Shown here: in pieces, positions 1 to 64,000 of the stretch | How positions within the stretch are numbered: the first letter of the stretch is position 1 | How the letters are laid out: the number at the start of each line of letters is the position of its first letter | Source: a virus | Direction: 5' to 3' (one strand) | Length of the DNA stretch: 64,000 bases | Virus record (IMG/VR): IMGVR_UViG_3300030117_004654 | Coordinates: 27,866-91,865 of that record | Notes under the pieces: model-generated | Databases searched by the model: none | What the model was told of the DNA's origin: nothing | What the model saw: only the letters and a program-made list of their open reading frames with translations | Made by a program: the position numbers and the translations under genes

Positions 1-36
1 CATTTCGGATGCAAAATCTAGAGTATCAATTTCCAT
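1..36 (-). CDS. Start of a gene cut by the left window edge
   Basis: An ATG at 36-34 on the minus strand follows a GGAGG box with good spacing and opens a frame of 12 codons (MEIDTLDFASEM) that continues past base 1. It lies just after the stop of the metalloprotease-like gene, as expected for the next gene of the same operon. Too little is visible to name it. Confidence 0.6.
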   Translation of the reverse strand, partial: MEIDTLDFASEM

Positions 37-37
37 A

Positions 38-676
38 TCATTTACCTCCGGGCGGTTTTTGTTCTAAAGAGTAAATAAACTTTCTGTGCTTTTGTCCATA
101 TCGAGCAAGCATTTGTTTTGCTGATTGTGGAAATTTATCTTTATTCCAATCTTTTAATTCTTTTCTTGCAAGCAATTCTAATCTAGTTAACTTATTTTTT
201 TGTCTATGAGTTTTTGCCCAACGATTAACATAATTGATAAGTCTAGCAATTTTAGCGGGCATTTCTTTATGTGTTAATTCTTGACTAAGGCCTAGAATAT
301 AAGCGAACTTATTAAAATCTTGCTTTATTGTGTCTGGATGTTCAAGAAATTCTTTTAATGCAACATAAGGATTTTCAGGAAACATTCCCATATAAGCCAC
401 ATATTCTTTCTTTCTATTAGGATGCCAATAAAACTCTTCATCGGCTGCGTCGTGGGCTGCATGAGTTGATTCGTGCATAATCACTCTTTTAACATATTCC
501 ATTAATTCCTTTTCAGTTGGTTCTCTACCCAATTTAGTTTTTACAAAATCATAAATCTTTTTATGATTAATTTGGATATTACTAAATTCTGGCATATTAC
601 CCCAAGATTCATAATGACCTAATCCTTTAGGTTCATCACTAAAGTCAATATCAACCTTAAGAATATCCCACCACAT
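38..676 (-). CDS. Tagged HExxH metalloprotease-like protein (gluzincin type)
   Basis: 212 aa. The protein opens with MWWDILK, the N-terminal sequence shared by many proteins of this arm. It carries HESTH at residues 68-72, then E91-Y-V-A-Y95. HExxH plus a downstream ExxAY glutamate is the zinc site of small gluzincin proteases: two His and one Glu bind zinc, and E69 is the catalytic base. No signal peptide or membrane segment is visible. Role is inferred: virion protein processing, or a cargo protease delivered with the tagged set. Another tagged protein (14426-15070) has the same arrangement without sequence similarity elsewhere. Confidence is good for the zinc site and modest for activity. 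Confidence 0.6.
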   Translation of the reverse strand: MWWDILKVDIDFSDEPKGLGHYESWGNMPEFSNIQINHKKIYDFVKTKLGREPTEKELMEYVKRVIMHESTHAAHDAADEEFYWHPNRKKEYVAYMGMFPENPYVALKEFLEHPDTIKQDFNKFAYILGLSQELTHKEMPAKIARLINYVNRWAKTHRQKNKLTRLELLARKELKDWNKDKFPQSAKQMLARYGQKHRKFIYSLEQKPPGGK

Positions 677-688
677 AATTATATCCCC

Positions 689-1225
689 TTATATCGAAGC
701 CCCTGCTCTACTTTCTACTAGGAAAATCTCATCTGATTCTATACCGTATTTTTTACCATCTATTGCGGGAGTTTCTTTATCTAATATAACCTGCTCAAAG
801 TCAACGTATCTTTCTTCAGGCTTCCAATCCATATCAAGTTCTATCAATTCTCTCTTCTTTTCTTCAGGTGTTTGGTTCTCTAAAAACTCTAATGGGTCAC
901 GGATATATTTTACACTACCAAATGAACTTAATATTTTACCGTTGTAATTTTCTTTGAACCATTCTATTAATGTTTTAAGATTTTTAGCATAAATAGTTTT
1001 ACCTACACCAACCACAACACCGGTTTTATACCCATCGTAATCGGAATTACTGTAATCAAATTGACTAGAATCAAATGTAACATATTGTCCAGCAGGAACA
1101 TATGTAAATTTCATTCCATATTCTTCTTCTTTTATTTTAATAACTTTATGATTAGGTATAAGAATTCGTTTTTTGGGTTCAGGGTCTTGTCCCCCTCTTC
1201 TTCTTTTCAAAATATCAAACCACAT
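689..1225 (-). CDS. Tagged protein of unknown function
   Basis: 178 aa, beginning MWFDILKRRR, the shared N-terminal tag followed by basic residues. The rest has a Tyr/Asp-rich stretch around residues 52-66 and alternating beta-type segments, then a charged C-terminal third. I recognise no family. The start codon overlaps the stop of the upstream gene at 1225, so the two are translationally coupled. Confidence 0.75.
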   Translation of the reverse strand: MWFDILKRRRGGQDPEPKKRILIPNHKVIKIKEEEYGMKFTYVPAGQYVTFDSSQFDYSNSDYDGYKTGVVVGVGKTIYAKNLKTLIEWFKENYNGKILSSFGSVKYIRDPLEFLENQTPEEKKRELIELDMDWKPEERYVDFEQVILDKETPAIDGKKYGIESDEIFLVESRAGASI

Positions 1226-1590
1226 TATTCATCACCATATGTATATTCATACCAATCCCAATGAACCATATCAAGTAATTCTTCAAAATCTGCCGCTATC
1301 TTATCCCATTCAACATCTGCTAAAGCATGAGTTTGAGTAAACTCTTCAAGCATTAATTGGTAAGTCAAGCCCATATGAGGCGAATTTAGAATATTATGTA
1401 AATTCTTGGCTAACCACATTTCAGTTTGTTCAGGTGTTATGTTTTTTTCATTAGGATGTGGGTATTCCGGCGAGTCAGGGTCTAAAGCAATTGATAAAAG
1501 ATGTTTTGCCATCTCCCCATCTTCAACAAATATCTTACTATACATAGCCTGAGTAGCAGCGTTGCCTGTTTTTAATATATTAAACCACAT
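1225..1590 (-). CDS. Tagged acidic protein of unknown function
   Basis: 121 aa if translation starts at 1590, giving MWFNILKTG at the N terminus. An upstream in-frame ATG at 1617 would add nine residues and bury the tag, so 1590, lying two bases beyond the preceding gene's stop, is preferred. The body is helical and acidic, rich in Trp and Tyr near its C terminus, ending GDE. No family recognised. Confidence 0.72.
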   Translation of the reverse strand: MWFNILKTGNAATQAMYSKIFVEDGEMAKHLLSIALDPDSPEYPHPNEKNITPEQTEMWLAKNLHNILNSPHMGLTYQLMLEEFTQTHALADVEWDKIAADFEELLDMVHWDWYEYTYGDE

Positions 1591-1591
1591 A

Positions 1592-2197
1592 TTATTCACC
1601 AACAGGTTCGTAATCAATCAATAATGCTCTCCAAGTTTTCTCAAAACTATCACTATATTTCTTTACTGCCCATGCTGCATTAGGGTCATTTTCATATCTA
1701 TTTTTAAACCATTGAATGGTTTTTTCTGGTATACCCGGAAATTGTTCTAAAGCCTTTTCTGAAGGATTAATAATCCAATTAAATCTACCTCTTTGCATAT
1801 TTAAATATTTTCCGAGTGGAGTCGCTTTTGGCTTCAATCCTGCAATTTTAGGAACAACTATATTAGCATCTCTAGTATCTGCTAATCTAGAATAAACACC
1901 TCTAACCCCATTTGTTGTTCGATATTTAGGTATAACATAAGCATCACCAAAGAAAGCATAATCTCCTGCTAATTGATACCCAATAAAACCGACAGGTTTT
2001 CCTTTATCTTCAACATTAAAGTTATCATCATTATGAATTGCAACAATATATCTATTAATAGGATACATTTCAGATAATTCTGGATTTCTGGGGTCTAATT
2101 TTTTACCCCAAGATTCCTGCCAACGAGAAGCGATAGTACTTTTATCAGAATTTTGAAATCGAATCTCTAATTCGTGCATTTGATTTTCTTCAGTCAT
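1592..2197 (-). CDS. GNAT-like acetyltransferase
   Basis: 201 aa. The central part, residues about 65-110, reads as the core of a GNAT fold: a beta strand VGFIGY, a second strand ending in DAYVIPKYR, and then a helix with a glycine-containing turn (TTNGVRGVYSRL) in the place of the acetyl-CoA pyrophosphate loop. GNAT enzymes transfer acetyl groups to amines or protein N termini. It is one of the few proteins in this arm without the N-terminal tag. Its start overlaps the upstream gene's stop (ATGA). Substrate unknown; acetylation of virion or tagged proteins is only a guess. Confidence 0.5.
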   Translation of the reverse strand: MTEENQMHELEIRFQNSDKSTIASRWQESWGKKLDPRNPELSEMYPINRYIVAIHNDDNFNVEDKGKPVGFIGYQLAGDYAFFGDAYVIPKYRTTNGVRGVYSRLADTRDANIVVPKIAGLKPKATPLGKYLNMQRGRFNWIINPSEKALEQFPGIPEKTIQWFKNRYENDPNAAWAVKKYSDSFEKTWRALLIDYEPVGE

Positions 2198-4683
2198 CTA
2201 CACAACCCCTTAATCTTATAAATGATTTCTCCGCTAAGACCATAATTAGAAGAAAGATTTTGCATAGAGTCATGAGATTTAACTATTGAATCAATTTCAA
2301 TTGTAGTAACTTCGACCTTATCTTCTTTATGAATTCTATTTATTAGATAATCCATATCAGAAATATCATCAGTAAATAACTCACCATAATAAATTTTTAA
2401 TCCAGCCGATTTTCTGATAACATCATAAGCATTCATAATAGCATCATTGATTTCATCAGACTTTCTAACAGAAGGACTACTGACCTCTAAAAATTTATTA
2501 ACAAGTTCTTGTAATTTTTTACCACTAATCTCTCTAAACTTTTGTTCCTTTCTTAAAATTTGATTCATTTGTTCAGAAGAGAGTAATGTACGAAGTCTAG
2601 TAATAGGTTTCCTAGAATCTAATTTATCATACTCACTTAAGTTCTTACCCATAAAATTAATGGTACTAAGGTCAACATCAGGATAATTTCTTGTAGCAAT
2701 AGTTGAAGCATAGTCAGCCGCCCAATTTCTATTATCTTCTTCAAATTTTTCAGGTAATAATTCATCTAATATTTCAACAATATCTTCTAACGCTTGAATA
2801 AATATCGGCCAACTTTCTTCTCCACCCTTTCTAATAGTTTCAAAGAAATTAATAAGTTCTTGCAAATCAGTAATAGTAATATTTTCAGCATATCCATCCA
2901 AGATTTCTTGTTCTGCCTTAACCTCATCAGTTTGTGAAAAATTCATTTTAAGATTTCTAAAATCATAATTTCTAACATCTTCTGCAAAATCAGGTTTCTC
3001 ATCTTCAGCAAACATATTAGAAGTTAATGGACCGAAATAATATTTATCCATAGATTCTATCAAATTTTTAATAGCAGTATTAAATGTTTCTTCATCAAAC
3101 TTTCTCTTAATTGATGGTCTAAATGGTTGCGCTCTATCCATTCTCATTCCTGTTTTTGGAGGCGTTTTCTTACCTGCTTGTAATGGTGGTGCGCCGCTTC
3201 CACTCATAACATCACTAACACTTTGAGAAACCATAAATTGACCCTTACTTTCAATTAAAACATCATTAAGGAAAGCAAAGAAATCTTCAGCACTTTGATT
3301 TAAATTAGCATAATCCTGTTGTTTTATGGTTCCATCTTCACCTTCCATTAATTCAACTAACCAATCAGTGTAAGGAAGATAAACCGAATCATATTCGCTT
3401 TCAGCAGATGTTTCCATAATTTGTTCCCAAATATTCATTGCGTTTTTATATTCAGAATCTGTTGATTTTTCATAAGCATATTGTAAAAATTCTTTCATGT
3501 ATTCTTTGAAGAAATCTGACTCATCAAATGCAATAGGGATAGATATGTCATCAAATAATTGAGCCTCAATAATGTAATATAAAATAGGGTCAACCTTTTT
3601 ATTTTTAGTTAACAAATCAGTTTCTTCTAACGCAAGTTCACTCATTTGGCCTCTAACTTTACCTAATTTTTCTTTCCAATCTCTAGCAGTTCTTCCAAAA
3701 ATATCTTCCATATCTGAACTAGAAATTGCTTTTGGTGCATCCCGTATAACAACAGATTCTCCAACAACAGGCTCATTAATTCTTTGTCCCTGTTCAGTAT
3801 TAGGTCCGGGCCTTTGTAATTGAGTTAAATAATTTTTTGCTTCGTTTCTTGCACCTTCTTCATATTCTTTAAGATTCATACCAAGAGGTAATTTACCACC
3901 TAACATTTCCATTACTTTTAATAGACGCAATTGTTCTTTTTCTAATTTAATTCTAGGTGATTTAACATTAATTACATATTTAGGCAATTCTGGAATAGTT
4001 AACCCATGTTCCTCATTTGACCAAAAATCAGTATTTTTTAATTCTTTTGTAAATTGTTTCCAAGAGGTTTCTAACGCAGACCATTCATCATTAACCTTAT
4101 CCCAAAAAGTGTAGATAGTATCTCTATCTTTAGATAATGTTATATCAACATCATTAATTTCATCTAGCATACCATCAATAGTTAGTGTAACTTTCTTTAA
4201 TTTAGAAGGGTCAGGCATATTTGCTACATCTGCTGATAATTTAATCATTACTTGTTGTAATTGGGAAACACCTTCCATGCCCTGCTTTGATAACAATTGC
4301 TCAACAATTTCTAATTGTCCTAATAATTCTTCTAAATCGTCATCATCCTTAATGTATGTAAAATTGGGAGTAACCTTATTGACATTAAAGTTAGAAATTA
4401 AATTATTGTATTTCAAGTTACCTGAACCATATTTAATGTTCTTAAAATACTGTTTATCAATTTTATCAATTTGAGCAGGAGGGAAATACTGTGGCCCAGC
4501 GTCAGCAGACTTATCTCCTTCAGAAATAATTTCATCTAAATATTCATCAAAATCTAAACCTTCTGCTTCAATTGCATCTTCATAATCATCTTGGAAATCA
4601 TCAGACCAACGAGATACTTTATTTTGTATTTTGGCTTGTTTATAAGCCTCTATAAATTCTTGTTTTCTTTCTTCAAAACTCAT
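2194..4683 (-). CDS. Large acidic helical protein, probable virion-associated
   Basis: 829 aa from the ATG at 4683, which has a GGAGGA box seven bases upstream; the ATG at 4689 is too close to that box. N terminus MSFEERKQEF resembles but does not match the tag. The protein is Asp/Glu-rich and mostly helical, with predicted coiled-coil character between about 120 and 320, a proline-rich linker near 500-515 (PPLQAGKKTPPKTG), and no recognisable catalytic motif. The size and place in a structural-looking operon suggest a virion component. Function unknown. Confidence 0.75.
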   Translation of the reverse strand: MSFEERKQEFIEAYKQAKIQNKVSRWSDDFQDDYEDAIEAEGLDFDEYLDEIISEGDKSADAGPQYFPPAQIDKIDKQYFKNIKYGSGNLKYNNLISNFNVNKVTPNFTYIKDDDDLEELLGQLEIVEQLLSKQGMEGVSQLQQVMIKLSADVANMPDPSKLKKVTLTIDGMLDEINDVDITLSKDRDTIYTFWDKVNDEWSALETSWKQFTKELKNTDFWSNEEHGLTIPELPKYVINVKSPRIKLEKEQLRLLKVMEMLGGKLPLGMNLKEYEEGARNEAKNYLTQLQRPGPNTEQGQRINEPVVGESVVIRDAPKAISSSDMEDIFGRTARDWKEKLGKVRGQMSELALEETDLLTKNKKVDPILYYIIEAQLFDDISIPIAFDESDFFKEYMKEFLQYAYEKSTDSEYKNAMNIWEQIMETSAESEYDSVYLPYTDWLVELMEGEDGTIKQQDYANLNQSAEDFFAFLNDVLIESKGQFMVSQSVSDVMSGSGAPPLQAGKKTPPKTGMRMDRAQPFRPSIKRKFDEETFNTAIKNLIESMDKYYFGPLTSNMFAEDEKPDFAEDVRNYDFRNLKMNFSQTDEVKAEQEILDGYAENITITDLQELINFFETIRKGGEESWPIFIQALEDIVEILDELLPEKFEEDNRNWAADYASTIATRNYPDVDLSTINFMGKNLSEYDKLDSRKPITRLRTLLSSEQMNQILRKEQKFREISGKKLQELVNKFLEVSSPSVRKSDEINDAIMNAYDVIRKSAGLKIYYGELFTDDISDMDYLINRIHKEDKVEVTTIEIDSIVKSHDSMQNLSSNYGLSGEIIYKIKGLCR

Positions 4684-4685
4684 AT

Positions 4686-6965
4686 TCATTCCTCCGTTAA
4701 GAACCCTTCCTTGACTAAATCATCTAATAATTCAGGATATGTAGAATTTATTGCATCCATTTGATTATTTTTAATTTTCTCTAATCTTTTTTTAACAAGC
4801 CCTTTTATTCCATCTCTAATATTTTCCAAAGCCGTTTGCAAAGTTTTAGAAAAATCATCAACATCACTATCTAATTCTCCATCTAAAATATTTCTTAGTC
4901 TTTCTTTTTCTGGAATCTTTTCTTGATACTTATCATTTAATGTATGAAGAAGTGGTCTTAAAACTTTTTGGTCAGCAACTTCTTTTTCAACCTTTCCTAA
5001 AAAATCTATCACAGATATAAAATTAGAATTAGATAATTTTAGTTTTTCTTCCGGAGAAGAAGTAATTATTCCATTTGGACCTGTTAAATCTGAGGATGTA
5101 TAATACACATCGAATAAAGTGTATGCTATTGTTTTTTCTAGAGGAGAACCACTTTTAAGTTTATTTGCATCCTTAAATGTGCCTTCTTCTATATTACCAA
5201 CAAGACCTTGAAGGTGAAACTCTTTAGTTAAATGCCTATTATCAGGATTACGTCTAAAGGTTCTAAACCTACTTCTTAACGCCCTCCAATTACTAGGTGG
5301 ATTATCTAAATATAGATAGTTATGTAACTCTCTAACTATTTCCGAATATTTATCCGAACCTTCAGGTAATTTATACAACCCAACGACCTGTTTTGCACCG
5401 CCCTCTTTGGTCTGTGTGGGGGATTTTTCGCCACCGACCACCCCGAAACCACTGTTCTGACGGCCCTGTTTTTTTGAAATGAAATCAGAACGTTCTTCAG
5501 GAGAATAAGCGCGTAAAAACGCATCTACAAGTTTTTTATTATCGCCTTGAGGGTTCGCTTCTTGAAGTGCCGAGGCCAATAGGTCAATAAAATCAACGAA
5601 ATCTTTAGTAACTGAATTTCTAATTCTAGAAATCTTATCCTTCATACTTTGAACATATTTATCTCTAGACTCATTATAGATATTTTTATCTGGACTATTT
5701 AATTGAGCATTAAGAATAGTTTTATATTGTTTTTCATCTAAGTTATCTCTACCAAGTATTGTTAGAATACCGTCATCATCTTTATTACCGGTATTATATT
5801 TATTCCAAGATTGATTAACATAATCTTCTTTTACTGCATCTTCTCGTATAACAATACTAGATAATTCTGAAAACCATTCATTAGCAAGAGTATTTTCTAC
5901 TTCAGTATTTTGTTTCATAATTCCTTCTAGTAGAGGATTTAGCCACATCCTTTGATTTTTTTCCTGTTTACCTTTTAAGAATTTATTTAGACCTAATCCC
6001 ACCTTTAAATATCCTCTAATGGGATTGCCTCTAATTTTCTTTTTAGTTGCAAATTTTCTAAGATAAGTTAATGCTTCTCGTGGTGTAATATCATTAACTT
6101 GGTATTTTTTGATTTCTACATCTTGCTTAAGATGGCCAAAGAAAGCCTTAAGTTTTGGAGTATCTTCTGGAACATATTGAATAAGAGTTTGTACTGTTTC
6201 ATCACCAAGAGAACTTATTAGTAATACTTTATCTCTTCTTTTTGGTTGTAAACTTTTATAATTTTTAGCCATTAAAGTTTCAATTTCATCCCAATCTGGA
6301 GTTTGATTTGCCTTCAATGTTTCTGCCGCATCTTTGAGTAAATCTACTAATTGAGCATGGGCTAATTTTTGAGTTTGTGGTGGAGAACTCCTACCACCAT
6401 GAGTTGAATCATGTTCTTTGAACTTCTCCATCAATGGTTGTAATTTAACATAATTCTCTTTAACTAAATTTCTATTTTCTTTAAATTCGGCCCTATCAGT
6501 TTTTCTCTCAGAAAATGGAATTAAATCTTTTGCCGCAGAATTTTCATTCCATTCAAAGAATTTTTTATAAGTAATAGTTGGCTGCATAAATCCAGCAAAA
6601 GCATACTTATCAAATGTTTTTTCAAACAATTGTAGTTGTAAATCAAATGATATATCTGTAAGAAGTTTCCTCCACTTAGAATTATTTCTTCCGGGCAATT
6701 GTAATTTAGTAACAGATTTTTCTGACTTAAGCATCTTGTTTTCTTTAGTCATCTCGTCTAACCAATCTCTTGCATACTTAACAAAAAAATCTACTTCCTT
6801 TTCAGAATGCATTTTAATTAATTCTAGAATATAACTATTAATAAGATTATACCAATTAGGGTTTATTTTTTTAGCCTTACGCCAAATTTCAGGGGCGGCA
6901 TCATAAACCTCTTTCAATTTAGAAAGATTAGTTTTTTCTACCTTTAGAATATTTGCCCAATTCAT
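4686..6965 (-). CDS. Tagged large helical protein, probable virion-associated
   Basis: 759 aa beginning MNWANILKVEK, the shared tag, with a GGAGGA box before the start. Long Lys/Glu-rich helical body. A Gly/Ser/Gln-rich insert near residues 495-525 (KKQGRQNSGFGVVGGEK) is encoded by a locally GC-rich patch unlike the rest of the gene and looks like a flexible linker or processing region. No enzyme motif recognised. It overlaps both neighbours by four bases. Confidence 0.75.
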   Translation of the reverse strand: MNWANILKVEKTNLSKLKEVYDAAPEIWRKAKKINPNWYNLINSYILELIKMHSEKEVDFFVKYARDWLDEMTKENKMLKSEKSVTKLQLPGRNNSKWRKLLTDISFDLQLQLFEKTFDKYAFAGFMQPTITYKKFFEWNENSAAKDLIPFSERKTDRAEFKENRNLVKENYVKLQPLMEKFKEHDSTHGGRSSPPQTQKLAHAQLVDLLKDAAETLKANQTPDWDEIETLMAKNYKSLQPKRRDKVLLISSLGDETVQTLIQYVPEDTPKLKAFFGHLKQDVEIKKYQVNDITPREALTYLRKFATKKKIRGNPIRGYLKVGLGLNKFLKGKQEKNQRMWLNPLLEGIMKQNTEVENTLANEWFSELSSIVIREDAVKEDYVNQSWNKYNTGNKDDDGILTILGRDNLDEKQYKTILNAQLNSPDKNIYNESRDKYVQSMKDKISRIRNSVTKDFVDFIDLLASALQEANPQGDNKKLVDAFLRAYSPEERSDFISKKQGRQNSGFGVVGGEKSPTQTKEGGAKQVVGLYKLPEGSDKYSEIVRELHNYLYLDNPPSNWRALRSRFRTFRRNPDNRHLTKEFHLQGLVGNIEEGTFKDANKLKSGSPLEKTIAYTLFDVYYTSSDLTGPNGIITSSPEEKLKLSNSNFISVIDFLGKVEKEVADQKVLRPLLHTLNDKYQEKIPEKERLRNILDGELDSDVDDFSKTLQTALENIRDGIKGLVKKRLEKIKNNQMDAINSTYPELLDDLVKEGFLTEE

Positions 6966-8953
6966 GACTGTTCCTCCGGTTCAGGCTCATCAGGTTTCAT
7001 TTCTTCTTCCTTTTCTTCTTCCGCAAAAGTTTCTTTAGGCGGTTGAGTTGTTTCATCACTAATTGTTAATTCTTCTTCAGGTTCTTTTTCTTCAGGTTCT
7101 TCTGCCTGTTGTTCTTTTTCTTCAGGTGTTGGGTCAGGTGTTGGGTCAACTGCTCTTTCATGTGCATTTGATACCCAATCGCGTTCTGCTGCATTATATT
7201 TCCATTGACCATCAGGAGATAATTCGCCGTCTTTAGGGGCAGGTTTACCCATACTTCCTTCTTTCCAATCTCCCCCTTCTTGTGTTTCTGATTCAGGGAC
7301 TTCTCGCAACGGTGTCCTTTCTCGTAATCCATATTTCTGCTTAAATTCGCCTAATTTTCTTTTATGCCAAGGTGTAGTTTGTCGCATTACTTGTTTTTTA
7401 TTTCTTTGCAACATCTCTCTCCAATCATATAAATCTCTAGTTGGCATTTTAAATTCTGCCTCATTTTCTGGAAGTGCTTCGCCTTCTGCCCCAAATTTCT
7501 TTTCCCAATTAATAGGGATTTTTCTATCTAAACTTCTTATTGTTTTTCTCCAACCTTGAGGTCTTTCACTTTCAGCAACATCCATAATTTTCTTTTTTTG
7601 TTCAACTGCGTCAATAATCTTTTTCTTCTTTCTTTCTCTACCTCTTTGGATAGCACTGTCTTGGTCAGCAACATTACCCATCATACGCATTTCTTGCTCA
7701 AATCTTTTTTGATGCCATTTATCAGAACCGGGAGTATATTTAGAAGTTTTTAGTTGTTCTTTCCATCTACCAAGTTTTTCTTTACCAGCACCATATAATT
7801 CTTTACCCTTTTCTTTACCGGTATCATATAATTCTTTACCTGCATCAAAAACCATTTGAGCAGCATCACCTTGAACATTTCTCATTTGCGTTCTTGCTGC
7901 TGGGCCTAATCTTTCTTCTCTTTCTCTACGTTGTGCTTCCAACATATCTCTACGTTCATTTTCATCAGTAGCCTCATCAAACGCTTGATTAAACTCATCT
8001 CTTCTTAATTTATCTTGCCACCTATCATAAGCCTGTTTATGATGTTCTTTACCCCTTTGTTCTTTAGCAGGTTTATCTACCATTTCTCCTCTTAGGGCTT
8101 CTAATAATCTATTTCTATTTTGTTCTTGAGAAGAAGTTCTTTTATCAGAAACATCCCTAAATGCTTCTGTTAATCTTTCTAAATTTTTAGGTTGTGATGC
8201 TATTGTTTTTTCACGTAATTGTTGCAATCTTGATTTAGGAACAGGTTTATCTAATAACCTTTCTACTGCTGTTTTACCCCTTGGTTTATCAACTAAAGCA
8301 GATAAAGCAGGTGTTTTTTCCTTTCTCCATTCTTCGGGAGATAATGATGCTAATCTCTCTTTTTCTGCAATTTCTTCATCTTCTCTTTGAATATCTTCTT
8401 CAATTTCTGTAAGCCACTCATCGCCTACTTTATTTCTTCTTTTAGTATCTGCACCACGACGGGCGGCTTCTGAGCGTTTATCGGCTAATGCCTCTTGTTC
8501 GCCCTCTTCTACTAATCTACGTTGTTCTAGAATATCTTCTCCGCGAAGACGATTTCTTTCCTCTTCTTTTTCTCTTCTTCTTGCAGACTCTATTCCTCTT
8601 TGTTCTAATTTGGCTTGTTCCGCACGTTCACCTTCAAGGAATTTTTCTCTATTTGCTGCATCTAATTCTAATCCACTTAATTGTTGTTCTCCTCTTGAAC
8701 GTGGACCAAAACCTAATGCTCTTATAGCCCTTTGTGACCAAGTTTCTTTAGGAAGTTCTCCTTCCCCTGACCTTGCTCTTTCCATTCTTTCTTTTCTTTC
8801 AGCAGCAACTCTTTCTTTTTCTGCTTCTCTAGCCATATAGTCACTAAATTCATCTTCAGTCATATCTGAATCAGATGCTTCTTGAATTCTTCTCATTGTA
8901 TCTTGATGAGCCCTTCGGCTTTTTTCGATGTTTAATGTATCTTTCCAAGTCAT
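6962..8953 (-). CDS. Tagged highly charged coiled-coil protein with LEA-like repeat
   Basis: 663 aa beginning MTWKDTLNIEK, a variant of the tag. The composition is extreme: Arg, Glu, Lys and Gln dominate almost throughout, consistent with long coiled coils. Around residues 367-395 an 11-residue pattern (GKELYDTGKEK, then GKELYGAGKEK) repeats, similar in style to LEA or apolipoprotein-type amphipathic repeats. The last 60 residues are Pro/Glu-rich and probably disordered. Such a protein could act as scaffold, internal core or DNA-condensing partner; none of these is shown by the sequence alone. Confidence 0.72.
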   Translation of the reverse strand: MTWKDTLNIEKSRRAHQDTMRRIQEASDSDMTEDEFSDYMAREAEKERVAAERKERMERARSGEGELPKETWSQRAIRALGFGPRSRGEQQLSGLELDAANREKFLEGERAEQAKLEQRGIESARRREKEEERNRLRGEDILEQRRLVEEGEQEALADKRSEAARRGADTKRRNKVGDEWLTEIEEDIQREDEEIAEKERLASLSPEEWRKEKTPALSALVDKPRGKTAVERLLDKPVPKSRLQQLREKTIASQPKNLERLTEAFRDVSDKRTSSQEQNRNRLLEALRGEMVDKPAKEQRGKEHHKQAYDRWQDKLRRDEFNQAFDEATDENERRDMLEAQRREREERLGPAARTQMRNVQGDAAQMVFDAGKELYDTGKEKGKELYGAGKEKLGRWKEQLKTSKYTPGSDKWHQKRFEQEMRMMGNVADQDSAIQRGRERKKKKIIDAVEQKKKIMDVAESERPQGWRKTIRSLDRKIPINWEKKFGAEGEALPENEAEFKMPTRDLYDWREMLQRNKKQVMRQTTPWHKRKLGEFKQKYGLRERTPLREVPESETQEGGDWKEGSMGKPAPKDGELSPDGQWKYNAAERDWVSNAHERAVDPTPDPTPEEKEQQAEEPEEKEPEEELTISDETTQPPKETFAEEEKEEEMKPDEPEPEEQS

Positions 8954-9090
8954 TGCTCATCACCCCAATACCATTCATAAATTTTATCTATTATATCTTT
9001 ATGTTCGTTCTTATGGTCGCGCCAAATTTTCTTTTTATTTAAGTTTTTATATCCTTCAAGTTGAGCGTTCCAATAGTCCCAATTGAACAT
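8950..9090 (-). CDS. Small Trp-rich protein
   Basis: 46 aa (MFNWDYWNAQL...), ending WYWGDEQ. It sits between tagged genes with a four-base overlap to the next gene. The N terminus has Trp at position 4 in a context that might be a degenerate tag. Five Trp and four Tyr in 46 residues. No family recognised. Confidence 0.55.
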   Translation of the reverse strand: MFNWDYWNAQLEGYKNLNKKKIWRDHKNEHKDIIDKIYEWYWGDEQ

Positions 9091-9170
9091 TATAATCCTT
9101 TTCCCCATACTGTATATCTTGGCAAATACTGTGCGTATTTAGATAACCATGTTGCTAATTTATCAATCAC
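9090..9170 (-). CDS. Possible 26-residue peptide, GTG start
   Basis: A GTG at 9170 overlaps the end of the upstream gene, and the frame ends in TAA sharing a base with the ATG of the next gene (TAATG). The peptide (VIDKLATWLSKYAQ...) is amphipathic. Support comes only from the tight overlaps at both ends. Confidence 0.3.
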   Translation of the reverse strand: MIDKLATWLSKYAQYLPRYTVWGKGL

Positions 9171-9477
9171 TTTCTTCGCCTAACCAATTAAGTAAAATTT
9201 TCTTATTTGCTTCTTTGTCTGCAAATCTACCGTGTAAGGAAGGGGCTAAATCATATTCCCTAAGCATCATTTGAATTTGTTTAAGCACCATTCTAGCGGT
9301 TTCAGGGTCTTCTGCTGACATATATGTTTTTATCATATTCAAAAGAACAGGTCGCATTCTTTCTTTCATAGCCGCCTGAACTTCTTTTTCTGCTTCTCTT
9401 ACATCTTTTGGTGCAAATCTTCTTGCATCAGATATAGCATCCTTTGTGCTAATTTTTAATATATCTTCCCAACTCAT
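9163..9477 (-). CDS. Tagged small helical protein
   Basis: 104 aa, MSWEDILKIST at the N terminus, a nearly ideal copy of the shared tag. The rest is helical with mixed charge. The start overlaps the upstream stop by four bases (ATGA). No family recognised. Confidence 0.75.
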   Translation of the reverse strand: MSWEDILKISTKDAISDARRFAPKDVREAEKEVQAAMKERMRPVLLNMIKTYMSAEDPETARMVLKQIQMMLREYDLAPSLHGRFADKEANKKILLNWLGEESD

Positions 9478-9938
9478 TGTAATTCCTCCTTAATTTCATC
9501 TATCCGTCTTTTTAATTCAGACATTTCTCTTTCTCTAGATGCCCCATACCTTTTGTAATCAACATTATTCTTACGTTTAGTATGTGAATGAACATTTTTA
9601 ATCCTATCATATTCTTTTTGAAGACGTTTTAACTCTCTCATTAACGGGTCACGTTTAGTAGATTCTATTAATTCTCTAGCCCTAACGTCAACATCACTTT
9701 TAAGTGTCTCTGCGGTTTCTAAACTTTTATCCGGTTCAATTCTTTCAAACTTTGTCCATAAACTGGGATTAGTTCTTCCATCAAACGGGTCATCATATAA
9801 ATTAGAAAACCAATATGTTCCATTTATTTTATGAAATAAGTAAACAGTTTTACCTGAAGAATTTGCTAATTTTTGTGCTTCTGCTCTAGTAGAATCTAAA
9901 TCGCTACTTTCTTTTCTAAGAATATCTTCCCAACTCAT
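9474..9938 (-). CDS. Tagged small protein with C-terminal coiled coil
   Basis: 154 aa, MSWEDILRKES at the N terminus. Residues about 20-60 form a compact segment (GKTVYLFHKINGTYWF) reminiscent of a small beta domain; residues 95-154 are a Lys/Arg/Glu heptad-type coiled coil. Overlaps both neighbours by four bases. Function unknown. Confidence 0.75.
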   Translation of the reverse strand: MSWEDILRKESSDLDSTRAEAQKLANSSGKTVYLFHKINGTYWFSNLYDDPFDGRTNPSLWTKFERIEPDKSLETAETLKSDVDVRARELIESTKRDPLMRELKRLQKEYDRIKNVHSHTKRKNNVDYKRYGASREREMSELKRRIDEIKEELQ

Positions 9939-10597
9939 TGTAACTTCCTTTCCATTTCTTTCTTAACATCTAACCAGACATTAGGGTGTTGTTGAGCCAA
10001 GACTTCTTTAACAATTTGCATCTGTGCAATAACAATAGTATCCTGTCTTTTGTGAATAAGTTTACCTTTGAATTCCATAAGGTATTTTAGGCTCTCTCTA
10101 ACTTCTCTCGCTAACTTAGTTAATGAGTCAATCTGTTTAGCGTCTAAAACTTCCTCTTGGAAAATCTCATCTAATTTAATATCTAATTTCTGAATGTTCT
10201 TTGAAAGTAATTCAATTTCATCTAACTCTTTCTTAGCAATAATAGTGGCTGCTGATTTCTGAACAACAGGTTGAAGGTGACTTTTCATGTGAACTGCAAT
10301 TTGTTCTCTTGTTGTCCCTAATGTTTCTGCAAGAGCCTTTGAAGATAAAGTCCCATCTTTAACTCCTTTTTCAAAAATATCTCTCATAGGGTGAGTGCAA
10401 ACTTTACATCGAGGATTAGCCTTTTCTTCATATTCTCCAATATGATTCCTTAAATGTCTACTTGATACACCTGAAGGCCAACCCATTTTTTTATCTAATT
10501 CATCAGGTGTAATAGATAAAGAATTTAACGAATTTTCTAATTCTTCTCTGTCATCATGTTGACAAAGGCGACAATGCTTACGGGTTTTCTTACTCAT
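9935..10597 (-). CDS. Duplicated zinc/HTH DNA-binding protein with coiled coil
   Basis: 220 aa without the tag. Two related N-terminal units each have a CxxC followed about 35-40 residues later by an HxxxH: first CRLC...HLRNH, second CKVCTH...HMKSH. Between them lie helix-turn-helix-like segments (SSKALAETLGTTREQIAVHM). Residues 120-220 are helical and charged. The layout suits a sequence-specific DNA-binding protein that multimerises; a small terminase or a regulator of this operon are possibilities, neither proven. ATGA overlaps on both sides. Confidence 0.55.
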   Translation of the reverse strand: MSKKTRKHCRLCQHDDREELENSLNSLSITPDELDKKMGWPSGVSSRHLRNHIGEYEEKANPRCKVCTHPMRDIFEKGVKDGTLSSKALAETLGTTREQIAVHMKSHLQPVVQKSAATIIAKKELDEIELLSKNIQKLDIKLDEIFQEEVLDAKQIDSLTKLAREVRESLKYLMEFKGKLIHKRQDTIVIAQMQIVKEVLAQQHPNVWLDVKKEMERKLQ

Positions 10598-10740
10598 TCG
10601 TGGTCCACCTTTACAATAAATTTAGCAATCTTCATTAATTTGTTCCAACCCTCTTCATCATCATTATCAAAATGTTCAAGCAATAAACTAATATGACCAC
10701 GCAATTCTTTATTTGCTTTACAATAATCCATTTTACTCAT
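10594..10740 (-). CDS. Small hypothetical protein
   Basis: 48 aa (MSKMDYCKANKELRG...). Both ends overlap neighbouring genes by four bases, which is the main support. Helical and acidic in the middle. No family recognised. Confidence 0.6.
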   Translation of the reverse strand: MSKMDYCKANKELRGHISLLLEHFDNDDEEGWNKLMKIAKFIVKVDHE

Positions 10741-12014
10741 AAGTAATCTCTCCATAAATGTTGTGACCATGATTTTTTAACATTACCTCCACCTTCAGGC
10801 GGTTCATCAGGTAATGCCCATCTTGGAATAGTTAGCCCTTCTTGCTTTGCTCGTTTTAATTCAGCATTAAATAATTCCTTTCTTTTTTCTTGGACTCTAG
10901 CAGCATCGAACAAAAATATACCTGTCTTCCCATCGTGCTTGAAAGTATCTAAAGTATAACGACCTAAATCCATTTGAGAAATAATAGTTCTAATTAATGA
11001 ATTAGAAATCCCTTGAATATAAAATGATTCTAATTGTCCTGCCAAATCTGCATTACCTGAAGCACGTAAAACCAAGTCACTTAGTTTTTCATCATTAGGG
11101 TCAATAATAAATTTAGTTTCCATTAACTTACGACGGTAAGCATTAAAGTTAATCTGCAATCTTTTGAATGGGGCATTAGCACTATGATAAACTGATTGGT
11201 CTTTAAGAATAACTTGCATTGTTTCAATTACTGCTGGAACTTGTTGTAATAATTCCCTTTGTCCTCTACCTTTAATCTGTAATTCTTCTAAAGGTTGTTC
11301 CTCAATCTCTTCTTCAAGTTTTCTCAATAAAGGTAATAGCCCTGTTGTAATAACATCACCGTCACCATCTGCAAAAAGGGCTTGCCAAAAAGGAGGCTTT
11401 GCTGTATTAGGACTTCTCTTAATCCAATCATCACCCATTTCAATATTAGGCTCATTTTTACCTTTAACTTCCTCTCTATACTTTACATAGGTAGGAGTTC
11501 TATAATGACCATAAACAGTTTCCCATTCATCTACACCATCAGCAGTTAAAGATTTAGGAACAGTAAATGGAATATTTCTAGGATTAGTTTTCTCATCTCT
11601 CTCAATCTCTTCTAAATCTTCAATGAAATCTTCTATCGCTAAAAGTTCCTTTGTCTTAAATGCATGAACATCCCCAATCATTTCCATTACTGAATCAATA
11701 ATATCCATAGAACCCTGTCTTTCAGGTTGTCCGGCTCTTTGATAACCACTATCAATATGTCTAGTAATATGTTCTAACAAACTCCTACTACCATGTTTAC
11801 CTGTAACACCAATAGAGTTCATAGTCTTACTTCTACAAGTATTATACCATGCAGTAATTTCTTTTTTAATTTTATTTAAAGAACTAGTAGTAATAACTTT
11901 TACTTTATCGCCACTATCTAATGTTTCTTCAGCAGCACCTTTCTTAGCCTTCTTAGTAGACTTTACAATAAAGTCCTCTAAAGCATAAGACTTTAGAACT
12001 TGTTGCCATGCCAT
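10737..12014 (-). CDS. Tagged virion-type protein with a second tag-like end
   Basis: 425 aa from the ATG at 12014 (MAWQQVLKSYA); the ATG at 12023 would add three residues in front of the tag. Mostly helical, with an acidic stretch near residue 135 and a defined C-terminal domain. The last 15 residues contain KKSWSQHLWRD, which resembles the tag again. No catalytic motif. Position and size suggest a structural or internal virion protein. Confidence 0.72.
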   Translation of the reverse strand: MAWQQVLKSYALEDFIVKSTKKAKKGAAEETLDSGDKVKVITTSSLNKIKKEITAWYNTCRSKTMNSIGVTGKHGSRSLLEHITRHIDSGYQRAGQPERQGSMDIIDSVMEMIGDVHAFKTKELLAIEDFIEDLEEIERDEKTNPRNIPFTVPKSLTADGVDEWETVYGHYRTPTYVKYREEVKGKNEPNIEMGDDWIKRSPNTAKPPFWQALFADGDGDVITTGLLPLLRKLEEEIEEQPLEELQIKGRGQRELLQQVPAVIETMQVILKDQSVYHSANAPFKRLQINFNAYRRKLMETKFIIDPNDEKLSDLVLRASGNADLAGQLESFYIQGISNSLIRTIISQMDLGRYTLDTFKHDGKTGIFLFDAARVQEKRKELFNAELKRAKQEGLTIPRWALPDEPPEGGGNVKKSWSQHLWRDYL

Positions 12015-12019
12015 AATAA

Positions 12020-12280
12020 TCACTCAAATCCTTCATACATACTACAATAACCTTTTTCATTAACATCAACAAAATTTAATTGACATTCTCCATAGGCATT
12101 ATGTTTACAGGTTCTTGCTTCACACTTTCTAACCTTACATTTATCTTTTCCACCAAAACCTGCTTTTTGGTTTTTGGGTGGTTTATCATAAGATGCTGCT
12201 TTATCTTCTCTACGTTGACGCATCTCACGTAAATCATATTCACGTTCAGATTTTGGGTGCAATTGTTCTTTCCAACTCAT
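12020..12280 (-). CDS. Cys-rich small protein, DUF1540-like
   Basis: 86 aa beginning MSWKEQLHPKS, a weaker tag. The C-terminal half has the pattern C-x4-C-x4-C-x7-C-x13-C with CKHNAYGEC, which matches the DUF1540 type of small Cys-rich module (probably metal binding). The N-terminal half is Arg/Lys-rich. Overlaps both neighbours. Confidence 0.6.
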   Translation of the reverse strand: MSWKEQLHPKSEREYDLREMRQRREDKAASYDKPPKNQKAGFGGKDKCKVRKCEARTCKHNAYGECQLNFVDVNEKGYCSMYEGFE

Positions 12281-12564
12281 ATTACACCACCTGTCCTAGT
12301 TACTTCATAAACCACTTTATTATCACCTTGTGATTTTAATTTAAAATGATATACTTCATAATAATCTCTACTCTCTTCTTCAATTTTAAATTCCTTAATA
12401 GGTTTACCTTTTTTCGCTCTCACAATTTTATCGGCTTTACCTTCTACGCCACTAAAAAGTCCCTCTTCAATTGGATTATTTCTATCATATACCCATTCTC
12501 CGATTGCACCTTTAGGGCCGGGTTTAAAATTAATTCTTGATTTTAATATGTCTTCCCAACTCAT
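12277..12564 (-). CDS. Tagged small beta-rich protein
   Basis: 95 aa from the ATG at 12564, giving MSWEDILKSRINF; the preceding GGTGATTAAA is a suitable ribosome site. A longer frame from 12612 would place 16 residues ahead of the tag and is not favoured. The C-terminal half looks like beta strands (YYEVYHFKLKSQG). No family recognised. Confidence 0.72.
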   Translation of the reverse strand: MSWEDILKSRINFKPGPKGAIGEWVYDRNNPIEEGLFSGVEGKADKIVRAKKGKPIKEFKIEEESRDYYEVYHFKLKSQGDNKVVYEVTRTGGVI

Positions 12565-12565
12565 T

Positions 12566-12913
12566 TTAATCACCAATTCTATCATATAGTGGCTGAATAT
12601 CTTCTTCAGCATGATTAAGACCTATTATTGGATAGTCTATTGTTTCCATTGGTAATGTAGCAAAATTTTCTAATTCCCTCATAATTTTTTTTATTTTATT
12701 CACATCATTAATTGGGTCTAATTTGTAAAGTGGATTTGTTATTTTATCAAATTGTTTCGCCCAATAAGCATCGCTACCATCTGAATACATTTCAAACGTT
12801 TGAATGCCATAACCTTCAAGTTCATTGTAGAGCCAATCCTTCCAAAGTTTTCTTATCATTTCCTCCAATGGAGGATATTCGGCATCTGTTTTCAATATAT
12901 CCTTCCAACTCAT
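12566..12913 (-). CDS. Tagged acidic protein
   Basis: 115 aa, MSWKDILKTDA at the N terminus. Trp- and Tyr-containing helical body, acidic overall, ending GD. No family recognised. One base separates it from the next gene. Confidence 0.73.
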   Translation of the reverse strand: MSWKDILKTDAEYPPLEEMIRKLWKDWLYNELEGYGIQTFEMYSDGSDAYWAKQFDKITNPLYKLDPINDVNKIKKIMRELENFATLPMETIDYPIIGLNHAEEDIQPLYDRIGD

Positions 12914-12914
12914 T

Positions 12915-14429
12915 TCAATCCCTCCAAAAATCTAATTCTTTAGGAACAATCAACTGTTCGTTTTCTTCTTCCTTTTTAGTTTTCTTTTTCTTTTTTCCAA
13001 CTACTTTATTGTTTATTAATCCGGGTGTTGAATTAGAAGCAGTTACAGGACCACCTTGTTTAAGAGCATCAAACCATGATTTTTCCATATTCTCCACATC
13101 ATCTTTTCTTCTTCCTCTATGTCCTCTTACAGGTCCACGCTGTTTCATTCTAATAGCCGCCTTACGCCTTTTTTCTTGTTCATCCTTAGTTCTTACTCTT
13201 TCTTCTTGTTTATCCGTGTCTGCTAAAAACTGTTGATAATTTTGTTGAATGGATGATAAACGAGATTTTTCTTTTTCTTTTTGTTCTCTATAATATCTAT
13301 CTCTTTTTTCTTGTTCTTCTCGCTTTTTACGTGCCAATCTTCTTTCAGATATTTCTGATAATTTTTTAGCATACTTGTCTAAATCTTGAGAAGAAGGTAA
13401 ACTATCACTTAACATCTTTTCATATTTTTCAAGAGCAGGTTGCACTGATTCCATTATTGCTGGTTCAGCAACTCTTTGAATTAAAAGTGTATCAATTAAT
13501 CTCCAAGGAGGGGTTTCATAAAGTTCCCAAAGATTTCTAACAGTAGAATCATCTAATGCTTCTTCATAAGCCTTTTTCCAAAAACCATTGAGAATTTCTA
13601 ATCTTTTTTCTTCTTTAGTAGAGATAGCATTAACAATATCACTTCTATAATATCTACTCTCTAAAGGTAAAAATGAGCCTAACGCACCACCTGTTCTAGT
13701 GAGTATTATATTAATATTTGACTCATGTTGTTTTCTGTTATCATCAGCCATTTTTTGAGACTTAGAAAGAAAATCCTGCATAGCAATTTTAACCCTACCT
13801 TTGCTAGAACCAACAAAGCGAAGAATTCTTGGGGAAGACTTAAGTGCATAATCCTTTAATGATTTCATATCATTAATACCTTTTGCTTCTTTTTCTGCCT
13901 CATGCTTTGCTCGCTTCTCTGTATCTAAAGCACCAATATTTCCGGGATGAAGAGGTTCTCTTTCTGGATATTTTCTTCTTTGACCCTGCATTATTTCTCT
14001 ACTTGGTTTAATAATATATTCAGTTGCATCAGGAAACTTATCACCTAATTGTGCTTCAATTTCAGATTTAACTTGAGCCTGTCTTTGTTTTCTAGGAACT
14101 TCAAATTTATAACCTGCGCGGATTAATTTCTGGTGTAAACTATCTTTACCTCTAGCGCGAGTAATAGGTCTATTTGTAACAAACTTAAAACCCCAATCAA
14201 GGTTCTTTTTAGCACCTCTCGGTGATTCAGTTAAAACCCCTTCTTCAGTAATTACTGCGGGGTCAACTTTTTGAATAGTGGGTCCACGAATAATACGAAT
14301 ATCTTCTTCACCTCTATCCCATGATTCTAGAATACTAATTAACACTTCTGGATTATATTCAAAATTAACTCTACGGCTCTTTTCGTCAAATTCAACAAGA
14401 GGTCTTTTAATAATATTTTCCCAACTCAT
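12915..14429 (-). CDS. Tagged long coiled-coil protein with an internal tag copy
   Basis: 504 aa beginning MSWENIIKRPL. The region from about 345 to 440 is a Lys/Arg/Glu/Gln coiled coil. Near residue 452 the sequence MEKSWFDALKQGG recurs to the tag theme inside the protein, followed by a basic Lys-rich patch (GKKKKKTKKEEE) and the end LDFWRD. The internal copy after a long coiled coil suggests a second docking site or a processing product. Function unknown; internal head or scaffold role is a guess. Confidence 0.72.
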   Translation of the reverse strand: MSWENIIKRPLVEFDEKSRRVNFEYNPEVLISILESWDRGEEDIRIIRGPTIQKVDPAVITEEGVLTESPRGAKKNLDWGFKFVTNRPITRARGKDSLHQKLIRAGYKFEVPRKQRQAQVKSEIEAQLGDKFPDATEYIIKPSREIMQGQRRKYPEREPLHPGNIGALDTEKRAKHEAEKEAKGINDMKSLKDYALKSSPRILRFVGSSKGRVKIAMQDFLSKSQKMADDNRKQHESNINIILTRTGGALGSFLPLESRYYRSDIVNAISTKEEKRLEILNGFWKKAYEEALDDSTVRNLWELYETPPWRLIDTLLIQRVAEPAIMESVQPALEKYEKMLSDSLPSSQDLDKYAKKLSEISERRLARKKREEQEKRDRYYREQKEKEKSRLSSIQQNYQQFLADTDKQEERVRTKDEQEKRRKAAIRMKQRGPVRGHRGRRKDDVENMEKSWFDALKQGGPVTASNSTPGLINNKVVGKKKKKTKKEEENEQLIVPKELDFWRD

Positions 14430-15070
14430 TTCTTACCACCTTTTATTCTTAAGATTCTATTTTTAAATGTAAGGGTTAAAAAGTTCCATTTTCTTTCCGC
14501 TTCCTGCCCAATAACATTTGCTAAATTTCTTTGAATAGGTTTTAATTCAAATCTTAACAAATCTTCAACCATATCTTCAATGCGACCCATCATATCATAA
14601 TTGTCTTTCAATTCTGCATATTTTAAATTCTTCTCACTAGAATAGGCAAACAACTCTTCCATAAATAACATTTCAGTATAATCGCCAACTAATCTTTTTA
14701 ACTCTTTTTGGCTACTAACAAAATTGTTAACATCTACATCTTTAACTAATTTTTTTAATTCCTTCTCAAACTTATTATATCTAGGTTGCATTTCACTTGC
14801 CATAGCCTGATGAGTAACTTCATGTGTATCTATATCAATTAGTAATTCAATAAAATCATCAATATCATTTGCGGTAACACCATCTTCTATTACACTTTCC
14901 CATACATTATCTAAAAATACTACCGCCCTATCTGTTTTTTCATCATATACCCCTAAAGATACAATAGGTTCTTTTGCAGTAGTGTTTGGATTAGTATCAT
15001 ATATTCCATCTTTTCTATCTAATTCACGTAATGATGTAGAAAGTTCAGCCTTCAATATATCTGTCCACAA
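14426..15070 (-). CDS. Tagged HExxH metalloprotease-like protein, TTG start
   Basis: 214 aa starting at a TTG (15070) preceded by GGTGAT; the first residues MWTDILKAEL match the tag, which fixes the start. HEVTH occupies residues 83-87, and E139-L-F-A-Y143 supplies the downstream ExxAY glutamate. This is the gluzincin zinc-protease arrangement also seen at 38-676, but here about 50 residues separate the two parts. The body is helical. Likely a protease acting on virion or host proteins; catalytic activity is inferred. Confidence 0.58.
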   Translation of the reverse strand: MWTDILKAELSTSLRELDRKDGIYDTNPNTTAKEPIVSLGVYDEKTDRAVVFLDNVWESVIEDGVTANDIDDFIELLIDIDTHEVTHQAMASEMQPRYNKFEKELKKLVKDVDVNNFVSSQKELKRLVGDYTEMLFMEELFAYSSEKNLKYAELKDNYDMMGRIEDMVEDLLRFELKPIQRNLANVIGQEAERKWNFLTLTFKNRILRIKGGKK

Positions 15071-15100
15071 AATATCACCAAATTTTTGGGGGAAATTTTT

Positions 15101-15418
15101 TTAAACAGGATGTTTTCCTACTTTAATTATACACGACATATACATATCGGACAATTTTCTAAATTTTTCTAAACTAGGATGAGTATAATCTTCTGTCATA
15201 TGGTCTTTGTATGCCGGAGGGTCATATTCACCTGTACGAGTATTAAAGGAATATTTATCATCCCATTCAATTAGGAAATCTTCAATATTACCCCATACTT
15301 TTTCAGCACCTTCAAGAGTTAAATCATGATTCGTATTAAACATTTTATTATATTCAGTAATAAGTTGTTTTTCACAAGGTCCGAATTCTTCATTTTTAAG
15401 TATATCCATCCAATTCAT
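15101..15418 (-). CDS. Tagged small protein, first gene of the left arm
   Basis: 105 aa beginning MNWMDILKNEEFG. It is the first gene of the minus-strand run that ends beyond base 1, so the promoter for the tagged arm should lie just upstream, between 15419 and about 15600. No family recognised. Confidence 0.73.
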   Translation of the reverse strand: MNWMDILKNEEFGPCEKQLITEYNKMFNTNHDLTLEGAEKVWGNIEDFLIEWDDKYSFNTRTGEYDPPAYKDHMTEDYTHPSLEKFRKLSDMYMSCIIKVGKHPV

Positions 15419-15511
15419 CTAAAATCACCTTTATTTCTCAAAATTTGGGCTGTAATTTATGAGGCACTAGCAAAAATTTTTTTAAGTTAATTATTCTATT
15501 TCCAGTATAAG

Positions 15512-15582
15512 AACTAATGTTTATAAGAACGTAGTTTAAAAGTAAAGATTATAATCATTATATTTGAAAGTAAACATTAGTT
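15512..15582. repeat. 12-bp perfect inverted repeat
   Basis: AACTAATGTTTA at 15512-15523 is matched by its exact reverse complement TAAACATTAGTT at 15571-15582, with 47 bases between. The spacing is too long for a simple terminator; paired operator half-sites for a regulator of the left arm are the plausible reading. Confidence 0.6.
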
Positions 15583-15857
15583 TAATCATATTTAATGTTG
15601 GAATACTTGTAATGGTATGCAAACCTTATGGCCGAAGTTTGTTTTAAAGTTAACTTAATAAGTGTTTAATATAAACAATACGTGTAATATAATATAAATG
15701 TATAATGCACATTTGCCATAAGTGATACGACTTACAGTATGCGATATTGACTACCCTTCATATAGTCTTGCATAATACAGACAATATTTTATGTGCAAAA
15801 TAGCAAATAAGTCATTATTCCGCATTAATTTTAATTAAATAAAAAATCGGTGCAAAG

Positions 15858-15865
15858 CATATGGT
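15858..15865. promoter_or_regulatory. CATATGGT palindrome element, copy 1
   Basis: GCATATGGTTGTGTAAA. The bases after the core match copy 7 (GGTTGTaAA). Lacks the CTTTGG arm, so it is a degenerate copy. Confidence 0.45.
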
Positions 15866-15900
15866 TGTGTAAAACCTCATTTAATTTAATATACTGCTAT

Positions 15901-15923
15901 CATATGGTAATGTATTAACTTTG
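15901..15923. promoter_or_regulatory. CATATGGT palindrome element, copy 2
   Basis: CATATGGTAATG is followed by AACTTTGGGAAATA, the same right arm (ACTTTGG then AATA-like) seen in copies 3 and 4. Confidence 0.5.
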
Positions 15924-15950
15924 GGAAATACAATATTGCCCCGAAGGGCG

Positions 15951-16124
15951 TTATTTACAAGGATATCTTAAATCCTCTATCCGACCTCTAAATCGTTTAG
16001 GGTCGAAATTATAGTTATCAGTACCAAACATATTAACAAAAAATGTTATTGTTCGGTCTGAAGCGTCACTAAACGCTAATGTTTCAGCAATTGCCTCATA
16101 ATGCCGTCGTTGGAATTTACTCAT
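15951..16124 (-). CDS. Small conserved viral-type protein
   Basis: 57 aa from the ATG at 16124 (MSKFQRRHYEAIAETL). The start shares bases with the preceding stop (TAATG), and GGAGG lies just upstream. The opening F-x-R-R-H-Y-x-x-I-A pattern is one I associate with small proteins of unknown function found in many tailed viruses. No catalytic motif. Confidence 0.6.
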   Translation of the reverse strand: MSKFQRRHYEAIAETLAFSDASDRTITFFVNMFGTDNYNFDPKRFRGRIEDLRYPCK

Positions 16125-16243
16125 TAGTATTCCTCCACGCATTCAATACAGGCAAATTCGCCATCCCAGAGATAACCACCTTCAAGGTGAACTTCTATCT
16201 CTTTTCCGCAATTAGCGCATTCACAGTCATAACTTGTTGTCAT
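16124..16243 (-). CDS. Micro zinc-binding protein
   Basis: 39 aa (MTTSYDCECANCGKEIEV...). Cysteines are arranged C-x-C-x2-C and, near the end, C-x2-C, as in a one-finger zinc ribbon. The start overlaps the upstream gene (ATGA), and the stop overlaps the downstream start. Confidence 0.6.
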   Translation of the reverse strand: MTTSYDCECANCGKEIEVHLEGGYLWDGEFACIECVEEY

Positions 16244-16428
16244 TCTTCTCCCTCCACTTCGTATTCAACTGTTGTTGGCTCATATAGTAATTTAGGCATA
16301 CCTACCTTATCCATATAATTAACGATAGCGTCAACCTGTTGCATATATTTCCAAATTGAACTGCTATACGCCTTCAAATCTGCTTTCGTCATTTCGTGCA
16401 TTTCCTCTACTGTTTTTATTTCATTCAT
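16240..16428 (-). CDS. Small acidic helical protein
   Basis: 62 aa (MNEIKTVEEMHEM...), ending EGEE. A strong AAGGAGG box is seven bases before the ATG. No family recognised. Confidence 0.6.
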   Translation of the reverse strand: MNEIKTVEEMHEMTKADLKAYSSSIWKYMQQVDAIVNYMDKVGMPKLLYEPTTVEYEVEGEE

Positions 16429-16430
16429 AT

Positions 16431-16496
16431 TTACGCCTCCTTAAATTCCCAATAAATCCATTCTTCGTTCTCAATCATCATTATCAATTTGGCCAT
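16431..16496 (-). CDS. Possible 21-residue peptide
   Basis: MAKLIMMIENEEWIYWEFKEA, ending just before the next start; its 3' end supplies the AAGGAGG box of that gene. It could be a leader peptide or chance. Confidence 0.25.
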   Translation of the reverse strand: MAKLIMMIENEEWIYWEFKEA

Positions 16497-16580
16497 TTTA
16501 AAAGCCCCACTGTTCAAAAGGATACATTTTCATTCCTCGGCAATAAGAGCATTATTCAAATAGGTTTAGGGTGCGTGTAA

Positions 16581-16614
16581 CCAAAGTTTACCTTACCATA
16601 TGGTATTACTTTGG
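16581..16614. promoter_or_regulatory. CATATG palindrome element, copy 3 (full form)
   Basis: CCAAAGT at 16581-16587, ACCATATGGT at 16595-16604, ACTTTGG at 16608-16614: a 10-bp perfect palindrome flanked by inverted arms. It lies between the minus-strand micro-genes and the plus-strand genes, so it could control divergent transcription. Confidence 0.65.
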
Positions 16615-16788
16615 AATACCTCACTAAGACATAATGTACAAATCCTCTTTATGCCCGACCGCAATCGGGTCGCTGTGCCTGAATAATTATTTAACCAATA
16701 ATAAGGGATACCTGCCAGATTCTCTAGCGAGAACGCTTCAATGCTAAAATAGTGAGAAGCAAGATTATTTTATAATCGTCATTTAGCG
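16615..16788. other. Region without a clear gene
   Basis: Follows palindrome copy 3. It holds TCTCTAGCGAGA near 16719, a perfect 12-bp palindrome, and is richer in G and C than the surroundings. A leader RNA or small RNA is possible, but I see no specific family. Confidence 0.3.
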
Positions 16789-16908
16789 ATGACCAGCGCA
16801 AACAAAAAAGTAACGATTTTTGGGGTAGTAAAAGTAGCCGTCGATTTCATTGGCCAAGAATGGAATTGGGGTTCGGTGAAATTTAGGGGATATGCTACCA
16901 AGGCATAA
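16789..16908 (+). CDS. Small hypothetical protein
   Basis: 39 aa (MTSANKKVTIFGVVKV...), a basic N terminus followed by beta-type strands. It ends in TAATG, sharing a base with the next ATG. No strong ribosome site. Base composition is less AT-rich than typical genes here. Confidence 0.45.
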   Translation: MTSANKKVTIFGVVKVAVDFIGQEWNWGSVKFRGYATKA

Positions 16909-17058
16909 TGAACCTCAGCACTTATTTCCTGAGCATGAAGTAAAACTGTTCATTATATTCCACAGTGGGAAGAAAGAGAGTTAAAAGGCGATATTGTAAT
17001 AATAGACGACGAAGATTTATGCCCTAGTAAATTGTTGGTAACAGAAGTAGATGATTAG
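16908..17058 (+). pseudogene. Frameshifted small gene
   Basis: The ATG at 16908 opens only 11 codons (MNLSTYFLSMK). From 16939 a different frame is open for 39 codons to the TAG at 17056 and reads like real protein (HYIPQWEERELKGDIVIID...), but it has no start codon. The TAG overlaps the ATG of the next gene (ATGATTAG). A +1 slip or one missing base near 16935-16945 would join the parts into one coupled gene. Confidence 0.4.
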
Positions 17059-17200
17059 ATGGCCATTCATTGAAGACGCAATTGAAGACGCATACCTAGT
17101 ATTCGGTATTAGCAAAAAAAGCAAACCTCTCGGACTTCCTTTTCTATTCTTAAGGCCCCATGCAGCCTTCTTGGGAAAGCCTCCCTTAATGTCTATTTAG
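17051..17200 (+). CDS. Small hypothetical protein
   Basis: 49 aa (MIRWPFIEDAIEDAY...), with a Leu/Phe/Pro-rich centre. Its start overlaps the stop of the preceding frame, suggesting coupling. No family recognised. Confidence 0.4.
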   Translation: MIRWPFIEDAIEDAYLVFGISKKSKPLGLPFLFLRPHAAFLGKPPLMSI

Positions 17201-17223
17201 CGATAGATGAGTAAAAGATGTGG

Positions 17224-17237
17224 CATTATGCATAATG
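17224..17237. repeat. 14-bp perfect palindrome CATTATGCATAATG
   Basis: A self-complementary ATGCAT-centred palindrome upstream of the gene at 17301. Related ATGCAT-centred palindromes occur at 18300-18323 and 18877-18892. Confidence 0.5.
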
Positions 17238-17300
17238 GCCGTGTACGCACAGCGGGATATAAAAGGTGCAAGGCATTCATCAAATACAGGAGAAATAAAA

Positions 17301-17495
17301 ATGTTTGGAAGAAAAACAATAGCAATAGGAAATGAGCCAAAAATGACCTTAAAGGTTGGACACGATAGATATAATAATTTGATAATTAAAGAATTAAGAG
17401 TCAGCGGTGACTCAATTGATGAAGTAATTAGTCAATTAAAACAGAGCCTAGAAGAATTTAATCAAATGAAGGGAGAAATTCTTTTAGCAGAATAA
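17301..17495 (+). CDS. Small hypothetical protein
   Basis: 64 aa from the ATG at 17301 (MFGRKTIAIGNEP...), preceded by AGGAGA at good spacing. An upstream start at 17220 in the same frame is not supported by a ribosome site. Beta-beta-helix pattern ending in an amphipathic helix. No family recognised. Confidence 0.6.
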   Translation: MFGRKTIAIGNEPKMTLKVGHDRYNNLIIKELRVSGDSIDEVISQLKQSLEEFNQMKGEILLAE

Positions 17496-17518
17496 CCCTT
17501 CGGGGAATTGTTAGATTA

Positions 17519-17553
17519 CCAAAGTTAATCACAACCATATGGTATTACTTTGG
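17519..17553. promoter_or_regulatory. CATATG palindrome element, copy 4 (full form)
   Basis: CCAAAGT from 17519, ACCATATGGT at 17534-17543, ACTTTGG at 17547-17553 followed by AATATT. The right half is base-for-base identical to copy 3 through ACTTTGGAATA. About 100 bases upstream of the gene at 17654. Confidence 0.65.
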
Positions 17554-17653
17554 AATATTTACGTAGCCTCAATAATACATATAGAACAAATGCTCTTAAT
17601 GCAGGGCGGGTTAATACCGTTCTAATGGAGAAAATAAACAGGAGATGAAAAAA

Positions 17654-18190
17654 ATGGCAGATTATAGCATGACAGACGAAAAATGGAATAAGAACAAGTC
17701 TAAGGTAACTACATACCTTGAAAACAATGACTTGGGAGATATGGAAGCAGTTATTCGGTGGAACCTAAATCAAGGTGATACTGATGTTGATAACCGGAAA
17801 AGATTCTGGACAAGCATTACCACACTTTTTGGTATGCTACCGGACAGCCCAATTACCCGTGGGCGCGAATCGTCACTACCGGAAGAAGTCCAACAGACAA
17901 TCAATTCGATTGCTGTTCAATACGCAGAAGCGTTTTCTGCGCCTTTTGCGACGGACCCTCTTTTTGGTGAAATCGTTCGAAAGCATGGAAAGTCGGATTA
18001 CGCGGCTTATGATGATTCAGACGAATATGCAGAGGTATTGAAGAATTCAATGCGAAACTCTTTAACGAGTTATTACCGAAACCACATTAAGGGCAACGAT
18101 GGCCCACAGTGGGATGGTACAATGACTGACGGAATGGTAACAATTAACGTTATTTCGTCAGAATCTTCTTCACAGGAGGAAGAGGAGTAA
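17654..18190 (+). CDS. Early-region family protein, paralogue 1
   Basis: 178 aa from the ATG at 17654 (MADYSMTDEK), which has AGGAG nine bases upstream. Related to the protein at 19657-20136: both have a helical first part with Q/W-x-x-x-R-x-W-x-S-I, then a D-S/G-S-P-x-x-R-G-[RK]-x-S-x-L-P block (here PDSPITRGRESSLP), a helical second part containing L-x-x-[IV]-x-[RL]-K-H-G-K, and an acidic end EEEE. Function unknown. Palindrome copy 4 lies upstream, and each related gene sits in its own short transcription unit. Confidence 0.7.
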   Translation: MADYSMTDEKWNKNKSKVTTYLENNDLGDMEAVIRWNLNQGDTDVDNRKRFWTSITTLFGMLPDSPITRGRESSLPEEVQQTINSIAVQYAEAFSAPFATDPLFGEIVRKHGKSDYAAYDDSDEYAEVLKNSMRNSLTSYYRNHIKGNDGPQWDGTMTDGMVTINVISSESSSQEEEE

Positions 18191-18282
18191 GGGTGGTAAA
18201 ATCCGCCCTGCACCCTTTAGAGGGTTATCGGCCTTAATCACAATAGGCCGGTAACTCTCAAATTGGGGCTACGCGTTATTCT

Positions 18283-18323
18283 CCAAAGTAGAACCATATG
18301 GTCATGCATTTATGCATATGACC
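18283..18323. promoter_or_regulatory. CATATG palindrome element, copy 5, with adjacent hairpin
   Basis: CCAAAGT from 18283, ACCATATGGT at 18293-18302. Immediately overlapping is GGTCAT-GCAT-TT-ATGC-AT-ATGACC (18300-18323), which can fold as a hairpin. It precedes the small membrane protein gene. Confidence 0.6.
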
Positions 18324-18347
18324 TCAAAAATAGGGTATCTTAAAAAT

Positions 18348-18491
18348 ATGTACGAAAAACACGGCGAAAGAATTATAGAAGCATCTGTCTACATTCTATT
18401 TATTGCTGTATGTATTTATTACTTAGTAATAAATCCTGTTGAATGCACTAACCCAGATGGTTCAATGAATTCACTGTGTTATCCTCCATAA
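18348..18491 (+). CDS. Small membrane protein
   Basis: 47 aa (MYEKHGERIIEASVYI...), one hydrophobic segment at about residues 11-29, then a short tail with two Cys. An in-frame ATG at 18318 would add ten residues but lies inside the hairpin of palindrome copy 5. No family recognised. Confidence 0.45.
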   Translation: MYEKHGERIIEASVYILFIAVCIYYLVINPVECTNPDGSMNSLCYPP

Positions 18492-18500
18492 TCACTTAAT

Positions 18501-18523
18501 ACCATATGGTAATGAAAACTTTG
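18501..18523. promoter_or_regulatory. CATATG palindrome element, copy 6
   Basis: ACCATATGGT at 18501-18510, then AATGAAAACTTTG; the right arm is one base short of ACTTTGG. About 75 bases upstream of the gene at 18585. Confidence 0.6.
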
Positions 18524-18584
18524 TAACAGCACCCTAAGACATTAGACATTTTTGCCCTTAATACCCAAAGGGGGTTAACAAAAT

Positions 18585-18992
18585 ATGGAGATTGAGAAGT
18601 TTAACGAGCAAGTAGGCCGAATTAGTGAGTGGTTGGATAACATTGAGGATGATTCAATGGCGATTGCCATGCTAAGGCAACAAATTGATATTGAACCAGC
18701 AGATAACGATAAAGCCCGAAAGAAGCACATGGCAGGTTTGAAGACTTTGCTACAAATGAGCGAAAGAACTGATTTGCCCTCAGTAACTCGTTCACGCGGT
18801 CCACACCGTGAAGAGGTTTATGCTGAATCTGCAAACATCACAGAAAAAGCAGAAGCACTCTTTGAAGCCGCAGGTGCATTTATGCATAAATGGGACACCA
18901 AGGAGGAATATAGCGAGTGGTTTGTCAAGAATATCGCAGAAAGCCACCACAGACACCAAACAAAGACAGAAAACACCTCAAAGGGGGCTTAA
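18585..18992 (+). CDS. Early-region family protein, paralogue 2 (shorter)
   Basis: 135 aa (MEIEKFNEQVGRIS...). It shares the layout of the two longer relatives: helical first part, then DLPSVTRSRGPHREE in the place of the SP-x-x-RG block, then a helical part. Similarity is weak, and the acidic EEE end is replaced by a Thr/Lys tail. Function unknown. Confidence 0.6.
   Translation: MEIEKFNEQVGRISEWLDNIEDDSMAIAMLRQQIDIEPADNDKARKKHMAGLKTLLQMSERTDLPSVTRSRGPHREEVYAESANITEKAEALFEAAGAFMHKWDTKEEYSEWFVKNIAESHHRHQTKTENTSKGA
18877..18892. repeat. 16-bp perfect palindrome CATTTATGCATAAATG
   Basis: Lies within the coding sequence at 18585-18992. Shares the ATGCAT centre with the palindromes at 17224 and 18300. 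Confidence 0.45.
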
Positions 18993-19031
18993 TTGCCTCC
19001 TGACCCTTTTTAGGGTCAAAATATCTTTACC

Positions 19032-19059
19032 CCAAAGTTAGTAGATAAGACCATATGGT
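19032..19059. promoter_or_regulatory. CATATG palindrome element, copy 7
   Basis: CCAAAGTTA from 19032, then ACCATATGGT at 19050-19059 followed by TGTAAATG. Left arm as in copy 4; no ACTTTGG right arm. Confidence 0.55.
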
Positions 19060-19656
19060 TGTAAATGAAATATATGATATTTCTCCGTCAGAAGGGCTTC
19101 TTTGCCCGTTTGAAATCTAACCAATATAAAAGGGGTACTGCGAGCCACAGAAAAATAATTGTCTGAAAATATGGGGGCTAAACTAAAGGTACGGCCCAAT
19201 TGACATATACGATATAGGATAGTATATCTGATAAGTATAATGATATATGATATTAAGATACTATACCACCCGCACAACATTAGAGTGCTTCTACCGGAGT
19301 ATTTACATGGGAGAGCCTTTTGTAAAATAAACAAAAGAATCTTTTAACCTAAAATGGCTGAGTGAAAAGATGAGATGAGAAGTTCAAATATGCCCTTCGC
19401 ACGTTCAAACTACATATTATCTCCTACATTTTGTACACGATAACGATGAAGTTCATACGCATTATGATGAAGATATTACGAAGAATAGGCTAAAGGTTAT
19501 TCTCTAATTATCATTATTATCAAATGATGTTTAAACTAAACCTTCATATACTCTACTATGGATGCAGACTTGCCCCGCAGGGGCCAATCAATACATAAGG
19601 ATTAAAACAAGATATAGAATTAAATTGATTGTATTTTTGAAACAAAGGTGAAGAAA
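19060..19656. other. Intergenic region with no clear gene
   Basis: Contains AT-rich stretches with repeated GATATA/TATATGATAT sequence near 19206-19255 and TAATTATCA at 19505-19513. A frame of 42 codons (19379-19507) reads like protein (HYDEDITKNRLKVIL at its end) but is preceded by ATG-AGA-TGA, so it is broken or recoded. A minus-strand frame across 19038-19334 lacks a ribosome site and looks like chance. Confidence 0.4.
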
Positions 19657-20136
19657 ATGGAAGGTTGGACAGCAAGAACAGAAGAAGTAAGCGATTTTAT
19701 TGCAACTGAAGGATTTGACGAGCAATTGCGACAAGTTATTCAGTTCCAATTAAATTTTGGAAATGAGAACCCCGCACAACAAGAGCGAGTTTGGGACAGT
19801 ATTAAGTCTATGATTCGTGGATTGGATGGTTCTCCTGTAAGAAGAGGAAAGAAGAGCAATTTGCCTGCAAGTGTAAATGTAGCAGTTGACCAAGTTTGTG
19901 CTGAAGTGGCATCACTTCATGCAAACCTATTTGACAGCAATCCGCTACTACAAGCAGTATTGCTAAAACACGGAAAAGCCGGTGGCGGTTCATACGAAAG
20001 TGGGGCTTCATACGGTAAAGCAGTTAGCAAGAAAACTCGTACTCTTCTAAAGAAGATGTATGCAGAAGATTCATGGAACGGTGAATACAGTGGTTTAACC
20101 GCTACTGTCGCTATTTCCCATGATGAAGAAGAGTGA
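19657..20136 (+). CDS. Early-region family protein, paralogue 3
   Basis: 159 aa from the ATG at 19657 (MEGWTARTEE), with AAAGGTGA upstream. Shows the family signature most clearly: RVWDSIKSMIRGLDGSP, then VRRGKKSNLP, then VLLKHGKAGGG and an acidic end HDEEE. Helical, soluble, no catalytic motif. See paralogue 1 at 17654. Possible host-takeover protein, by position only. Confidence 0.7.
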   Translation: MEGWTARTEEVSDFIATEGFDEQLRQVIQFQLNFGNENPAQQERVWDSIKSMIRGLDGSPVRRGKKSNLPASVNVAVDQVCAEVASLHANLFDSNPLLQAVLLKHGKAGGGSYESGASYGKAVSKKTRTLLKKMYAEDSWNGEYSGLTATVAISHDEEE

Positions 20137-20687
20137 ATTAAAAACTCATTCTAAAACTGATTGATTGATGACGTAACGGGGGATAGTAGGGGTTTGGCTT
20201 TCGGGTCATTATCCCTGCTATTCCCCTAATTTTTATTTAACATATCATTAAAATGATATTAATCTTTTTCTAAATGTTACAAAAGCAGATGGGGTCGCGC
20301 CCTATAACCTACGAGCCGATTCCCCATATTGAGCAAACAGTGATTATTTCCATTATTCTCAATGTTTTCATAGAGTGAAAAAAACAAATTGATGGGGATA
20401 AGGCATAGTATCTTATACATTTTGTTTATTATTTATTATTTTTATTATTATCAATACTACTACTACTTGAACACCCTCAATCTCACAGACACAGAAAGAC
20501 ACACCCCCTGATAATTATGATAATCGAGAATCGAGAGGTATCTGCTACAAAATGCACACGATAATGGGGGTTTTCGTACACATATTGTCATTATCACGGC
20601 CTGTAATAATTTGATAATTACCAAACCGGATATGACTTTTCACTTAATCAAATTAATTTAATACAGAAATAAAAGGAGAAATGAAAG
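20137..20687. other. AT-rich intergenic region, possible replication origin
   Basis: No gene seen. Contains a T/A-rich low-complexity tract around 20420-20460, a tandem TGATAAT-TA-TGATAAT followed by CGAGAATCGAG at 20509-20535, and another TGATAATTA at 20612-20620. AT-rich tract plus short repeats next to a strand switch region fits an origin, but there is no direct evidence. Confidence 0.35.
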
Positions 20688-21236
20688 ATGACAAAACATT
20701 GGATGACAAAGAAAGCAATTGTGGTTATGTTTGAAATTAAACCTAGCCATTTAGATAAACTAAGAAAGAATGGCGCAGTTAGAACAAGATATGTTCCTCG
20801 TAAAGAAGGACAACGTGGGCGAAATCCATTAGTGTTTAATTGTGCAGATGTAAAGGCTTTTCTAAAAATGGATAAAGATGTAAGAAAGGTTACACTTAAT
20901 ATCAGCAAACATAGAAAGGCTTTAGGAGAAAAATCTTTGAAAGGTTCAAAGGATTTAGATGATGCAATAAACGATTTTAATAAATCTCATTGGCACTATA
21001 AAAAAGATAACTCAGCATGGGACAGTCTTAAAAAGATGCCTGAAGAAATGGTAAATCATCCTAAACATTATAATCCCGGAAAGATTGAAGTTATTGATGC
21101 AATTGAAGATTGGCGTCTTGACTTTAATGAAGGAAATGTAATTAAATATATTGTTCGTGCAAAACGCAAAAATAATAGAAAGCAAGATTTACAAAAGGCT
21201 CTTTGGTATATCCAAAGAATGCTAGATAATTTGTGA
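20688..21236 (+). CDS. HTH-DUF3310 fusion protein
   Basis: 182 aa with AAGGAG before the ATG. Residues 1-62 look like a winged/MerR-type DNA-binding unit (KKAIVVMFEIKPSHLDKLRK, then CADVKAFL). Residues about 120-182 match the phage DUF3310 family: VNHPKHYN, IEVIDAIEDW, NVIKYIVRAKRK, and DLQKALWYIQR. DUF3310 is widespread in tailed viruses and often annotated, without proof, as nucleotide kinase-like. Two domains joined suggest DNA-targeted action or autoregulation. First gene of the plus arm. Confidence 0.75.
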   Translation: MTKHWMTKKAIVVMFEIKPSHLDKLRKNGAVRTRYVPRKEGQRGRNPLVFNCADVKAFLKMDKDVRKVTLNISKHRKALGEKSLKGSKDLDDAINDFNKSHWHYKKDNSAWDSLKKMPEEMVNHPKHYNPGKIEVIDAIEDWRLDFNEGNVIKYIVRAKRKNNRKQDLQKALWYIQRMLDNL

Positions 21237-21642
21237 TTCATCTACGAAGGTAGGTGTGTTCCACGATGTTTTTTATAAAAGGCGAAAGTAAGAGAAATCC
21301 ATTTATGAGTATTTCGATGACCTACTGATAGTAACCTTAGTATTAAACAGTTAAAACCAATAAGGGGATTGGATAATAAGTGATTGTCGCCCCATAGTTA
21401 TGAGATAGTATCAAATATCTACGGACAACCTTCGCGGAACAAATTAAATTCTAGGGGTAATTCGGGAGAGTAGGGTGAAATAAAGTTCGGCCCGTATGAT
21501 GTGTTCCCTACACAGAATTCATGTTAATTACCCCTTTTGTTTGTTAATAATTTGGTTGCCCGGCAAATTTAACAAACTAGTCCTGAGCAAAGAATAGAGC
21601 GAAATATTCTTTTTAGACGATAAAAGGCTCAATCCCATTCAT
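21237..21642. other. Intergenic region before the tRNA cluster
   Basis: About 400 bases with no open frame that looks coding. Moderately structured, with several G-rich and C-rich runs (GGGGATTGG, CGCCCCATAG, ACCCCTTTTG). A non-coding RNA or tRNA leader is possible; I cannot assign a family. Confidence 0.35.
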
Positions 21643-21716
21643 GGGCCATTGGCGCAGTTAGGTAGCGCAACGGGCTTTTAACCCGTTGGTCAAGGGTTCG
21701 AATCCCTTATGGCCCG
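21643..21716 (+). tRNA. tRNA-Lys (anticodon TTT)
   Basis: A complete cloverleaf: acceptor GGGCCAT pairs with ATGGCCC, D arm GCGC...GCGC, anticodon stem ACGGG/CCCGT around CTTTTAA, T arm AAGGG-TTCGAAT-CCCTT, discriminator G. No CCA encoded, as usual for archaeal tRNA genes. Reads AAA/AAG, very common in this genome. Confidence 0.93.
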
Positions 21717-21758
21717 TTATATTCATTTGTCAAACAAAGACATTAAAATAAACAAAAG

Positions 21759-21841
21759 GCGGGATTTCAGAGTTTGGCCAAATGAGCAGGACTTAAGATT
21801 CTGTGCGAAATGCTTCGTGGGTTCAAATCCCACTCCCGCCA
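21759..21841 (+). tRNA. tRNA-Leu (anticodon TAA), long variable arm
   Basis: Acceptor GCGGGAT pairs imperfectly with TCCCGC; anticodon loop CTTAAGA; a long variable arm (TGCGAAATGC) marks a type II tRNA; T arm GTGGG-TTCAAAT-CCCAC. No encoded CCA. Reads TTA, a favoured Leu codon here. Confidence 0.9.
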
Positions 21842-21845
21842 CTTT

Positions 21846-21919
21846 GGGCAATTAGTGTAGTCTGGAAATCACTTTGGCCTTCTAAGCCGAAAACAGGGGT
21901 TCGAATCCTCTATTGCCCG
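21846..21919 (+). tRNA. tRNA-Arg (anticodon TCT)
   Basis: Acceptor GGGCAAT pairs with ATTGCCC; anticodon stem TTGGC/GCCGA around CTTCTAA; T loop TTCGAAT; discriminator G, no CCA. Reads AGA, the dominant Arg codon in the viral genes. Only four bases follow the Leu tRNA, so the two are probably co-transcribed. Confidence 0.92.
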
Positions 21920-21951
21920 CCTTATTCAATAAAACAAAAGGAGATATAAAA

Positions 21952-22176
21952 ATGAAGAAAAAAGATATGAAAAAAATGATAGAAGAAATAGAGCGGCTTG
22001 GTGTCCTTGTTAAGGACTTTGAGTTAAGTAAACACATTAAGTTGTGGATAGAAAATAAAAACACAGGAACTATTAAATTAGTTACTGTGTCTGCCACACC
22101 AAAATGTAAAGGAAAATATGCATTAGTAAAATCTAGTGTTAGAAAAGTATTTAGAAAAATAGGTGAAGAAATATGA
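21952..22176 (+). CDS. Small basic protein, possibly HicA-like
   Basis: 74 aa from the ATG at 21952, with AAAGGAGA upstream. A helix (KKMIEEIERLGVLVK) is followed by beta strands and VKSSVRKVFRKIGEEI; this helix-strand-strand-strand-helix order recalls HicA/YcfA double-stranded-RNA-binding folds, but the usual catalytic His is not obvious. No partner antitoxin is recognised. Confidence 0.5.
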   Translation: MKKKDMKKMIEEIERLGVLVKDFELSKHIKLWIENKNTGTIKLVTVSATPKCKGKYALVKSSVRKVFRKIGEEI

Positions 22177-22406
22177 AAGAACAAGATGAACAAATGACGA
22201 AGTTTGATATGGTAACAAAGAACCAAAAGAAGAAGTATGAAAATGAAATTGAATATAGAGAAGAATTAGGCGCGTGTAAAGGTGGACTTGAAGCGGCCTA
22301 TGAAATTTTTATGGTGAATCCATCATCAATGAATTTTAGTATTCTAGAATCAAAGATGATGCGATATCAGAATATTACTTGCAATTGTTATTATGGAGAT
22401 GAGTAA
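22173..22406 (+). CDS. Small hypothetical protein
   Basis: 77 aa (MKEQDEQMTKFDM...), helical, with two Cys near its end. ATGA overlap with the upstream gene. Function unknown. Confidence 0.6.
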   Translation: MKEQDEQMTKFDMVTKNQKKKYENEIEYREELGACKGGLEAAYEIFMVNPSSMNFSILESKMMRYQNITCNCYYGDE

Positions 22407-22407
22407 T

Positions 22408-22719
22408 ATGACAGGAAGAAAAATGTATTTTGGTGTAAGTAGTTTAATTGGTGGCGGTGTATTTTATTTTAACATTGAACAAGTTTCAACAGTTAGAATT
22501 GTGCATTGTCATAAGGAATCAAAGATGTTTCAAACGTATTTAGAAATGTGTGAAGATAAAGGTATTGAACCTTGTAAGAATGTGTATTTCTTAAATGTTG
22601 GTGCAAAGGGCGCAAAAGAAAGTTTTTTGATTAGTGATACAAAACGAAAGACTTTAATTAAAAAGATGAAACACGTAATGTTTGAATTGCCTACTGAATA
22701 TGGAGATGAGGAAGAATGA
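22408..22719 (+). CDS. Hypothetical protein
   Basis: 103 aa from the ATG at 22408 (MTGRKMYFGV), nine bases after GGAG; in-frame ATGs at 22393 and 22399 are closer to or within the ribosome site. Beta-rich first half, ends GDEEE. Function unknown. Confidence 0.6.
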   Translation: MTGRKMYFGVSSLIGGGVFYFNIEQVSTVRIVHCHKESKMFQTYLEMCEDKGIEPCKNVYFLNVGAKGAKESFLISDTKRKTLIKKMKHVMFELPTEYGDEEE

Positions 22720-22880
22720 GTATTGAAGAACAATATGATGATATGTTAGATGATTGTTGGGGAGAAATTAATATTTGTGGCATGATGTGGTGTGCCTCAA
22801 CAGTTTTGAAGAGAGTAGACCCAATTGCATATAGAGTTGGATTAGCAGATTATGAATCTTTCTTGGAGGAAGAAGAATGA
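22716..22880 (+). CDS. Small acidic protein
   Basis: 54 aa (MSIEEQYDDMLDD...), ending LEEEE, with ATGA overlaps at both ends. Contains CGMMWC. Function unknown. Confidence 0.55.
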   Translation: MSIEEQYDDMLDDCWGEINICGMMWCASTVLKRVDPIAYRVGLADYESFLEEEE

Positions 22881-23035
22881 ATGCACCAACAGAAGAAAGG
22901 TTTTTGATAGAGTTTGCAAAACTTATTGATTCCTATGGGGGCGTAATTGATTATGAATTTAATCTTGGTACATTCTGGTGGGAAAATGAACACGGTCAAG
23001 TTTACACAATGATAATTCAAGGATTGGATGAGTAA
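22877..23035 (+). CDS. Small hypothetical protein
   Basis: 52 aa (MNAPTEERFLIEF...), a helix followed by beta strands with Trp-Trp. Start overlaps the upstream stop; stop shares a base with the next start. Confidence 0.55.
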   Translation: MNAPTEERFLIEFAKLIDSYGGVIDYEFNLGTFWWENEHGQVYTMIIQGLDE

Positions 23036-23193
23036 TGCTAGAAAAGTTAGAGAAAGTAGAAAATAAATGGATGACAATGCGTGAGTATTTATCACCAAGT
23101 CAACGTAGATATTGGAAAGAAAGTTTCCTAAATAAGACAGTTCTAGAAGTTAGAAATGAAATAAAGAGACATTTAAAGAGGAATAAGAAATGA
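23035..23193 (+). CDS. Small basic helical protein
   Basis: 52 aa (MLEKLEKVENKWM...), Lys/Arg-rich end. Tight overlaps with both neighbours. Function unknown. Confidence 0.55.
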   Translation: MLEKLEKVENKWMTMREYLSPSQRRYWKESFLNKTVLEVRNEIKRHLKRNKK

Positions 23194-23762
23194 ATATATT
23201 TGTATTACATAAAGATGCAACAGAAGCGGCTAATTATATGTTGGATAAACATATTGTAAAAATGCCAACAGAAACAATGCAGATGATGTGTACTAATCTA
23301 GCCCATCTAGGTTATACAGGTTGGTTGCCAATGAAGTCAGTAATGCTTAATCATCCATCAACTATTTGGATGAGGCAAAGTTACGGTAATTGGTTATGGT
23401 GTATTGAACACCTAGAATCAATGCTTAACAATTATACTCATACCTATGATAAGATTCATATGGTTGAAAAACATTGGGATAAAATGTCTGATGATGTTTA
23501 TGCATTTTTGCTTGAAGAATATCATGCAGATGAAAATGAAGATTATGAACCAACACCATTTGCTATGGCTATGCCTGATAAATACAGAAATGATGATGTA
23601 GTCAAAGCCTATCGTGATTATTACTTAGGTGATAAGTGGGAATTTGCTACATGGAAAGCAAGAAGAATTCCTGATTGGTGGCCGCATGACCATATTCAAA
23701 ATAAAAAACAAGAAATGCTTGACAAGTTTAATAAGCAATTTGGCGCGAGTGTGAAACTATGA
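23190..23762 (+). CDS. Pyrimidine-dimer DNA glycosylase-like protein
   Basis: 190 aa. The pattern MNIFVLHKDATEAANYMLDK, HIVKM-x-x-ET, NHPSTIWMRQS-x-x-N-W, FAMAMPDKYR and a final WKARRIPDWW is the layout of the phage family related to T4 endonuclease V-type pyrimidine-dimer glycosylases. Such enzymes cut the glycosidic bond at UV-induced dimers and start base excision repair, useful to a virus in sunlit water. Length fits the family. Overlaps both neighbours by four bases. The exact biochemical activity is inferred from family. Confidence 0.72.
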   Translation: MNIFVLHKDATEAANYMLDKHIVKMPTETMQMMCTNLAHLGYTGWLPMKSVMLNHPSTIWMRQSYGNWLWCIEHLESMLNNYTHTYDKIHMVEKHWDKMSDDVYAFLLEEYHADENEDYEPTPFAMAMPDKYRNDDVVKAYRDYYLGDKWEFATWKARRIPDWWPHDHIQNKKQEMLDKFNKQFGASVKL

Positions 23763-23929
23763 GATATGGAAGAATTGTAACATTTAAAATTGAGTCAAAT
23801 GATTTGAAGGATTTGAAAGCCTTTATTTCTGGACTAAAGGGATATGCCGAAGGTAACATAATTAACCGTAGGACTAATATTTCTTATATAACAGAAGAAC
23901 CTTGTGTAGAAAGGAGAGATGAAGAATGA
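23759..23929 (+). CDS. Small hypothetical protein
   Basis: 56 aa (MRYGRIVTFKIES...), beta strand, helix, beta strand, acidic end RDEE. ATGA overlaps on both sides. Confidence 0.55.
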   Translation: MRYGRIVTFKIESNDLKDLKAFISGLKGYAEGNIINRRTNISYITEEPCVERRDEE

Positions 23930-24027
23930 TTGAATGTATAGTATGTAGAGAATTAACCTTCAGCATAGACGAAGAAATATGTCTGAAGTGTGGAAGTAGT
24001 ATGAATTTATGGAGTGAAGAAAAATGA
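23926..24027 (+). CDS. Micro zinc ribbon protein
   Basis: 33 aa (MIECIVCRELTFSIDEEICLKC is too long to be chance for zinc ligands: C4-x2-C7 and C19-x2-C22). Four-base overlaps at both ends. Probably a one-finger metal-binding peptide. Confidence 0.55.
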   Translation: MIECIVCRELTFSIDEEICLKCGSSMNLWSEEK

Positions 24028-24248
24028 AGCCACATGAAAAGATTGAAGAGATGATTAAGAACGCAGAAAAGAAAGTCCATGCCGGAGAATGGTTGAGAAT
24101 TGAACAAGTTAGAACACTAATGAACCAATTTGGTATTTGGATGATTGAAAGAGAACAAGAGGAATTGAAAAACCTCAAGCATAATATATTGGAAGATATA
24201 CGACAAATAGGTGAAAAAGAATATAGAACATTGGGGGAAGAAGAATGA
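24024..24248 (+). CDS. Small helical protein
   Basis: 74 aa (MKPHEKIEEMIKNA...), almost entirely helical and charged, ending LGEEE. Function unknown. Confidence 0.6.
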   Translation: MKPHEKIEEMIKNAEKKVHAGEWLRIEQVRTLMNQFGIWMIEREQEELKNLKHNILEDIRQIGEKEYRTLGEEE

Positions 24249-24589
24249 AAGATTATGAAAAGAAATTTGATTATAGTGAACTAAGTGATGAGTTAGATAA
24301 ATCTGTAATGGATTCAGACTTGCCGGAAGAAGCAAAGAATTTTCTATTTGATTTGAATGGTGATGTGCTAGAATATACACAAGCCTATGAAGATTTTCTA
24401 GTAAATTCTACTAAAGAAGAATTGCTTGGTTTTGTGCGAGGATTTGATAATATGATGATTTTATATTTTGAATCTGTATTACTAGAATTGGGAATTGATT
24501 ATTTTCAAGCACCATTTCCCCTACATTTCTATAATATATCTATGGGAAATGATATTATTGAGAAATGGCATGGAAGTGAAGAAGAATGA
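24245..24589 (+). CDS. Acidic hypothetical protein
   Basis: 114 aa (MKDYEKKFDYSEL...), acidic and helical, ending GSEEE. Function unknown. Confidence 0.6.
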   Translation: MKDYEKKFDYSELSDELDKSVMDSDLPEEAKNFLFDLNGDVLEYTQAYEDFLVNSTKEELLGFVRGFDNMMILYFESVLLELGIDYFQAPFPLHFYNISMGNDIIEKWHGSEEE

Positions 24590-24744
24590 GAATTAATTTA
24601 GAAGGAGATTACCTAGAAATAGGTATATTCGGGATGGTACTAATCGGCATCCTTGAATTAGCATTTTGGGGTTGGATGTTTAGAATCGGCTCAAAACGAT
24701 TAGGACAAATTTATAAAATAATGGAGAGTGATGAAAGTGAGTGA
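24586..24744 (+). CDS. Small membrane protein
   Basis: 52 aa (MRINLEGDYLEIG...). One hydrophobic segment at about residues 11-32 (IGIFGMVLIGILELAFWGW). Overlaps the next gene by 14 bases. Confidence 0.55.
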   Translation: MRINLEGDYLEIGIFGMVLIGILELAFWGWMFRIGSKRLGQIYKIMESDESE

Positions 24745-24994
24745 ATTATTTAAAGATGATAGACATATTGTAGAATACAGAGTGGTTAATGATGAAAATC
24801 TACCACCAATTGTAATTACTATGACAGAAGATGATGAGGTGAAGGTTGTAATGAATCAGCATCATAAAATTTGGCTATGCTTGCATAGAAAAGAAATTGC
24901 AGGTTCAGCAAACTCATTGTTTGAGAAGATTGATATGATTTTGACAGGGTTTTTGTCAGAACAAAGAGAATACGAAAGGATGGATAATGAATGA
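24731..24994 (+). CDS. Small hypothetical protein
   Basis: 87 aa from the ATG at 24731 (MKVSELFKDD); a GTG one codon earlier is a less likely start. Beta-rich centre followed by a helix. Function unknown. Confidence 0.6.
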   Translation: MKVSELFKDDRHIVEYRVVNDENLPPIVITMTEDDEVKVVMNQHHKIWLCLHRKEIAGSANSLFEKIDMILTGFLSEQREYERMDNE

Positions 24995-25314
24995 AATGTA
25001 AAATATGTAAGGGAGAAGGGTTCTATAAGGTTGATGATAATGTAATCAATCGTTGCTCAATTTGTGATGGGACCGGAGAAGTAACAAAATGTCGTAATTG
25101 TAACGGTGTAGGAACTTTTACCCGTTCATTTGTAACTGAATGGAGAATTGTCCCTTGCATGACTTGTATTGGGAATGGTATTGTCCCAAAACGTTTATAT
25201 GATTGCCAGAACTGTGATAATACAGGAATAACAATGAATAGTCATACTGTTTATTATGATGATGGAAGTAGAGAAATAATTTATGAACCCGATATATGCG
25301 GGTGTAAAGAATAG
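24991..25314 (+). CDS. DnaJ-type zinc-finger protein
   Basis: 107 aa built from five CxxC units: CKICKGEG, CSICDGTG, CRNCNGVG, CMTCIGNG and CQNCDNTG. This CxxCxGxG pattern is the central zinc domain of DnaJ/Hsp40; there is no J domain and no C-terminal DnaJ domain. Free-standing versions occur in viruses and may act as redox or protein-binding factors. A substrate-binding role with the viral chaperonin is possible but unproven. Confidence 0.75.
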   Translation: MKCKICKGEGFYKVDDNVINRCSICDGTGEVTKCRNCNGVGTFTRSFVTEWRIVPCMTCIGNGIVPKRLYDCQNCDNTGITMNSHTVYYDDGSREIIYEPDICGCKE

Positions 25315-25325
25315 GAAGTGAAAAA

Positions 25326-26600
25326 ATGGATAGAGAATATGAAGAATTATTGCCCCGTAGGGCATTAGGCGAAGGTCATTGGGACCGAAGATTAAAAGAA
25401 AGAATGGTTGATTTGTCAGTAGCAGATAACTATGATGATTGTAAACACGAATGGATTGTTACCGAAAATGTTTGGTATATTCCATTTGGTGAAGATGCGA
25501 ATGTAGTTTTACCTGACGTTCATTGTCATGGAGAAAATGCTCATGCACACGAATGTTTATGTGGTCATCCTATTGTTTGGCATTTTGAGATTGAGAATAC
25601 TGAAAACGGTAATAAGCAAATTGTCGGTTCAGAACATATTGAATCTTACATGGTCATTCGATATTTTGAGAAGAAGGGATATGACCCTGAAGCGGTTACT
25701 GAAGAAATGATTGAAGAATGGATTCAAGAGCGTGTTAAATCTCTTAAAGCCCAATGGTGGTGGGATTTGCATGGTGAACAGTTTACTGAATGGTTTGAAG
25801 AAATTCGTGAATTGGATTTAAGAGTAAATCAACGAAGAAAGGGTAGTGTTTATTCTCAAACAACTAGACGTTATGAACCCCAATATGTTATTCGTAAGAA
25901 AGCCGAAGGTAAATTTGGTCAAGCAGGATATAAAATGGCATCTATTGTTTGGAGATGGAATCATCCTAACAATAGTCGTCGTCAAATTGAAACACGCGGT
26001 TATCCAAATGAGCGTTTGTGGAATGATTTGCAGATTTTCTATATTACTCAACAACAATATAGACAACAGATTCAACAAGAAGATGCTGAAATTGCAAGAA
26101 GGGTTGAAGAATTGGCTGAGCAGGATAGATTGGCAGAAGTTCGCCGTCGAGAAAGAGATGAAGAATATAGGCGTCAACGTATTGAAAGGGAAAAACGAAT
26201 GGAAGAGAGAAGAATGCAGGAAGCGGAACTTGAAGGAATTCAAGAAGAAAAGCGTCTTGCTAATCTTATGAAAAATAGATTAGATGCTGAATCAGCAGAA
26301 ACCACATTTGTTCAGATGTGTGAGTATTATGATGTGCCTGTTTTTACCAGAGATAATGGTGCGAATGATTGGGAAAGAAGATTTTTAGGAGACCTTATTA
26401 TTAGAATGGGTCAAGGTAAAAATCTATCCAATAGTCAATTGAACCATCTTAGAAATATTGTGGTTGATGAGCCATTACCTGCAACTGATAAGCAGATTTG
26501 GTATATCCAAAAATTGGCCGGAGATGATTTTGAAATCCCTGAAGGACTAAATAGAGTCACGGCTAGTGAATTAATTTCAATGTTGAAGGAGGAAGAATAA
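25326..26600 (+). CDS. Coiled-coil protein with zinc site and DUF3072-like end
   Basis: 424 aa. Residues about 38-105 carry a His/Cys cluster (HCHGENAHAHECLCGH) likely to bind zinc. Residues 245-315 are a long Arg/Glu/Gln coiled coil. The C terminus (LPATDKQIWYIQKLAG, then VTASELISML) resembles the DUF3072 module, a short helical unit seen in actinobacterial and viral proteins. Function unknown; possible DNA- or RNA-binding adaptor. Confidence 0.6.
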   Translation: MDREYEELLPRRALGEGHWDRRLKERMVDLSVADNYDDCKHEWIVTENVWYIPFGEDANVVLPDVHCHGENAHAHECLCGHPIVWHFEIENTENGNKQIVGSEHIESYMVIRYFEKKGYDPEAVTEEMIEEWIQERVKSLKAQWWWDLHGEQFTEWFEEIRELDLRVNQRRKGSVYSQTTRRYEPQYVIRKKAEGKFGQAGYKMASIVWRWNHPNNSRRQIETRGYPNERLWNDLQIFYITQQQYRQQIQQEDAEIARRVEELAEQDRLAEVRRRERDEEYRRQRIEREKRMEERRMQEAELEGIQEEKRLANLMKNRLDAESAETTFVQMCEYYDVPVFTRDNGANDWERRFLGDLIIRMGQGKNLSNSQLNHLRNIVVDEPLPATDKQIWYIQKLAGDDFEIPEGLNRVTASELISMLKEEE

Positions 26601-26815
26601 TGACAGAGTATTGTTTAGAAGCAGGAAGTAATTTGGAATTGGCGTTTTTCTTATCATTCTTTGTATTACTTGGTCATATACTAATTCATTATTGGTTGCC
26701 AAGGCGACCATATATCCCTAAACAATTTAGGGAAACTGACGGTAATACAGATGAGGCACTAAGGAGTGTATCATTATTTAGACAGATTTTAGAAGAAGGA
26801 AGTGAAAAGAAATGA
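26600..26815 (+). CDS. Small membrane protein
   Basis: 71 aa (MTEYCLEAGSNLE...). Hydrophobic segment at about residues 12-32, then a basic Arg-Pro-rich turn and a charged tail. Single-pass membrane protein of unknown role. Confidence 0.6.
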   Translation: MTEYCLEAGSNLELAFFLSFFVLLGHILIHYWLPRRPYIPKQFRETDGNTDEALRSVSLFRQILEEGSEKK

Positions 26816-27027
26816 GTAAAACAAAACAAGAGTTAGTAGAAGAGTTAGATGCTCTTCAAAAGAATTTTGCAGATGAGAAGAAAACAATAGGTGAAACATT
26901 AAACACCTTATCATCTAATCTAGCAACAGAACAAGCCCTTAGAATGAATTTAGAATTGATGATGGTTCAATATGAAAAGACCATCTTAATTCTAACTAAG
27001 CGATTAATGGAGGCGAGGGAGGCTTAA
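26812..27027 (+). CDS. Small coiled-coil protein
   Basis: 71 aa (MSKTKQELVEELDAL...), heptad-like pattern over nearly the whole length. ATGA overlap with the membrane protein gene just upstream, so the two may work together; spanin- or holin-like roles were considered but have no motif support. Confidence 0.6.
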   Translation: MSKTKQELVEELDALQKNFADEKKTIGETLNTLSSNLATEQALRMNLELMMVQYEKTILILTKRLMEAREA

Positions 27028-27101
27028 TATATGACCCCCTTCATGGCTACTTGCCTCGGACAAAAGGTATGCCAAACTATAAAAAACAGGAAGTGAAAAG
27101 A

Positions 27102-27302
27102 ATGAAATTAAGAATTTTGAATGAAACAGGACACACGGAATTAGAAGTATCTGCAAGTGAAGTTATTGAACACATTAACGACCATCCTACACATTGGGTG
27201 TTTGTTGATGGTGAAATGGTTTCACGCGAAGAAGTCACATCACTTAATTGGGATGAAGTTGCTTCAGTAGATTTAACACCCGCGATTGTCGGTGGTTATT
27301 AA
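27102..27302 (+). CDS. Ubiquitin-like beta-grasp protein ending Gly-Gly-Tyr
   Basis: 66 aa from the ATG at 27102, preceded by AGGAAGTGAAA. The order of elements matches a beta-grasp fold: strand MKLRILNE, strand HTELEVS, helix ASEVIEHIND, strand HWVFVDGEMVS, a turn, and strand VASVDLTPAIVGGY. The V-F-V-D-G-E-x-V step is typical of ubiquitin-like/ThiS-MoaD-type small proteins in viruses and bacteria. The tail G64-G65-Y66 would need removal of one residue to expose a diglycine end. An E1-like enzyme (33295) and a JAMM protease (34450) are encoded 6-7 kb downstream. ThiS/MoaD-like sulphur carrier is the main alternative. Confidence 0.6.
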   Translation: MKLRILNETGHTELEVSASEVIEHINDHPTHWVFVDGEMVSREEVTSLNWDEVASVDLTPAIVGGY

Positions 27303-27397
27303 GTCTAAAATAGACTGAAAGCCCCCTTCAACCCATTATGGGTGTATTTGGGGGAGAGAGGAGTTTAAATTTATTCCTCTCTTCCCCTCTTTTTTTT
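27302..27397 (+). terminator. Strong transcription terminator
   Basis: Three inverted repeats in series: AGTCTA/TAGACT (27302-27316), CCCCC...GGGGG enclosing ACCCAT/ATGGGT (27322-27354), and GAGAGGA/TCCTCTC (27356-27381), followed by eight T at 27390-27397. It closes the small-gene operon before the ribonucleotide reductase operon. Confidence 0.8.
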
Positions 27398-27402
27398 GTT
27401 TT

Positions 27403-27873
27403 GTGAAAACAAAAACTCAAAAAACAATAGGGGTGGCTATCGTCGGAATTTCGGGTGTTATTATGAAACCAGATAATAAGAATTATATGTCTGAAGATGT
27501 GTTAAAAATCATTTTAGAACAATTAGGTTGGTCTTATACAGGGACATTAACGGATATATTAAGAGAACATAATTTAAATGGGCCTATTGTGCCTATTCGG
27601 GCAGATTTTTACCCTATTGGGTGGAAACTCGCTTCGTCGAATAAAGCCATTATTATATGTGATGGTTATAAAAGTGTTATTCACTATAAAAATGAAAGAT
27701 TCCTCACAGGTTGGGGGATTTATGATAGATTCGGGCTTGAAGGTCTGAACGATATAGAAAATTGGAATTTTGAAGAAGAAATGGAATGGTTAATTAAAAA
27801 GTATAATGGGGATTTGATTACCTCATTTACTCAGTTAACTGATTGTCCGTTTAGAACAAGTATAAGGTGTTAA
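27403..27873 (+). CDS. Hypothetical protein before ribonucleotide reductase
   Basis: 156 aa from a GTG at 27403, or 136 aa from the ATG at 27463; no good ribosome site precedes either. Globular composition with several Trp (GWKLASSN, LTGWGIYDRF). No family recognised. Its last codons overlap the GTG/ATG region of the next gene, so it is probably co-translated with the reductase. Confidence 0.55.
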   Translation: MKTKTQKTIGVAIVGISGVIMKPDNKNYMSEDVLKIILEQLGWSYTGTLTDILREHNLNGPIVPIRADFYPIGWKLASSNKAIIICDGYKSVIHYKNERFLTGWGIYDRFGLEGLNDIENWNFEEEMEWLIKKYNGDLITSFTQLTDCPFRTSIRC

Positions 27874-27875
27874 AA

Positions 27876-30026
27876 ATGTTACCAAGTGAAAAAGAATGGA
27901 TTCAAAACTTATTGAAACAAAGATATTATCAAGCAGATGAAAATACATGGCCCCAAGTTTGTCAAAGAGTGGCTAAATTAGGCAAGACGCCTGAAGACCA
28001 AGCGGCATTTTTTAATTATTTGTTGCATTGTGATTTCCTACCTAACAGTCCCACATTATTTAATGCGGGAACAGGTAAAGGAAATCTTTCGGCTTGCTAT
28101 GTGTTACCAATGAAAGATTCTTTAGAAGAAATCTTTGATACTGCTAAAAATACGGCATTAATTCATAAATATGGTGGAGGAACAGGTTTCGATTTTACCA
28201 GAATTAGACCTGAAGATGCTACTGTTGGTGGAACAAATCAAGTTGCATCAGGACCACTCTCTTTTATGAGAGTTATTGATGCTAATACTCAAGAAATTAA
28301 GCAAGGTGGAAAACGTCGTGGGGCTAATATGGCCGAACTGCGAATTGACCATCCTGATATTGTAAAGTTTATTAAGATGAAAACAGCAGATGATGGAACA
28401 TTAACTAATTTTAATATTAGTGTTAGTGTAACAGATTCTTTTATGGAAAAACTTCAGAAATATCCAGATGACCCTTGCTTTTTTCATTGGAATGATTATG
28501 CATATCTAATTAATAATGAAACAGACGAAGTAGAGATGGAGAGTACTGATTCTACATTTGATGATAAATACACTTATCGTCAAGTTTGGGACTTAATTGC
28601 ACAATCAGCATGGGAATGTGCAGACCCCGGAATTATCTTTATTGATAGAATTAATAAACAAATGCCAGCAAATTACTTGGCTCATCCTGAATACTTGAAT
28701 GAAACAGGAGATGATTTGACTATACGCGCAACTAATCCCTGTGGTGAACAGCCGTTGCCCGATTATGGTTCATGTAATCTTGTTGCATTAAACTTGGGTA
28801 ATTTTGTTTCTAAGGGCAAAATGGATTGGAATAGGCTTCAAGATGCAGTTAAGTATGCTTATCGTTTAGGTGAAGCAGTAATTGATGAGAATGTTTACCC
28901 TATTCCTGAAATCGAAAAGCATAGTCGTGCATATAGGAACATTGGTATTGGTGTTATGGGATATGCTGATGCCTGTATTCTCATGGGTATGCGATATGGA
29001 GAAGAAGATGCTTTAGCCTTTGGTGAAGAAGTAATGCGTTTTATCTATAAATGGACATTTGTTGAGTCAGTGGAATATGCTGAAGAATATGGTTGCTTCA
29101 AAGGGTGGGAATACGGAGATTATAAGCCACTTATTGATGGTCGCCAATTACCACCAGAAACTCGCAAGAAGTATAAAAAGACAGGTTTAAGAAATATTTG
29201 TATTACAACAATCGCACCAACAGGTAGCATTGGGTATATTGCAGATTGTTCTACGGGAATTGAACCTCATTATGCTGATAAGGTGTTTAGAGTTGACCAA
29301 TCTAATCCTGAAGGAACATGGATTACTACACCATTAGCGGCTAAATACCCTGAAGTATTCGTTGCGGCTACTGAATTAGATGTAGATGCTCATGTTGCAG
29401 TTCAAGCGGTATTTCAAAAGTGGGTTGATTCAGGAATCAGTAAGACGATTAATATGGATAATAGTGTTACAGTTGATGATGTTAAGCGAGCATATATGTT
29501 GGCTTGGGATTCAAATTGTAAAGGTGTAACAATTTATAGGGATGGTTCAAAGTCTATACAGGTTTTGAATACTTCAGAAAAAAGTAATTTGAAACCTAAA
29601 GACTTAGACGATATTAGTGAAGCAGTTAGATTTAGATTGCCGGCTGAAGGTCTTGATGATGAATACATTTACATTACAGTATCACACTATGAGAATAAAC
29701 CTATTGAGATGTTTGTGAATTATCCATATCTAAATAGACCAACAATAGAACACACTCAACGTCGAGAACAATTAGACAGTATTTCTAGACTTATTTCTGT
29801 TGGATTGCGTTATCATATCCCATTGGATAAATTGATTGAGCAATTGGAAAAATCAAAAGGTTCAATGAGAGGTACTGTTGCACAAATTTCAAATGTATTG
29901 AAAGAATTTGCATCGAGAAGTGATGACCCTTACACTGAATCTTGTGTAGAATGTGATAATGGAAATATGGTTTTCCAAGGTGGATGTGCAACCTGTGATG
30001 TTTGCGGTCATTCCGAGTGTGGTTAA
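27876..30026 (+). CDS. nrdJ: Class II (adenosylcobalamin-dependent) ribonucleotide reductase
   Basis: 716 aa from the ATG at 27876. Reduces ribonucleotides to deoxyribonucleotides for viral DNA synthesis. NSPTLFNAG at 57-65 and LSACYVLP at 71-78 with the first redox Cys; GGGTGFDFTRIRP after residue 100; NPCGEQPLPDYGSCNL from residue 287 holds the radical-site Cys and catalytic Glu. The C-terminal tail is Cys-rich (CVECD, CATCDVCGHSEC), as in NrdJ enzymes that pass electrons via a terminal zinc/thiol module. No NrdA-type tyrosyl radical partner gene is present, which also favours class II. The cofactor must come from the host. No intein. Confidence 0.93.
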   Translation: MLPSEKEWIQNLLKQRYYQADENTWPQVCQRVAKLGKTPEDQAAFFNYLLHCDFLPNSPTLFNAGTGKGNLSACYVLPMKDSLEEIFDTAKNTALIHKYGGGTGFDFTRIRPEDATVGGTNQVASGPLSFMRVIDANTQEIKQGGKRRGANMAELRIDHPDIVKFIKMKTADDGTLTNFNISVSVTDSFMEKLQKYPDDPCFFHWNDYAYLINNETDEVEMESTDSTFDDKYTYRQVWDLIAQSAWECADPGIIFIDRINKQMPANYLAHPEYLNETGDDLTIRATNPCGEQPLPDYGSCNLVALNLGNFVSKGKMDWNRLQDAVKYAYRLGEAVIDENVYPIPEIEKHSRAYRNIGIGVMGYADACILMGMRYGEEDALAFGEEVMRFIYKWTFVESVEYAEEYGCFKGWEYGDYKPLIDGRQLPPETRKKYKKTGLRNICITTIAPTGSIGYIADCSTGIEPHYADKVFRVDQSNPEGTWITTPLAAKYPEVFVAATELDVDAHVAVQAVFQKWVDSGISKTINMDNSVTVDDVKRAYMLAWDSNCKGVTIYRDGSKSIQVLNTSEKSNLKPKDLDDISEAVRFRLPAEGLDDEYIYITVSHYENKPIEMFVNYPYLNRPTIEHTQRREQLDSISRLISVGLRYHIPLDKLIEQLEKSKGSMRGTVAQISNVLKEFASRSDDPYTESCVECDNGNMVFQGGCATCDVCGHSECG

Positions 30027-30332
30027 ATGATGAGGGAAAGTTGGTCTAAATTTTTAAAAGATTTTAAAGAAGCAAAGATGCTAATTATTGAATTAGAAAT
30101 GGAACGTAGAGGAAAATACGAACCTGCATATGTTTGGGATTCTATTATAGAGAGAATGTATGGAATAGAAATGAGTGATAATAGAGATGTAGATAAAATT
30201 ACACTCTTAATGACTGATGTTTGTAGACACTTATTATTACCACAAACAATGTTTCCTAAATCATGGTTAATTAAAAAGTTACCAGAATTAAGGGATAGAA
30301 TGAATTATTATAAATATAATGAAGAGGAATAA
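30027..30332 (+). CDS. Hypothetical helical protein
   Basis: 101 aa (MMRESWSKFLKDF...), begins right after the reductase stop, ends YNEEE. Helical, with no recognised family. Confidence 0.6.
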   Translation: MMRESWSKFLKDFKEAKMLIIELEMERRGKYEPAYVWDSIIERMYGIEMSDNRDVDKITLLMTDVCRHLLLPQTMFPKSWLIKKLPELRDRMNYYKYNEEE

Positions 30333-30334
30333 AG

Positions 30335-30607
30335 ATGTTTAAAGGAAAAGAAGAATTAGAAGGAATGTATAAAAGTGAAGTTTTGGAATTTATGAAAGAT
30401 ATTGTATTTCCAAATAGAACAAAGGGAGGTTTAATTATGGCTAATGGTTTTACTAAAGAAATCATTGGAACCAATATGTCAGCACATAGGCCAATTATTG
30501 ATGGTGTTGAATATACATGGAATTATTTAGAAACTTACCCTAATCCCTTACTAAGGGTGTTGGCATATAGATTATGGAGTAGTTATAATGGAGGTGAAGA
30601 AGAATGA
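30335..30607 (+). CDS. Small hypothetical protein
   Basis: 90 aa (MFKGKEELEGMYK...), ends GGEEE. No family recognised. Confidence 0.6.
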   Translation: MFKGKEELEGMYKSEVLEFMKDIVFPNRTKGGLIMANGFTKEIIGTNMSAHRPIIDGVEYTWNYLETYPNPLLRVLAYRLWSSYNGGEEE

Positions 30608-30789
30608 ATGAAGAAGAAGTAAATGTAAAGTATAGATTTAGAATTACTATATTGAGAGCAAGCGGTAGTGTATGGGTTGAAGATTATAATTCAATCCCTG
30701 CTATGCTTGAAGGTGCAGGGGAATTGATTGCTCAATATCCTCACTTAGTATTGTCTAAGCAAAGAATTGTATTACAGGAAGATGAGTAA
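30604..30789 (+). CDS. Small hypothetical protein
   Basis: 61 aa (MNEEEVNVKYRFR...), beta-helix-beta pattern. ATGA overlap with the upstream gene. Confidence 0.58.
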   Translation: MNEEEVNVKYRFRITILRASGSVWVEDYNSIPAMLEGAGELIAQYPHLVLSKQRIVLQEDE

Positions 30790-30958
30790 AATGACCAAAG
30801 ACCCTGAATATGTAGAAAGTAGAATTTCTTATATGAAAAGAATTGCTACTAGATGCAGAATTTGTGGTGGTCAATTAACTGACCCTGAAGATGCAAAACA
30901 TGAAATGCACGAAAAGTGTTTAAAAAATTATAAAAAGAAGAGTTATGGAGTTAGATAG
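30782..30958 (+). CDS. Small zinc-binding protein
   Basis: 58 aa from 30782, or 55 from the ATG at 30791. CRICGG, then HEMHEKC gives C-x2-C plus H/C ligands of a treble-clef-like finger. Basic tail. Overlaps both neighbours. Confidence 0.55.
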   Translation: MSKMTKDPEYVESRISYMKRIATRCRICGGQLTDPEDAKHEMHEKCLKNYKKKSYGVR

Positions 30959-30959
30959 A

Positions 30960-32198
30960 ATGGAAACTATATTTGATAATGAAATTAAAATATATACGGC
31001 TGATGATTCAAGTAGATATAATTCTGCATGGCTAACAATTAAAAGTGATATGACATATGAATATAGTAATTCTGATTATAATTGGAGGCGTCACTATGAT
31101 TCAGATTGTGTTATGCCCAACAGGTTTACATCTGAACCTGAACCGACTATTGCGGCAATAAAGCATTTTCTTAATAGAAAACTTAAACTAAATAGAAAAG
31201 GAAAAAGTGATTTTAACACGTATATTACAATAGGTGATAAAAAGGAACCCCTAACTATTTTGTTTAGTAAAATTGGTGTTAGGTATTATTTGATGGGCGA
31301 AATGCAATCAAAAGATACTGTATTATCTGCAATATGTAGAGTAATTTATAGGTCATGTTTTGAATCTGACCAATCTAAATTATATAATTATATGCTACAT
31401 CATCTAAGATTGCCAGAAAATGTATCATATGCTTTAGAAAATCGCGCACCTTTTCATTGGTATGTTAAGGCTAAAAGGATTGAAGTTAGATTTAACATCA
31501 AAATGATTGGAGATGATGAATGTGCTATGGAAATTTCTGATGGTATTTGGGCCCCTATTTCAGTAAAGAATTTAAACGTTTATATGAATTATTATTGGAA
31601 GGGACAAGATAGAGGTTCTTGGAAATTTTTGTCACCAAGGAAACTTTGGACAAAGTTAATGAAAGAAGAACCTTCTGAAACGCAATTGAAAATGATGATT
31701 GCATTTTTAGGACAAAATAGAACTGATGATTTAGTACAGAGCAGGGCGGTCCAACTTGTAAAGGATATGTCAACCCAATATAAAAATAAAATGAAGGTTT
31801 TATGGTATGATGCAGGTGCTTCTAATAAGCAACGAATTAAAGCAATTTTAGTTAAAGGTTCGTTAGCCGATTGGATTATAACAGATAATGAATTTAAATC
31901 TGATATTCAGGCAGTTTCTACATTTATCTATAAGAATGATGCAGGGGGTTCTGAAAAGAAATTCTTGGATGGTTACGTTGCAGGGCCAATTTGTATTGAT
32001 AACATGACGAAAAACTCATCAGTTGGCGACCAATTTGCGGCAAGAACTATGGCATTATTTAATGATAAGTTAACTGTTAGTCTTGTTAATACGATTAAAA
32101 GATATTTGGATGATGTTCATGTTGAAGGACAATATTTATGTAGAATAGATTTTGATGATTTCAACCATCAGACAATTGATGATATGTTGGGGAATTAA
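30960..32198 (+). CDS. Large hypothetical protein
   Basis: 412 aa from the ATG at 30960, nine bases after GGAG; an ATG at 30945 overlaps the previous gene. Mixed alpha/beta, basic, with several aromatic clusters (RRHYDSDC, PFHWYVKAKR). No catalytic motif or family recognised. Lies between the reductase and TFB. Confidence 0.65.
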   Translation: METIFDNEIKIYTADDSSRYNSAWLTIKSDMTYEYSNSDYNWRRHYDSDCVMPNRFTSEPEPTIAAIKHFLNRKLKLNRKGKSDFNTYITIGDKKEPLTILFSKIGVRYYLMGEMQSKDTVLSAICRVIYRSCFESDQSKLYNYMLHHLRLPENVSYALENRAPFHWYVKAKRIEVRFNIKMIGDDECAMEISDGIWAPISVKNLNVYMNYYWKGQDRGSWKFLSPRKLWTKLMKEEPSETQLKMMIAFLGQNRTDDLVQSRAVQLVKDMSTQYKNKMKVLWYDAGASNKQRIKAILVKGSLADWIITDNEFKSDIQAVSTFIYKNDAGGSEKKFLDGYVAGPICIDNMTKNSSVGDQFAARTMALFNDKLTVSLVNTIKRYLDDVHVEGQYLCRIDFDDFNHQTIDDMLGN

Positions 32199-32199
32199 T

Positions 32200-32346
32200 A
32201 TGAATAATGTTAAATTTATTACCGTAATGGTAGAATACGAAAGTGACGAAATATGGGAAGAGTCACTTAAAGATATAGAAGAATTAATATCAATGATGAA
32301 CAATATTAGTAGGCAAGCCACTATTATTGAAATTAAGGAGGAATGA
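32200..32346 (+). CDS. Small hypothetical protein
   Basis: 48 aa (MNNVKFITVMVEY...), a ferredoxin-like half (strand, helix, strand), ending IKEE. Provides the GGAGG box for the TFB gene. Confidence 0.5.
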   Translation: MNNVKFITVMVEYESDEIWEESLKDIEELISMMNNISRQATIIEIKEE

Positions 32347-32348
32347 AA

Positions 32349-33308
32349 ATGAGAGTAGAAGATACAACAAAGTGTAAAGAGTGCAATAGTAGAAACTTAG
32401 TTGAAGATATTAAGCGAGGAGAATTATATTGCGCTGATTGTGGTTCAGTTTTAGATGAAAAGCAAATTGAACGAAAAACATCGGGTCGAGAAAAAGATGG
32501 CGACCCAAATTCAGCAAGAATTTATGAACCAAATGACCCTGCATGGGTTTTGGGTTCTCAAGTTGGTATTAGAAATACTGATGGTTCGATTGACAGAACA
32601 AAAATTGGCAGAGCGTTAAGAAAAGAAAATAAAAGGCAGTTACCAAGCCATGTTAGAAATCAACAGAAAGGGATAGTGCAAGTTAAAATGCTTCTTGCAG
32701 ATTTAGGCGCACCTCTTGATTTTCAAAAACAAGCAGTTTGGAACTATAAGCGACTAAATCAACTTAGAGTTTTTAATGGTATGCCTTTGGAAACTAGAGC
32801 CGCCGCAGTAGTTTATTTTACTTATAGGGATAATAATATTTTAAGGTCTATTGAAGAAGTAGCAGAAGCAAATTCTTCTCATCCTAGACAAGTTGCTAAG
32901 TTATCTAGAAAAATTGCTTCGGCATTTAGACGACCTTGGGTATTGTCTAGAAAAAATATGCAGGATGAGATTCTAAAATATTGTAATCTACTTAAGATGA
33001 ATCAGAATGATATTGCATCTATACTTGAATTATCTGTTCCTGTGGAACAAATGGCTGACGGCCTTTACTATCAAAAAGGAGTAGGATTAACTGCGGCTCT
33101 TATTTATCTAGGTATTAGGTTAATTCCAAATGGTTCATATAGAACCCAAAGGGATATTTCAGAGGTTTGTAGAATTACAGAAGTTACCTTAAGAAACAAC
33201 TACAAACTTATACTTAAGGGATTAAATATAGACAAGTCAAGTGTTGACCATCAAGGTTTTACTATTGACGACATTATAAGTGGGGCGTATAGAAATGAAG
33301 AAGAATAA
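32349..33308 (+). CDS. tfb: Transcription factor B (TFIIB-like)
   Basis: 319 aa from the ATG at 32349, eight bases after GGAGG. Zinc ribbon with C9-x2-C12 and C28-x2-C31; next a B-finger/linker region (ERKTSGREKDGDPNSARIYEP), then two cyclin-type repeats of about 85 residues each (first around NQQKGIVQVKMLLADLGAP, second around QDEILKYCNLLKMNQNDI). Archaeal TFB binds TBP-TATA and the BRE and recruits RNA polymerase. A viral copy could redirect host polymerase to viral promoters. Its stop codon lies 14 bases inside the next gene. Confidence 0.9.
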   Translation: MRVEDTTKCKECNSRNLVEDIKRGELYCADCGSVLDEKQIERKTSGREKDGDPNSARIYEPNDPAWVLGSQVGIRNTDGSIDRTKIGRALRKENKRQLPSHVRNQQKGIVQVKMLLADLGAPLDFQKQAVWNYKRLNQLRVFNGMPLETRAAAVVYFTYRDNNILRSIEEVAEANSSHPRQVAKLSRKIASAFRRPWVLSRKNMQDEILKYCNLLKMNQNDIASILELSVPVEQMADGLYYQKGVGLTAALIYLGIRLIPNGSYRTQRDISEVCRITEVTLRNNYKLILKGLNIDKSSVDHQGFTIDDIISGAYRNEEE

Positions 33309-33855
33309 AATATTAGTTATTGGTGCAGGTGGAATAGGTTCGTATTTAATTGAAGTGTTAAATCGAACTGAATGTTATGATATTGTTGTAGCAGACCCAG
33401 ATAAATATGAGAAAAAGAATCTAACATATCAATTTTGCACAACTGATGAAATTGGGACAAATAAAGCCTCAGCGACAACAGGTAAATATCATAATGTTAA
33501 GAGCATTAAATATCCAATTTTAACTGCGAAGCAGATTGAAGGATTTGATTTGGTGGTCTGTTGTGCAGACAATTTAGATGTTAGGCGACTTCTATATCGT
33601 GAAAATTGTGCATGGTTAGACTTGAGAGCGCAAGGTAGAAATTGTGCATATATTTCATATCGTGCAGATAGGAATAAACATGATGTATTATTGGCCGGAC
33701 CTGAAGGTTCATTTAGTTGTCAAGGGGATTCATGGGATGGTTCAGCAAAAGCACAACATTTTTCACATATTATTGCGGCAGGAATGGGCGCACAATGGAT
33801 TCACCGATATTTTGCAGGTGATGATGTAGCGGATTTTAAGGTTGTGAATGTATGA
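33295..33855 (+). CDS. E1/ThiF-like activating enzyme
   Basis: 186 aa from the ATG at 33295. Rossmann nucleotide loop G10-A-G-G-I-G15; D34-P-D36 acidic binding residues; N42-L-x-x-Q46, matching the E1/MoeB/ThiF NLxRQ step; K57; D92-N93; and a DLRAQGR stretch at 109-115 found in viral ThiF-like enzymes. C142 in SFSCQG is a candidate thioester cysteine. These enzymes adenylate the C-terminal glycine of ubiquitin-like proteins. The MoeB zinc CxxC pairs are absent. With the Gly-Gly-Tyr protein (27102) and the JAMM protease (34450) it suggests a conjugation or sulphur-transfer pathway. Confidence 0.8.
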   Translation: MKKNKILVIGAGGIGSYLIEVLNRTECYDIVVADPDKYEKKNLTYQFCTTDEIGTNKASATTGKYHNVKSIKYPILTAKQIEGFDLVVCCADNLDVRRLLYRENCAWLDLRAQGRNCAYISYRADRNKHDVLLAGPEGSFSCQGDSWDGSAKAQHFSHIIAAGMGAQWIHRYFAGDDVADFKVVNV

Positions 33856-33989
33856 GTATGATGGATGAAACAAATGTTCTATTGGAAAAGTTAAATGTTC
33901 TGATAGAAAAAACAAATAGAATTATTATTACAGTCAATGTAGTGAACATTGTTACGTTGTGTGTATTATTGATGGTGGTATTGAAATGA
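33852..33989 (+). CDS. Small membrane protein
   Basis: 45 aa (MSMMDETNVLLEK...). Amphipathic helix followed by a hydrophobic segment (about residues 24-44). Overlaps the E1-like gene by four bases. Confidence 0.55.
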   Translation: MSMMDETNVLLEKLNVLIEKTNRIIITVNVVNIVTLCVLLMVVLK

Positions 33990-34249
33990 GAGAGAGAATG
34001 AAAAATTTAGTAAAATATGAATGTAAGAATAGTAAGTGTGGTAAACTATGGGGATTGACGCCAGATATGGTCGTTCTTAGTGACGAGCGTATTTTTTGTG
34101 GTTTTGATTTTCAAGGTAGAAAGAAATGGAGAAAGAGCGGCGAATGCACTTGTGGTACACCGTTTGATTATCCATCAATTAAAATTAAAGATTTACAAGA
34201 CAGTTATGGAAGTGCTTGGAAATCTAATCAAGCAAAAGGAAGTGAATGA
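33986..34249 (+). CDS. Small zinc-binding protein
   Basis: 87 aa from the ATG at 33986. Cys pairs at C13...C18 (CKNSKC) and later CTCG; probably a zinc ribbon. Function unknown; its position between the E1-like and JAMM genes is notable. Confidence 0.6.
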   Translation: MRERMKNLVKYECKNSKCGKLWGLTPDMVVLSDERIFCGFDFQGRKKWRKSGECTCGTPFDYPSIKIKDLQDSYGSAWKSNQAKGSE

Positions 34250-34453
34250 ATGAAAGAAGTATTTACAGCAAAAAATGGTAGACCTTATATTAAGGATGAG
34301 AATGGTAGAGTTAAGTTTATCAGTGATAAACAAGCGGAAGAATACCTTCAAGAAGAAGAAACTAAGAAAGAGGGAATGATTTTTATTACAACAGCATTTA
34401 TTGTTATAGCATCAATTGTTGCCATTAGTGATTACGGAGTAGGATTAATATGA
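34250..34453 (+). CDS. Small membrane protein
   Basis: 67 aa (MKEVFTAKNGRPY...). Short beta-type N-terminal part, charged linker EEETKKEG, then a hydrophobic C-terminal segment (about 43-62). Tail-anchored topology is likely. Confidence 0.58.
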   Translation: MKEVFTAKNGRPYIKDENGRVKFISDKQAEEYLQEEETKKEGMIFITTAFIVIASIVAISDYGVGLI

Positions 34454-34932
34454 TTTCAAGTGATAGCATTGTAGTTATGCAAGCAGATTGGGATGACCAA
34501 ATTAAGAATGCTTGGGCTTATGGTGGGTTTGATTACAGAAATCAGGAATTCTTAGATACTATTTGGGAGATGAGTTTAACCGCTTTTGATATTGGCCGTG
34601 AGGTACAAGTGGTTATTGATGGTAAAATGAATATTTATATTTCTGCGGGTGACCCCGGATTTGTTTGGTTTAAGGAACCACCAAAAGGAATGTGTTTGCC
34701 TATTGAATGTTGGATTCATACTCACCCATTTGGTTCAGCATATTTTTCTGGAACAGATTGGGCAACAATTAAAACGTGGGAACCTGTAATGAATTGTGCA
34801 ATTGTTTTAGGTGATAAACAACAAATGGATTGGGTAAAGGGTTCAGAATACACTGTGTTTTATCAACAACATGATATTCCTGATTGGGCCAATACACAAA
34901 TGACTCTTGATGATTTTATGGAGGAAGAGTAA
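34450..34932 (+). CDS. JAMM (JAB/MPN) metalloprotease
   Basis: 160 aa. H90-T-H92-P93, six residues, S100, two residues, D103 is an exact JAMM zinc motif (HxHPx6SxxD). JAMM enzymes cut after the diglycine of ubiquitin-like proteins, either maturing precursors or removing conjugates. In tailed phages a JAMM domain also occurs in tail-assembly proteins, but those are fused or adjacent to tail genes; here it stands alone close to an E1-like gene and far from the tail block. Ends MEEE and overlaps neighbours tightly. Confidence 0.82.
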   Translation: MISSDSIVVMQADWDDQIKNAWAYGGFDYRNQEFLDTIWEMSLTAFDIGREVQVVIDGKMNIYISAGDPGFVWFKEPPKGMCLPIECWIHTHPFGSAYFSGTDWATIKTWEPVMNCAIVLGDKQQMDWVKGSEYTVFYQQHDIPDWANTQMTLDDFMEEE

Positions 34933-35120
34933 TGGGACATTTTTATGAAATTGAAATGACATTTACTCCAGAACAGTTAGACCATATTAATTATATTGTC
35001 GATACAACCGGTGCAAGTTTTAATGACGTTGTTGTATTTCTAATTAAGTTAGGAATGGAAACTGAACAAGAGTGGCAAGATGCTTTAATTAAAGAATTTG
35101 AAGGAGAGGAAGAAGAATGA
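34932..35120 (+). CDS. Small protein, possible ribbon-helix-helix
   Basis: 62 aa. A beta-type start (FYEIEMTFTPEQLDHI) is followed by two helices with a G-A-S turn, the order of ribbon-helix-helix regulators. Ends GEEEE. Assignment tentative. Confidence 0.5.
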   Translation: MGHFYEIEMTFTPEQLDHINYIVDTTGASFNDVVVFLIKLGMETEQEWQDALIKEFEGEEEE

Positions 35121-35290
35121 ATAGAGATTTAGTAACGGCAGTAGCAAATAAAGTAAGTGACAAGGATTCAGTAATCCTTTTTGATATTTTGAAAAAGACA
35201 CGAACTGAAGATTGGTGGAATTTACATGAGGATACACTTTATCAGTTGTGTCTTAAAATGTTAGAAGATATGGAGAGTGAGGAAGAATGA
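35117..35290 (+). CDS. Small hypothetical protein
   Basis: 57 aa (MNRDLVTAVANKV...), helical, ends SEEE, four-base overlaps on both sides. Confidence 0.55.
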   Translation: MNRDLVTAVANKVSDKDSVILFDILKKTRTEDWWNLHEDTLYQLCLKMLEDMESEEE

Positions 35291-35388
35291 TAACAGGAGA
35301 TATTTGCCCGTGTTGTAATAAGATGTTACCAGAATGGAGAAATTATTGTAAAACAACTAAAACTTGTAGAGTGGTGGTGATGAAATGA
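35287..35388 (+). CDS. Micro Cys-rich protein
   Basis: 33 aa (MITGDICPCCNKM...). C7-x-C9-C10 and two later Cys could bind one metal ion. Overlaps the GroES-like gene start by four bases. Confidence 0.5.
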   Translation: MITGDICPCCNKMLPEWRNYCKTTKTCRVVVMK

Positions 35389-35627
35389 TTAGCGCACAGG
35401 GAGATTGGGTAGTTTTAATTTATGAACATAAAATTTCGGATTCTGGTATTATTACAAATGAAGGAAATTCTGCCACTGTTATTTCAGTAGGTAGTAATTG
35501 CCCCGATGACATTCAGGAATTACAGGGGAAGCGTGTAGTGTTTTCCCAAAAGAGAACATTGATTGAAATCAAAGAGTATATGGTTATTGATTGGCGAGAT
35601 ATTTTGTATGTGGAGGAAGAAGAATGA
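35385..35627 (+). CDS. GroES-like co-chaperonin
   Basis: 80 aa. The GDWVVLIYEHKISDSGIIT opening, VGSNCPDDIQELQGKRVVF centre and a final ILYV match the beta-barrel order of group I co-chaperonins, with a shorter mobile loop than GroES (about 97 aa). Immediately upstream of and overlapping the GroEL-like gene. A T4 gp31-like role with the viral or host chaperonin is likely. Confidence 0.7.
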   Translation: MISAQGDWVVLIYEHKISDSGIITNEGNSATVISVGSNCPDDIQELQGKRVVFSQKRTLIEIKEYMVIDWRDILYVEEEE

Positions 35628-37150
35628 TTTTACATGGAGAAGAAGCGAGGGAAAAATTGATGCAAGGTGTTGATTTAGTGGCAGATACTGTTGTTGGAAC
35701 ATTAGGTCCAAAGGCGAAAACTGTCGTTATTAAGCAGAACGGAAGACCCGTTGTAATTAACGATGGTGTTACTATTGCTAAGGCAGTATTTAGTGATGAC
35801 CCATTTATTCAAATGGGTGTAGAATTAGTACAAGAAGTTGCTTCTCAAGCACAGAATAAATCTGGTGATGGAACAACAACGTCTATTATTTTGGCTAGAG
35901 AACTTTGCAGAAGTGGTCTAAAGGACATAAAAGCAGGTATTGACCCTGTTCTTCTTAAGAAAGAATTGGACAGTGTTGCTAATGATATTATTGAACATCT
36001 TAATTCTATTGCTAAGCCTGTTAACGGTAGAGGCGATTTAGAAAATGTAGCGACTATTGCGGCAAATAATGATGCTGAATTGGGATTACTAATTGCAGAT
36101 ATTGTTGAAGAAATTGGAAAGGATGGTGTTATTTCTGTTGAGGATGGTCAAAATGCTGAAACAACTTATAGCGTAATTGATGGAATGGAATTAGATAGAG
36201 GATATGTCCATCATGTTATGGTAAATAAGCCCGATGAAGGTTACTGTGAATTTGAAGATGCTTTAGTTTTAATGACAAACGACACACTAAATAATTTTGA
36301 GGATATTTATAATATTTTAGATATGTCGGTAAAGGAAAAGAAACCTTTGTTAATTATTGCTAAAGAAATTGAAGGTTCAGCATTGAATAATATCTTACTT
36401 AATCTTGCAGGTGAAAGAATTAGAGCCTGTGCAATTCGCGCCCCTGATTGGGGAGATGACCAAGTAGAAGTATTGAATGATATTTCTACCCTTTTAGGTG
36501 GAAAGGTTTTTAATTCTACGGTCGGTGATGATTTTTCAAAGGCTAAGTTAGAAGATTTAGGTATTGCAACAAAGGTTAGGGTTAGTAGAACAACAACAAT
36601 GCTAATTAATGATAATGCTATCCAAGAACATATTAATGAAAGAGTTGCACTTTTGTCATCTCAATTAGATAATCAAACTAACGATTGGTTTCGCGAAAAG
36701 ATTCATAGAAGAATTGGTAAATTAACGGGAGGCGTAGCGGTTGTAAAGGTTGGTGCGGCTACTGAAACAGAATTAAGAGAAAGAAAAGAAAGATTGGATG
36801 ATGCTCTTAATGCCACTAAATGTGCAGTTCAAGAAGGAATCGTTGTTGGTGGTGGAATGGCATTATATGATTGGGTTCTTAAACAGAAGCCTTCACCAAT
36901 TAACTCAGCGTTTTCTGCACCAACTAATGTTATTGCTTCAAATGCGGGTGTTTCATTGAATTCAAATAAATTGCTAGAAGGTCTAGGTTTTAATGCTAAC
37001 ACTAATAAGTATCAGAATTTGCTTGAAGCAGGTGTTATTGACCCTGTTAAGGTAACAAAGAATGCAGTATTAACTGCCACTTCTATTGCAGGTCTTGTTT
37101 TAACAACAAACGTTTTAGTAGGAGAAAAGGAGGAACCCCAATGGGGTTAA
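35624..37150 (+). CDS. groEL: Group I chaperonin (GroEL-like)
   Basis: 508 aa from the ATG at 35624, which overlaps the co-chaperonin stop. TLGPK (26-30), GDGTTT (81-86), DALNATKCAVQEGIVVGGG and the end GVIDPVKVTKNAVLTATSIAGL are group I signatures, not those of the archaeal thermosome. Slightly shorter than GroEL (548 aa), without the GGM tail. Folds proteins in an ATP-driven ring; clients are probably viral virion proteins. Its group I type in an archaeal virus implies transfer from bacteria or a host with group I chaperonins. Confidence 0.9.
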   Translation: MILHGEEAREKLMQGVDLVADTVVGTLGPKAKTVVIKQNGRPVVINDGVTIAKAVFSDDPFIQMGVELVQEVASQAQNKSGDGTTTSIILARELCRSGLKDIKAGIDPVLLKKELDSVANDIIEHLNSIAKPVNGRGDLENVATIAANNDAELGLLIADIVEEIGKDGVISVEDGQNAETTYSVIDGMELDRGYVHHVMVNKPDEGYCEFEDALVLMTNDTLNNFEDIYNILDMSVKEKKPLLIIAKEIEGSALNNILLNLAGERIRACAIRAPDWGDDQVEVLNDISTLLGGKVFNSTVGDDFSKAKLEDLGIATKVRVSRTTTMLINDNAIQEHINERVALLSSQLDNQTNDWFREKIHRRIGKLTGGVAVVKVGAATETELRERKERLDDALNATKCAVQEGIVVGGGMALYDWVLKQKPSPINSAFSAPTNVIASNAGVSLNSNKLLEGLGFNANTNKYQNLLEAGVIDPVKVTKNAVLTATSIAGLVLTTNVLVGEKEEPQWG

Positions 37151-37386
37151 AGGATTCTGAAATTAGGGGCCGTATTGCCCGAAGCGCAATAGATGAAGTT
37201 ATCATTGAAAAGGGTAGATATTGGAATATTGATGTTGTTGATATTAGATGGTACAAAGATGGGAAGGCTACTAGTAAAGGAATTAGAGTTAACATGAATG
37301 AGTTAGTGCATATGCACAATATATTAGGAAGGATTTTAGATGGTGAGCATACGAGAAGTAGAGAGAATAATCAAGAGAAAGAATAA
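37141..37386 (+). CDS. Small hypothetical protein
   Basis: 81 aa (MGLKDSEIRGRIA...). Helical start, then beta strands around a WNIDVVDIRW segment. Overlaps the chaperonin end by ten bases. Confidence 0.58.
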   Translation: MGLKDSEIRGRIARSAIDEVIIEKGRYWNIDVVDIRWYKDGKATSKGIRVNMNELVHMHNILGRILDGEHTRSRENNQEKE

Positions 37387-37582
37387 TGGTATTCATTGGA
37401 CAGGTAAAGCCAAAAAACAATTTGCTGAAACAATGCAATTAGTTATGGCTATGATGGTCGATAGAATAGAATATGAAAACTTTCTCTCTAATGATAAAAA
37501 GAGAGTTGGTGAATTAGCAGTAAAGGCAGTAATGTGTCATATTGTAGAAAAAATTAATAAAGGTGATGAAGATGAAGTTTGA
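37340..37582 (+). CDS. Possible histone-fold protein
   Basis: 80 aa. A short helix (REVERIIKRKNN), a loop with H-W, a long helix (KKQFAETMQLVMAMMVDRI), a second loop with K-K-R, and a short helix (VKAVMCHIVEKI) follow the helix-loop-long-helix-loop-helix order of archaeal histones. The R-I-I-K step resembles the first helix of archaeal histones. Key DNA-contact residues are only partly met. Alternative: any small three-helix protein. Its start overlaps the previous gene by 47 bases, which leaves the true start open. Confidence 0.4.
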   Translation: MVSIREVERIIKRKNNGIHWTGKAKKQFAETMQLVMAMMVDRIEYENFLSNDKKRVGELAVKAVMCHIVEKINKGDEDEV

Positions 37583-37772
37583 AGAAATTATTAAGCATAT
37601 TCAAGAAGCACAATTGTTTGTTGAAAGTGAAGTGAACGAAGAGTTTGATGAAATTGTTGAAAAGTCTTACGAAACATTAGAATTCGTAGCAGGTCACATT
37701 GTTGGAATGAGAGATGCTATGGTTATGGTGCAGACAATTTTAGCAAGAAGTGTACTAGGTGAAGAAGAATGA
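37572..37772 (+). CDS. Small acidic helical protein
   Basis: 66 aa from the ATG at 37572 (MKFEEIIKHIQEA), with AGGTGAT upstream. All helical, ending LGEEE. Function unknown. Confidence 0.58.
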   Translation: MKFEEIIKHIQEAQLFVESEVNEEFDEIVEKSYETLEFVAGHIVGMRDAMVMVQTILARSVLGEEE

Positions 37773-38119
37773 GCCAATGGCTAAGAAAGAAGATTATATC
37801 CTTCATGGGTAATGTTTATGTGTGGTTAGATAAAGGACTTAAGCATGAAACAAGTCCTATTCTTGGTGTTAATATTCATTCTGATTTTCAGGATATGAAT
37901 AGACGAGAGTTATGCCAACATATTGCTGATAAATTTGGTTGGGAAAAGGATGCGTTTTGGAATCTTGAATCAACACAGAAGATTAGGTTGTGTTGCCAAC
38001 AGGCAAGAAATATGGAAACAGCGCATAAAGAAAGTATTAAGATGATGGTATTATTGGATGACGTTAAAGATAGGCACGACCTAAGAAATTGGGAAGAATT
38101 AAGAGGTGAGGAAGAATGA
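37769..38119 (+). CDS. Hypothetical helical protein
   Basis: 116 aa (MSQWLRKKIISFM...), helical with a CCQQ segment, ending RGEEE. ATGA overlap with the upstream gene. No family recognised. Confidence 0.6.
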   Translation: MSQWLRKKIISFMGNVYVWLDKGLKHETSPILGVNIHSDFQDMNRRELCQHIADKFGWEKDAFWNLESTQKIRLCCQQARNMETAHKESIKMMVLLDDVKDRHDLRNWEELRGEEE

Positions 38120-38199
38120 CCGAAATAGTTTGGTGTATGTTATTTTTATGGGGAACATTTGCATGGTTAATGATAAGAGAATGGAGGGAAGATAATTGA
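38116..38199 (+). CDS. Membrane micropeptide
   Basis: 27 aa, MTEIVWCMLFLWGTFAWLMI and a charged end. One membrane span. Fully embedded between coupled genes, ATGA upstream and TTGA downstream. Confidence 0.5.
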   Translation: MTEIVWCMLFLWGTFAWLMIREWREDN

Positions 38200-39725
38200 G
38201 TTGGGCAAGATTTTCTAGACTAAATCAAGCGATAGAAGATTTGTCGCCTACGGCTTCGATTGTTCAAGTTAAGAGAGCATGGGATTTATTTGATGATAAG
38301 GAAGCATTAGTTTCCTTATTGACATTAGAATACCCAATGAATAACTTAGGACAAAAGAAAGCAGTAAAGTGGGTAACAAAGTTTTATGAAGCGTTTGATG
38401 ATGAAATTGAACAGTATGCAGATATGTATGGTGATTTGGGAGAAGGTATTTATTTCTTTGATGAAGGTGGTGAAGATAGTAATTTTTCAATAACTGCTGT
38501 TTATAATCTAATTATACAGGATTGTAGTAGAATTGAAAGTAATACATTTGACAATTTTGATTCTATGTTTGAAGAAATGTCTGCTCTTGAAAAGAAGTGG
38601 TTTTTACGCTATTGGCTTAGAACACCTCGTCATGGATTTGGTGCAGGTAATGTTGTAAAGGCCTTGGCTAAAATTTATGATAAGAAACAAGCAGAAGTAA
38701 AAAAGCATTGTAATTTCAATACTTATAGTAATGTTGTATCTGCTTATGAAAGTGGCGAAACGCCTTCAATGGATTTAACTGTTGGTTCGTATGTTGCACC
38801 GATGTTGGCTAAAGCAGTTCCTAAGAATAAATGGCCAAGAGAGAAACTTGTTGAATATAAGTATGATGGTGCAAGATATCAAATTCATCGAGATAATGAC
38901 ACTGTAATCATATTCAACCGAAAAGGTGTAATTGTAACAGAACAATTCCCTGATGTTGTCACAAAGGTACGTTCATGGGAAATTTCTCCCTTTATTGTGG
39001 ATTCAGAGATTTATCCAATTAATGAAGATGGTTCACCCGCGAAATTTCAACTGATGAATGCTCGCTTCCATAGCAAGGATGCGAATGAGGCCGTGAATAA
39101 ATGCCCCGTTGCGATTGCAATTTTTGATTGTTTAATGATAAGGGGGAATGGGCTTATTGATACCCCATTAAAGGATAGAATTCAATTTATCGAAATGTTT
39201 CCTGACCAAGCCGTGAGGGTCTTGAACCCCGACAACTCGATTCCATTTTATTCAGAAGCGATTTCTAAAGGGTTTGAAGGTATAATGATTAAAGACCTTA
39301 ATGCTTGTTATGAATCAGGAAAACGTTCAGTTAAGTGGGCAAAATACAAACCGCCCACAATAGAATTAGACGTAGTTATTACAGGTGCTAGATATGGAGA
39401 TGGAAAAAGGGCTAATGTAATGGCTTCATATGATATGGCGGTTTCAGATTCAGAAGGTGGATTTATTTCTATTGGGGCCGTTGGAACAGGTTTTTCTGAT
39501 TCTGACTTTTTAAGTTTAACTAGACAACTTAAACCAATTGTAACTCATTTGGATGGTGATACTCATAAGGTTACACCAAGGATTGTTTTACAAGTAAAGG
39601 CTGATTTAGTCACTTCTAATGAAAAGGGGGAATATGGATTAAGGTTTCCTCGTAAAACTAGAATTAGAAACGATAAGCCCGTTAGTGATATTAACACAAT
39701 TGATGATATGAAGGGGATGATGTAA
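38196..39725 (+). CDS. lig: ATP-dependent DNA ligase, TTG start
   Basis: 509 aa from a TTG at 38196 that overlaps the previous stop. An N-terminal helical domain (1-195) precedes the nucleotidyltransferase core: motif I K222-Y-D-G-A-R (adenylated Lys), DSEIYPI, FEGIMIKD and WAKYKP as motifs III, IV and V; the rest is an OB-fold with the end RIRNDKP. Seals nicks in viral DNA. Architecture is like archaeal/eukaryotic ligase I with a shortened N-terminal domain. Confidence 0.9.
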   Translation: MSWARFSRLNQAIEDLSPTASIVQVKRAWDLFDDKEALVSLLTLEYPMNNLGQKKAVKWVTKFYEAFDDEIEQYADMYGDLGEGIYFFDEGGEDSNFSITAVYNLIIQDCSRIESNTFDNFDSMFEEMSALEKKWFLRYWLRTPRHGFGAGNVVKALAKIYDKKQAEVKKHCNFNTYSNVVSAYESGETPSMDLTVGSYVAPMLAKAVPKNKWPREKLVEYKYDGARYQIHRDNDTVIIFNRKGVIVTEQFPDVVTKVRSWEISPFIVDSEIYPINEDGSPAKFQLMNARFHSKDANEAVNKCPVAIAIFDCLMIRGNGLIDTPLKDRIQFIEMFPDQAVRVLNPDNSIPFYSEAISKGFEGIMIKDLNACYESGKRSVKWAKYKPPTIELDVVITGARYGDGKRANVMASYDMAVSDSEGGFISIGAVGTGFSDSDFLSLTRQLKPIVTHLDGDTHKVTPRIVLQVKADLVTSNEKGEYGLRFPRKTRIRNDKPVSDINTIDDMKGMM

Positions 39726-40135
39726 TGCCTGTTGGTTCAAGTAAAGGATTTACAGTGTGGACTAAAACCAATCAGATTTGGCAATATCATTTATTACAAT
39801 TTATCATAGAAAGAGAATTTGTAACGGCTGAAGAAATATACTTAGAATCAATTAAAAAGAATCCAGATTCTAATTCAAGAACACCAAGAGGAACTTGGGG
39901 ACAATTACAACCTAATAAACATCAAATATGGAATTTTCTAAAACATAAATGTACATGGATAGTAGAAAGTGATAAAAAGTTATATCCTGAATGCGTAGGA
40001 AGTAGACCTACAAAAAGTAAAACTATATTGTGGGAATTGGCTGAAGATTGGCCTATAAAATTTGGACAATATGCTCAAGATAAAATGATAAGAGCGGATA
40101 AATTAAAAGAACATGGAACGGTGAAATATACATGA
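39725..40135 (+). CDS. Hypothetical DNA-binding-type protein
   Basis: 136 aa (MPVGSSKGFTVWT...). Helical with a winged-helix feel (WQYHLLQFIIEREFVTAEEI, then a basic wing). Starts in the TAATG of the ligase gene. Assignment is tentative. Confidence 0.5.
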   Translation: MPVGSSKGFTVWTKTNQIWQYHLLQFIIEREFVTAEEIYLESIKKNPDSNSRTPRGTWGQLQPNKHQIWNFLKHKCTWIVESDKKLYPECVGSRPTKSKTILWELAEDWPIKFGQYAQDKMIRADKLKEHGTVKYT

Positions 40136-40629
40136 AGAGTCAAAAAGTTGGAGATATTGTACCTATTGGTGCAGATATTTATATGATTGAAAAAATTGAA
40201 AATGGTTGGGTATATATGAGGCAACCAAATGCTAGAGGAAAGTCCAAAAAAATGTATTGGAGAGAAGTACCTTATTTTAATGAAGGTAAATTGGTTATTC
40301 CAACAATGGAAAAGTTACCAAAATTTAATTCTAAAATACATTTGGGTTCATTCTTTAAGAAAAACTCTGGTGATGATTTTCAAATTTCTAAGGAATATGT
40401 TGCATTTGCATATGAAATGATTGATGATTTACTTCATCGAATTTTAGATGATTCAATTGCTAATGCTGTTGCTAATGGAGATAGAAGATTAATGCCTGCT
40501 CATTTTAGACCTATTGATTTTTATAATAGATATACATATTATGAAGAGGACCAAAACGATTATGCTAGAAAGGAATCAGTTTGGCTTCAAGTTGATGAAA
40601 TTAGACGAGAGGCTGAAAGAGATGAATGA
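40132..40629 (+). CDS. Hypothetical protein
   Basis: 165 aa. N-terminal SH3-like beta part (VGDIVPIGADIYMIEKIENG), helical C-terminal half. Function unknown; overlaps both neighbours. Confidence 0.6.
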   Translation: MKSQKVGDIVPIGADIYMIEKIENGWVYMRQPNARGKSKKMYWREVPYFNEGKLVIPTMEKLPKFNSKIHLGSFFKKNSGDDFQISKEYVAFAYEMIDDLLHRILDDSIANAVANGDRRLMPAHFRPIDFYNRYTYYEEDQNDYARKESVWLQVDEIRREAERDE

Positions 40630-41005
40630 GGAAGAATTTGATGATTTTACTGTAAAGGCATGGTTAGATGAATATGGTACTGTTACAGGTTACACTTGGA
40701 TGGTTTATGGCCCAATGACAATTAAAGATGATGCTATAATTAACAAAGGACTAACTCTTTCATTGATGGAAGAAGGTTATGGCGAATTAAGGTATATTCA
40801 AATAATTGAAGAAGTTGATGCTGAAAAAGCAGAACTATATATGGTAAGTCGTGGATGGAATATCCAATGGATTTTTCCCGGAATTGTAGACCAAAAGGCT
40901 GGGATTATTATTACCAAAACTGTTGAGGAAGGTTTAGATTTTTTGAAATTATCTTATCAATTTTTAGGAACAATGGGTGGAAATGGAAGTGTGCGTTATG
41001 TTTAA
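40622..41005 (+). CDS. Hypothetical alpha/beta protein
   Basis: 127 aa from the ATG at 40622 (MNEEEFDDFTVKA). Alternating strands and helices (WMVYGPMTIKDDA, IQIIEEVDAEKAELY). No family recognised. Confidence 0.6.
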   Translation: MNEEEFDDFTVKAWLDEYGTVTGYTWMVYGPMTIKDDAIINKGLTLSLMEEGYGELRYIQIIEEVDAEKAELYMVSRGWNIQWIFPGIVDQKAGIIITKTVEEGLDFLKLSYQFLGTMGGNGSVRYV

Positions 41006-41399
41006 TGAAGATATGATAAAAGGTATTCTTTGTTCTATTGGTAGACCTGAATTAACTATTTATCGTAATGACAAAAAACATATTGGCTATGAAATTAGGA
41101 TTAGAGTTAGTGTGAGGGCGGATAATGAAGAATTTTTAGTTAATGTCAAAGACGCACTTCAAAATTTGAACATTAACTGTAAACTAAAACCTTCTGAAAG
41201 TAAAGTGCGCCCTAAACCAATTCTTTGGATTTCTGGAATAGTTAATGTTGTAAGGGTTTGTGAATTAATTTCTACAATGACTACATCTAAAAATGGTTGG
41301 TCTAACTTCAAAGAAGCGGCTAATATAATTTACAGAGGGGAACACCAAAACCAAGAAGGGTTTGATGAAATTCTAAAATTAAAAGGTGAAATACAATGA
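40998..41399 (+). CDS. LAGLIDADG-like fold protein, tentative
   Basis: 133 aa from the ATG at 40998; GTG 40977 and ATG 40983 are alternatives. Pattern of a helix (MIKGILCSIG), strands (YEIRIRVSVR), helix (EFLVNVKDALQNL), a strand WISGI, and helices with EG-x-DEI-x-x-L resembles single LAGLIDADG-type domains, but the signature dodecapeptide and its acidic residue are absent, so nuclease activity is doubtful. Confidence 0.4.
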   Translation: MFNEDMIKGILCSIGRPELTIYRNDKKHIGYEIRIRVSVRADNEEFLVNVKDALQNLNINCKLKPSESKVRPKPILWISGIVNVVRVCELISTMTTSKNGWSNFKEAANIIYRGEHQNQEGFDEILKLKGEIQ

Positions 41400-42238
41400 G
41401 TATGTTGGGATTAAAAACAACACAACCAATTTTATTAGTTGGTAAACCTATGACAGGAAAAACAACGGGCGCAATTAGTAAATTAGGTGACCCAATTATA
41501 ATGTATGCAAATGATATACCTAATGATATTTACTCATTACCTCCTGATAAAGGGTTGTTAATTGAAGAAGTGCATTATAAGGCAGATGTTACCGCCATAT
41601 TAGAATTACTTAGAACATATAAAGGAGAAATAATTCTTACATCTAACAATCAAAAAGATGTTCCCACTAAGATTAAAAATAAATGTAAAATGTCTAGAGC
41701 CACTAGAAAGTGGGGTGCTGAATATATTTCTAATATTGCACCGAATAGTGAAAGCCCTGATAATTTAGAAAGGTCTATGTATGATATAATGCGTCAATAC
41801 CTTCAAGATAAAGATAGGGATGCAATAGCGAAACTACTTAAGCACAATAAACCTGCTGACAATTATTTAATGTTATGGTTGTCTTATAATGTTAATCCAA
41901 ATTCAATTGTATTTTTAGACGGACACGTTAAGCGTCGATGGTCGAACAACTATTTTTATGAATTAGCGGCTTATTCTATTAATGGCACGAATCATTCTAG
42001 ATTAAACCCTCCTTCAAAAGGAAGTTATAGTAACTTGGTTAAAATTTGTAGGGGGTTAGGTCTTAAGGGAAGAGAAAGTCATTTATTATTTGATTTATTA
42101 AATGATGATGGTTTTTTGAAAAAGGCCAAAACTAAAATTAGTAATGCTGATTGGCGTAAATTAGGTTTAGGTGAAAAGAAAATGAGAAAAAATAAAAAAT
42201 ATTTTGTTGAGTCTTCCTCAACATTGGAGGAATGGTAA
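41396..42238 (+). CDS. AAA+ ATPase, clamp-loader-like
   Basis: 280 aa. Walker A G16-K-P-M-T-G-K-T23; Walker B-like GLLIEE near 53-58; ILTSNN as sensor 1. The motifs plus its place next to an RFC small subunit suggest the large-subunit-like partner of the viral clamp loader, though it is much shorter than archaeal RfcL (about 480 aa) and lacks a clear PCNA-binding tail. Other AAA+ roles cannot be excluded. Confidence 0.6.
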   Translation: MSMLGLKTTQPILLVGKPMTGKTTGAISKLGDPIIMYANDIPNDIYSLPPDKGLLIEEVHYKADVTAILELLRTYKGEIILTSNNQKDVPTKIKNKCKMSRATRKWGAEYISNIAPNSESPDNLERSMYDIMRQYLQDKDRDAIAKLLKHNKPADNYLMLWLSYNVNPNSIVFLDGHVKRRWSNNYFYELAAYSINGTNHSRLNPPSKGSYSNLVKICRGLGLKGRESHLLFDLLNDDGFLKKAKTKISNADWRKLGLGEKKMRKNKKYFVESSSTLEEW

Positions 42239-42552
42239 TGCCAAAGGGTTCTATTGAAGGAAGAATTCCTCTTCATGTTGGTATGGTGAAAGCCCCAAGA
42301 ATTTTAGGCATGATAATAATGGCCTTAGAAGAAGGGCCGGGAACCGCAGAAGATATAATTAGTAGATTAAGAAATAAATATAGATATTACCCTGATAAGA
42401 AAAAAATAGCGGCTATGTGTTCTAAATATAAAACTATATTTAAGGCACTTGATGATGCTAAAATTAATAATAATGGTAATAGATACAAAGTAAAAAGATG
42501 GGCCTTGAGAGATGATAGATATGCTATGGACAGAGAAATACAGACCGAGTAA
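42238..42552 (+). CDS. Small winged-helix-like protein
   Basis: 104 aa from 42238 (MPKGSIEGRIPLH). Helices with TAEDIISRLRNKY and MCSKYKTIFKALD, and a basic wing RYKVKRW, resemble the protein encoded inside the split polymerase (48841). DNA-binding role inferred. Confidence 0.5.
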   Translation: MPKGSIEGRIPLHVGMVKAPRILGMIIMALEEGPGTAEDIISRLRNKYRYYPDKKKIAAMCSKYKTIFKALDDAKINNNGNRYKVKRWALRDDRYAMDREIQTE

Positions 42553-43426
42553 GTTAAATGAAATAATTGGACAAACTTCTTTTTGTGAAGATGCCCAAAA
42601 TTGGGTTATTAACAAAGAGATGCCTAATGTATTATTTCATGGACCGGCAGGTACAGGAAAAACTAGTGCGGGTATAGCATTAGCAAAAGATATGTTAGGT
42701 GAAGACTTCGATTTTAATTTTATCGAACTGAATGCTAGTGACGATAGAAAATTAGAGACAGTGCGAACAAAAATTAAAGAGTTTGCTTCAACAGGAAAAA
42801 TGGGAGATTGCCCATTTAAAATATGTTTATTAGATGAAATTGAAGGAATGACTATTGATGCACAAAATGCTCTTAAGCGCATTATGGAAAAGTATGCAGT
42901 AAACATTCGTTTTGTTGTTACGTGTAATGATAGAAATAAAATTATCTTACCCTTGCAATCAAGGTGTGCAAACTACTTTTTTAGATTAGTCAGTGATGAC
43001 TTAATTTATATGACATTAAGTAGAATACTGAAAAATGAAGGGTTACAGGAACCTGATAATCTAGAACAATTTATTAGAAGTTTTAATGGAGATTTAAGAA
43101 GATGTATAAGCGAATTACAGGCCGCTGTTTCTAGTGGTAAAAACTTAAAACTTCAAGTAGAAAGTTCTTTAGAAAGATGGACAGGGATAATTAATGCTAT
43201 TATAGCAAATGAACAAAACGTTGTTAATGATAGTTTACACGCTATGTTATATACAGGCGTGACAGTTAAGGATATTTGTAATGGATTGCATGATGCGATA
43301 TTACATGGAAGTTATGATAGAGGAACAAAGTATAAGTTATTGAGAGTTATAGGGGAAACTGAATATAGAAGTGTGAGCATGACACCGCGAGTAGTAATTT
43401 CGTGGATGGTTGCTCAAACATTGTAA
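42521..43426 (+). CDS. rfcS: Replication factor C small subunit
   Basis: 301 aa from the ATG at 42521 (MLWTEKYRPS, the classic RFC opening). Walker A G41-P-A-G-T-G-K-T48; Walker B LLDEIEG (D105, E106); SRC box 147-149 with the arginine finger; sensor 2 GDLRRCISEL. Loads the sliding clamp on DNA with ATP hydrolysis. Slightly shorter than host versions (about 320 aa). Confidence 0.92.
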   Translation: MLWTEKYRPSKLNEIIGQTSFCEDAQNWVINKEMPNVLFHGPAGTGKTSAGIALAKDMLGEDFDFNFIELNASDDRKLETVRTKIKEFASTGKMGDCPFKICLLDEIEGMTIDAQNALKRIMEKYAVNIRFVVTCNDRNKIILPLQSRCANYFFRLVSDDLIYMTLSRILKNEGLQEPDNLEQFIRSFNGDLRRCISELQAAVSSGKNLKLQVESSLERWTGIINAIIANEQNVVNDSLHAMLYTGVTVKDICNGLHDAILHGSYDRGTKYKLLRVIGETEYRSVSMTPRVVISWMVAQTL

Positions 43427-43443
43427 AAAGGAAGTGAAGAAAA

Positions 43444-44691
43444 ATGAATGAAAAAGTGACAAATGAATTGAACAAAGCCGCAGAACTTTTGGGTATGACC
43501 CAAGATGATGTAAATGCTAAGTGGAATAAGATTGTTGAGGATAACACTCTCAATCTTCAAGTTGAAGCCGAAGTTAATTTGGGTTTGACTTTATTCCGCC
43601 AATGGTTTACAGGAATGCGCCGCGTTCAACAATCAGGAGAAGAAGTAAAAACAAATTCTGGCGATTCTCTCGTTAAGAATGGTTTTGGTGTTGTAGTAGC
43701 AGTAGAAGAAGTTAGAGATTTTGAAGAATACTCAAGAAATCAACTTGTTGCTGAATTTATGCGTGACCGAAATGCCACGTATAATGCAGGAAAGTTTGCT
43801 TATGCAAATAAGTTAGAAAATGGTAACTACAAAATCAGCCAGATTTTTGAGAATGAATTGAAGGAACGAACAGAAAACAGTCAAGGACAACCTTATACTG
43901 AATTGCCTCCATCTACTATGGAAATTGATGGACAAACTGTTATTCCTCTTGATGAAAGAAAGGTATTGCCTTGGGGTGATGCAAATAAGGGATATGGTCA
44001 ACCTAAACCCGCCCATAATTATCGAAGAACTGTACATTTTATTGGTGAAGTGAATGATGGCGGAATTAAATATTGGCGCATTATGGCTAAGGATGATGTT
44101 GCAAATAATTGGGACATTAAGCCCCAAGAGTTTGTAAATCTAAATTTGATTTGGGATGCAGAAAAGGGAGAAGCATATCCTGTAAAGGACAGTCTTGAAA
44201 CTGCTACTTACAATAAAGATATGCCAAATCCAGTTGACACAAGTAGTGTAAATCTATCAGACTTAGTTGTTGAAAACTTAAAGGACAAGGTATCACCGTT
44301 GATTAACCTCGAACAATACCACAATTCTATTCAACAATTGCCCCAAAAGGCTAGAATTGTTGTTACTGATGGTAATGTAACAAACATGAACATGAACCCG
44401 TCTGAAAAAACAGGTAACAGAACCTTGAGAATTTCAGACATTAATGCTGATTTCAGTTATGAAAGTGATGGTGAGGTTTCAACCGCGTGTTGGGTTCCGC
44501 CACATATTGATATTGATTTCGGAATTACAAGTCATGTACTGGTTATTGGAAAAACTAGTCAAAGCAGAAATTCTGAGACAGGAGAATTAAGACCTGTGAG
44601 TATTAATGTTTCAGGATTAGTTGTTCTTGATAAGCGTGGAAATCCAACCACGGTGCAAGATTCTGGAGAAACTTACACAGGCTGGTTCTGA
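43444..44691 (+). CDS. Putative single-stranded-DNA-binding protein
   Basis: 415 aa with AAGGAAGTGAAG upstream. Long helical first part, then beta-rich domain(s) with an OB-fold feel in residues about 180-240 and 300-410 (ARIVVTDGNVTN, VSINVSGLVVLDKRG). Placement among clamp loader, Sak4-like ATPase and clamp favours an SSB/RPA-type role. No zinc finger seen. Family not recognised with confidence. Confidence 0.45.
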   Translation: MNEKVTNELNKAAELLGMTQDDVNAKWNKIVEDNTLNLQVEAEVNLGLTLFRQWFTGMRRVQQSGEEVKTNSGDSLVKNGFGVVVAVEEVRDFEEYSRNQLVAEFMRDRNATYNAGKFAYANKLENGNYKISQIFENELKERTENSQGQPYTELPPSTMEIDGQTVIPLDERKVLPWGDANKGYGQPKPAHNYRRTVHFIGEVNDGGIKYWRIMAKDDVANNWDIKPQEFVNLNLIWDAEKGEAYPVKDSLETATYNKDMPNPVDTSSVNLSDLVVENLKDKVSPLINLEQYHNSIQQLPQKARIVVTDGNVTNMNMNPSEKTGNRTLRISDINADFSYESDGEVSTACWVPPHIDIDFGITSHVLVIGKTSQSRNSETGELRPVSINVSGLVVLDKRGNPTTVQDSGETYTGWF

Positions 44692-44805
44692 TTGTAATTT
44701 CTTTTACGGTTTGTCGAATAATAAGGGGAAAATCGCATTTCAAGTCTCACTCGAAATAGTGGTATTCGTACGCCATGAACCCCTTTCCGTAATTGAGGTG
44801 ATATT

Positions 44806-45015
44806 ATGAATCATTATAGATTAAATAGATTGACGATTGATTTAGATGAAGTGGAATCTATTGAATGGTCAAACGTGTCTAATGAAACATTAGATGAAAA
44901 TCCTGATTTATATCAGGTAGTCCTACATATGAAGAGTGGAAAGAAATTTACACGAAGAGTATATAGGAAACAATTTGAAGAATTGATTGAAGAATTTGAA
45001 GGTGAAGAAGAATGA
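44806..45015 (+). CDS. Small acidic protein
   Basis: 69 aa (MNHYRLNRLTIDL...), GAGGTGATATT before the ATG. Beta strands then a helix, ending EGEEE. ATGA overlap with the next gene. Confidence 0.6.
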   Translation: MNHYRLNRLTIDLDEVESIEWSNVSNETLDENPDLYQVVLHMKSGKKFTRRVYRKQFEELIEEFEGEEE

Positions 45016-45863
45016 GTTGGAGTAATGTAAAAACAGGTGAAGCAGTTTCTAAAGAAAGTTCATTAGAGATTGCAAAAGCATTAGTAAGAACAAAGATACA
45101 AAGAATGCAAGAGCGTGATAGAGCGCATCTTTGCACATTGTTATATGGAGAAGCAAAATGTGGCAAAAGTGGTTTAGCACTAGATAGTAGAACCCCCGAA
45201 CAAATTGAAAATAATTGTTTAGTTATGGTTTTGGATTTTGATAATGGTTGTGAACCTACATGGAGGCAGAATTGGGATTCAGACCCAAACATTATGATTC
45301 TAAATCCGGTTGTGCGAGATGAAGAAGGCTATCCAAATTTAGATGAAACTACACTATTAGCAGAAGCGTTTATTTCTTTGGCTAATGATTATGTAGAAGA
45401 AGGTAAAGAAATTAAATTTGTTTTTGATGGTGTAGATAGATGGGAACAATTGTGTTTTTTAACAATGTCTGAAGATAAGAGGTCCACACAAGTAAAATTT
45501 ATGCCTATGTTGTGGGGAAAAAGAAATAGACATTTTGATGGCTTAATTGAAAAAATTACTGATGGGCTAGATTGTGATAGATTCTTTATTACACATATGA
45601 AAGATGTTTATGAAGGAATTAACAACCCAAACCCAACAGGAAAAATTCCTGCTCTTGACAGCAGGGGGGCGACGATTGCTAAAATGAATCAAGTAATTGA
45701 AGTTTCTAGACTTGATATTGGAAACAAATCAACATATAGTGCAAAGGTCCATGATAGTAAAACAAATACTAAGTTAATTAACACAACTTATAATTTCCTT
45801 ACTGTTGAGGATAAAAATGTAGAATGGACTTCAATCGAAGACCTACAAAAAGGTGAACTTTGA
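45012..45863 (+). CDS. Sak4-like RecA-fold ATPase
   Basis: 283 aa. Walker A G46-E-A-K-C-G-K-S53; VMVLDFDNG and KFVFDGVDRW as Walker B-like strands; VYEG and FFITHMKDV follow. The arrangement is that of phage Sak4-type single-strand-annealing/recombination ATPases (AAA_24), shorter than RadA and without the N-terminal HhH. Assists recombination-dependent replication with the SSB. Starts MSW by chance, not the left-arm tag. Confidence 0.75.
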   Translation: MSWSNVKTGEAVSKESSLEIAKALVRTKIQRMQERDRAHLCTLLYGEAKCGKSGLALDSRTPEQIENNCLVMVLDFDNGCEPTWRQNWDSDPNIMILNPVVRDEEGYPNLDETTLLAEAFISLANDYVEEGKEIKFVFDGVDRWEQLCFLTMSEDKRSTQVKFMPMLWGKRNRHFDGLIEKITDGLDCDRFFITHMKDVYEGINNPNPTGKIPALDSRGATIAKMNQVIEVSRLDIGNKSTYSAKVHDSKTNTKLINTTYNFLTVEDKNVEWTSIEDLQKGEL

Positions 45864-45872
45864 GGTGAGAAA

Positions 45873-46643
45873 ATGGAATTTTCATATGATAGTAAACTTC
45901 TAAATAATATTTTGGATATAGTTTCCATGAAAGGTAAGTGGCTTGGTTCAACAGGTTTAACTAATGATTCATTAGGTGAATATGTAAAGGTAATCAAAAC
46001 TAATGAGGGTTTTAGAACAGGCTTATATTTTTTGAATGCAAATGCTTCAACCTATGTTAGTTACTATATTCCTGAAGTTGTAGAAAAAGAAGAAGAATAT
46101 GTAATAGAAATTGCAAAATTCCAGAAGTATCTTAAATCAATGGATAATGACGTAACGGTGACAATTGCGGAAGGGGGATGCCAAATAACAAATGAAAACA
46201 AGGCCGCATCATTTCCTTCTGCAATTGTCCACCCAAATGAATCTGCGATAAATATGTTTTTCAAATCAAAAGACACCGCTTTTTTTGGTGGGGAAGCAGA
46301 ACCCTTAACTTGGGGAAAAACTGTTCTAGAATCTTCAGTTGTATTATTAGCCGAAGAATTTATTGATGCTATGAAAGCACTAGAAAATGTTGGTCACGGA
46401 ATATACAGTATGTCCATTAGAGAAAATTCATTAAATTTTACTACAAATAAAGATAATAGAGAAGGATTTTCAACATCTTATGTCGCTCAAACTATTGGTG
46501 ATGCGGTTGTAGATTTTACAGGTCCACTCTATAAAAGTTTACCAAAAACTGAATCATTGAGTATTAACTTTAATGACGATAGTGTAATTGTAATTTGTAC
46601 ACCAAATGTAACAATTGGTCGTGCGCCTTATGTGGTGGTCTAA
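45873..46643 (+). CDS. pcn: PCNA-like sliding clamp
   Basis: 256 aa, the usual PCNA length (about 245-250). Two similar halves: IVSMKGKWLGSTGLTND... and AEEFIDAMKALENVGHGIY..., with typical strand pairs and a central linker. Strongly diverged from host PCNA. Encircles DNA and tethers polymerase and ligase. Clustered with RFC, Sak4 and polymerase. Confidence 0.75.
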   Translation: MEFSYDSKLLNNILDIVSMKGKWLGSTGLTNDSLGEYVKVIKTNEGFRTGLYFLNANASTYVSYYIPEVVEKEEEYVIEIAKFQKYLKSMDNDVTVTIAEGGCQITNENKAASFPSAIVHPNESAINMFFKSKDTAFFGGEAEPLTWGKTVLESSVVLLAEEFIDAMKALENVGHGIYSMSIRENSLNFTTNKDNREGFSTSYVAQTIGDAVVDFTGPLYKSLPKTESLSINFNDDSVIVICTPNVTIGRAPYVVV

Positions 46644-46919
46644 ATGAAAGAAGAGAAAGAAGATAACAGAAAACCTTGGCAAATTAGATATAATGAAATT
46701 GTTAGAAGTAGATTAACTGAAGCAAAGAAGAATCGAAGAGGTGCTATACGTAAAACTAAAGCAGGACACTTGACCGGAAATACTAAGCAAGAAAATGTTT
46801 CTACTAGGAAAAAAAATTGTATTATGTGTGGTATAAGAAAACACGTAAGAGATATGCATATAACTGAAACAGTATTACATTACTGCCAAAAATGTGCTAA
46901 ATCAAGAGGATTGATATAA
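46644..46919 (+). CDS. Small basic zinc-finger protein
   Basis: 91 aa. Basic N-terminal half (Arg/Lys/Thr), then CIMCGIRKHVRDMH and HYCQKC: C-x2-C...C-x2-C. Recalls zinc-finger proteins that bind nucleic acid. Starts directly after the clamp stop. Confidence 0.6.
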   Translation: MKEEKEDNRKPWQIRYNEIVRSRLTEAKKNRRGAIRKTKAGHLTGNTKQENVSTRKKNCIMCGIRKHVRDMHITETVLHYCQKCAKSRGLI

Positions 46920-47164
46920 TGCCAAAAGAACTGAGTGACCATCAAGATAGTGAACATTTTACTTACGATAGGTCTTGGGGCGAAATTGAACAAATGTTAG
47001 ACAAGGCAGAAAAGAAACTCAATTTCCACAAAACAGAATCTTATGGTTCTCTTAAGCGTCAAGATAAGATATACCACATTAGAAATTATAAGGCACTACA
47101 AGGTGTCGTAAAAACTCTCCGTTGGGTTCTAGGAGATATAAAAATAAATGACCCATTGGAGTGA
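46919..47164 (+). CDS. Small helical protein
   Basis: 81 aa (MPKELSDHQDSEH...), two or three helices, positively charged centre. Placed right before the polymerase gene. Function unknown. Confidence 0.58.
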   Translation: MPKELSDHQDSEHFTYDRSWGEIEQMLDKAEKKLNFHKTESYGSLKRQDKIYHIRNYKALQGVVKTLRWVLGDIKINDPLE

Positions 47165-47170
47165 GTTATT

Positions 47171-48841
47171 ATGATTATATGTTATACTGATGCTAACAGA
47201 GCAATAAACTTAAGATGGCGTGATGAAGAGGGGAATAGACAAGAATCTACGATTACAGATTTCGACCCATATTTCTATATCTATGCTTTAGAGGATGAGC
47301 CGGAAGCCTATACCACATCGGTATCGGTCAATGGGAAGCGTATTAAATTAGAATATCCTTTTCGTTATGAAGAAGGTGAATGGTATAATCTTCAGAAAAA
47401 GAAGTTGAAGAAGGTTAAAGTCCTCAAACCTGATGACGTTAAGTATGCTCGTAAGATGTGGCCTAAGACGTATGAGGGGGATGTTCCATTTATTAATCGT
47501 TATTGCGTTGATAATCTAAATGAAATAAAAGAATACAATCTACGTAAATGGTATTGGGATATGGAATGGCTTAATGATGACCCTAATGAGGGGGATGCGA
47601 TTACTGCTATTGTAGTATATGATAACTATGATGATAAGTATATTGTTTACACTTGGAACCCTTACCTTAATGAAGATAAATTTCCTGAATATAATAATAA
47701 TAGTGTAATTTTTACTTTTCATTCTGAATTTGAAATGCTTAGAGGATTTATGAAACAGATTCAGGAATGTGACCCTGATATGCTCATATCATGGTTCGGT
47801 TCAAAATTCGATTTGCCTAAGTTGATTCATAGACTTCATTATAGGGGCATTGACCCAAGAGGGCTTTCTCCTTATAATGATGTAAAGGGGGTTGAAGGTG
47901 GTGAGATTTCTAATTATGTCGATAATTATTCTCCGGTTGGACAACCTATACGCGGTAGAATTGTTCTAAATTTAGACCTCGCTTTTGAGCGTCAATGGAA
48001 TGATTCACAACGCGGTACATTACCGTCATTGGCTCTTGACTTTGTATCGGAATTAGTATTGGATGCTAAGAAGTTAGTATCGCCTAAATTTCCAGATAAG
48101 AATGAATTCTTTAGAAGAGGTTGGTTAGAAGATACTAAAAATTATCTTGAGTATGCAAGAGTAGACGTTGAATTATTGAAACGTTTAGATGATGAAATGG
48201 TTTTATCAGAAGGAGTATTGGCCCTACAAAGATTACTAGTTGCACCATTTGATGCTTGCTTTTACGCATCAAACATGGGTAGTATTTATTTTATGCGTAA
48301 CGCTTGGTGGAAAGCACCAACAGGTGATAAATCTAAAATGCGTGAAGCATACGATGGTGCATTGATTTATGAACCTAAAGAGTATGGTACACAAGGATTA
48401 TATCAGAATGTCGCGGCATTTGATTTTGCAGGTCTATACCCATCAATGATGATTGCTAGAAACATTTCATGGGAAACTAGAAGTCCAACACCAACTGAAT
48501 TTAAAGTAAATATTTCTACTCCAAGAGATTTAAGTCCCATAAAAGAAGAAAAGTGGGTATATTTTAAGACTGATGAGTTAGGTCTTTTACCTCGTTCAGT
48601 TTTAGAGTTAAAAACTTTGCGTGATGAATATAAGCGAAGAAAGAAAAATGCAACCACTGATGCAGAAAAATTAAATTGGGATAATAACCAATTAGCAGTT
48701 AAAAGATTAATGGCGTCATTTTACGGCGTATTGGCCTATCAAGGATTTGGTTGGGCTGATGTTACATTAGCCGCATCAATTACTGCAAGTGCAAGAGAAG
48801 CAACAAGATTAGCGGCATTTACAGCACAGGAGATGGAGTAA
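47171..48841 (+). CDS. polB1: Family B DNA polymerase, exonuclease and N-terminal polymerase part
   Basis: 556 aa. Exonuclease motifs: D130-M-E132 (Exo I), SWFGSKFDLPKL (Exo II), YLEYARVDVELL (Exo III). Polymerase motif A D418-F-A-G-L-Y-P-S; motif B K511-R-L-M-A-S-F-Y518-G, where the usual Asn is replaced by Ala. The frame then stops (TAA) before motif C, which is encoded separately at 49089. It shares a base with a small gene that separates the two halves. Both pieces are needed for a working enzyme and presumably assemble after translation. Confidence 0.92.
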   Translation: MIICYTDANRAINLRWRDEEGNRQESTITDFDPYFYIYALEDEPEAYTTSVSVNGKRIKLEYPFRYEEGEWYNLQKKKLKKVKVLKPDDVKYARKMWPKTYEGDVPFINRYCVDNLNEIKEYNLRKWYWDMEWLNDDPNEGDAITAIVVYDNYDDKYIVYTWNPYLNEDKFPEYNNNSVIFTFHSEFEMLRGFMKQIQECDPDMLISWFGSKFDLPKLIHRLHYRGIDPRGLSPYNDVKGVEGGEISNYVDNYSPVGQPIRGRIVLNLDLAFERQWNDSQRGTLPSLALDFVSELVLDAKKLVSPKFPDKNEFFRRGWLEDTKNYLEYARVDVELLKRLDDEMVLSEGVLALQRLLVAPFDACFYASNMGSIYFMRNAWWKAPTGDKSKMREAYDGALIYEPKEYGTQGLYQNVAAFDFAGLYPSMMIARNISWETRSPTPTEFKVNISTPRDLSPIKEEKWVYFKTDELGLLPRSVLELKTLRDEYKRRKKNATTDAEKLNWDNNQLAVKRLMASFYGVLAYQGFGWADVTLAASITASAREATRLAAFTAQEME

Positions 48842-49092
48842 TGGTTAGGCATAAAGTAATTAAAGATAGAATTAATAAAGAAGCAAAAATACTTGGACAA
48901 TTTACTACAAGAGAAATATTAGAAATTCTTAATAATTACCCTAATCAAGATGGTATTATGGGAAGAACCCAATACCACATTGGTACTTCTAGGCTAACTA
49001 ATTTTCTTAGGGCTAACAAAAATATTGGAAAATTACCAAAAGTAAATCCAAAAAATAGAAAAGAATTAAATATATGGGTGTGGAAAGAATGA
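48841..49092 (+). CDS. Winged-helix-like protein between the polymerase halves
   Basis: 83 aa (MVRHKVIKDRINK...). Helices with FTTREILEILNNY and GTSRLTNFLRANK, then a basic, Trp-containing wing. It looks like a small DNA-binding protein and has no intein or endonuclease motif. It shares its first base with the stop of the N-terminal polymerase gene and its last four with the start of the C-terminal one, so all three are translated as a coupled unit. It may be a remnant of the insertion that split the gene. Confidence 0.65.
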   Translation: MVRHKVIKDRINKEAKILGQFTTREILEILNNYPNQDGIMGRTQYHIGTSRLTNFLRANKNIGKLPKVNPKNRKELNIWVWKE

Positions 49093-49877
49093 AAGTAGTA
49101 TATGCACATACAGATTCAGTATATATTCCTATTGAAAGTGTAGATAAAGCACAAATAATTTGTAAAGAAATTAATGCTAAGGTACAAGAGGCATTTCCTA
49201 ACATATTAGGTTTGGAAAACCATCCTGTTCAATTAGAATTTGAAAAGTTTTATAAGACATTGGGTGTAGGAATTAAGAAAAATAGAAATGCAGGGTTTAT
49301 ATCTTGGAAAGATGGCTATTACCTTGATGAACCCGAATTTGTTGTAACAGGATATTCAATGAAGAGAAGAAGCGAAAGTAAAATTTGTCGTGATTTTCAA
49401 AAAGAATTGTTGCAAAGGTGGGTTTCTGAAGAAACTCAAGATGAAATAAATACTTTTTGTAAAAGGGTGTTTAATGATACAAAGAAAGGCAGATATGATT
49501 TAACTGATATTGTAAAAAGAAGTAGAGTTAGAAGAAATTTAGATGAATATAAATCTATTTCAGGAGGAATAAGTGGGGTTTGCTATTATAATCAGCATAT
49601 TAACCCTAATAATCCTATTGATGATTCTTTTTTCCATATCCAATGTTCAAATATTATTGGCCCTCAATTTATTATTTTACCAAATGGTAAAGAAAGAAGA
49701 GCAAGTTTTATTGCGGTGAAAGAAATGAAAGAATTTAATGAGAATTATACCCCAGATTGGGGCGCGTATGCCAACGCAATTGTTAAAAAGGCAAAACCTA
49801 TATACGATGCTATGGGTTGGAATGTAAAGGATTTTATGGTAGATGAAAACCAAACAAGTTTAGGAGAGTGGATGTAA
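49089..49877 (+). CDS. polB2: Family B DNA polymerase, C-terminal part with motif C
   Basis: 262 aa from the ATG at 49089. Opens almost directly with motif C, VYAHTDSVY (residues 4-12): the canonical YxDTDS has His in place of the first Asp, while catalytic D9 is kept. KKNRNAGFISWKDG follows as the KKxY-type motif, then the thumb. No PCNA box recognised at the very end. Together with polB1 the total length is about 820 aa, normal for viral family B polymerases. Confidence 0.9.
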   Translation: MKVVYAHTDSVYIPIESVDKAQIICKEINAKVQEAFPNILGLENHPVQLEFEKFYKTLGVGIKKNRNAGFISWKDGYYLDEPEFVVTGYSMKRRSESKICRDFQKELLQRWVSEETQDEINTFCKRVFNDTKKGRYDLTDIVKRSRVRRNLDEYKSISGGISGVCYYNQHINPNNPIDDSFFHIQCSNIIGPQFIILPNGKERRASFIAVKEMKEFNENYTPDWGAYANAIVKKAKPIYDAMGWNVKDFMVDENQTSLGEWM

Positions 49878-50801
49878 ATGACATATATAAGAGAATACGG
49901 ACATGAAGGAGAAAATGGAGAATGGGTTAGACCCGTTCCAAAACCAACTGATGAGTTTACTTATCAATGGAATTCAGAATGGGTAGATGACCCATCAAAG
50001 CCAATTTTGAAGATAACTAAATCTTCACTTGGCTCATTTAAGTGGTGTAAACAACAATATGAATATTCATATATTGATAGACGACCTCAAGACCAAACTG
50101 AGGCTATGCTAAAAGGAACTATTTTACATGACTCATATGAGAAGTTTTATGATGATTTAGATATTAAGAAAGCAGAAAATATGACATTTTTTGAATTAAA
50201 GGATTACTTTACATCATTGTTTCCAATTGATGATTATATTGAGTTAAGTGAAACTGTTGCAACATTTGAGGCACAAAGATTTGTTGATGCTAGAGATGCA
50301 GACACCCTAGATAAATTTGTTCCTGTCGGTAATGAATTACAATTAGATGGTCAAATTATGGTCGGGATGAATGATAATCCAAAATATCCTTTAAGTAGAA
50401 ATTATATTGTACATGTTCAAGGTATTATTGATAGAATTTATCAAGAAGGTGATTTCTTTATCCCCTTTGAATTTAAGACAGGGGTTTGGAAGGATAGCAA
50501 AAAAACAACAATGAGAAGAGAAATGTCATTTTACAAAATGTTAATGGAAGCATCTGATGATTGGGAAGGAGATGTTACACATTGGGGTTGGTATTATCCA
50601 GCATCAAATTATGTTGAAGTAGAAGAAGTAAATAAGCGTTCAGAAGGTGCTATGAAAAAAGCAATTGCTGAGTTATTATATGCTTATGAGAATAATACAT
50701 TCCCTCCATCTTATTTTCATAAGAAATGCGTTCATTGTTCCTTTGCAGGTATTTGTCCTGCGGCGGTCGATGCAAATATGAATACAGGTGGTTGGTTATG
50801 A
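49878..50801 (+). CDS. Cas4/RecB-type PD-(D/E)xK nuclease with Fe-S cluster
   Basis: 307 aa. C57 after SLGSFKW, H84 in ILHDSYEKF, E198-F-K200-T-G as the E-x-K catalytic pair, and C284-x2-C287-x5-C293 near the end: the four-Cys iron-sulphur cluster layout of Cas4 and AddB-like nucleases. Degrades or resects DNA ends. No CRISPR array or other Cas gene is present, so a role in viral recombination or replication is more likely than adaptation. Confidence 0.85.
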   Translation: MTYIREYGHEGENGEWVRPVPKPTDEFTYQWNSEWVDDPSKPILKITKSSLGSFKWCKQQYEYSYIDRRPQDQTEAMLKGTILHDSYEKFYDDLDIKKAENMTFFELKDYFTSLFPIDDYIELSETVATFEAQRFVDARDADTLDKFVPVGNELQLDGQIMVGMNDNPKYPLSRNYIVHVQGIIDRIYQEGDFFIPFEFKTGVWKDSKKTTMRREMSFYKMLMEASDDWEGDVTHWGWYYPASNYVEVEEVNKRSEGAMKKAIAELLYAYENNTFPPSYFHKKCVHCSFAGICPAAVDANMNTGGWL

Positions 50802-51205
50802 AAGAAAAAATTGATAAGATTGTAAAGGAAGGCAATTGGGAATTTGCTAAATTGCTTAAACTAAAGGAAATTTGTCAAGAATTGGCTGATGAAATGTATA
50901 GTGAGTTATCAACAGAAGAAATTCTAGAGATGGTGTGGCATTCAAAGATTGATGCAGAGAATACTTTTGGTCAAGTAATCCGAATTGAATGTAGAAGGCT
51001 ATTACAAGAAGAATTTATGGATTCTTTTCAAAAGTCATTTGAAACCGCAACAGTCAAATTTGAATCACCTTCTCAAGAAAAGCACACCCAAGAGTCTATA
51101 AATGAAGAACTGCCCCCTCTACCAAAGGCCAAAGAAAACAAACCCCTGAAAACTTTCAAAAGTGATGATGGGACAGATATGCCTAAAGGTGTGAAAAGAG
51201 TATGA
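50798..51205 (+). CDS. Hypothetical protein before the primase
   Basis: 135 aa from the ATG at 50798 (MKEKIDKIVKEGN). N-terminal helices, disordered Pro/Lys-rich tail (ELPPLPKAKENKPLKTF). Overlaps primase start by four bases. Function unknown. Confidence 0.6.
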   Translation: MKEKIDKIVKEGNWEFAKLLKLKEICQELADEMYSELSTEEILEMVWHSKIDAENTFGQVIRIECRRLLQEEFMDSFQKSFETATVKFESPSQEKHTQESINEELPPLPKAKENKPLKTFKSDDGTDMPKGVKRV

Positions 51206-52209
51206 AGTTTCCTAGAGAAGTATGGGCAGGTAGTCATTTAACTAGAAAACAACAAATGAAACGACAAATTGTATCTTCAAGGGAAGAATTTAAAGTATTT
51301 CTTGAAAGGTTCAATAATAAAATGAACTGTTATACTAGTGTATATGACTATAAAAGATTTGGTGATAATCAGGCAGTAGTTTCTTCAGTTATACTTGATA
51401 GATTATTTCTTGATTTTGACTCTCATGGTAAGCCATTAGATTTATCTTTACAAGATACTAAATTGGTTGTAAATTATCTAAATGATATGGATTACGAATA
51501 TGAAATATTTTTTAGTGGAAACGGCTTTCATGTTTTTGTTTATGGAGAAGTTTCAGATAATATTAGGGATATTCAACAGTTTTTCTATAAGTTATATCCT
51601 ATTGCAGTAAATGGGACATTAGATAAATCGGGTGTTCAAACGAGAAGATTGCGTAGAATACCTAATACTGTTAATATGAATACTGAAGAGTTTTTATATT
51701 GTATTCCCCTATCAAGGCAACAATTGACTACTATGGATGATATAATTGCTTTAGCAAAGAATCCTCCTTTCTCTTCGCCGTATCGCTATGGAAATCGTAA
51801 GGTCGGGTGGCCTAAAGCCCCCTCTATTGGGAATGCCCCACTAGAAATTAGTGAGGTAAAGAGGGTAGGAAAACTACCAATTCTACCTTGTTTGAATAAT
51901 AGCATAATGGTGGAGAATCCGACACATGAGGCAAGATATTACCTTGTTTCTTGGTTTAGGACATTATTAGCAGAAAATAAGAAATGTTATGATGCTGATA
52001 AAAACGCGCAAATTATGGATATGATAATTGATGAAATTAAAAAAATTGCATCCCATGATAATGTTTGGTTAGATTGGGATGAAGAAACTACACGCTATCA
52101 TTCTTGGTACACTGTAAACAATGATGGTGGGTATATGGCCCCTACTTGTGAAAAATTAATTAGTGAGGGTTATTGTGTAGGAAAATGTTGGAGATTTCCG
52201 GAGGTATGA
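51202..52209 (+). CDS. Archaeo-eukaryotic primase with PriL-like C-terminal domain
   Basis: 335 aa. DRLFLD71-F-D73 is the DxD metal site; S105-G-N-G-F-H110 is the SGxGxH motif; TRRLRRIPNTVN supplies the third (basic) motif. The C-terminal third has PCLNN, a later TCEKLISEGYC and GKCW: four cysteines suited to the 4Fe-4S domain of PriL. Small and large primase functions thus appear fused in one chain. Makes primers for the split polymerase. Confidence 0.85.
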   Translation: MKFPREVWAGSHLTRKQQMKRQIVSSREEFKVFLERFNNKMNCYTSVYDYKRFGDNQAVVSSVILDRLFLDFDSHGKPLDLSLQDTKLVVNYLNDMDYEYEIFFSGNGFHVFVYGEVSDNIRDIQQFFYKLYPIAVNGTLDKSGVQTRRLRRIPNTVNMNTEEFLYCIPLSRQQLTTMDDIIALAKNPPFSSPYRYGNRKVGWPKAPSIGNAPLEISEVKRVGKLPILPCLNNSIMVENPTHEARYYLVSWFRTLLAENKKCYDADKNAQIMDMIIDEIKKIASHDNVWLDWDEETTRYHSWYTVNNDGGYMAPTCEKLISEGYCVGKCWRFPEV

Positions 52210-52211
52210 AA

Positions 52212-52904
52212 ATGTTATTAATAGATAGTAGAGAAAATTCTGATTTGGCAAAGTTAATTATAACTAAAGCAAATAGAATGAATATACAACATGAAAAGAA
52301 ATGGCTTGAGGTTGGAGATTATGTTATAGGCGATGTTTGTTTTGAAGCAAAGTCGGCTATGGATTTTCTTAATTCAGTAATTAGTAGAAGAATTTGGACT
52401 CAAGTAGACAATATGGATAGGAGTTATAACAAAAATTTTGTTGTAATTTATGGTTCAGTTGAACAGGCTTTAGGTGCTATGAAATACATTAAGTCATTTA
52501 ATGATGCAAACCCTGAAGCAAAAAAGAATATGTATAGAATGCAATTTAAAGGGGCTATTGGTAGACTTAGATTGGATTATGATATTGGTGTAATATGGAG
52601 AGATAGTGTTGAGGATATAGCAGATGAAATAATAACTTTAGCAAAAATGGCCCCTGTTGACCGAAAGGTTATTATGCCAAGCATTCCTCGTAGAATAGCA
52701 ACGAATGATGTTAGAATTGATATGCTAACTACAATTAAAGGAGTTAGTGAATCAAAGGCTAAAGAATTATTGAAACTTAACGGTTCAATAATGGAAATAG
52801 GCGATAGCAATACAGATGAATTGACTATTGCCAAAGGTATTGGCAACACGGTTGCTGATAGGATACTTGATGTATTAAACTCAGAAAAGAAGGTGAAACA
52901 ATGA
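52212..52904 (+). CDS. XPF/ERCC4-type nuclease with HhH domain
   Basis: 230 aa from the ATG at 52212, seven bases after GGAGGT. LLIDSREN, then V-G35-D36-Y-V-I-G, E45-A-K47 in place of the usual ERK, D51-F-L-x-S-V-I-x-R-R: the XPF nuclease core with an altered ERK box. The last 60 residues hold two helix-hairpin-helix units (TTIKGVSESKAKELL, IAKGIGNTVADRIL). Cuts branched DNA such as flaps or forks; no helicase domain is attached. Confidence 0.85.
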   Translation: MLLIDSRENSDLAKLIITKANRMNIQHEKKWLEVGDYVIGDVCFEAKSAMDFLNSVISRRIWTQVDNMDRSYNKNFVVIYGSVEQALGAMKYIKSFNDANPEAKKNMYRMQFKGAIGRLRLDYDIGVIWRDSVEDIADEIITLAKMAPVDRKVIMPSIPRRIATNDVRIDMLTTIKGVSESKAKELLKLNGSIMEIGDSNTDELTIAKGIGNTVADRILDVLNSEKKVKQ

Positions 52905-54313
52905 ATACAGATGAAGATGAATACTATGCAATTGAAAATCCAATGGATATACAAGGTGATGAACAGTTACCTAACTTAGTTAGGGATTGGGTAGAAACTT
53001 TTGGTAAGGTTTCTCGTTATAATGAATTCCCTGCAACATTGGCGTATTTTAATATATTAGGAGAAATTATTAAGGATTATGTTTGGATTCCTTATGGATA
53101 TACAATGGAAGATACAAGATTTCATGTAGCGCATATTCAAACAGCAAGAAGTGGGAAGTCGGTTTTAAATGATTTTTATTCACAAATTGTAGAAAAAACA
53201 TTTGAGTATATCAATGCTGTTCATGGTACAGAATTTAATATGTTTGATATTGTAGATTATACAGATGCGGCATTAATTGGTTCAACAAGAAAAGTCCCTA
53301 ATCCAGAATTTGGTGAAGAAGGTGAACCAAGAGAAATTGATGAACAAGTAGATGGTGCGCTTGAAGGTAGCGGAATTGCTTTATTCGATGAGTTTGAAGC
53401 AAGTGGTGTATTTAAGAAAGGGGCGCATAAAGAAAATGTAATTACTTATTTTCAAAAATTAATGAATACATTAACTACTGATGGTTATTTAATTAAAAAG
53501 AAATTAGCACATGGTCCAGTTATTACTTGTGATTGTCAAAGAGCAGTTTGGGCAACAACTTATGTTCCCGAACATTTAACAGAAGTTATTGCAACTAAAG
53601 GTGTGCTTCAACGAATGTTTATGTATGTTAGAGAAGTTCCACAATATATTCTTGATGAAATGAGAAAGACTTTAATTCACGATATTGGTAGCATTAAGAA
53701 AAGAGAAGTGCCTCAAAATAAATTTGCTAAAGCCCTACTAACAATTTTTAATGTTGTAAAGGAAAGAGCAGACCATACTGAAAAATACCAAATGGTTGAA
53801 TTTACTGACGGTATTCACGAATTAATTGAAATGGAATATGATAATATGATTAAGTATTTGAGCAAAGTCCCAGAAGAAGTAAGAAAAATTGTTAGTTTGT
53901 TTGAAACAAATTCACTTATTTATATTACTAAACTTGCAGTATTATGTGCTATTACAGAAACGCCCGGAAGAGCCGAAAATGAAAAATGGAAGGTTTTTCC
54001 GCGTAATGTAAGACAGGCGGCGTGGATTGTCCGACAAGGTTATATGAGTCTTGTTGCTTGGATGATTGTAGCACTTAAGGTTAGGAGAAGTTCTATTGCT
54101 GAAGAAGCGGGACTTCACGACTATATTGAAGCATATAACGCTATGGATAAAAAGGAAGATTGGGTCAATAAGGCAGAGTTAAGAGTATTTTGTGAAGAAT
54201 ATAAAAATATACCCCAAGCGAAATTTTATAGAGTTTGGCCTAAATTAGAACATAAGTTTGATATTAAGAAAGAAGGTAGAACAGTATATGTTAAACTAAA
54301 GGAGGAAAATTAA
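52901..54313 (+). CDS. Helicase-like P-loop ATPase
   Basis: 470 aa. A degenerate Walker A T81-A-R-S-G-K-S87, Walker B IALFD163-E164-F-E. The order of motifs and a C-terminal winged-helix-like domain fit viral replicative helicase or MCM-like/DUF3987-like ATPases. Located between XPF-like nuclease and DEDD exonuclease in the replication block, it is the only candidate replicative helicase in the window. Confidence 0.6.
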   Translation: MNTDEDEYYAIENPMDIQGDEQLPNLVRDWVETFGKVSRYNEFPATLAYFNILGEIIKDYVWIPYGYTMEDTRFHVAHIQTARSGKSVLNDFYSQIVEKTFEYINAVHGTEFNMFDIVDYTDAALIGSTRKVPNPEFGEEGEPREIDEQVDGALEGSGIALFDEFEASGVFKKGAHKENVITYFQKLMNTLTTDGYLIKKKLAHGPVITCDCQRAVWATTYVPEHLTEVIATKGVLQRMFMYVREVPQYILDEMRKTLIHDIGSIKKREVPQNKFAKALLTIFNVVKERADHTEKYQMVEFTDGIHELIEMEYDNMIKYLSKVPEEVRKIVSLFETNSLIYITKLAVLCAITETPGRAENEKWKVFPRNVRQAAWIVRQGYMSLVAWMIVALKVRRSSIAEEAGLHDYIEAYNAMDKKEDWVNKAELRVFCEEYKNIPQAKFYRVWPKLEHKFDIKKEGRTVYVKLKEEN

Positions 54314-54314
54314 A

Positions 54315-54554
54315 ATGAAAGTAAGTTATGAGGTAGACTATATTGTTTTTGATGTAACAAAAGGTCCAAAAGCAATAGTTGAAGTTCTAAATGATAGAGG
54401 AACAAAAGGTTGGTATCCAGCAAATAGTGTAAATGTTGCTGGAACCAATTTAGTGTTTTTCTTAGTAAAACCAACGTTTGATATGCCTGAAACAAAATCG
54501 GCAGATGAACAGCATTTAAACAAACTATGGGGAAATAAGTCCGGTAGTGAATAA
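54315..54554 (+). CDS. Small hypothetical protein
   Basis: 79 aa (MKVSYEVDYIVFD...). Beta-rich with a short acidic helical tail; the preceding gene ends with GGAGGAAAAT, its ribosome site. Function unknown. Confidence 0.58.
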   Translation: MKVSYEVDYIVFDVTKGPKAIVEVLNDRGTKGWYPANSVNVAGTNLVFFLVKPTFDMPETKSADEQHLNKLWGNKSGSE

Positions 54555-54555
54555 T

Positions 54556-55149
54556 ATGGTGGTAGCACTTGATATTGAAACTAAAAACCTTTCTACGGAA
54601 ATCGGTGGTTGGGGTAATACGCATATGTTTCTCGTATCGACGGTGGCAACGTGGGATGGACAAATTGGCAAAATATATGTGGATGAAGATGTAACTGATA
54701 AAATAGTTACTAAATCTAATACACAAGTATTGCCTTTGAGACAACTAAAATATGACTTAGATGATATGCTTAAATCAGGTACTAAGTTATTAGGACACAA
54801 TATTGCTGCATTTGATTTACCTGTTTTAAGAGATTCAATGGATATTTATTGTGTTAGAAAATTCTTATCAGAAGGTCAATATATTGATACTAGTAAAGAA
54901 ATTGTAAAACAATATGGTGAAAGAATTAGCCTTCAAAATCTAGTTGATAACACATTAGGGGAAACTAAATCTTTAGAAAGTATAATGGCCCCTGCTATGT
55001 GGAAATCTGGAGAATATCAAGCAGTAGTAGATTATTGTCTAAAGGATTGTAAGTTGGTATATGATTTGTATAAACATGGATTAGATAATGTAGTAAAGGC
55101 TTTTAGTATAGAGCAAGAAAAAGATGTTGAATTAAAAATGGAATGGTGA
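54556..55149 (+). CDS. DEDD-type 3'-5' exonuclease
   Basis: 197 aa from the ATG at 54556; a GTG at 54547 is the alternative. MVVALD6-I-E8-T (Exo I), GHNIAAFDLPVL (Exo II), YCLKDCKLVYDL (Exo III). Stand-alone RNase-H-fold exonuclease, similar to the proofreading domains of family B polymerases. Proofreading in trans or RNA primer removal are possible. Confidence 0.8.
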   Translation: MVVALDIETKNLSTEIGGWGNTHMFLVSTVATWDGQIGKIYVDEDVTDKIVTKSNTQVLPLRQLKYDLDDMLKSGTKLLGHNIAAFDLPVLRDSMDIYCVRKFLSEGQYIDTSKEIVKQYGERISLQNLVDNTLGETKSLESIMAPAMWKSGEYQAVVDYCLKDCKLVYDLYKHGLDNVVKAFSIEQEKDVELKMEW

Positions 55150-55155
55150 AAAAAA

Positions 55156-55308
55156 ATGGAAACAGGCGAAGTATTTGCATGGTTGATTTTCTCAATTGTA
55201 ATTACCTTATTGTTCTTTGCGGCATTTGGTCAAAGTAATATCACTGAAGACACAATTGAAGAATATATGGAAAACATTATGCAAAAAGTTAGAAGAGGCG
55301 AGAGATAA
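55156..55308 (+). CDS. Small membrane protein
   Basis: 50 aa (METGEVFAWLIFS...). Hydrophobic segment at about 6-25, then an amphipathic basic helix. Function unknown. Confidence 0.55.
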   Translation: METGEVFAWLIFSIVITLLFFAAFGQSNITEDTIEEYMENIMQKVRRGER

Positions 55309-55310
55309 TT

Positions 55311-55496
55311 ATGGGGTTAAAAACTAATTGTCCTAAATGCGGATTGAAAACAATTCCAAGAAGGATAATTGGGGTTTATGTTGGTTCAGCAGACTCTATC
55401 AAAATATGGGAATGTCGAGAGTGTTTAGCACTTTGGACTAATTCACAACATAGACAGAAAATAAAGGTCGGGGAAGTTCACGCTTCCTCGGCCTAA
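55311..55496 (+). CDS. Small zinc-ribbon protein
   Basis: 61 aa. CPKCG and CREC form a zinc ribbon; C-terminal part basic then Ala/Ser. Last gene of the plus arm, directly before the terminator. Confidence 0.6.
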   Translation: MGLKTNCPKCGLKTIPRRIIGVYVGSADSIKIWECRECLALWTNSQHRQKIKVGEVHASSA

Positions 55497-55498
55497 AA

Positions 55499-55723
55499 TT
55501 TTTTTTTGGTTATTTTTAACGTGTTATTTTTTGGGGTCATTTTGTAACACATTTTTTGACCTCTGATATTGTGGTTTTGACCCCTTCAGATTTGCCCCTT
55601 AGAGGGGTCAGGGATGCCCTGTAAGGCTCTCCTTTGAATCAGGGGTTGTCCACCTACCACCACTGATTTAGAGGGCTTGTAATGCTAGTATATGGGGCTA
55701 AGTTTTTAATTCATTTTAAACTA
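55499..55723. terminator. Convergent terminator between the two arms
   Basis: A run of nine T starts at 55499. GTGTTA (55521-55526) pairs with TAACAC (55545-55550), followed by six T. TGACCCCT (55578-55585) pairs with AGGGGTCA (55603-55610). Plus-strand genes end on one side, minus-strand genes on the other, so these signals probably stop transcription from both directions. Confidence 0.7.
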
Positions 55724-57724
55724 TTATGCGTTACTTCCCTTAAATACTTCCCACATAGATTCAGCAGCAATATAAACAACTGTTGCATATTGCGCTACAT
55801 CGAGAACAAGAGTATTTGCCGTTCCACCCATGCCCGCATCAATTACTCTAAATTCGTCACTACCTGCTCTAGTAAGTGTAACTTGACCTGCATTTATGTT
55901 TTTAAATGTGTATGTTCTACCTTCTACACCTGCGGGCATTGTCGCTGCAACCGCTGAACCATTACTAAAAACAACATACCTATAATCTTCAAATGTAGAT
56001 GCAGCATTTGAAGTAGAAGTAAGTTTAACAATTTTATTTCCTTGATTACCACCAAAATCAATTGTATTTAATGGGGCCATAGCAAGCCCGATTTTATCAA
56101 CATCAGCATCAACTGTAATCATATTTGTATTTGAATCTCCTTCTACTCGGAAATTAATATCTGCACCGCCTTCATTAAAACAGGCTTCAGTGGAAGTCAT
56201 TCTAAATACTTCTTGACCATCTGTTCCGGCCTTAGTTAAATAGAATAAGAATCTACCATCTTCTGTTCCAGCATCAGCATCATGTGAATCAGCCATTAAA
56301 TAGGCATAAGTGTGAATAGAACCACCTTTATCCATAGCCTTAAATCTAATAATTCCAATATCATCGCTATCTGCTACTTCAGAATGGCCACTGATAGGGT
56401 TCTTGAAAAATGTAATACCTGCTTCTTGGGAATCATCATTTTGGTTTTCAATTAGAAGAACAGGTTTACTACCCTCGATACTAACTAAATGTAATAATTC
56501 TTCAGGTGTTTGTGTTCCAATACCTACATTACCACCAACTAATGTTGCAGCATAATTTGTATCTGCCCCCATAACAACGGCATTTATTCCTACATTTTTT
56601 TGTGTTCCTGAAGTTCCACCTGTCATTGAAACATCAATACCTGTATTATTCACAGTTCCAACCATTGTTGGTGAATCAGAATTTAAATCTAAATCTAAAC
56701 CAATATTTGTAGCAGTTTGTCCTGATGCAGTAATACCTGTTGCATCAAAATCAATAAATGCCCCTTTTGTTGTAGCAGTAGTGGTTCCTGAAAAATCAGT
56801 ATCAACTGTTAATGTAGTTCCATCAAAAGTTAATTTTGCTTCACCATTCAATGCGTCAGCAGAACTAAATGTTGCTATTCTATCATTTGAGCCATTAGCA
56901 ACTGCTGAAACTACACCACCGCCTGTAACCCAAGATAAAACACCTGAAGAATCAGATTGTAAAGTTCTATCTCCACCGGGAAATGCTGCTGGCATTGTAT
57001 AAACTGAATTAGAAGTTACCGCCGCAGGTGCTTTAAATCCAGTATAATGTGCGCCATTATCCGTATCTTCTAAAAACCTTAATTCACCGGCATTAGTAGC
57101 ACCATTACCTAATGACATAAAGGGTGTTGTTACAATAGTTGCTGTTGTTCCAGCAATACTTAATCCTGACCCACTTGCGGTTAATGACCCTTTTTCAGTA
57201 TAACCACTATTATCATAACCAATACTAACTGAATTATCTGTAACATTTTGTGTAAACATTTGAAATGACCTATTTGTAGCATCATCCGCAGAACCAGCCT
57301 CAATATTAACTAATGCAACAGGAATATAACCGTCTGCAATATCTTTAACTCTTGGTGAAGAATAAATATTGGTTTCTATACTTAATTCTATATGTGGTGT
57401 GCCTCCACCATTAATATCCAATAATACCCATGCATACCTAGAATATGTTCCATTAGATACATGAGTAGAAGTTTGGTCAACTGTTAATGTTCCTGAATGA
57501 GAATATACTTTACCATCATAAATATACTGAGGGTCAACTAATGAATATCTTGTATAGCCTCCTGAAGAACTTAATGTAAAAGTTCCAGACTTAATAATCA
57601 TTCTCCCTTTAGCCATAATTTCTAATGCTTTGATAATTCCTGTATGTAATGAGTCTATTCCATCAACCATGCCGGTTGTTGGGGATGCTGCTAAATTTGT
57701 TATTCTACCTAAATTTGATACCAT
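55724..57724 (-). CDS. Fibre-like / receptor-binding tail protein
   Basis: 666 aa. N-terminal helical part, then a long beta-rich body low in Cys, with Gly/Ser/Thr-rich strands (LTASGSGLSIAGTT), a NVGIGTQTPEELLHL segment typical of viral fibre and adhesin proteins, and a final domain (TYTFKNINAGQVTLTRAG...VYIAAESMWEVFKG). No intramolecular chaperone ending was seen. Probably binds the host surface. Confidence 0.75.
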   Translation of the reverse strand: MVSNLGRITNLAASPTTGMVDGIDSLHTGIIKALEIMAKGRMIIKSGTFTLSSSGGYTRYSLVDPQYIYDGKVYSHSGTLTVDQTSTHVSNGTYSRYAWVLLDINGGGTPHIELSIETNIYSSPRVKDIADGYIPVALVNIEAGSADDATNRSFQMFTQNVTDNSVSIGYDNSGYTEKGSLTASGSGLSIAGTTATIVTTPFMSLGNGATNAGELRFLEDTDNGAHYTGFKAPAAVTSNSVYTMPAAFPGGDRTLQSDSSGVLSWVTGGGVVSAVANGSNDRIATFSSADALNGEAKLTFDGTTLTVDTDFSGTTTATTKGAFIDFDATGITASGQTATNIGLDLDLNSDSPTMVGTVNNTGIDVSMTGGTSGTQKNVGINAVVMGADTNYAATLVGGNVGIGTQTPEELLHLVSIEGSKPVLLIENQNDDSQEAGITFFKNPISGHSEVADSDDIGIIRFKAMDKGGSIHTYAYLMADSHDADAGTEDGRFLFYLTKAGTDGQEVFRMTSTEACFNEGGADINFRVEGDSNTNMITVDADVDKIGLAMAPLNTIDFGGNQGNKIVKLTSTSNAASTFEDYRYVVFSNGSAVAATMPAGVEGRTYTFKNINAGQVTLTRAGSDEFRVIDAGMGGTANTLVLDVAQYATVVYIAAESMWEVFKGSNA

Positions 57725-57725
57725 T

Positions 57726-58154
57726 TTATTCTACCTCCACTGTAAATGTAAAATTTAATACGTCTGTTGATTGAAAGGGGCCGATTGCATCAAAAACTAC
57801 TCTAGCCAACATACTTGTTTCTGTTGCGGCTTCTGTTCCATTTGAATCTGCTGGTTGAACACCTTCAGTTATCATAACACCGAATTGAGTATCATTTGTC
57901 GGCATATTTTCGCTAAAGATACCAAATTCTCTTACAGTATTACCTAATAATAATCCACCATTAGTAGATAATACAAAATCAATAGTAGTGTCATCAGATT
58001 TAGAATTTGATGTTGAAGTGTTTACGCTTAAAATTGGAACATCTAAATCTGTTGCGGTTGGAAACGTTGCATTTCCGCCAGCCCCTACATTTCCTTTATT
58101 ATAGAAATTTTTTAAGAAATGTGCTACCTTTATTTTTGCTTCATCTACAATCAT
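57726..58154 (-). CDS. Tail-associated protein
   Basis: 142 aa. Helical start (MIVDEAKIKVAHFLKNF), then beta strands rich in Thr, Ser and Gly. Lies between the giant tail gene and the fibre gene, so it may be an adaptor in the tail tip. No family named. Confidence 0.6.
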   Translation of the reverse strand: MIVDEAKIKVAHFLKNFYNKGNVGAGGNATFPTATDLDVPILSVNTSTSNSKSDDTTIDFVLSTNGGLLLGNTVREFGIFSENMPTNDTQFGVMITEGVQPADSNGTEAATETSMLARVVFDAIGPFQSTDVLNFTFTVEVE

Positions 58155-61100
58155 TTATATTCCTCCCATAATACATCTTCATTGACTAAATTTCCAATAG
58201 CCTGTGTAGTATCGACTGATGCTTGAGTATTTAACCCTGCCGCAGTATTTCCTTGTGTTACTTGCCTTGTCATACTAAGTTTAATTGGTTTTAACCTCAT
58301 TGTATCATAATGCATACTATCTACCTTACTTGATTTAAATTTATCTTTTCTTAAAAATGATGATAGTTTCTTTTGTGATATAATTAAACTAGCAAGATGA
58401 TTATCTAGTGTTTTATTATAACCACCACATTCTAAAGTTAATTGTCCCATAGTATCATGTCTTATTTCTAGAATAATATATGATGACCTAGGTATATGTT
58501 CACTTGGATAATCTATTACAATAATATCTCCTGATTTAATTAATTCTAAATTTTCAGCAATACACTTCACTTTGATTCTATTTTGATTTATAAGAAACAG
58601 TGATAATAAACTTGTTGCTTTTTTATCAGCCTCGGTTTGAGTAGATATAGTATCATCAAATTCTTCATAAGTTATTTTTCCTAATTCTTTAATACTTTTA
58701 ACATTCCTTTTAGTAGATTTAACATCGTTCCCATAAACTATTACTTCATTGTAAAAACCAAATGCTGAATCATTTTGTTCTATTTCTATTACTTTAATAT
58801 CAGAATCATTCTCATTAATTTCTAAATTTGTAAATCTAAAGTTATCTAATTTAGATATAATTTCAATATCTTCACCGACTATGTTTATTTCTTCATCTTT
58901 TAATTTTGCTAAATAATCAATAGAATTATATAAATCTCCTCCTTGAATATTAGGGGCAGTAATATATAATTTATCTTTATCTTTTTTAGTATAGATTATA
59001 TTATTTTCTTCTAATAATTCATTTACAATATTATGTGTATCTTGACCAATTCTAACACCTACACCGATAGAAGCAGTTAAAGGATTTTTAATATTAATTT
59101 TTGTGCTAGTTTTTAAAGTAAATATTTCTCCTAATGAAACTACACCAGACATTTTTTCTTTAAAATCTCCATCAAACTGCATTGTATAATAAGGTATAGT
59201 CTGTTGATTAGGATTACCTGTTCTTGTATGGTCAGTTTTAGTTATTGTAACTGATTTTCTTTGTTTACTAATCCCATCATTAAGTAACATATCATATGTT
59301 CTCAATGGTATTCTAGTTGAAGGTTCAAAAGTATTTTTTCCGTGGTCATAATCTGTATCTCTCGGTACTAAATATCTTTCATGATTTGAAGTATAAACAT
59401 TATGATGAGGGTTAATTGGAACATACATAGATAAAATACCTTCATTATTATCAAACTCAGTTAAATCATTGTATTTGTATTGATTATTATCATTTTTTTC
59501 ACCAAATCTAAATAAAGGAATATCACCATACATTTCATCAGAATCTGCCTTTTTAGTATATCTACTACTTGGCCTCCATAAGTCAATAGTTGTAGGGGAG
59601 TTTTTCCAAAAACAAACTTGATTTGGTCTAAATACTCTAAAATAATTATTTTCATCTGTATCAAAATTATCAATAACAAATTCATGATATTCAACTGAAC
59701 CTGTTCTAACAATTTCATGCGATATAATTTTATGTATTGATTGTGGTATTTTTTCTGCTAAAGATTTCTTTCGGTCATTAGTATCATCATCTGTATTATT
59801 ATCTACGGTTCTTAATCCCGTGTATGCTGAAGTATCACCTAACACTGTTGCTGCGGCCTCAATAGAAACTAAATAACAACCTGTTAAATTGGGACTATAT
59901 TTTACCCAATGGTTACATTCTAAATTACCAAGATTTGAATAAACAGGATTTTTACCTGTTGTATCTACTCTAAATTTAAAATATTTATTTGAGTGACCAT
60001 CTAAACTATTGATATTCTCTCCAATACTTTGACTAGTTCCTGCTGAGGTTGTCGCTGTTCCTTGTGTTATATATAACATTGGTTTAAAAACAAAATCTCC
60101 ACCATCACAAATAGTGTTTGAGCCGTCACCCTCATTTTTTACGTAATTTCCATCACTATCTTTTGTTACTTTAAATTTAGCAAATTCTCCTCTCCAATCA
60201 TTAGAAACGCTAGTAACTGAAGTTTTATTAGTTTTAGTATCAAATAATCTAACATTTAAAGTAAAGGGTGTAATATCCTTTATTGATTCATCGGTATCAG
60301 TTCCAATTTTATAATTTAATTGGTTAATATTTGGGTCACCAGCATTACTTCCTGTATAACCCGTAGCAGACCAATTACCTTTTTCTTGTGTAGTAAGCCA
60401 TGACATACCTTCTTTTAATTTAAACCCTTCTGAATTTTCCATACCTCTCCTTCTTAAGCAAGTAAATCTCATCATATAATAAGGTATTGTATTATCAGGA
60501 ATATCTTCAAACCATGATTTTCTACTTGCTGCTGTACTATGAGTATGGTGTTTATATAATTGATAATTAGATAATGAATCTAAAATTTTAGAAGGGTGAA
60601 TTAATTCTGCATCTGCTATACTTGAACCTACTGACAATGTTCCGAAATCTGGCCTACAATGTGTGCCTAAAAGTTCTTTTGGTGCTAAAGGATGACCGGC
60701 AGTATGATTTGTTCCACTTGTTAAAGTTGGACCACCCACTACTCTTCTTTTAAAATTAAAAGTTAATCCTGAAGCAGTTGCACCCTGATTAGCATTTAAT
60801 GTACAAATTCTAGTAGAACCTGTTTGACCAGACGCATAATCAGTAACAGTACCAATGAAAGTACTACCATTGTAAACTTTCATACCAAATTCAACAACAT
60901 CATCCATATTTATTGTGACAGTGTTACTACCAATACCTTCATCAACAGTTGTAGTTGCAGGGAATCGTATAATTCTAGGATTATCACCAAAAGTAGTTCC
61001 TAAACCGGTAGTTGCAGTATTATTTGTTTCTCCACTGCCTATACTAAATAAAAGTCTTTCTGGAACAGTGCATAATAAAGTTCCAAAATTATGACCGGAA

Positions 61101-64000
61101 TCTCTTTCATCTGCACCATCTTTCCATAATTTATTTACAGTATCTCTTATGGATTCATAAAGAATAATAACCATTTCTGTATTTGAACCACCACCTGTAT
61201 AATCATCATGGTCAGTAACAGAATAATAAGTTCCAACAAATACTCCATTATCTGTAAAAATTTGGTCGCCCGCAGAAAGAAGACTTCCTGCAATAAGACC
61301 TGATACACCTGTTATTGCAAGAGTACTAACAGCATTTGTGTATAATGCTTGTCCTGTTAAATCATCTCCTTGAATTGCTGTAATATCCCCACCACCGGGA
61401 TAAGTTTGTGTTCCTCCTTCAGTTACTTGTTCATCATTACCAGATGGTCGACATAAATATAATCTATGACCACTAGTACCATTTTGATATAACTTTTGTA
61501 ATTGAATTCCTTGCATAACAATTGGTAAACTAATATGATTTAAAAAACCTTGATTGGCTAACCCTTCATGGGGGAAATCCATTTTTCTCATAAAAACTTT
61601 TTTATATTCTGAATCTGCATTGAAACCATAACCTTCATCATTAAAATTCATATTTGAACTAGTAGAATCATTATCACTATCCCCTGTTGATAAATAACCA
61701 TTAAAAATATGACCTTGTAACATATTAATATCTAATGGGGTATTATTAAAGTTATTATTTAATGAAACACTATCATCATGTGATTCTCTTGAAAAATTAG
61801 AAAATGTCGATTTATTTCCCCAACCCCCAATATTAAACCTAGGTGAAGCAGAATTTAAAATATTACCTTTTTCAATATAAAACAAATTACCTGTTGCATC
61901 AGCACCATTTACTTTGGGTATAGTAGTAGTACAAACTAAATTTACATTACCAACCCCTCCAATACTTGAAACTTTTCCTAGATATCTACCATTACCATCA
62001 AAAACATAAGTTCCTGTTTTAAATTTAGTTGAGTCAACAGCGTTAGTGCAAACAATAATGTTACTAGAAATACTTGAAATTGTTTCACCACTATCAATTA
62101 GTTTATTTTGCCTAACATATTCAAAATAAGGAACTAAATTTTCCGTACCTTTTCTTGGTCTTTCTGGGTCAACTTCGTTAAAATGCCAATCTAAAGTTAA
62201 TTCAGTTAATCTCATTAAGCCAAAACATTTCATTTCATTAGTTTTAATTGAACCTTCTGATATATTTAACAATTGGTAAGAATCATCTGTTGCTTCTAAT
62301 TGATTCACCATGCCTTCATAATGATAATGAGAAACGTTACTTTTTGCACTAGATTCTTTAGATTTAATCATAATACTATAATCAGCAAAATCTCTTTCTA
62401 TATTTCCTATATGGTTAGGTCTAGCCATACTATCAGGGTATAAATCCGCAGTTGTAAATAAATGGGTTCTAACAACTTTGGGGTCAATGTGTTCAAATGC
62501 GGCTCTAGCATTTTTAACAGAATTTGCTCTTGCCCCACCAATACGATGATTAAGGTCACCATCTCCTGCAATATGGTTTCCTCTATTTGTTATACCCCAA
62601 GCACCACCCATTAATTCAGCCTCTTTTCTTGGCAATAAATAAGAATCTCTAACTAAAGATGCTGGGTATTTATCATAATCAAAGAAATTACTTCCTGAAG
62701 TTGGATAAATTCCTCTAGTTTCTGGAGAACCATATTGTTGATAAGAATTGGTAAAATCATTATCAGTACCAAATGCAGTAATGATGGGTTCATTTATTAT
62801 TCCCGGAGAAACTCTAATTATAGGGGCATAAGCATTGAATTCACTAGTATCTTGATAATAGTGTCTAGATATTTCTAAATCAGTATCATATTTAATATAA
62901 TTTAGAGAACCTTTATCTCCTTTCTGTAAATCAAAATATCTCCACATAAATGAACCATATCTATCTATGGCACAATGATGACCACTATCAACATAAGTTC
63001 CATAAGCAGTTAAATGTTGATTAAACATTACAGGCATAGCAGAAGAACCAACTGTTCCCGCTTGATTTCTTGCAGTTAATTCAGAGGCAGCAAATTGTAT
63101 TATTCCACCATTTCTTAAACCTTGGGTATTAATTAAATATAATCCATGAGTTTTATCAGTGGAAGTATAAAGATATTCTGAAGCAGAAAGAGCCGCACCT
63201 AATGGTCTATCTAAAAGAATATAACATACAGAAGTGCTTGTGGTTTCTATGGCTATAATTTTTCCTAAAAGAGTTCCAGAAGAATTGTATATAAAGGTTC
63301 CAACAGGTATTGCTGAATTAACATTTGAATAAGTGTCTGATAATTCTAGTGAGCCCTTTCTACCAGCATCATAAGAAGTGCTACTAAGATTTATCGAAGT
63401 AATAGTTAATGTTTCTACTCTAGCATCTGCTGGATTTTCATCTATTCTTCCCATAATAATAGGACAATTAGGCGCAATAGATATAATTGATTCTCCCTCT
63501 TGATTATCAATATCTATAATTTCATATTCAGTTAAAGAATTAACTGTGTGAATTGTTTTATTTGTATCAGTAATTTCATCTTTCAAAGTACACATAAAAT
63601 TGTTAGTACCTAATACGCTTCTAGGTTCATTTATATCATACCCTAATGAATCTGGATGCGAATGTGATGAAGTCCCAACTAAAGAATCTAATTCAGTATC
63701 AGGTTGGTGATATGTTCCTTCTTTTAATTCCTTCCCACTTAAAAATAATAAACCTTTTCCTGATGCACCTGTTAGTGAACTTACAGTTTTAGTTAATGTT
63801 GGATTAGAAGATAATGCTTTAGAAAAACTAATTAAATTTTTACCACGGTGCGCTCTGTAAATTGAATCATTATTTACTATGGAAGTTTGATTAAATACAC
63901 TAAGACTAGTACCTGTACTTCTATTATCTGTTACATTACCTATTACAGAACCATCTTCCTTAAAAATTAAATCATATTGAAGAATATTAGTATCTGTCCA
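58151..64000 (-). CDS. Giant tail/baseplate-type protein, partial (start beyond right edge)
   Basis: An ATG at 63595 opens 1814 residues, but the frame stays open upstream to base 64000, adding at least 135 codons of plausible protein (NILQYDLIFKEDGSVIG and on), so the true start is beyond the window. At least 1949 aa. Beta-rich, Thr/Asn/Gly/Tyr-rich virion-type composition. The C-terminal 350 residues resemble a baseplate hub-like part (GDIIVIDYPSEHIPRSSYII, then LTLECGGYNKTLDNHLASL). Likely the main tail-tip or baseplate protein. Confidence 0.8.
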   Translation of the reverse strand, partial: WTDTNILQYDLIFKEDGSVIGNVTDNRSTGTSLSVFNQTSIVNNDSIYRAHRGKNLISFSKALSSNPTLTKTVSSLTGASGKGLLFLSGKELKEGTYHQPDTELDSLVGTSSHSHPDSLGYDINEPRSVLGTNNFMCTLKDEITDTNKTIHTVNSLTEYEIIDIDNQEGESIISIAPNCPIIMGRIDENPADARVETLTITSINLSSTSYDAGRKGSLELSDTYSNVNSAIPVGTFIYNSSGTLLGKIIAIETTSTSVCYILLDRPLGAALSASEYLYTSTDKTHGLYLINTQGLRNGGIIQFAASELTARNQAGTVGSSAMPVMFNQHLTAYGTYVDSGHHCAIDRYGSFMWRYFDLQKGDKGSLNYIKYDTDLEISRHYYQDTSEFNAYAPIIRVSPGIINEPIITAFGTDNDFTNSYQQYGSPETRGIYPTSGSNFFDYDKYPASLVRDSYLLPRKEAELMGGAWGITNRGNHIAGDGDLNHRIGGARANSVKNARAAFEHIDPKVVRTHLFTTADLYPDSMARPNHIGNIERDFADYSIMIKSKESSAKSNVSHYHYEGMVNQLEATDDSYQLLNISEGSIKTNEMKCFGLMRLTELTLDWHFNEVDPERPRKGTENLVPYFEYVRQNKLIDSGETISSISSNIIVCTNAVDSTKFKTGTYVFDGNGRYLGKVSSIGGVGNVNLVCTTTIPKVNGADATGNLFYIEKGNILNSASPRFNIGGWGNKSTFSNFSRESHDDSVSLNNNFNNTPLDINMLQGHIFNGYLSTGDSDNDSTSSNMNFNDEGYGFNADSEYKKVFMRKMDFPHEGLANQGFLNHISLPIVMQGIQLQKLYQNGTSGHRLYLCRPSGNDEQVTEGGTQTYPGGGDITAIQGDDLTGQALYTNAVSTLAITGVSGLIAGSLLSAGDQIFTDNGVFVGTYYSVTDHDDYTGGGSNTEMVIILYESIRDTVNKLWKDGADERDSGHNFGTLLCTVPERLLFSIGSGETNNTATTGLGTTFGDNPRIIRFPATTTVDEGIGSNTVTINMDDVVEFGMKVYNGSTFIGTVTDYASGQTGSTRICTLNANQGATASGLTFNFKRRVVGGPTLTSGTNHTAGHPLAPKELLGTHCRPDFGTLSVGSSIADAELIHPSKILDSLSNYQLYKHHTHSTAASRKSWFEDIPDNTIPYYMMRFTCLRRRGMENSEGFKLKEGMSWLTTQEKGNWSATGYTGSNAGDPNINQLNYKIGTDTDESIKDITPFTLNVRLFDTKTNKTSVTSVSNDWRGEFAKFKVTKDSDGNYVKNEGDGSNTICDGGDFVFKPMLYITQGTATTSAGTSQSIGENINSLDGHSNKYFKFRVDTTGKNPVYSNLGNLECNHWVKYSPNLTGCYLVSIEAAATVLGDTSAYTGLRTVDNNTDDDTNDRKKSLAEKIPQSIHKIISHEIVRTGSVEYHEFVIDNFDTDENNYFRVFRPNQVCFWKNSPTTIDLWRPSSRYTKKADSDEMYGDIPLFRFGEKNDNNQYKYNDLTEFDNNEGILSMYVPINPHHNVYTSNHERYLVPRDTDYDHGKNTFEPSTRIPLRTYDMLLNDGISKQRKSVTITKTDHTRTGNPNQQTIPYYTMQFDGDFKEKMSGVVSLGEIFTLKTSTKINIKNPLTASIGVGVRIGQDTHNIVNELLEENNIIYTKKDKDKLYITAPNIQGGDLYNSIDYLAKLKDEEINIVGEDIEIISKLDNFRFTNLEINENDSDIKVIEIEQNDSAFGFYNEVIVYGNDVKSTKRNVKSIKELGKITYEEFDDTISTQTEADKKATSLLSLFLINQNRIKVKCIAENLELIKSGDIIVIDYPSEHIPRSSYIILEIRHDTMGQLTLECGGYNKTLDNHLASLIISQKKLSSFLRKDKFKSSKVDSMHYDTMRLKPIKLSMTRQVTQGNTAAGLNTQASVDTTQAIGNLVNEDVLWEEYK

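Follow-up and report, generated by a model that had tools for sequence, protein, structure and literature searches.

An eight-residue tag, M-[ST]-W-x-[DN]-I-L-K, opens 13 genes and, in weaker form, a fourteenth, all of them on the minus strand of the 64,000-nucleotide stretch of viral DNA analysed here (the window). Judging from sequence and gene surroundings, we consider it probable (roughly 0.7) that the tag is a cleavable capsid-docking peptide for internal, probably injected, cargo, which would work in the manner of phage T4 while being unrelated in sequence to the T4 signal.

Magroviruses are very common ocean viruses with archaeal hosts. The window corresponds to bases 27,866-91,865 of the 91,865-bp (91.9 kb) IMG/VR virus record IMGVR_UViG_3300030117_004654, which is a magrovirus, a virus of Poseidoniales archaea; the record is placed in the order Magrovirales because its two-arm plan and gene set match those reported for that order of Poseidoniales viruses (PMC10768690, PMC12999244). 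The plus arm of the window holds replication genes, including a family B polymerase recognised by match and a clamp loader, TFB, ribonucleotide reductase, GroEL and GroES recognised by inspection, and a cluster of three tRNAs (Lys, Leu, Arg) lies at 21642-21921. The minus arm consists of late genes and runs on to the left of the window, where TerL, portal, protease-scaffold, capsid and tail genes are found. The head genes, in record coordinates, are:

13423-14760, minus arm: HK97-fold/SU10-like major capsid protein
14798-16084, minus arm: S78 prohead protease fused to a scaffold-like region
23038-24666, minus arm: portal
26459-27901, minus arm: TerL

Several other features of the two arms were observed. 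Each arm encodes an ATP-dependent-ligase-like protein (record G000 16103-18661, L011:2104-4662:-, and window 38196-39725), the late one having a DNA_ligase_A_M match and a tag-like SDWKQLLG in its sequence. A small GTPase-like protein with a weak Roc/MMR_HSR1 match (record G000 10899-11570, L010:10899-11570:-) lies between head and tail genes, is kept in eight of nine magrovirus genomes and is never tagged. Plus-arm proteins often have EEE as their last residues (45 of 458 early vs 13 of 593 late proteins across nine magrovirus genomes), as do those at 17645-18190, 22393-22719 and 30335-30607 of the window; a start codon lies at most 16 nt downstream of 34 of the 45, and the cause may be a purine-rich ribosome-binding signal that overlaps the stop codon.

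The tagged genes of the window, whose ORF calls are mechanical and whose start codons are predicted, are the following:

38-676, minus strand: MWWDILK-tagged, HExxH zincin-like protein (HESTHAAHD)
689-1225, minus strand: MWFDILK-tagged protein
1225-1590, minus strand: MWFNILK-tagged protein; the longer possible start, TTG at 1617, would leave the tag internal
4686-6965, minus strand: MNWANILK-tagged protein of 759 aa
6962-8953, minus strand: weak tag MTWKDTLN on a charged coiled-coil-like protein
9163-9477, minus strand: MSWEDILK-tagged protein
9474-9938, minus strand: MSWEDILR-tagged protein
10737-12014, minus strand: MAWQQVLK-tagged protein, family present in 9/9 genomes
10737-10778, minus strand: C-terminal tag-like end KKSWSQHLWRDYL of the MAWQQVLK protein
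12020-12280, minus strand: weak tag MSWKEQLH on a small cysteine-containing protein with a weak DUF1540 match
12277-12564, minus strand: MSWEDILK-tagged protein; the longer possible start, ATG at 12612, would leave the tag internal
12566-12913, minus strand: MSWKDILK-tagged protein
12915-14429, minus strand: MSWENIIK-tagged protein with an internal tag-like KSWFDALK
14426-15070, minus strand: MWTDILK-tagged, HExxH zincin-like protein (HEVTHQA) with a TTG start
15101-15418, minus strand: MNWMDILK-tagged protein

A preliminary description made from the letters alone had listed these 13 N-termini, with MSWKEQLH as a weak fourteenth, and all were recovered on the minus strand, as were the TTG start it gave to one gene (15070) and its two metalloprotease-like enzymes, which correspond to the two tagged HExxH proteins; longer possible starts, noted there for two genes, were found for the genes starting at 1590, 12014 and 12564. 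The observation itself was thus borne out, although the range in which it had been placed, 38-15418, proved too narrow, since about eight further tagged genes lie beyond the window among the TerL, portal, prohead protease and capsid genes (record positions):

24833: MWFDTLK-tagged gene
22677: MWFNLLK-tagged gene
19357: MNEWFDVIK-tagged gene
10646, 10382, 10139 and 9239: further tagged genes
9938: weakly tagged gene

The tagged set thus surrounds the head genes. Many members of the family of the gene at record G000 19357-19692 have a split tag, MTWDYY....EFILK, in which the Trp part stands apart from a FILK-like part, and an untagged GNAT-like protein (weak Pfam match) sits within the tagged block at window positions 1592-2197. 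Scans of the window proteins against Pfam and PHROGs gave almost no matches, and a search for loci related to the 504-aa tagged protein found no relative.

The tag is tied both to protein starts and to one arm of the genome. Among ORFs of about 200 related loci, part of which were chosen by the tag itself, the pattern M.{0,2}W..[ILV][ILV][KR] follows 592 of 3994 start-proximal ATGs vs 10 of 12244 internal ones. When loci were chosen by their capsid gene only, the count was 114 of 1360 on the capsid strand and 0 of 68 on the other. Nine genomes that are whole or nearly so (one was covered except for its final 2.9 kb, and several were reached via tag loci) give 174 tagged of 634 capsid-strand genes vs 0 of 528 other-strand genes (Fisher p about 6e-52). 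The preliminary description had named as refuting findings a motif equally frequent in plus-arm genes and homologues without the tag; the other arm lacks the motif, and in the larger families the tag is mostly kept (275 of 375 members by a loose pattern), and 15 further members have a C-terminal copy.

The DNA form of the motif was found, repeatedly, in 39 of 41 virus records, a reversed control pattern giving no matches, and it lies on the strand of the major capsid protein wherever that protein was found, with one exception in G028. Nearly all loci with at least two tags (92 of 93) contain a magrovirus homologue. The loci analysed are metagenomic and partly redundant, with exact duplicates removed. 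Outside magroviruses, 84,980 cellular genomes (species) yielded just 41 scattered single matches, none titled Poseidoniales. No DNA match to the tag was found in the haloarchaeal relative HJTV-1 within 1-42 kb, nor in HCTV-1, the haloarchaeal virus with the nearest capsid protein found, on the plus strand with the head genes at 58-103 kb. Two observations concern individual records. G010 (IMGVR_UViG_3300021958_000021, 184,733 bp) has two major capsid proteins and two tag blocks, and is therefore probably two genomes joined in assembly. Some family members (homologues in L094, L118, G009 and G012) read INWRSILK with no ATG, GTG or TTG just upstream, and may start at an ATA or ATT codon.

Across magroviruses we collected 615 distinct tagged proteins in 331 families, 259 of them singletons; since BLAST set the family limits, 331 is best read as an upper estimate for unrelated bodies. 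The preliminary description held that the bodies share nothing visible beyond the tag, and indeed 135 body-distinct members align as MxWxDILK with nothing else in common, so that one short terminal peptide is common to otherwise unrelated proteins, as in T4-type systems. The last position is nearly fixed (K in 416, R in 6 and any other residue in at most 2), and there is no strong residue preference past it. Codons for the Ile, Val, Leu and Lys of the tag vary much as they do in gene bodies, and those of the window's tags vary synonymously, the exception being Ser2, which is AGT in 82% of tags vs 30% in bodies. Because tag codon choice largely follows that of the bodies, selection acts on the amino acids.

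The distribution of the tag among proteins is equally uneven. Late families present in seven to nine of the nine genomes have 3% of their genes tagged, vs 35-47% for rarer late families, and TerL, portal, protease, capsid and tail-tube genes are never tagged (0%). A membrane-like segment was found in none of the 615 tagged proteins vs 53 of 436 other late proteins; tagged proteins are richer in Lys and Arg (18% vs 13%) and lower in Cys. Pfam or PHROG matches are missing from nearly all tagged bodies. The recognisable ones include a tRNA nucleotidyltransferase opening with MGWMQILK, in which alignment of the conserved fold begins only past the tag, soluble PAP2-like phosphatases, a 2H-phosphoesterase-like protein, a GNAT acetyltransferase and a weak SAM lyase match; HExxH occurs in 13 of the 615 and the reversed motif in none. 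As a group the tagged proteins look like accessory, possibly counter-host, factors.

A related motif occurs at the end of the scaffold. The C-terminus of the protease-scaffold reads M-[DSET]-W-x-[DE]-[IVL]-[HN], in short form M-[DS]-W-x-[DE]-I-[HN], throughout the 57 distinct ends listed for homologues, apart from one with L for M, despite the variability of the scaffold itself. In a low-confidence structure model (pLDDT 54) a C-terminal helix begins at the Trp (W416), the blocks concerned having pLDDT 74-80; taken with the 57 listed ends, this points to a C-terminal scaffold helix that is conserved. The motif also closes another conserved small protein of the head module (record 19115-19360). 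Tag and scaffold end have only M-[SD]-W-x-[DE]-[IVL] in common. In P22, other phages and herpesviruses studied so far the scaffold C-terminus is the coat-binding part (PMC12005531). A read-through structure model of the natural scaffold and capsid genes, aimed at docking, gave pLDDT 37 and pTM 0.19, values that speak neither for nor against docking.

The second half of the tag resembles predicted maturation sites. The form [IL]-[LI]-K recurs as F.ILK before the folded protease domain, as [KR]FDILK at the protease-scaffold junction and, at a third predicted site, as N.[LI]LK at the N-terminus of the capsid protein, and in the low-confidence protease model such sites fall in regions without structure that flank the barrel. 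The final Lys of the tag corresponds to that of these predicted cleavage sites; Lys is present in 100% of them, partly by construction since the regular expressions fix it, and the site residues are nearly invariant in unforced alignments as well.

Copies of the motif also occur at the other end of proteins. The family of the window gene at 10737-12014 has the tag N-terminally in three members across its nine genomes; most have a C-terminal copy, which in many stands instead of, or beside, the N-terminal tag and reads KKSWQDILRW, VLKSWIDILRN, LKKSWNEILKVN or alike. Two proteins of more than 1000 residues end in TWREILKVN and SWQEILKVVR. In the nine genomes C-terminal copies number 12 in late proteins vs 1.2 expected (Poisson p about 6e-9; several of the 12 are homologous, so there are fewer independent events), and 1 vs 1.3 in early proteins. 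Internal copies in late proteins show no enrichment (1 match vs 4 in reversed proteins), so only the termini count. These copies favour a docking peptide and go against explanations tied to the start codon, and since a cut after their Lys would remove few residues, cleavage cannot be the whole story.

In the mechanism that we propose, the short amphipathic tag would recruit diverse soluble proteins into the magrovirus prohead, where tag and scaffold C-terminus would share a binding partner, in the simplest case the capsid protein. At maturation the S78-type prohead protease would cut after the invariant Lys ([IV]-[LI]-K) and free the cargo inside the shell; the cargo would then stay in the head and probably enter the cell with the DNA. 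The preliminary description had suggested a signal for docking or packaging, similar to the capsid-targeting sequence of T4, and this is supported by the co-location with the head arm, the absence of the tag from core virion proteins and replication genes, the motif at the scaffold C-terminus, the end point at predicted protease sites and the C-terminal copies. Against this mechanism stand the limited overlap between tag and scaffold end and those family members whose tag is degenerate or missing.

One may also consider that the tag docks proteins to an assembly platform other than the capsid, such as the portal vertex, the tail, the terminase or a cytoplasmic assembly site, its carriers being morphogenesis helpers. 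Tagged genes do sit among TerL, portal and protease genes, and the position of the tagged proteins inside the shell is itself something we infer. We nevertheless regard this as unlikely: the scaffold that bears the related motif is an interior component, the [IL][LI]K at which the tag ends agrees with predicted prohead-protease sites, and hundreds of patchy, mostly orphan proteins are better explained as accessory cargo than as helpers. That protease sites and tag have [IL][LI]K in common, with a nearly invariant Lys, might also mean that the tag is only a cleavage leader through which the prohead protease activates or trims proteins targeted by other parts. This is improbable, as the Trp half, which the protease and capsid sites lack, is found at the scaffold C-terminus, a cut in the C-terminal copies does almost nothing, and the bodies have no other targeting part in common.

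Slightly less credible still is a signal directed at the host (a degron, a membrane-binding amphipathic helix or a dock for a host factor once the cell is infected). When drawn as an amphipathic helix, the peptide places W3, I6 and L7 on one face, but it is absent from all early genes, the side of host takeover, its matches in cellular genomes are few and scattered with none titled Poseidoniales, and its final Lys coincides with predicted viral protease sites; we know of no archaeal-cell processing site at such a Lys. A translation-initiation or mRNA-level signal that incidentally encodes a peptide is largely refuted: it would account for the position at the start codon and for the AGT bias of Ser2, but not for the variation of the Ile, Val, Leu and Lys codons, the C-terminal copies or the lack of tags in genes of the other arm.

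Beyond a cleavable docking peptide, we lean, with odds only a little better than even, towards a general cargo-loading code, a two-part terminal peptide of which one half comes from the coat-binding end of the scaffold and the other is a prohead-protease release site, grafted N- or C-terminally onto hundreds of unrelated proteins and delivering ever-changing effectors into archaea. We know of no earlier capsid-targeting code in an archaeal virus, nor, for T4 or P1, of a residue-level answer to how cargo finds the prohead. Such a tag is not mentioned in the magrovirus literature accessible to us, a scope outside which Philosof 2017 and Prabhu 2025 fall. If the reading is true, hundreds of orphan genes become a predicted list of virion-packaged, possibly injected proteins, and genomes alone would reveal what uncultured viruses probably carry into their hosts. 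The tag would also suggest a simple origin for such signals, namely copying of the scaffold's capsid-binding end, and recognition between cargo and prohead would become testable with one capsid protein, one scaffold and one peptide.

By analogy, the tag probably works like the capsid-targeting sequence of T4. There, internal proteins (IPs) and Alt begin with short propeptides, which direct these proteins to the prohead core and which the protease removes (PMC7411985), and the diverse carriers have only the targeting sequence in common (PMC3012670); the annotated leader of T4 IpII has 10 residues. As with IPI-III and Alt, whose peptide is removed by gp21, a short N-terminal peptide is found in magroviruses on unrelated soluble proteins; its end matches the [IL][LI]K of the predicted prohead-protease sites. 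Yet the tag lies outside the T4 sequence family (MKTYQEFI.E, cut after Glu), because its sequence, M.W.DILK, is unrelated and its P1 residue is Lys rather than Glu. Whereas T4 has four tagged proteins, magroviruses have 14-23 per genome, C-terminal copies and a related motif on the C-terminus of the scaffold.

In phage P1, the N-terminal 30 residues of DarB direct a reporter into the capsid (PMC9024508). Unlike the magrovirus tag, the Dar proteins form one system of six proteins in which no N-terminal consensus was found. Encapsulins dock diverse cargo in an HK97-fold shell by a short terminal peptide, a likeness that we draw at the level of function. Encapsulins, unlike magroviruses, package no genome and have no maturation protease; with a terminase, portal and maturation protease in the record, the tag does not belong with encapsulin cargo-loading peptides. 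In the scaffolds of P22 (gp8), SPP1 and HSV-1 (UL26/26.5) the coat-binding part is C-terminal; the related magrovirus motif lies at the extreme C-terminus of a protease-scaffold fusion, as in herpesvirus UL26. In contrast to those scaffolds, the magrovirus motif is also found on hundreds of putative cargo proteins, mostly at their N-termini.

Follow-up and report, generated by a model that had tools for sequence, protein, structure and literature searches.

The window analysed here is a stretch of 64,000 nucleotides corresponding to bases 27,866–91,865 of a 91,865-base (91.9 kb) IMG/VR virus record. Five of its genes are considered together: those for a ubiquitin-like protein (Ubl), an E1-type activating enzyme and a JAMM protease, and two conserved genes located between Ubl and E1. 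Where 83 viral loci are referred to, these are non-redundant loci chosen for holding Ubl, E1 and JAMM.

27102..27302, plus strand: Ubl precursor, 66 aa; predicted beta-grasp, ends VGG-Y, predicted cut after Gly65
30945..32198, plus strand: 417-aa partner, candidate E2-like transfer protein; invariant Cys350 (GPICIDN...GDQ)
32343..33308, plus strand: TFB (TFIIB-like); in 83/83 loci, between the 417-aa gene and E1
33295..33855, plus strand: E1/ThiF-family activating enzyme, 186 aa; nucleotide loop, NLxYQ, DN, candidate thioester Cys142
34450..34932, plus strand: JAMM/MPN+ metalloprotease, 160 aa; E51, H90, H92, S100, D103

The virus has a 33.6% G+C content and carries a tRNA-Lys(UUU) gene. Two Pfam scans covering 99 ORFs (one of them with 25 of 33 families listed) identified a split DNA polymerase of family B, an RFC-like AAA ATPase and an ATP-dependent ligase, an ERCC4 nuclease, a PD-(D/E)XK nuclease and RNR, and a TFB, chaperonin, portal, SU10-type capsid protein and terminase; a GroES-like protein was identified using PHROGs. 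The ICTV describes magroviruses as the order Magrovirales, associated with Poseidoniales (PMC10768690, PMC12999244). From the match between this description and the gene content, we infer that the virus is a magrovirus-like archaeal tailed virus and that its host is probably a member of the Poseidoniales. Approximately 16 virion-module proteins of unequal size share the N-terminal peptide M(S)W-x-[DN]-[IL]-L-K, with variants such as MSWEDILK, MWFDILK and MNWANILK; they are encoded on the minus strand at window positions 38–15418 and in L143 (10139–10888) and L144 (4677–7093). This peptide resembles a capsid-targeting or scaffold signal.

A preliminary description of this DNA reported a 66-residue beta-grasp-type protein with a GGY end at 27102–27302. 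The ORF is in place and its product ends in TPAIVGGY. The AlphaFold (AF2) model (pLDDT 85.3) is a beta-grasp with the order strand-strand-helix-strand-strand-(helix)-strand, and nearly all of its best 50 Foldseek matches are ubiquitin, NEDD8, SUMO or ubiquitin-like domains, with ubiquitin/NEDD8 the nearest (best E = 1.4e-3, none below 0.001; best structure match with a TM-score of approximately 0.5). There is no model for this protein in Pfam, NCBIfam or PADLOC. Ubl is found in 57 IMG/VR loci, and profile matches comprise 123 occurrences of 98 distinct proteins. All 98 end in VGG plus 0–2 variable residues: none in 21 proteins, one in 27 and two in 50. Conservation of the GG end in relatives, which had been named beforehand as one of the points on which the reading could fail, is therefore complete among these proteins.

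As a coding Shine-Dalgarno sequence gives many neighbouring proteins an EEE terminus, the Ubl terminus had to be checked for the same effect. A hidden Shine-Dalgarno sequence was ruled out: among 102 genes, the Gly-Gly codons occur in 14 of 16 combinations, and a start codon follows closely after Ubl in only one. As the codons are freely variable and a start codon is rarely near, conservation of the GG end acts at the protein level. The EEE or EEEE C-termini of many early proteins (24245–38119, plus strand) apparently arise from in-frame reading of the Shine-Dalgarno sequence that serves the overlapping gene downstream, which is ordinary translational coupling. Directly after Ubl is a 156-aa ORF (27403–27873) whose family occurs in 44/83 loci and matches no known family; a C-terminal Cys is conserved in 43 of the 44 members.

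The E1 protein matches Pfam ThiF at E = 1.7e-17, above the curated cut-off, over a span of only residues 2–102. Its motifs are GAGGIGS, DxD, NLxYQ, DN and Cys142 in SFSCQ; at only 186 aa, it is a single domain lacking a separate Cys domain. E1 was found in 80 IMG/VR loci, and the 110 distinct viral proteins all retain GxGGIGS, DxD, N..Q, K, DN and the Cys of SFSCQ. Cys142 is thus invariant in the viral enzymes and has an aligned Cys in host E1s (its position was placed by eye against ThiF/UBA5). The nucleotide loop, DN and candidate thioester Cys previously assigned to an E1/ThiF-like enzyme at 33295–33855 are all present, while the remaining motif is refined to NLxYQ, which lacks the Arg found in the usual NLxRQ. 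An E1 profile matches UBA5, Uba4, MoeB, Cap2 and ubiquitin E1 in the PDB. ThiF is the best NCBIfam match, and the enzyme also matches PRTRC_ThiF (6e-8) and E1-E2 models (1e-11); the NCBIfam UbaA model (the SAMP E1 equivalog) scores 34.6 bits and its cut-off of 450 is not passed. E1 relatives with approximately 30–34% identity are also present on Methanosarcinales/Methanoperedens contigs (L147, 9998–10585; L156, 9938–10525), possibly marking another Ubl system.

The JAMM zinc-site residues are E51, HTHP (90–93), S100 and D103. The match of this protein to Pfam Prok-JAB (E = 0.0015) is below the cut-off of that family, and the family profile identifies AMSH and Rpn11 in the PDB. The zinc-site Glu, HTHP and SxxD are retained in 111/111 distinct viral JAMMs and the ORF at 34450–34932 is in place, in agreement with the stand-alone JAMM-motif protease described earlier. 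A tail-assembly JAMM, also considered, was ruled out by gene location and by co-inheritance with Ubl and E1. In tblastn searches of phage records, neither JAMM nor the 417-aa partner had credible relatives.

In all viral loci, Ubl, E1 and JAMM are encoded on one strand, with 2.3–7.0 kb between Ubl and E1 and at most 1.7 kb between E1 and JAMM. Where E1 was found with more than 8 kb of upstream sequence, Ubl is present in 46/46 loci; where more than 3.5 kb lies downstream of E1, JAMM is present in 79/79; and E1 and JAMM are both present in 48/48 Ubl-found loci with more than 8 kb downstream. The three genes thus co-occur without exception in related viruses. As the viral loci seemingly form one lineage, this pattern represents strict retention and not independent association. 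Two further families, TFB and the 417-aa protein, are found in 83/83 loci, giving the order partner-TFB-E1-JAMM, whereas the neighbouring chaperonin (GroEL) family is found in only 60/83. TFB is a conserved neighbour and not a demonstrated member of the pathway. A viral-type candidate partner, TFB, E1 and JAMM also occur in L145 and L146, from a MAG labelled Maricaulis; these contigs are viral sequence that ended up in a bacterial bin.

The gene for the 417-aa protein is located between those for Ubl and E1. Without exception, the viral members (83/83) share Cys350, within (G)PICIDN, and the DQ of a GDQ that comes after it; the Cys matching Cys350 is kept in 42/43 host partners. We were unable to match this protein to Pfam, NCBIfam, PADLOC or PDB sequences or credibly to a PHROG, and the host members have no Pfam match. 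In its AlphaFold model (pLDDT 88.8), a helix is followed by four strands, by another strand that ends at the Cys and then by helices, a linear order that resembles that of an E2. No E2 is among the best 50 PDB Foldseek matches of the whole chain, and Foldseek against PDB and BFVD identified no known enzyme; strong BFVD matches are limited to three proteins, 30–34% identical, for which no name is shown. When the family was compared with seven canonical E2 sequences using hhalign, the score was approximately 1.5%, as low as that of controls with no relationship to it. Even so, Cys falls on Cys in the local alignments with E2s obtained from the combined partner profile and from the host one. The C-terminal domain is homologous to proteins encoded beside host Ubl, E1 and JAMM genes (hhalign 99.4%). 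We regard the 417-aa protein as a candidate transfer protein and do not place it in the E2 family. Neither Pfam nor hhalign linked it by sequence to UQ_con or to prokaryotic E2 families. The preliminary description recognised no E2-like protein; the 417-aa protein, with its invariant Cys, is a candidate for this step.

An E1 profile search revealed relatives in Poseidoniales MAGs. Beside several of these E1s are genes for JAMM, for a Ubl ending in VGGN, VGGY or IGGC, and for proteins with a C-I-x-x...G-D domain; by inspection, neighbouring genes are GDP-mannose dehydratase-, glycosyltransferase- and acyl-CoA dehydrogenase-like. This cellular context, together with the location of one such system on a 2.06-Mb contig (G011), indicates that the host clusters are chromosomal. 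Among 116 Poseidoniales genomes, Ubl is present in 53, E1 in 55, JAMM in 54 and the Cys partner in 61; the distribution is nearly all-or-none, with all four genes in 46 genomes and none in 54, and the partner is present in every genome having Ubl or E1. Fisher p values for co-occurrence are 1e-18 to 1e-27, calculated within one order and ignoring phylogeny. No canonical E2 (PF00179) exceeded the cut-off in the seven host genomes searched.

In 20 of 29 host loci examined, Ubl is a tandem of 2–4 copies with mostly GG-x junctions. Fusions are also found: Ubl-Ubl-E1 (G101, G034), Ubl-partner (G099) and E1-JAMM (G096). Exceptions to the GG motif are QAG/LAG in two genomes and VFG in G106, which has a Ubl-JAMM-partner-E1 cluster. 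When E1s were placed in a tree with ThiF and MoeB as outgroups, those of the viruses and those of the hosts fell into separate clades (support 87 and 99). The viral set therefore does not look recently captured. TFB-like genes are also present in two host clusters. In L161 (953–3400), TFB and an AAA+ ATPase with AAA_lid_3 precede the host Ubl cluster, and this ATPase could be an unfoldase for tagged proteins. By eye, a Poseidoniales JAMM in L298 (584–1102) resembles the viral family more than it does the host JAMMs, possibly reflecting virus-host gene exchange.

Sets of Ubl, E1 and JAMM, bacterial polyUbl operons and archaeal ubiquitylation are already known kinds of system. Archaeal SAMPylation (SAMP1-3, UbaA and HvJAMM1; Haloferax) is similar with respect to its beta-grasp Ubl with a GG end, ThiF/MoeB-type E1, stand-alone JAMM and euryarchaeal setting. 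The present system differs in its viral location, the tail after GG, the co-inherited Cys protein, the tandem Ubls and Ubl fusions of the hosts, and the UbaA model score (34.6 vs 450). Euryarchaeal SAMP systems are not known to use an E2. They use a MoeB-like E1 and a JAMM (PMC4443979, PMC4895103), and in Haloferax TBP2 is turned over via Ubl modification and the proteasome (PMC4895103). In Caldiarchaeum, Rpn11 (a JAMM protein) trims pro-ubiquitin after GG, and E1 activates it only once it has been trimmed (PMC5654768). The Caldiarchaeum/Asgard operon (Ub, E1, E2, RING and Rpn11) is similar in its residues after GG and JAMM cut; in contrast, no canonical E2 was found here in the virus or in seven host genomes, and the E1 is only 186 aa, without a separate Cys domain.

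The bacterial Bil, polyUbl and PRTRC/CBASS-II operons also combine Ubl, E2, JAB and E1, and polyUbl operons hold 2–3 tandem Ubls (PMC11354881). The present genes differ in encoding a single-domain E1, a stand-alone JAMM and another Cys partner, and in their location in archaeal chromosomes and an archaeal virus. JAMM proteases of archaeal mobile elements are known from Borgs, the Methanoperedens elements whose multicopy de-SAMPylases have been read as counter-defence (PMC12660748), whereas here a single JAMM is kept together with one Ubl and one E1. In crAss-like phages, a relative of the E1 (33% over 109 aa, E = 1e-9) adjoins a JAMM-motif protein; both proteins are larger than those described here and no GG-ending Ubl was seen nearby. 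Near primase, this E1, the JAMM-motif protein and a conserved 434-aa protein are encoded by adjacent genes (L293, 1985–6414; L294, 1532–6430), which we regard as a parallel phage Ubl-type cluster.

None of the three refuting conditions set for the ubiquitin-like pathway first suggested for this locus arose: the predicted fold is a beta-grasp, the GG end is conserved in viral relatives and the three genes co-occur. We think it probable, with some reservation, that the magrovirus-like virus encodes a compact ubiquitin-like protein-conjugation system in which JAMM trims, E1 charges and the Cys protein may transfer. Ubl would be synthesised as a precursor with 0–2 residues after Gly-Gly; the viral JAMM, like Rpn11 acting on Caldiarchaeum pro-ubiquitin, would remove this tail after Gly65, and the viral E1 would adenylate the exposed glycine and probably carry Ubl as a thioester on Cys142. 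Transfer to target proteins would probably proceed via Cys350 of the 417-aa protein, acting as a divergent E2-like or E2-analogous enzyme, or else directly, as in archaeal SAMPylation. JAMM may also reverse the tag. The viral copy is presumably used early in infection, on host or viral proteins, and transcription factors would be an attractive candidate target because of the viral partner-TFB-E1-JAMM order and the TFB-like genes of the two host clusters.

How far the 417-aa protein takes part is the point on which a SAMPylation-like, E2-independent pathway would differ: Ubl, E1 and JAMM would function as in Haloferax, and the 417-aa protein would be a substrate, receptor or regulator. Such a pathway has precedent in the MoeB-like E1 and JAMM of euryarchaeal SAMP systems (PMC4443979, PMC4895103) and agrees with the absence of E2 homology by Pfam, profile or fold comparison. 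We consider it unlikely, however, as the invariance of the partner Cys (83/83 viral, 42/43 host), the presence of the partner in all host genomes with Ubl or E1, and the Ubl-partner fusion point to an active role. Bacterial sulphur-carrier pathways also comprise a Ubl with a tail after GG, an E1 and a JAMM, and the parts list fits these as well. In a QbsE/CysO-type scheme, JAMM would trim Ubl, E1 would make a thiocarboxylate, and sulphur would pass to tRNA or a metabolite. ThiF as the best NCBIfam match of E1 favours this, as does the viral tRNA-Lys(UUU), whose wobble base is a known thiolation site.

This sulphur-carrier alternative, raised in the preliminary description, has lost ground to conjugation and now appears distinctly improbable: no sulphur acceptor or rhodanese is among the Pfam families listed for the 99 ORFs (25 of 33 in one of the two scans), although the host might provide one, and sulphur carriers seldom show tandem poly-Ubls or Ubl-partner fusions like those of the hosts, which fit conjugation better. 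Least credible is interference alone, in which the viral JAMM would deconjugate host tags and Ubl and E1 would be decoys without a pathway of their own. A homologous system in hosts of the same order and the proposed counter-defence role of Borg de-SAMPylases (PMC12660748) would suit such a role, but decoys would not need the strictly conserved E1 and Ubl active sites, and approximately half of the searched host genomes lack such a system.

Returning to conjugation, the homologous Poseidoniales chromosomal systems point to an archaeal pathway common to virus and cells. It is quite possible, although not the likelier case, that magroviruses and Poseidoniales share a complete and hitherto unrecognised cascade of mono- and poly-Ubl precursors, a minimal E1, JAMM and a new class of transfer protein, and that the virus tags proteins with its own copy; the Cys-dependent transfer protein would then be unrelated or very distantly related to E2s. 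No account of the present system was found among the papers searched on Poseidoniales and ubiquitin or on archaeal tandem or viral Ubls, and the magrovirus-related papers searched make no mention of ubiquitin, ThiF or JAB.

These results suggest that a virus of ocean archaea and its likely hosts share an undescribed protein-tagging system. If this reading is true, the compact four-protein set would be suited to in vitro reconstitution, and a widespread group of marine archaeal viruses would carry a modifier, its activator, a protease and a candidate transfer protein. Polyubiquitin-like genes would then exist in the Poseidoniales hosts, outside the Asgard/Aigarchaeota setting of canonical archaeal ubiquitylation, and the system would bear on the origin of ubiquitin systems and on virus-host conflict in abundant ocean archaea.
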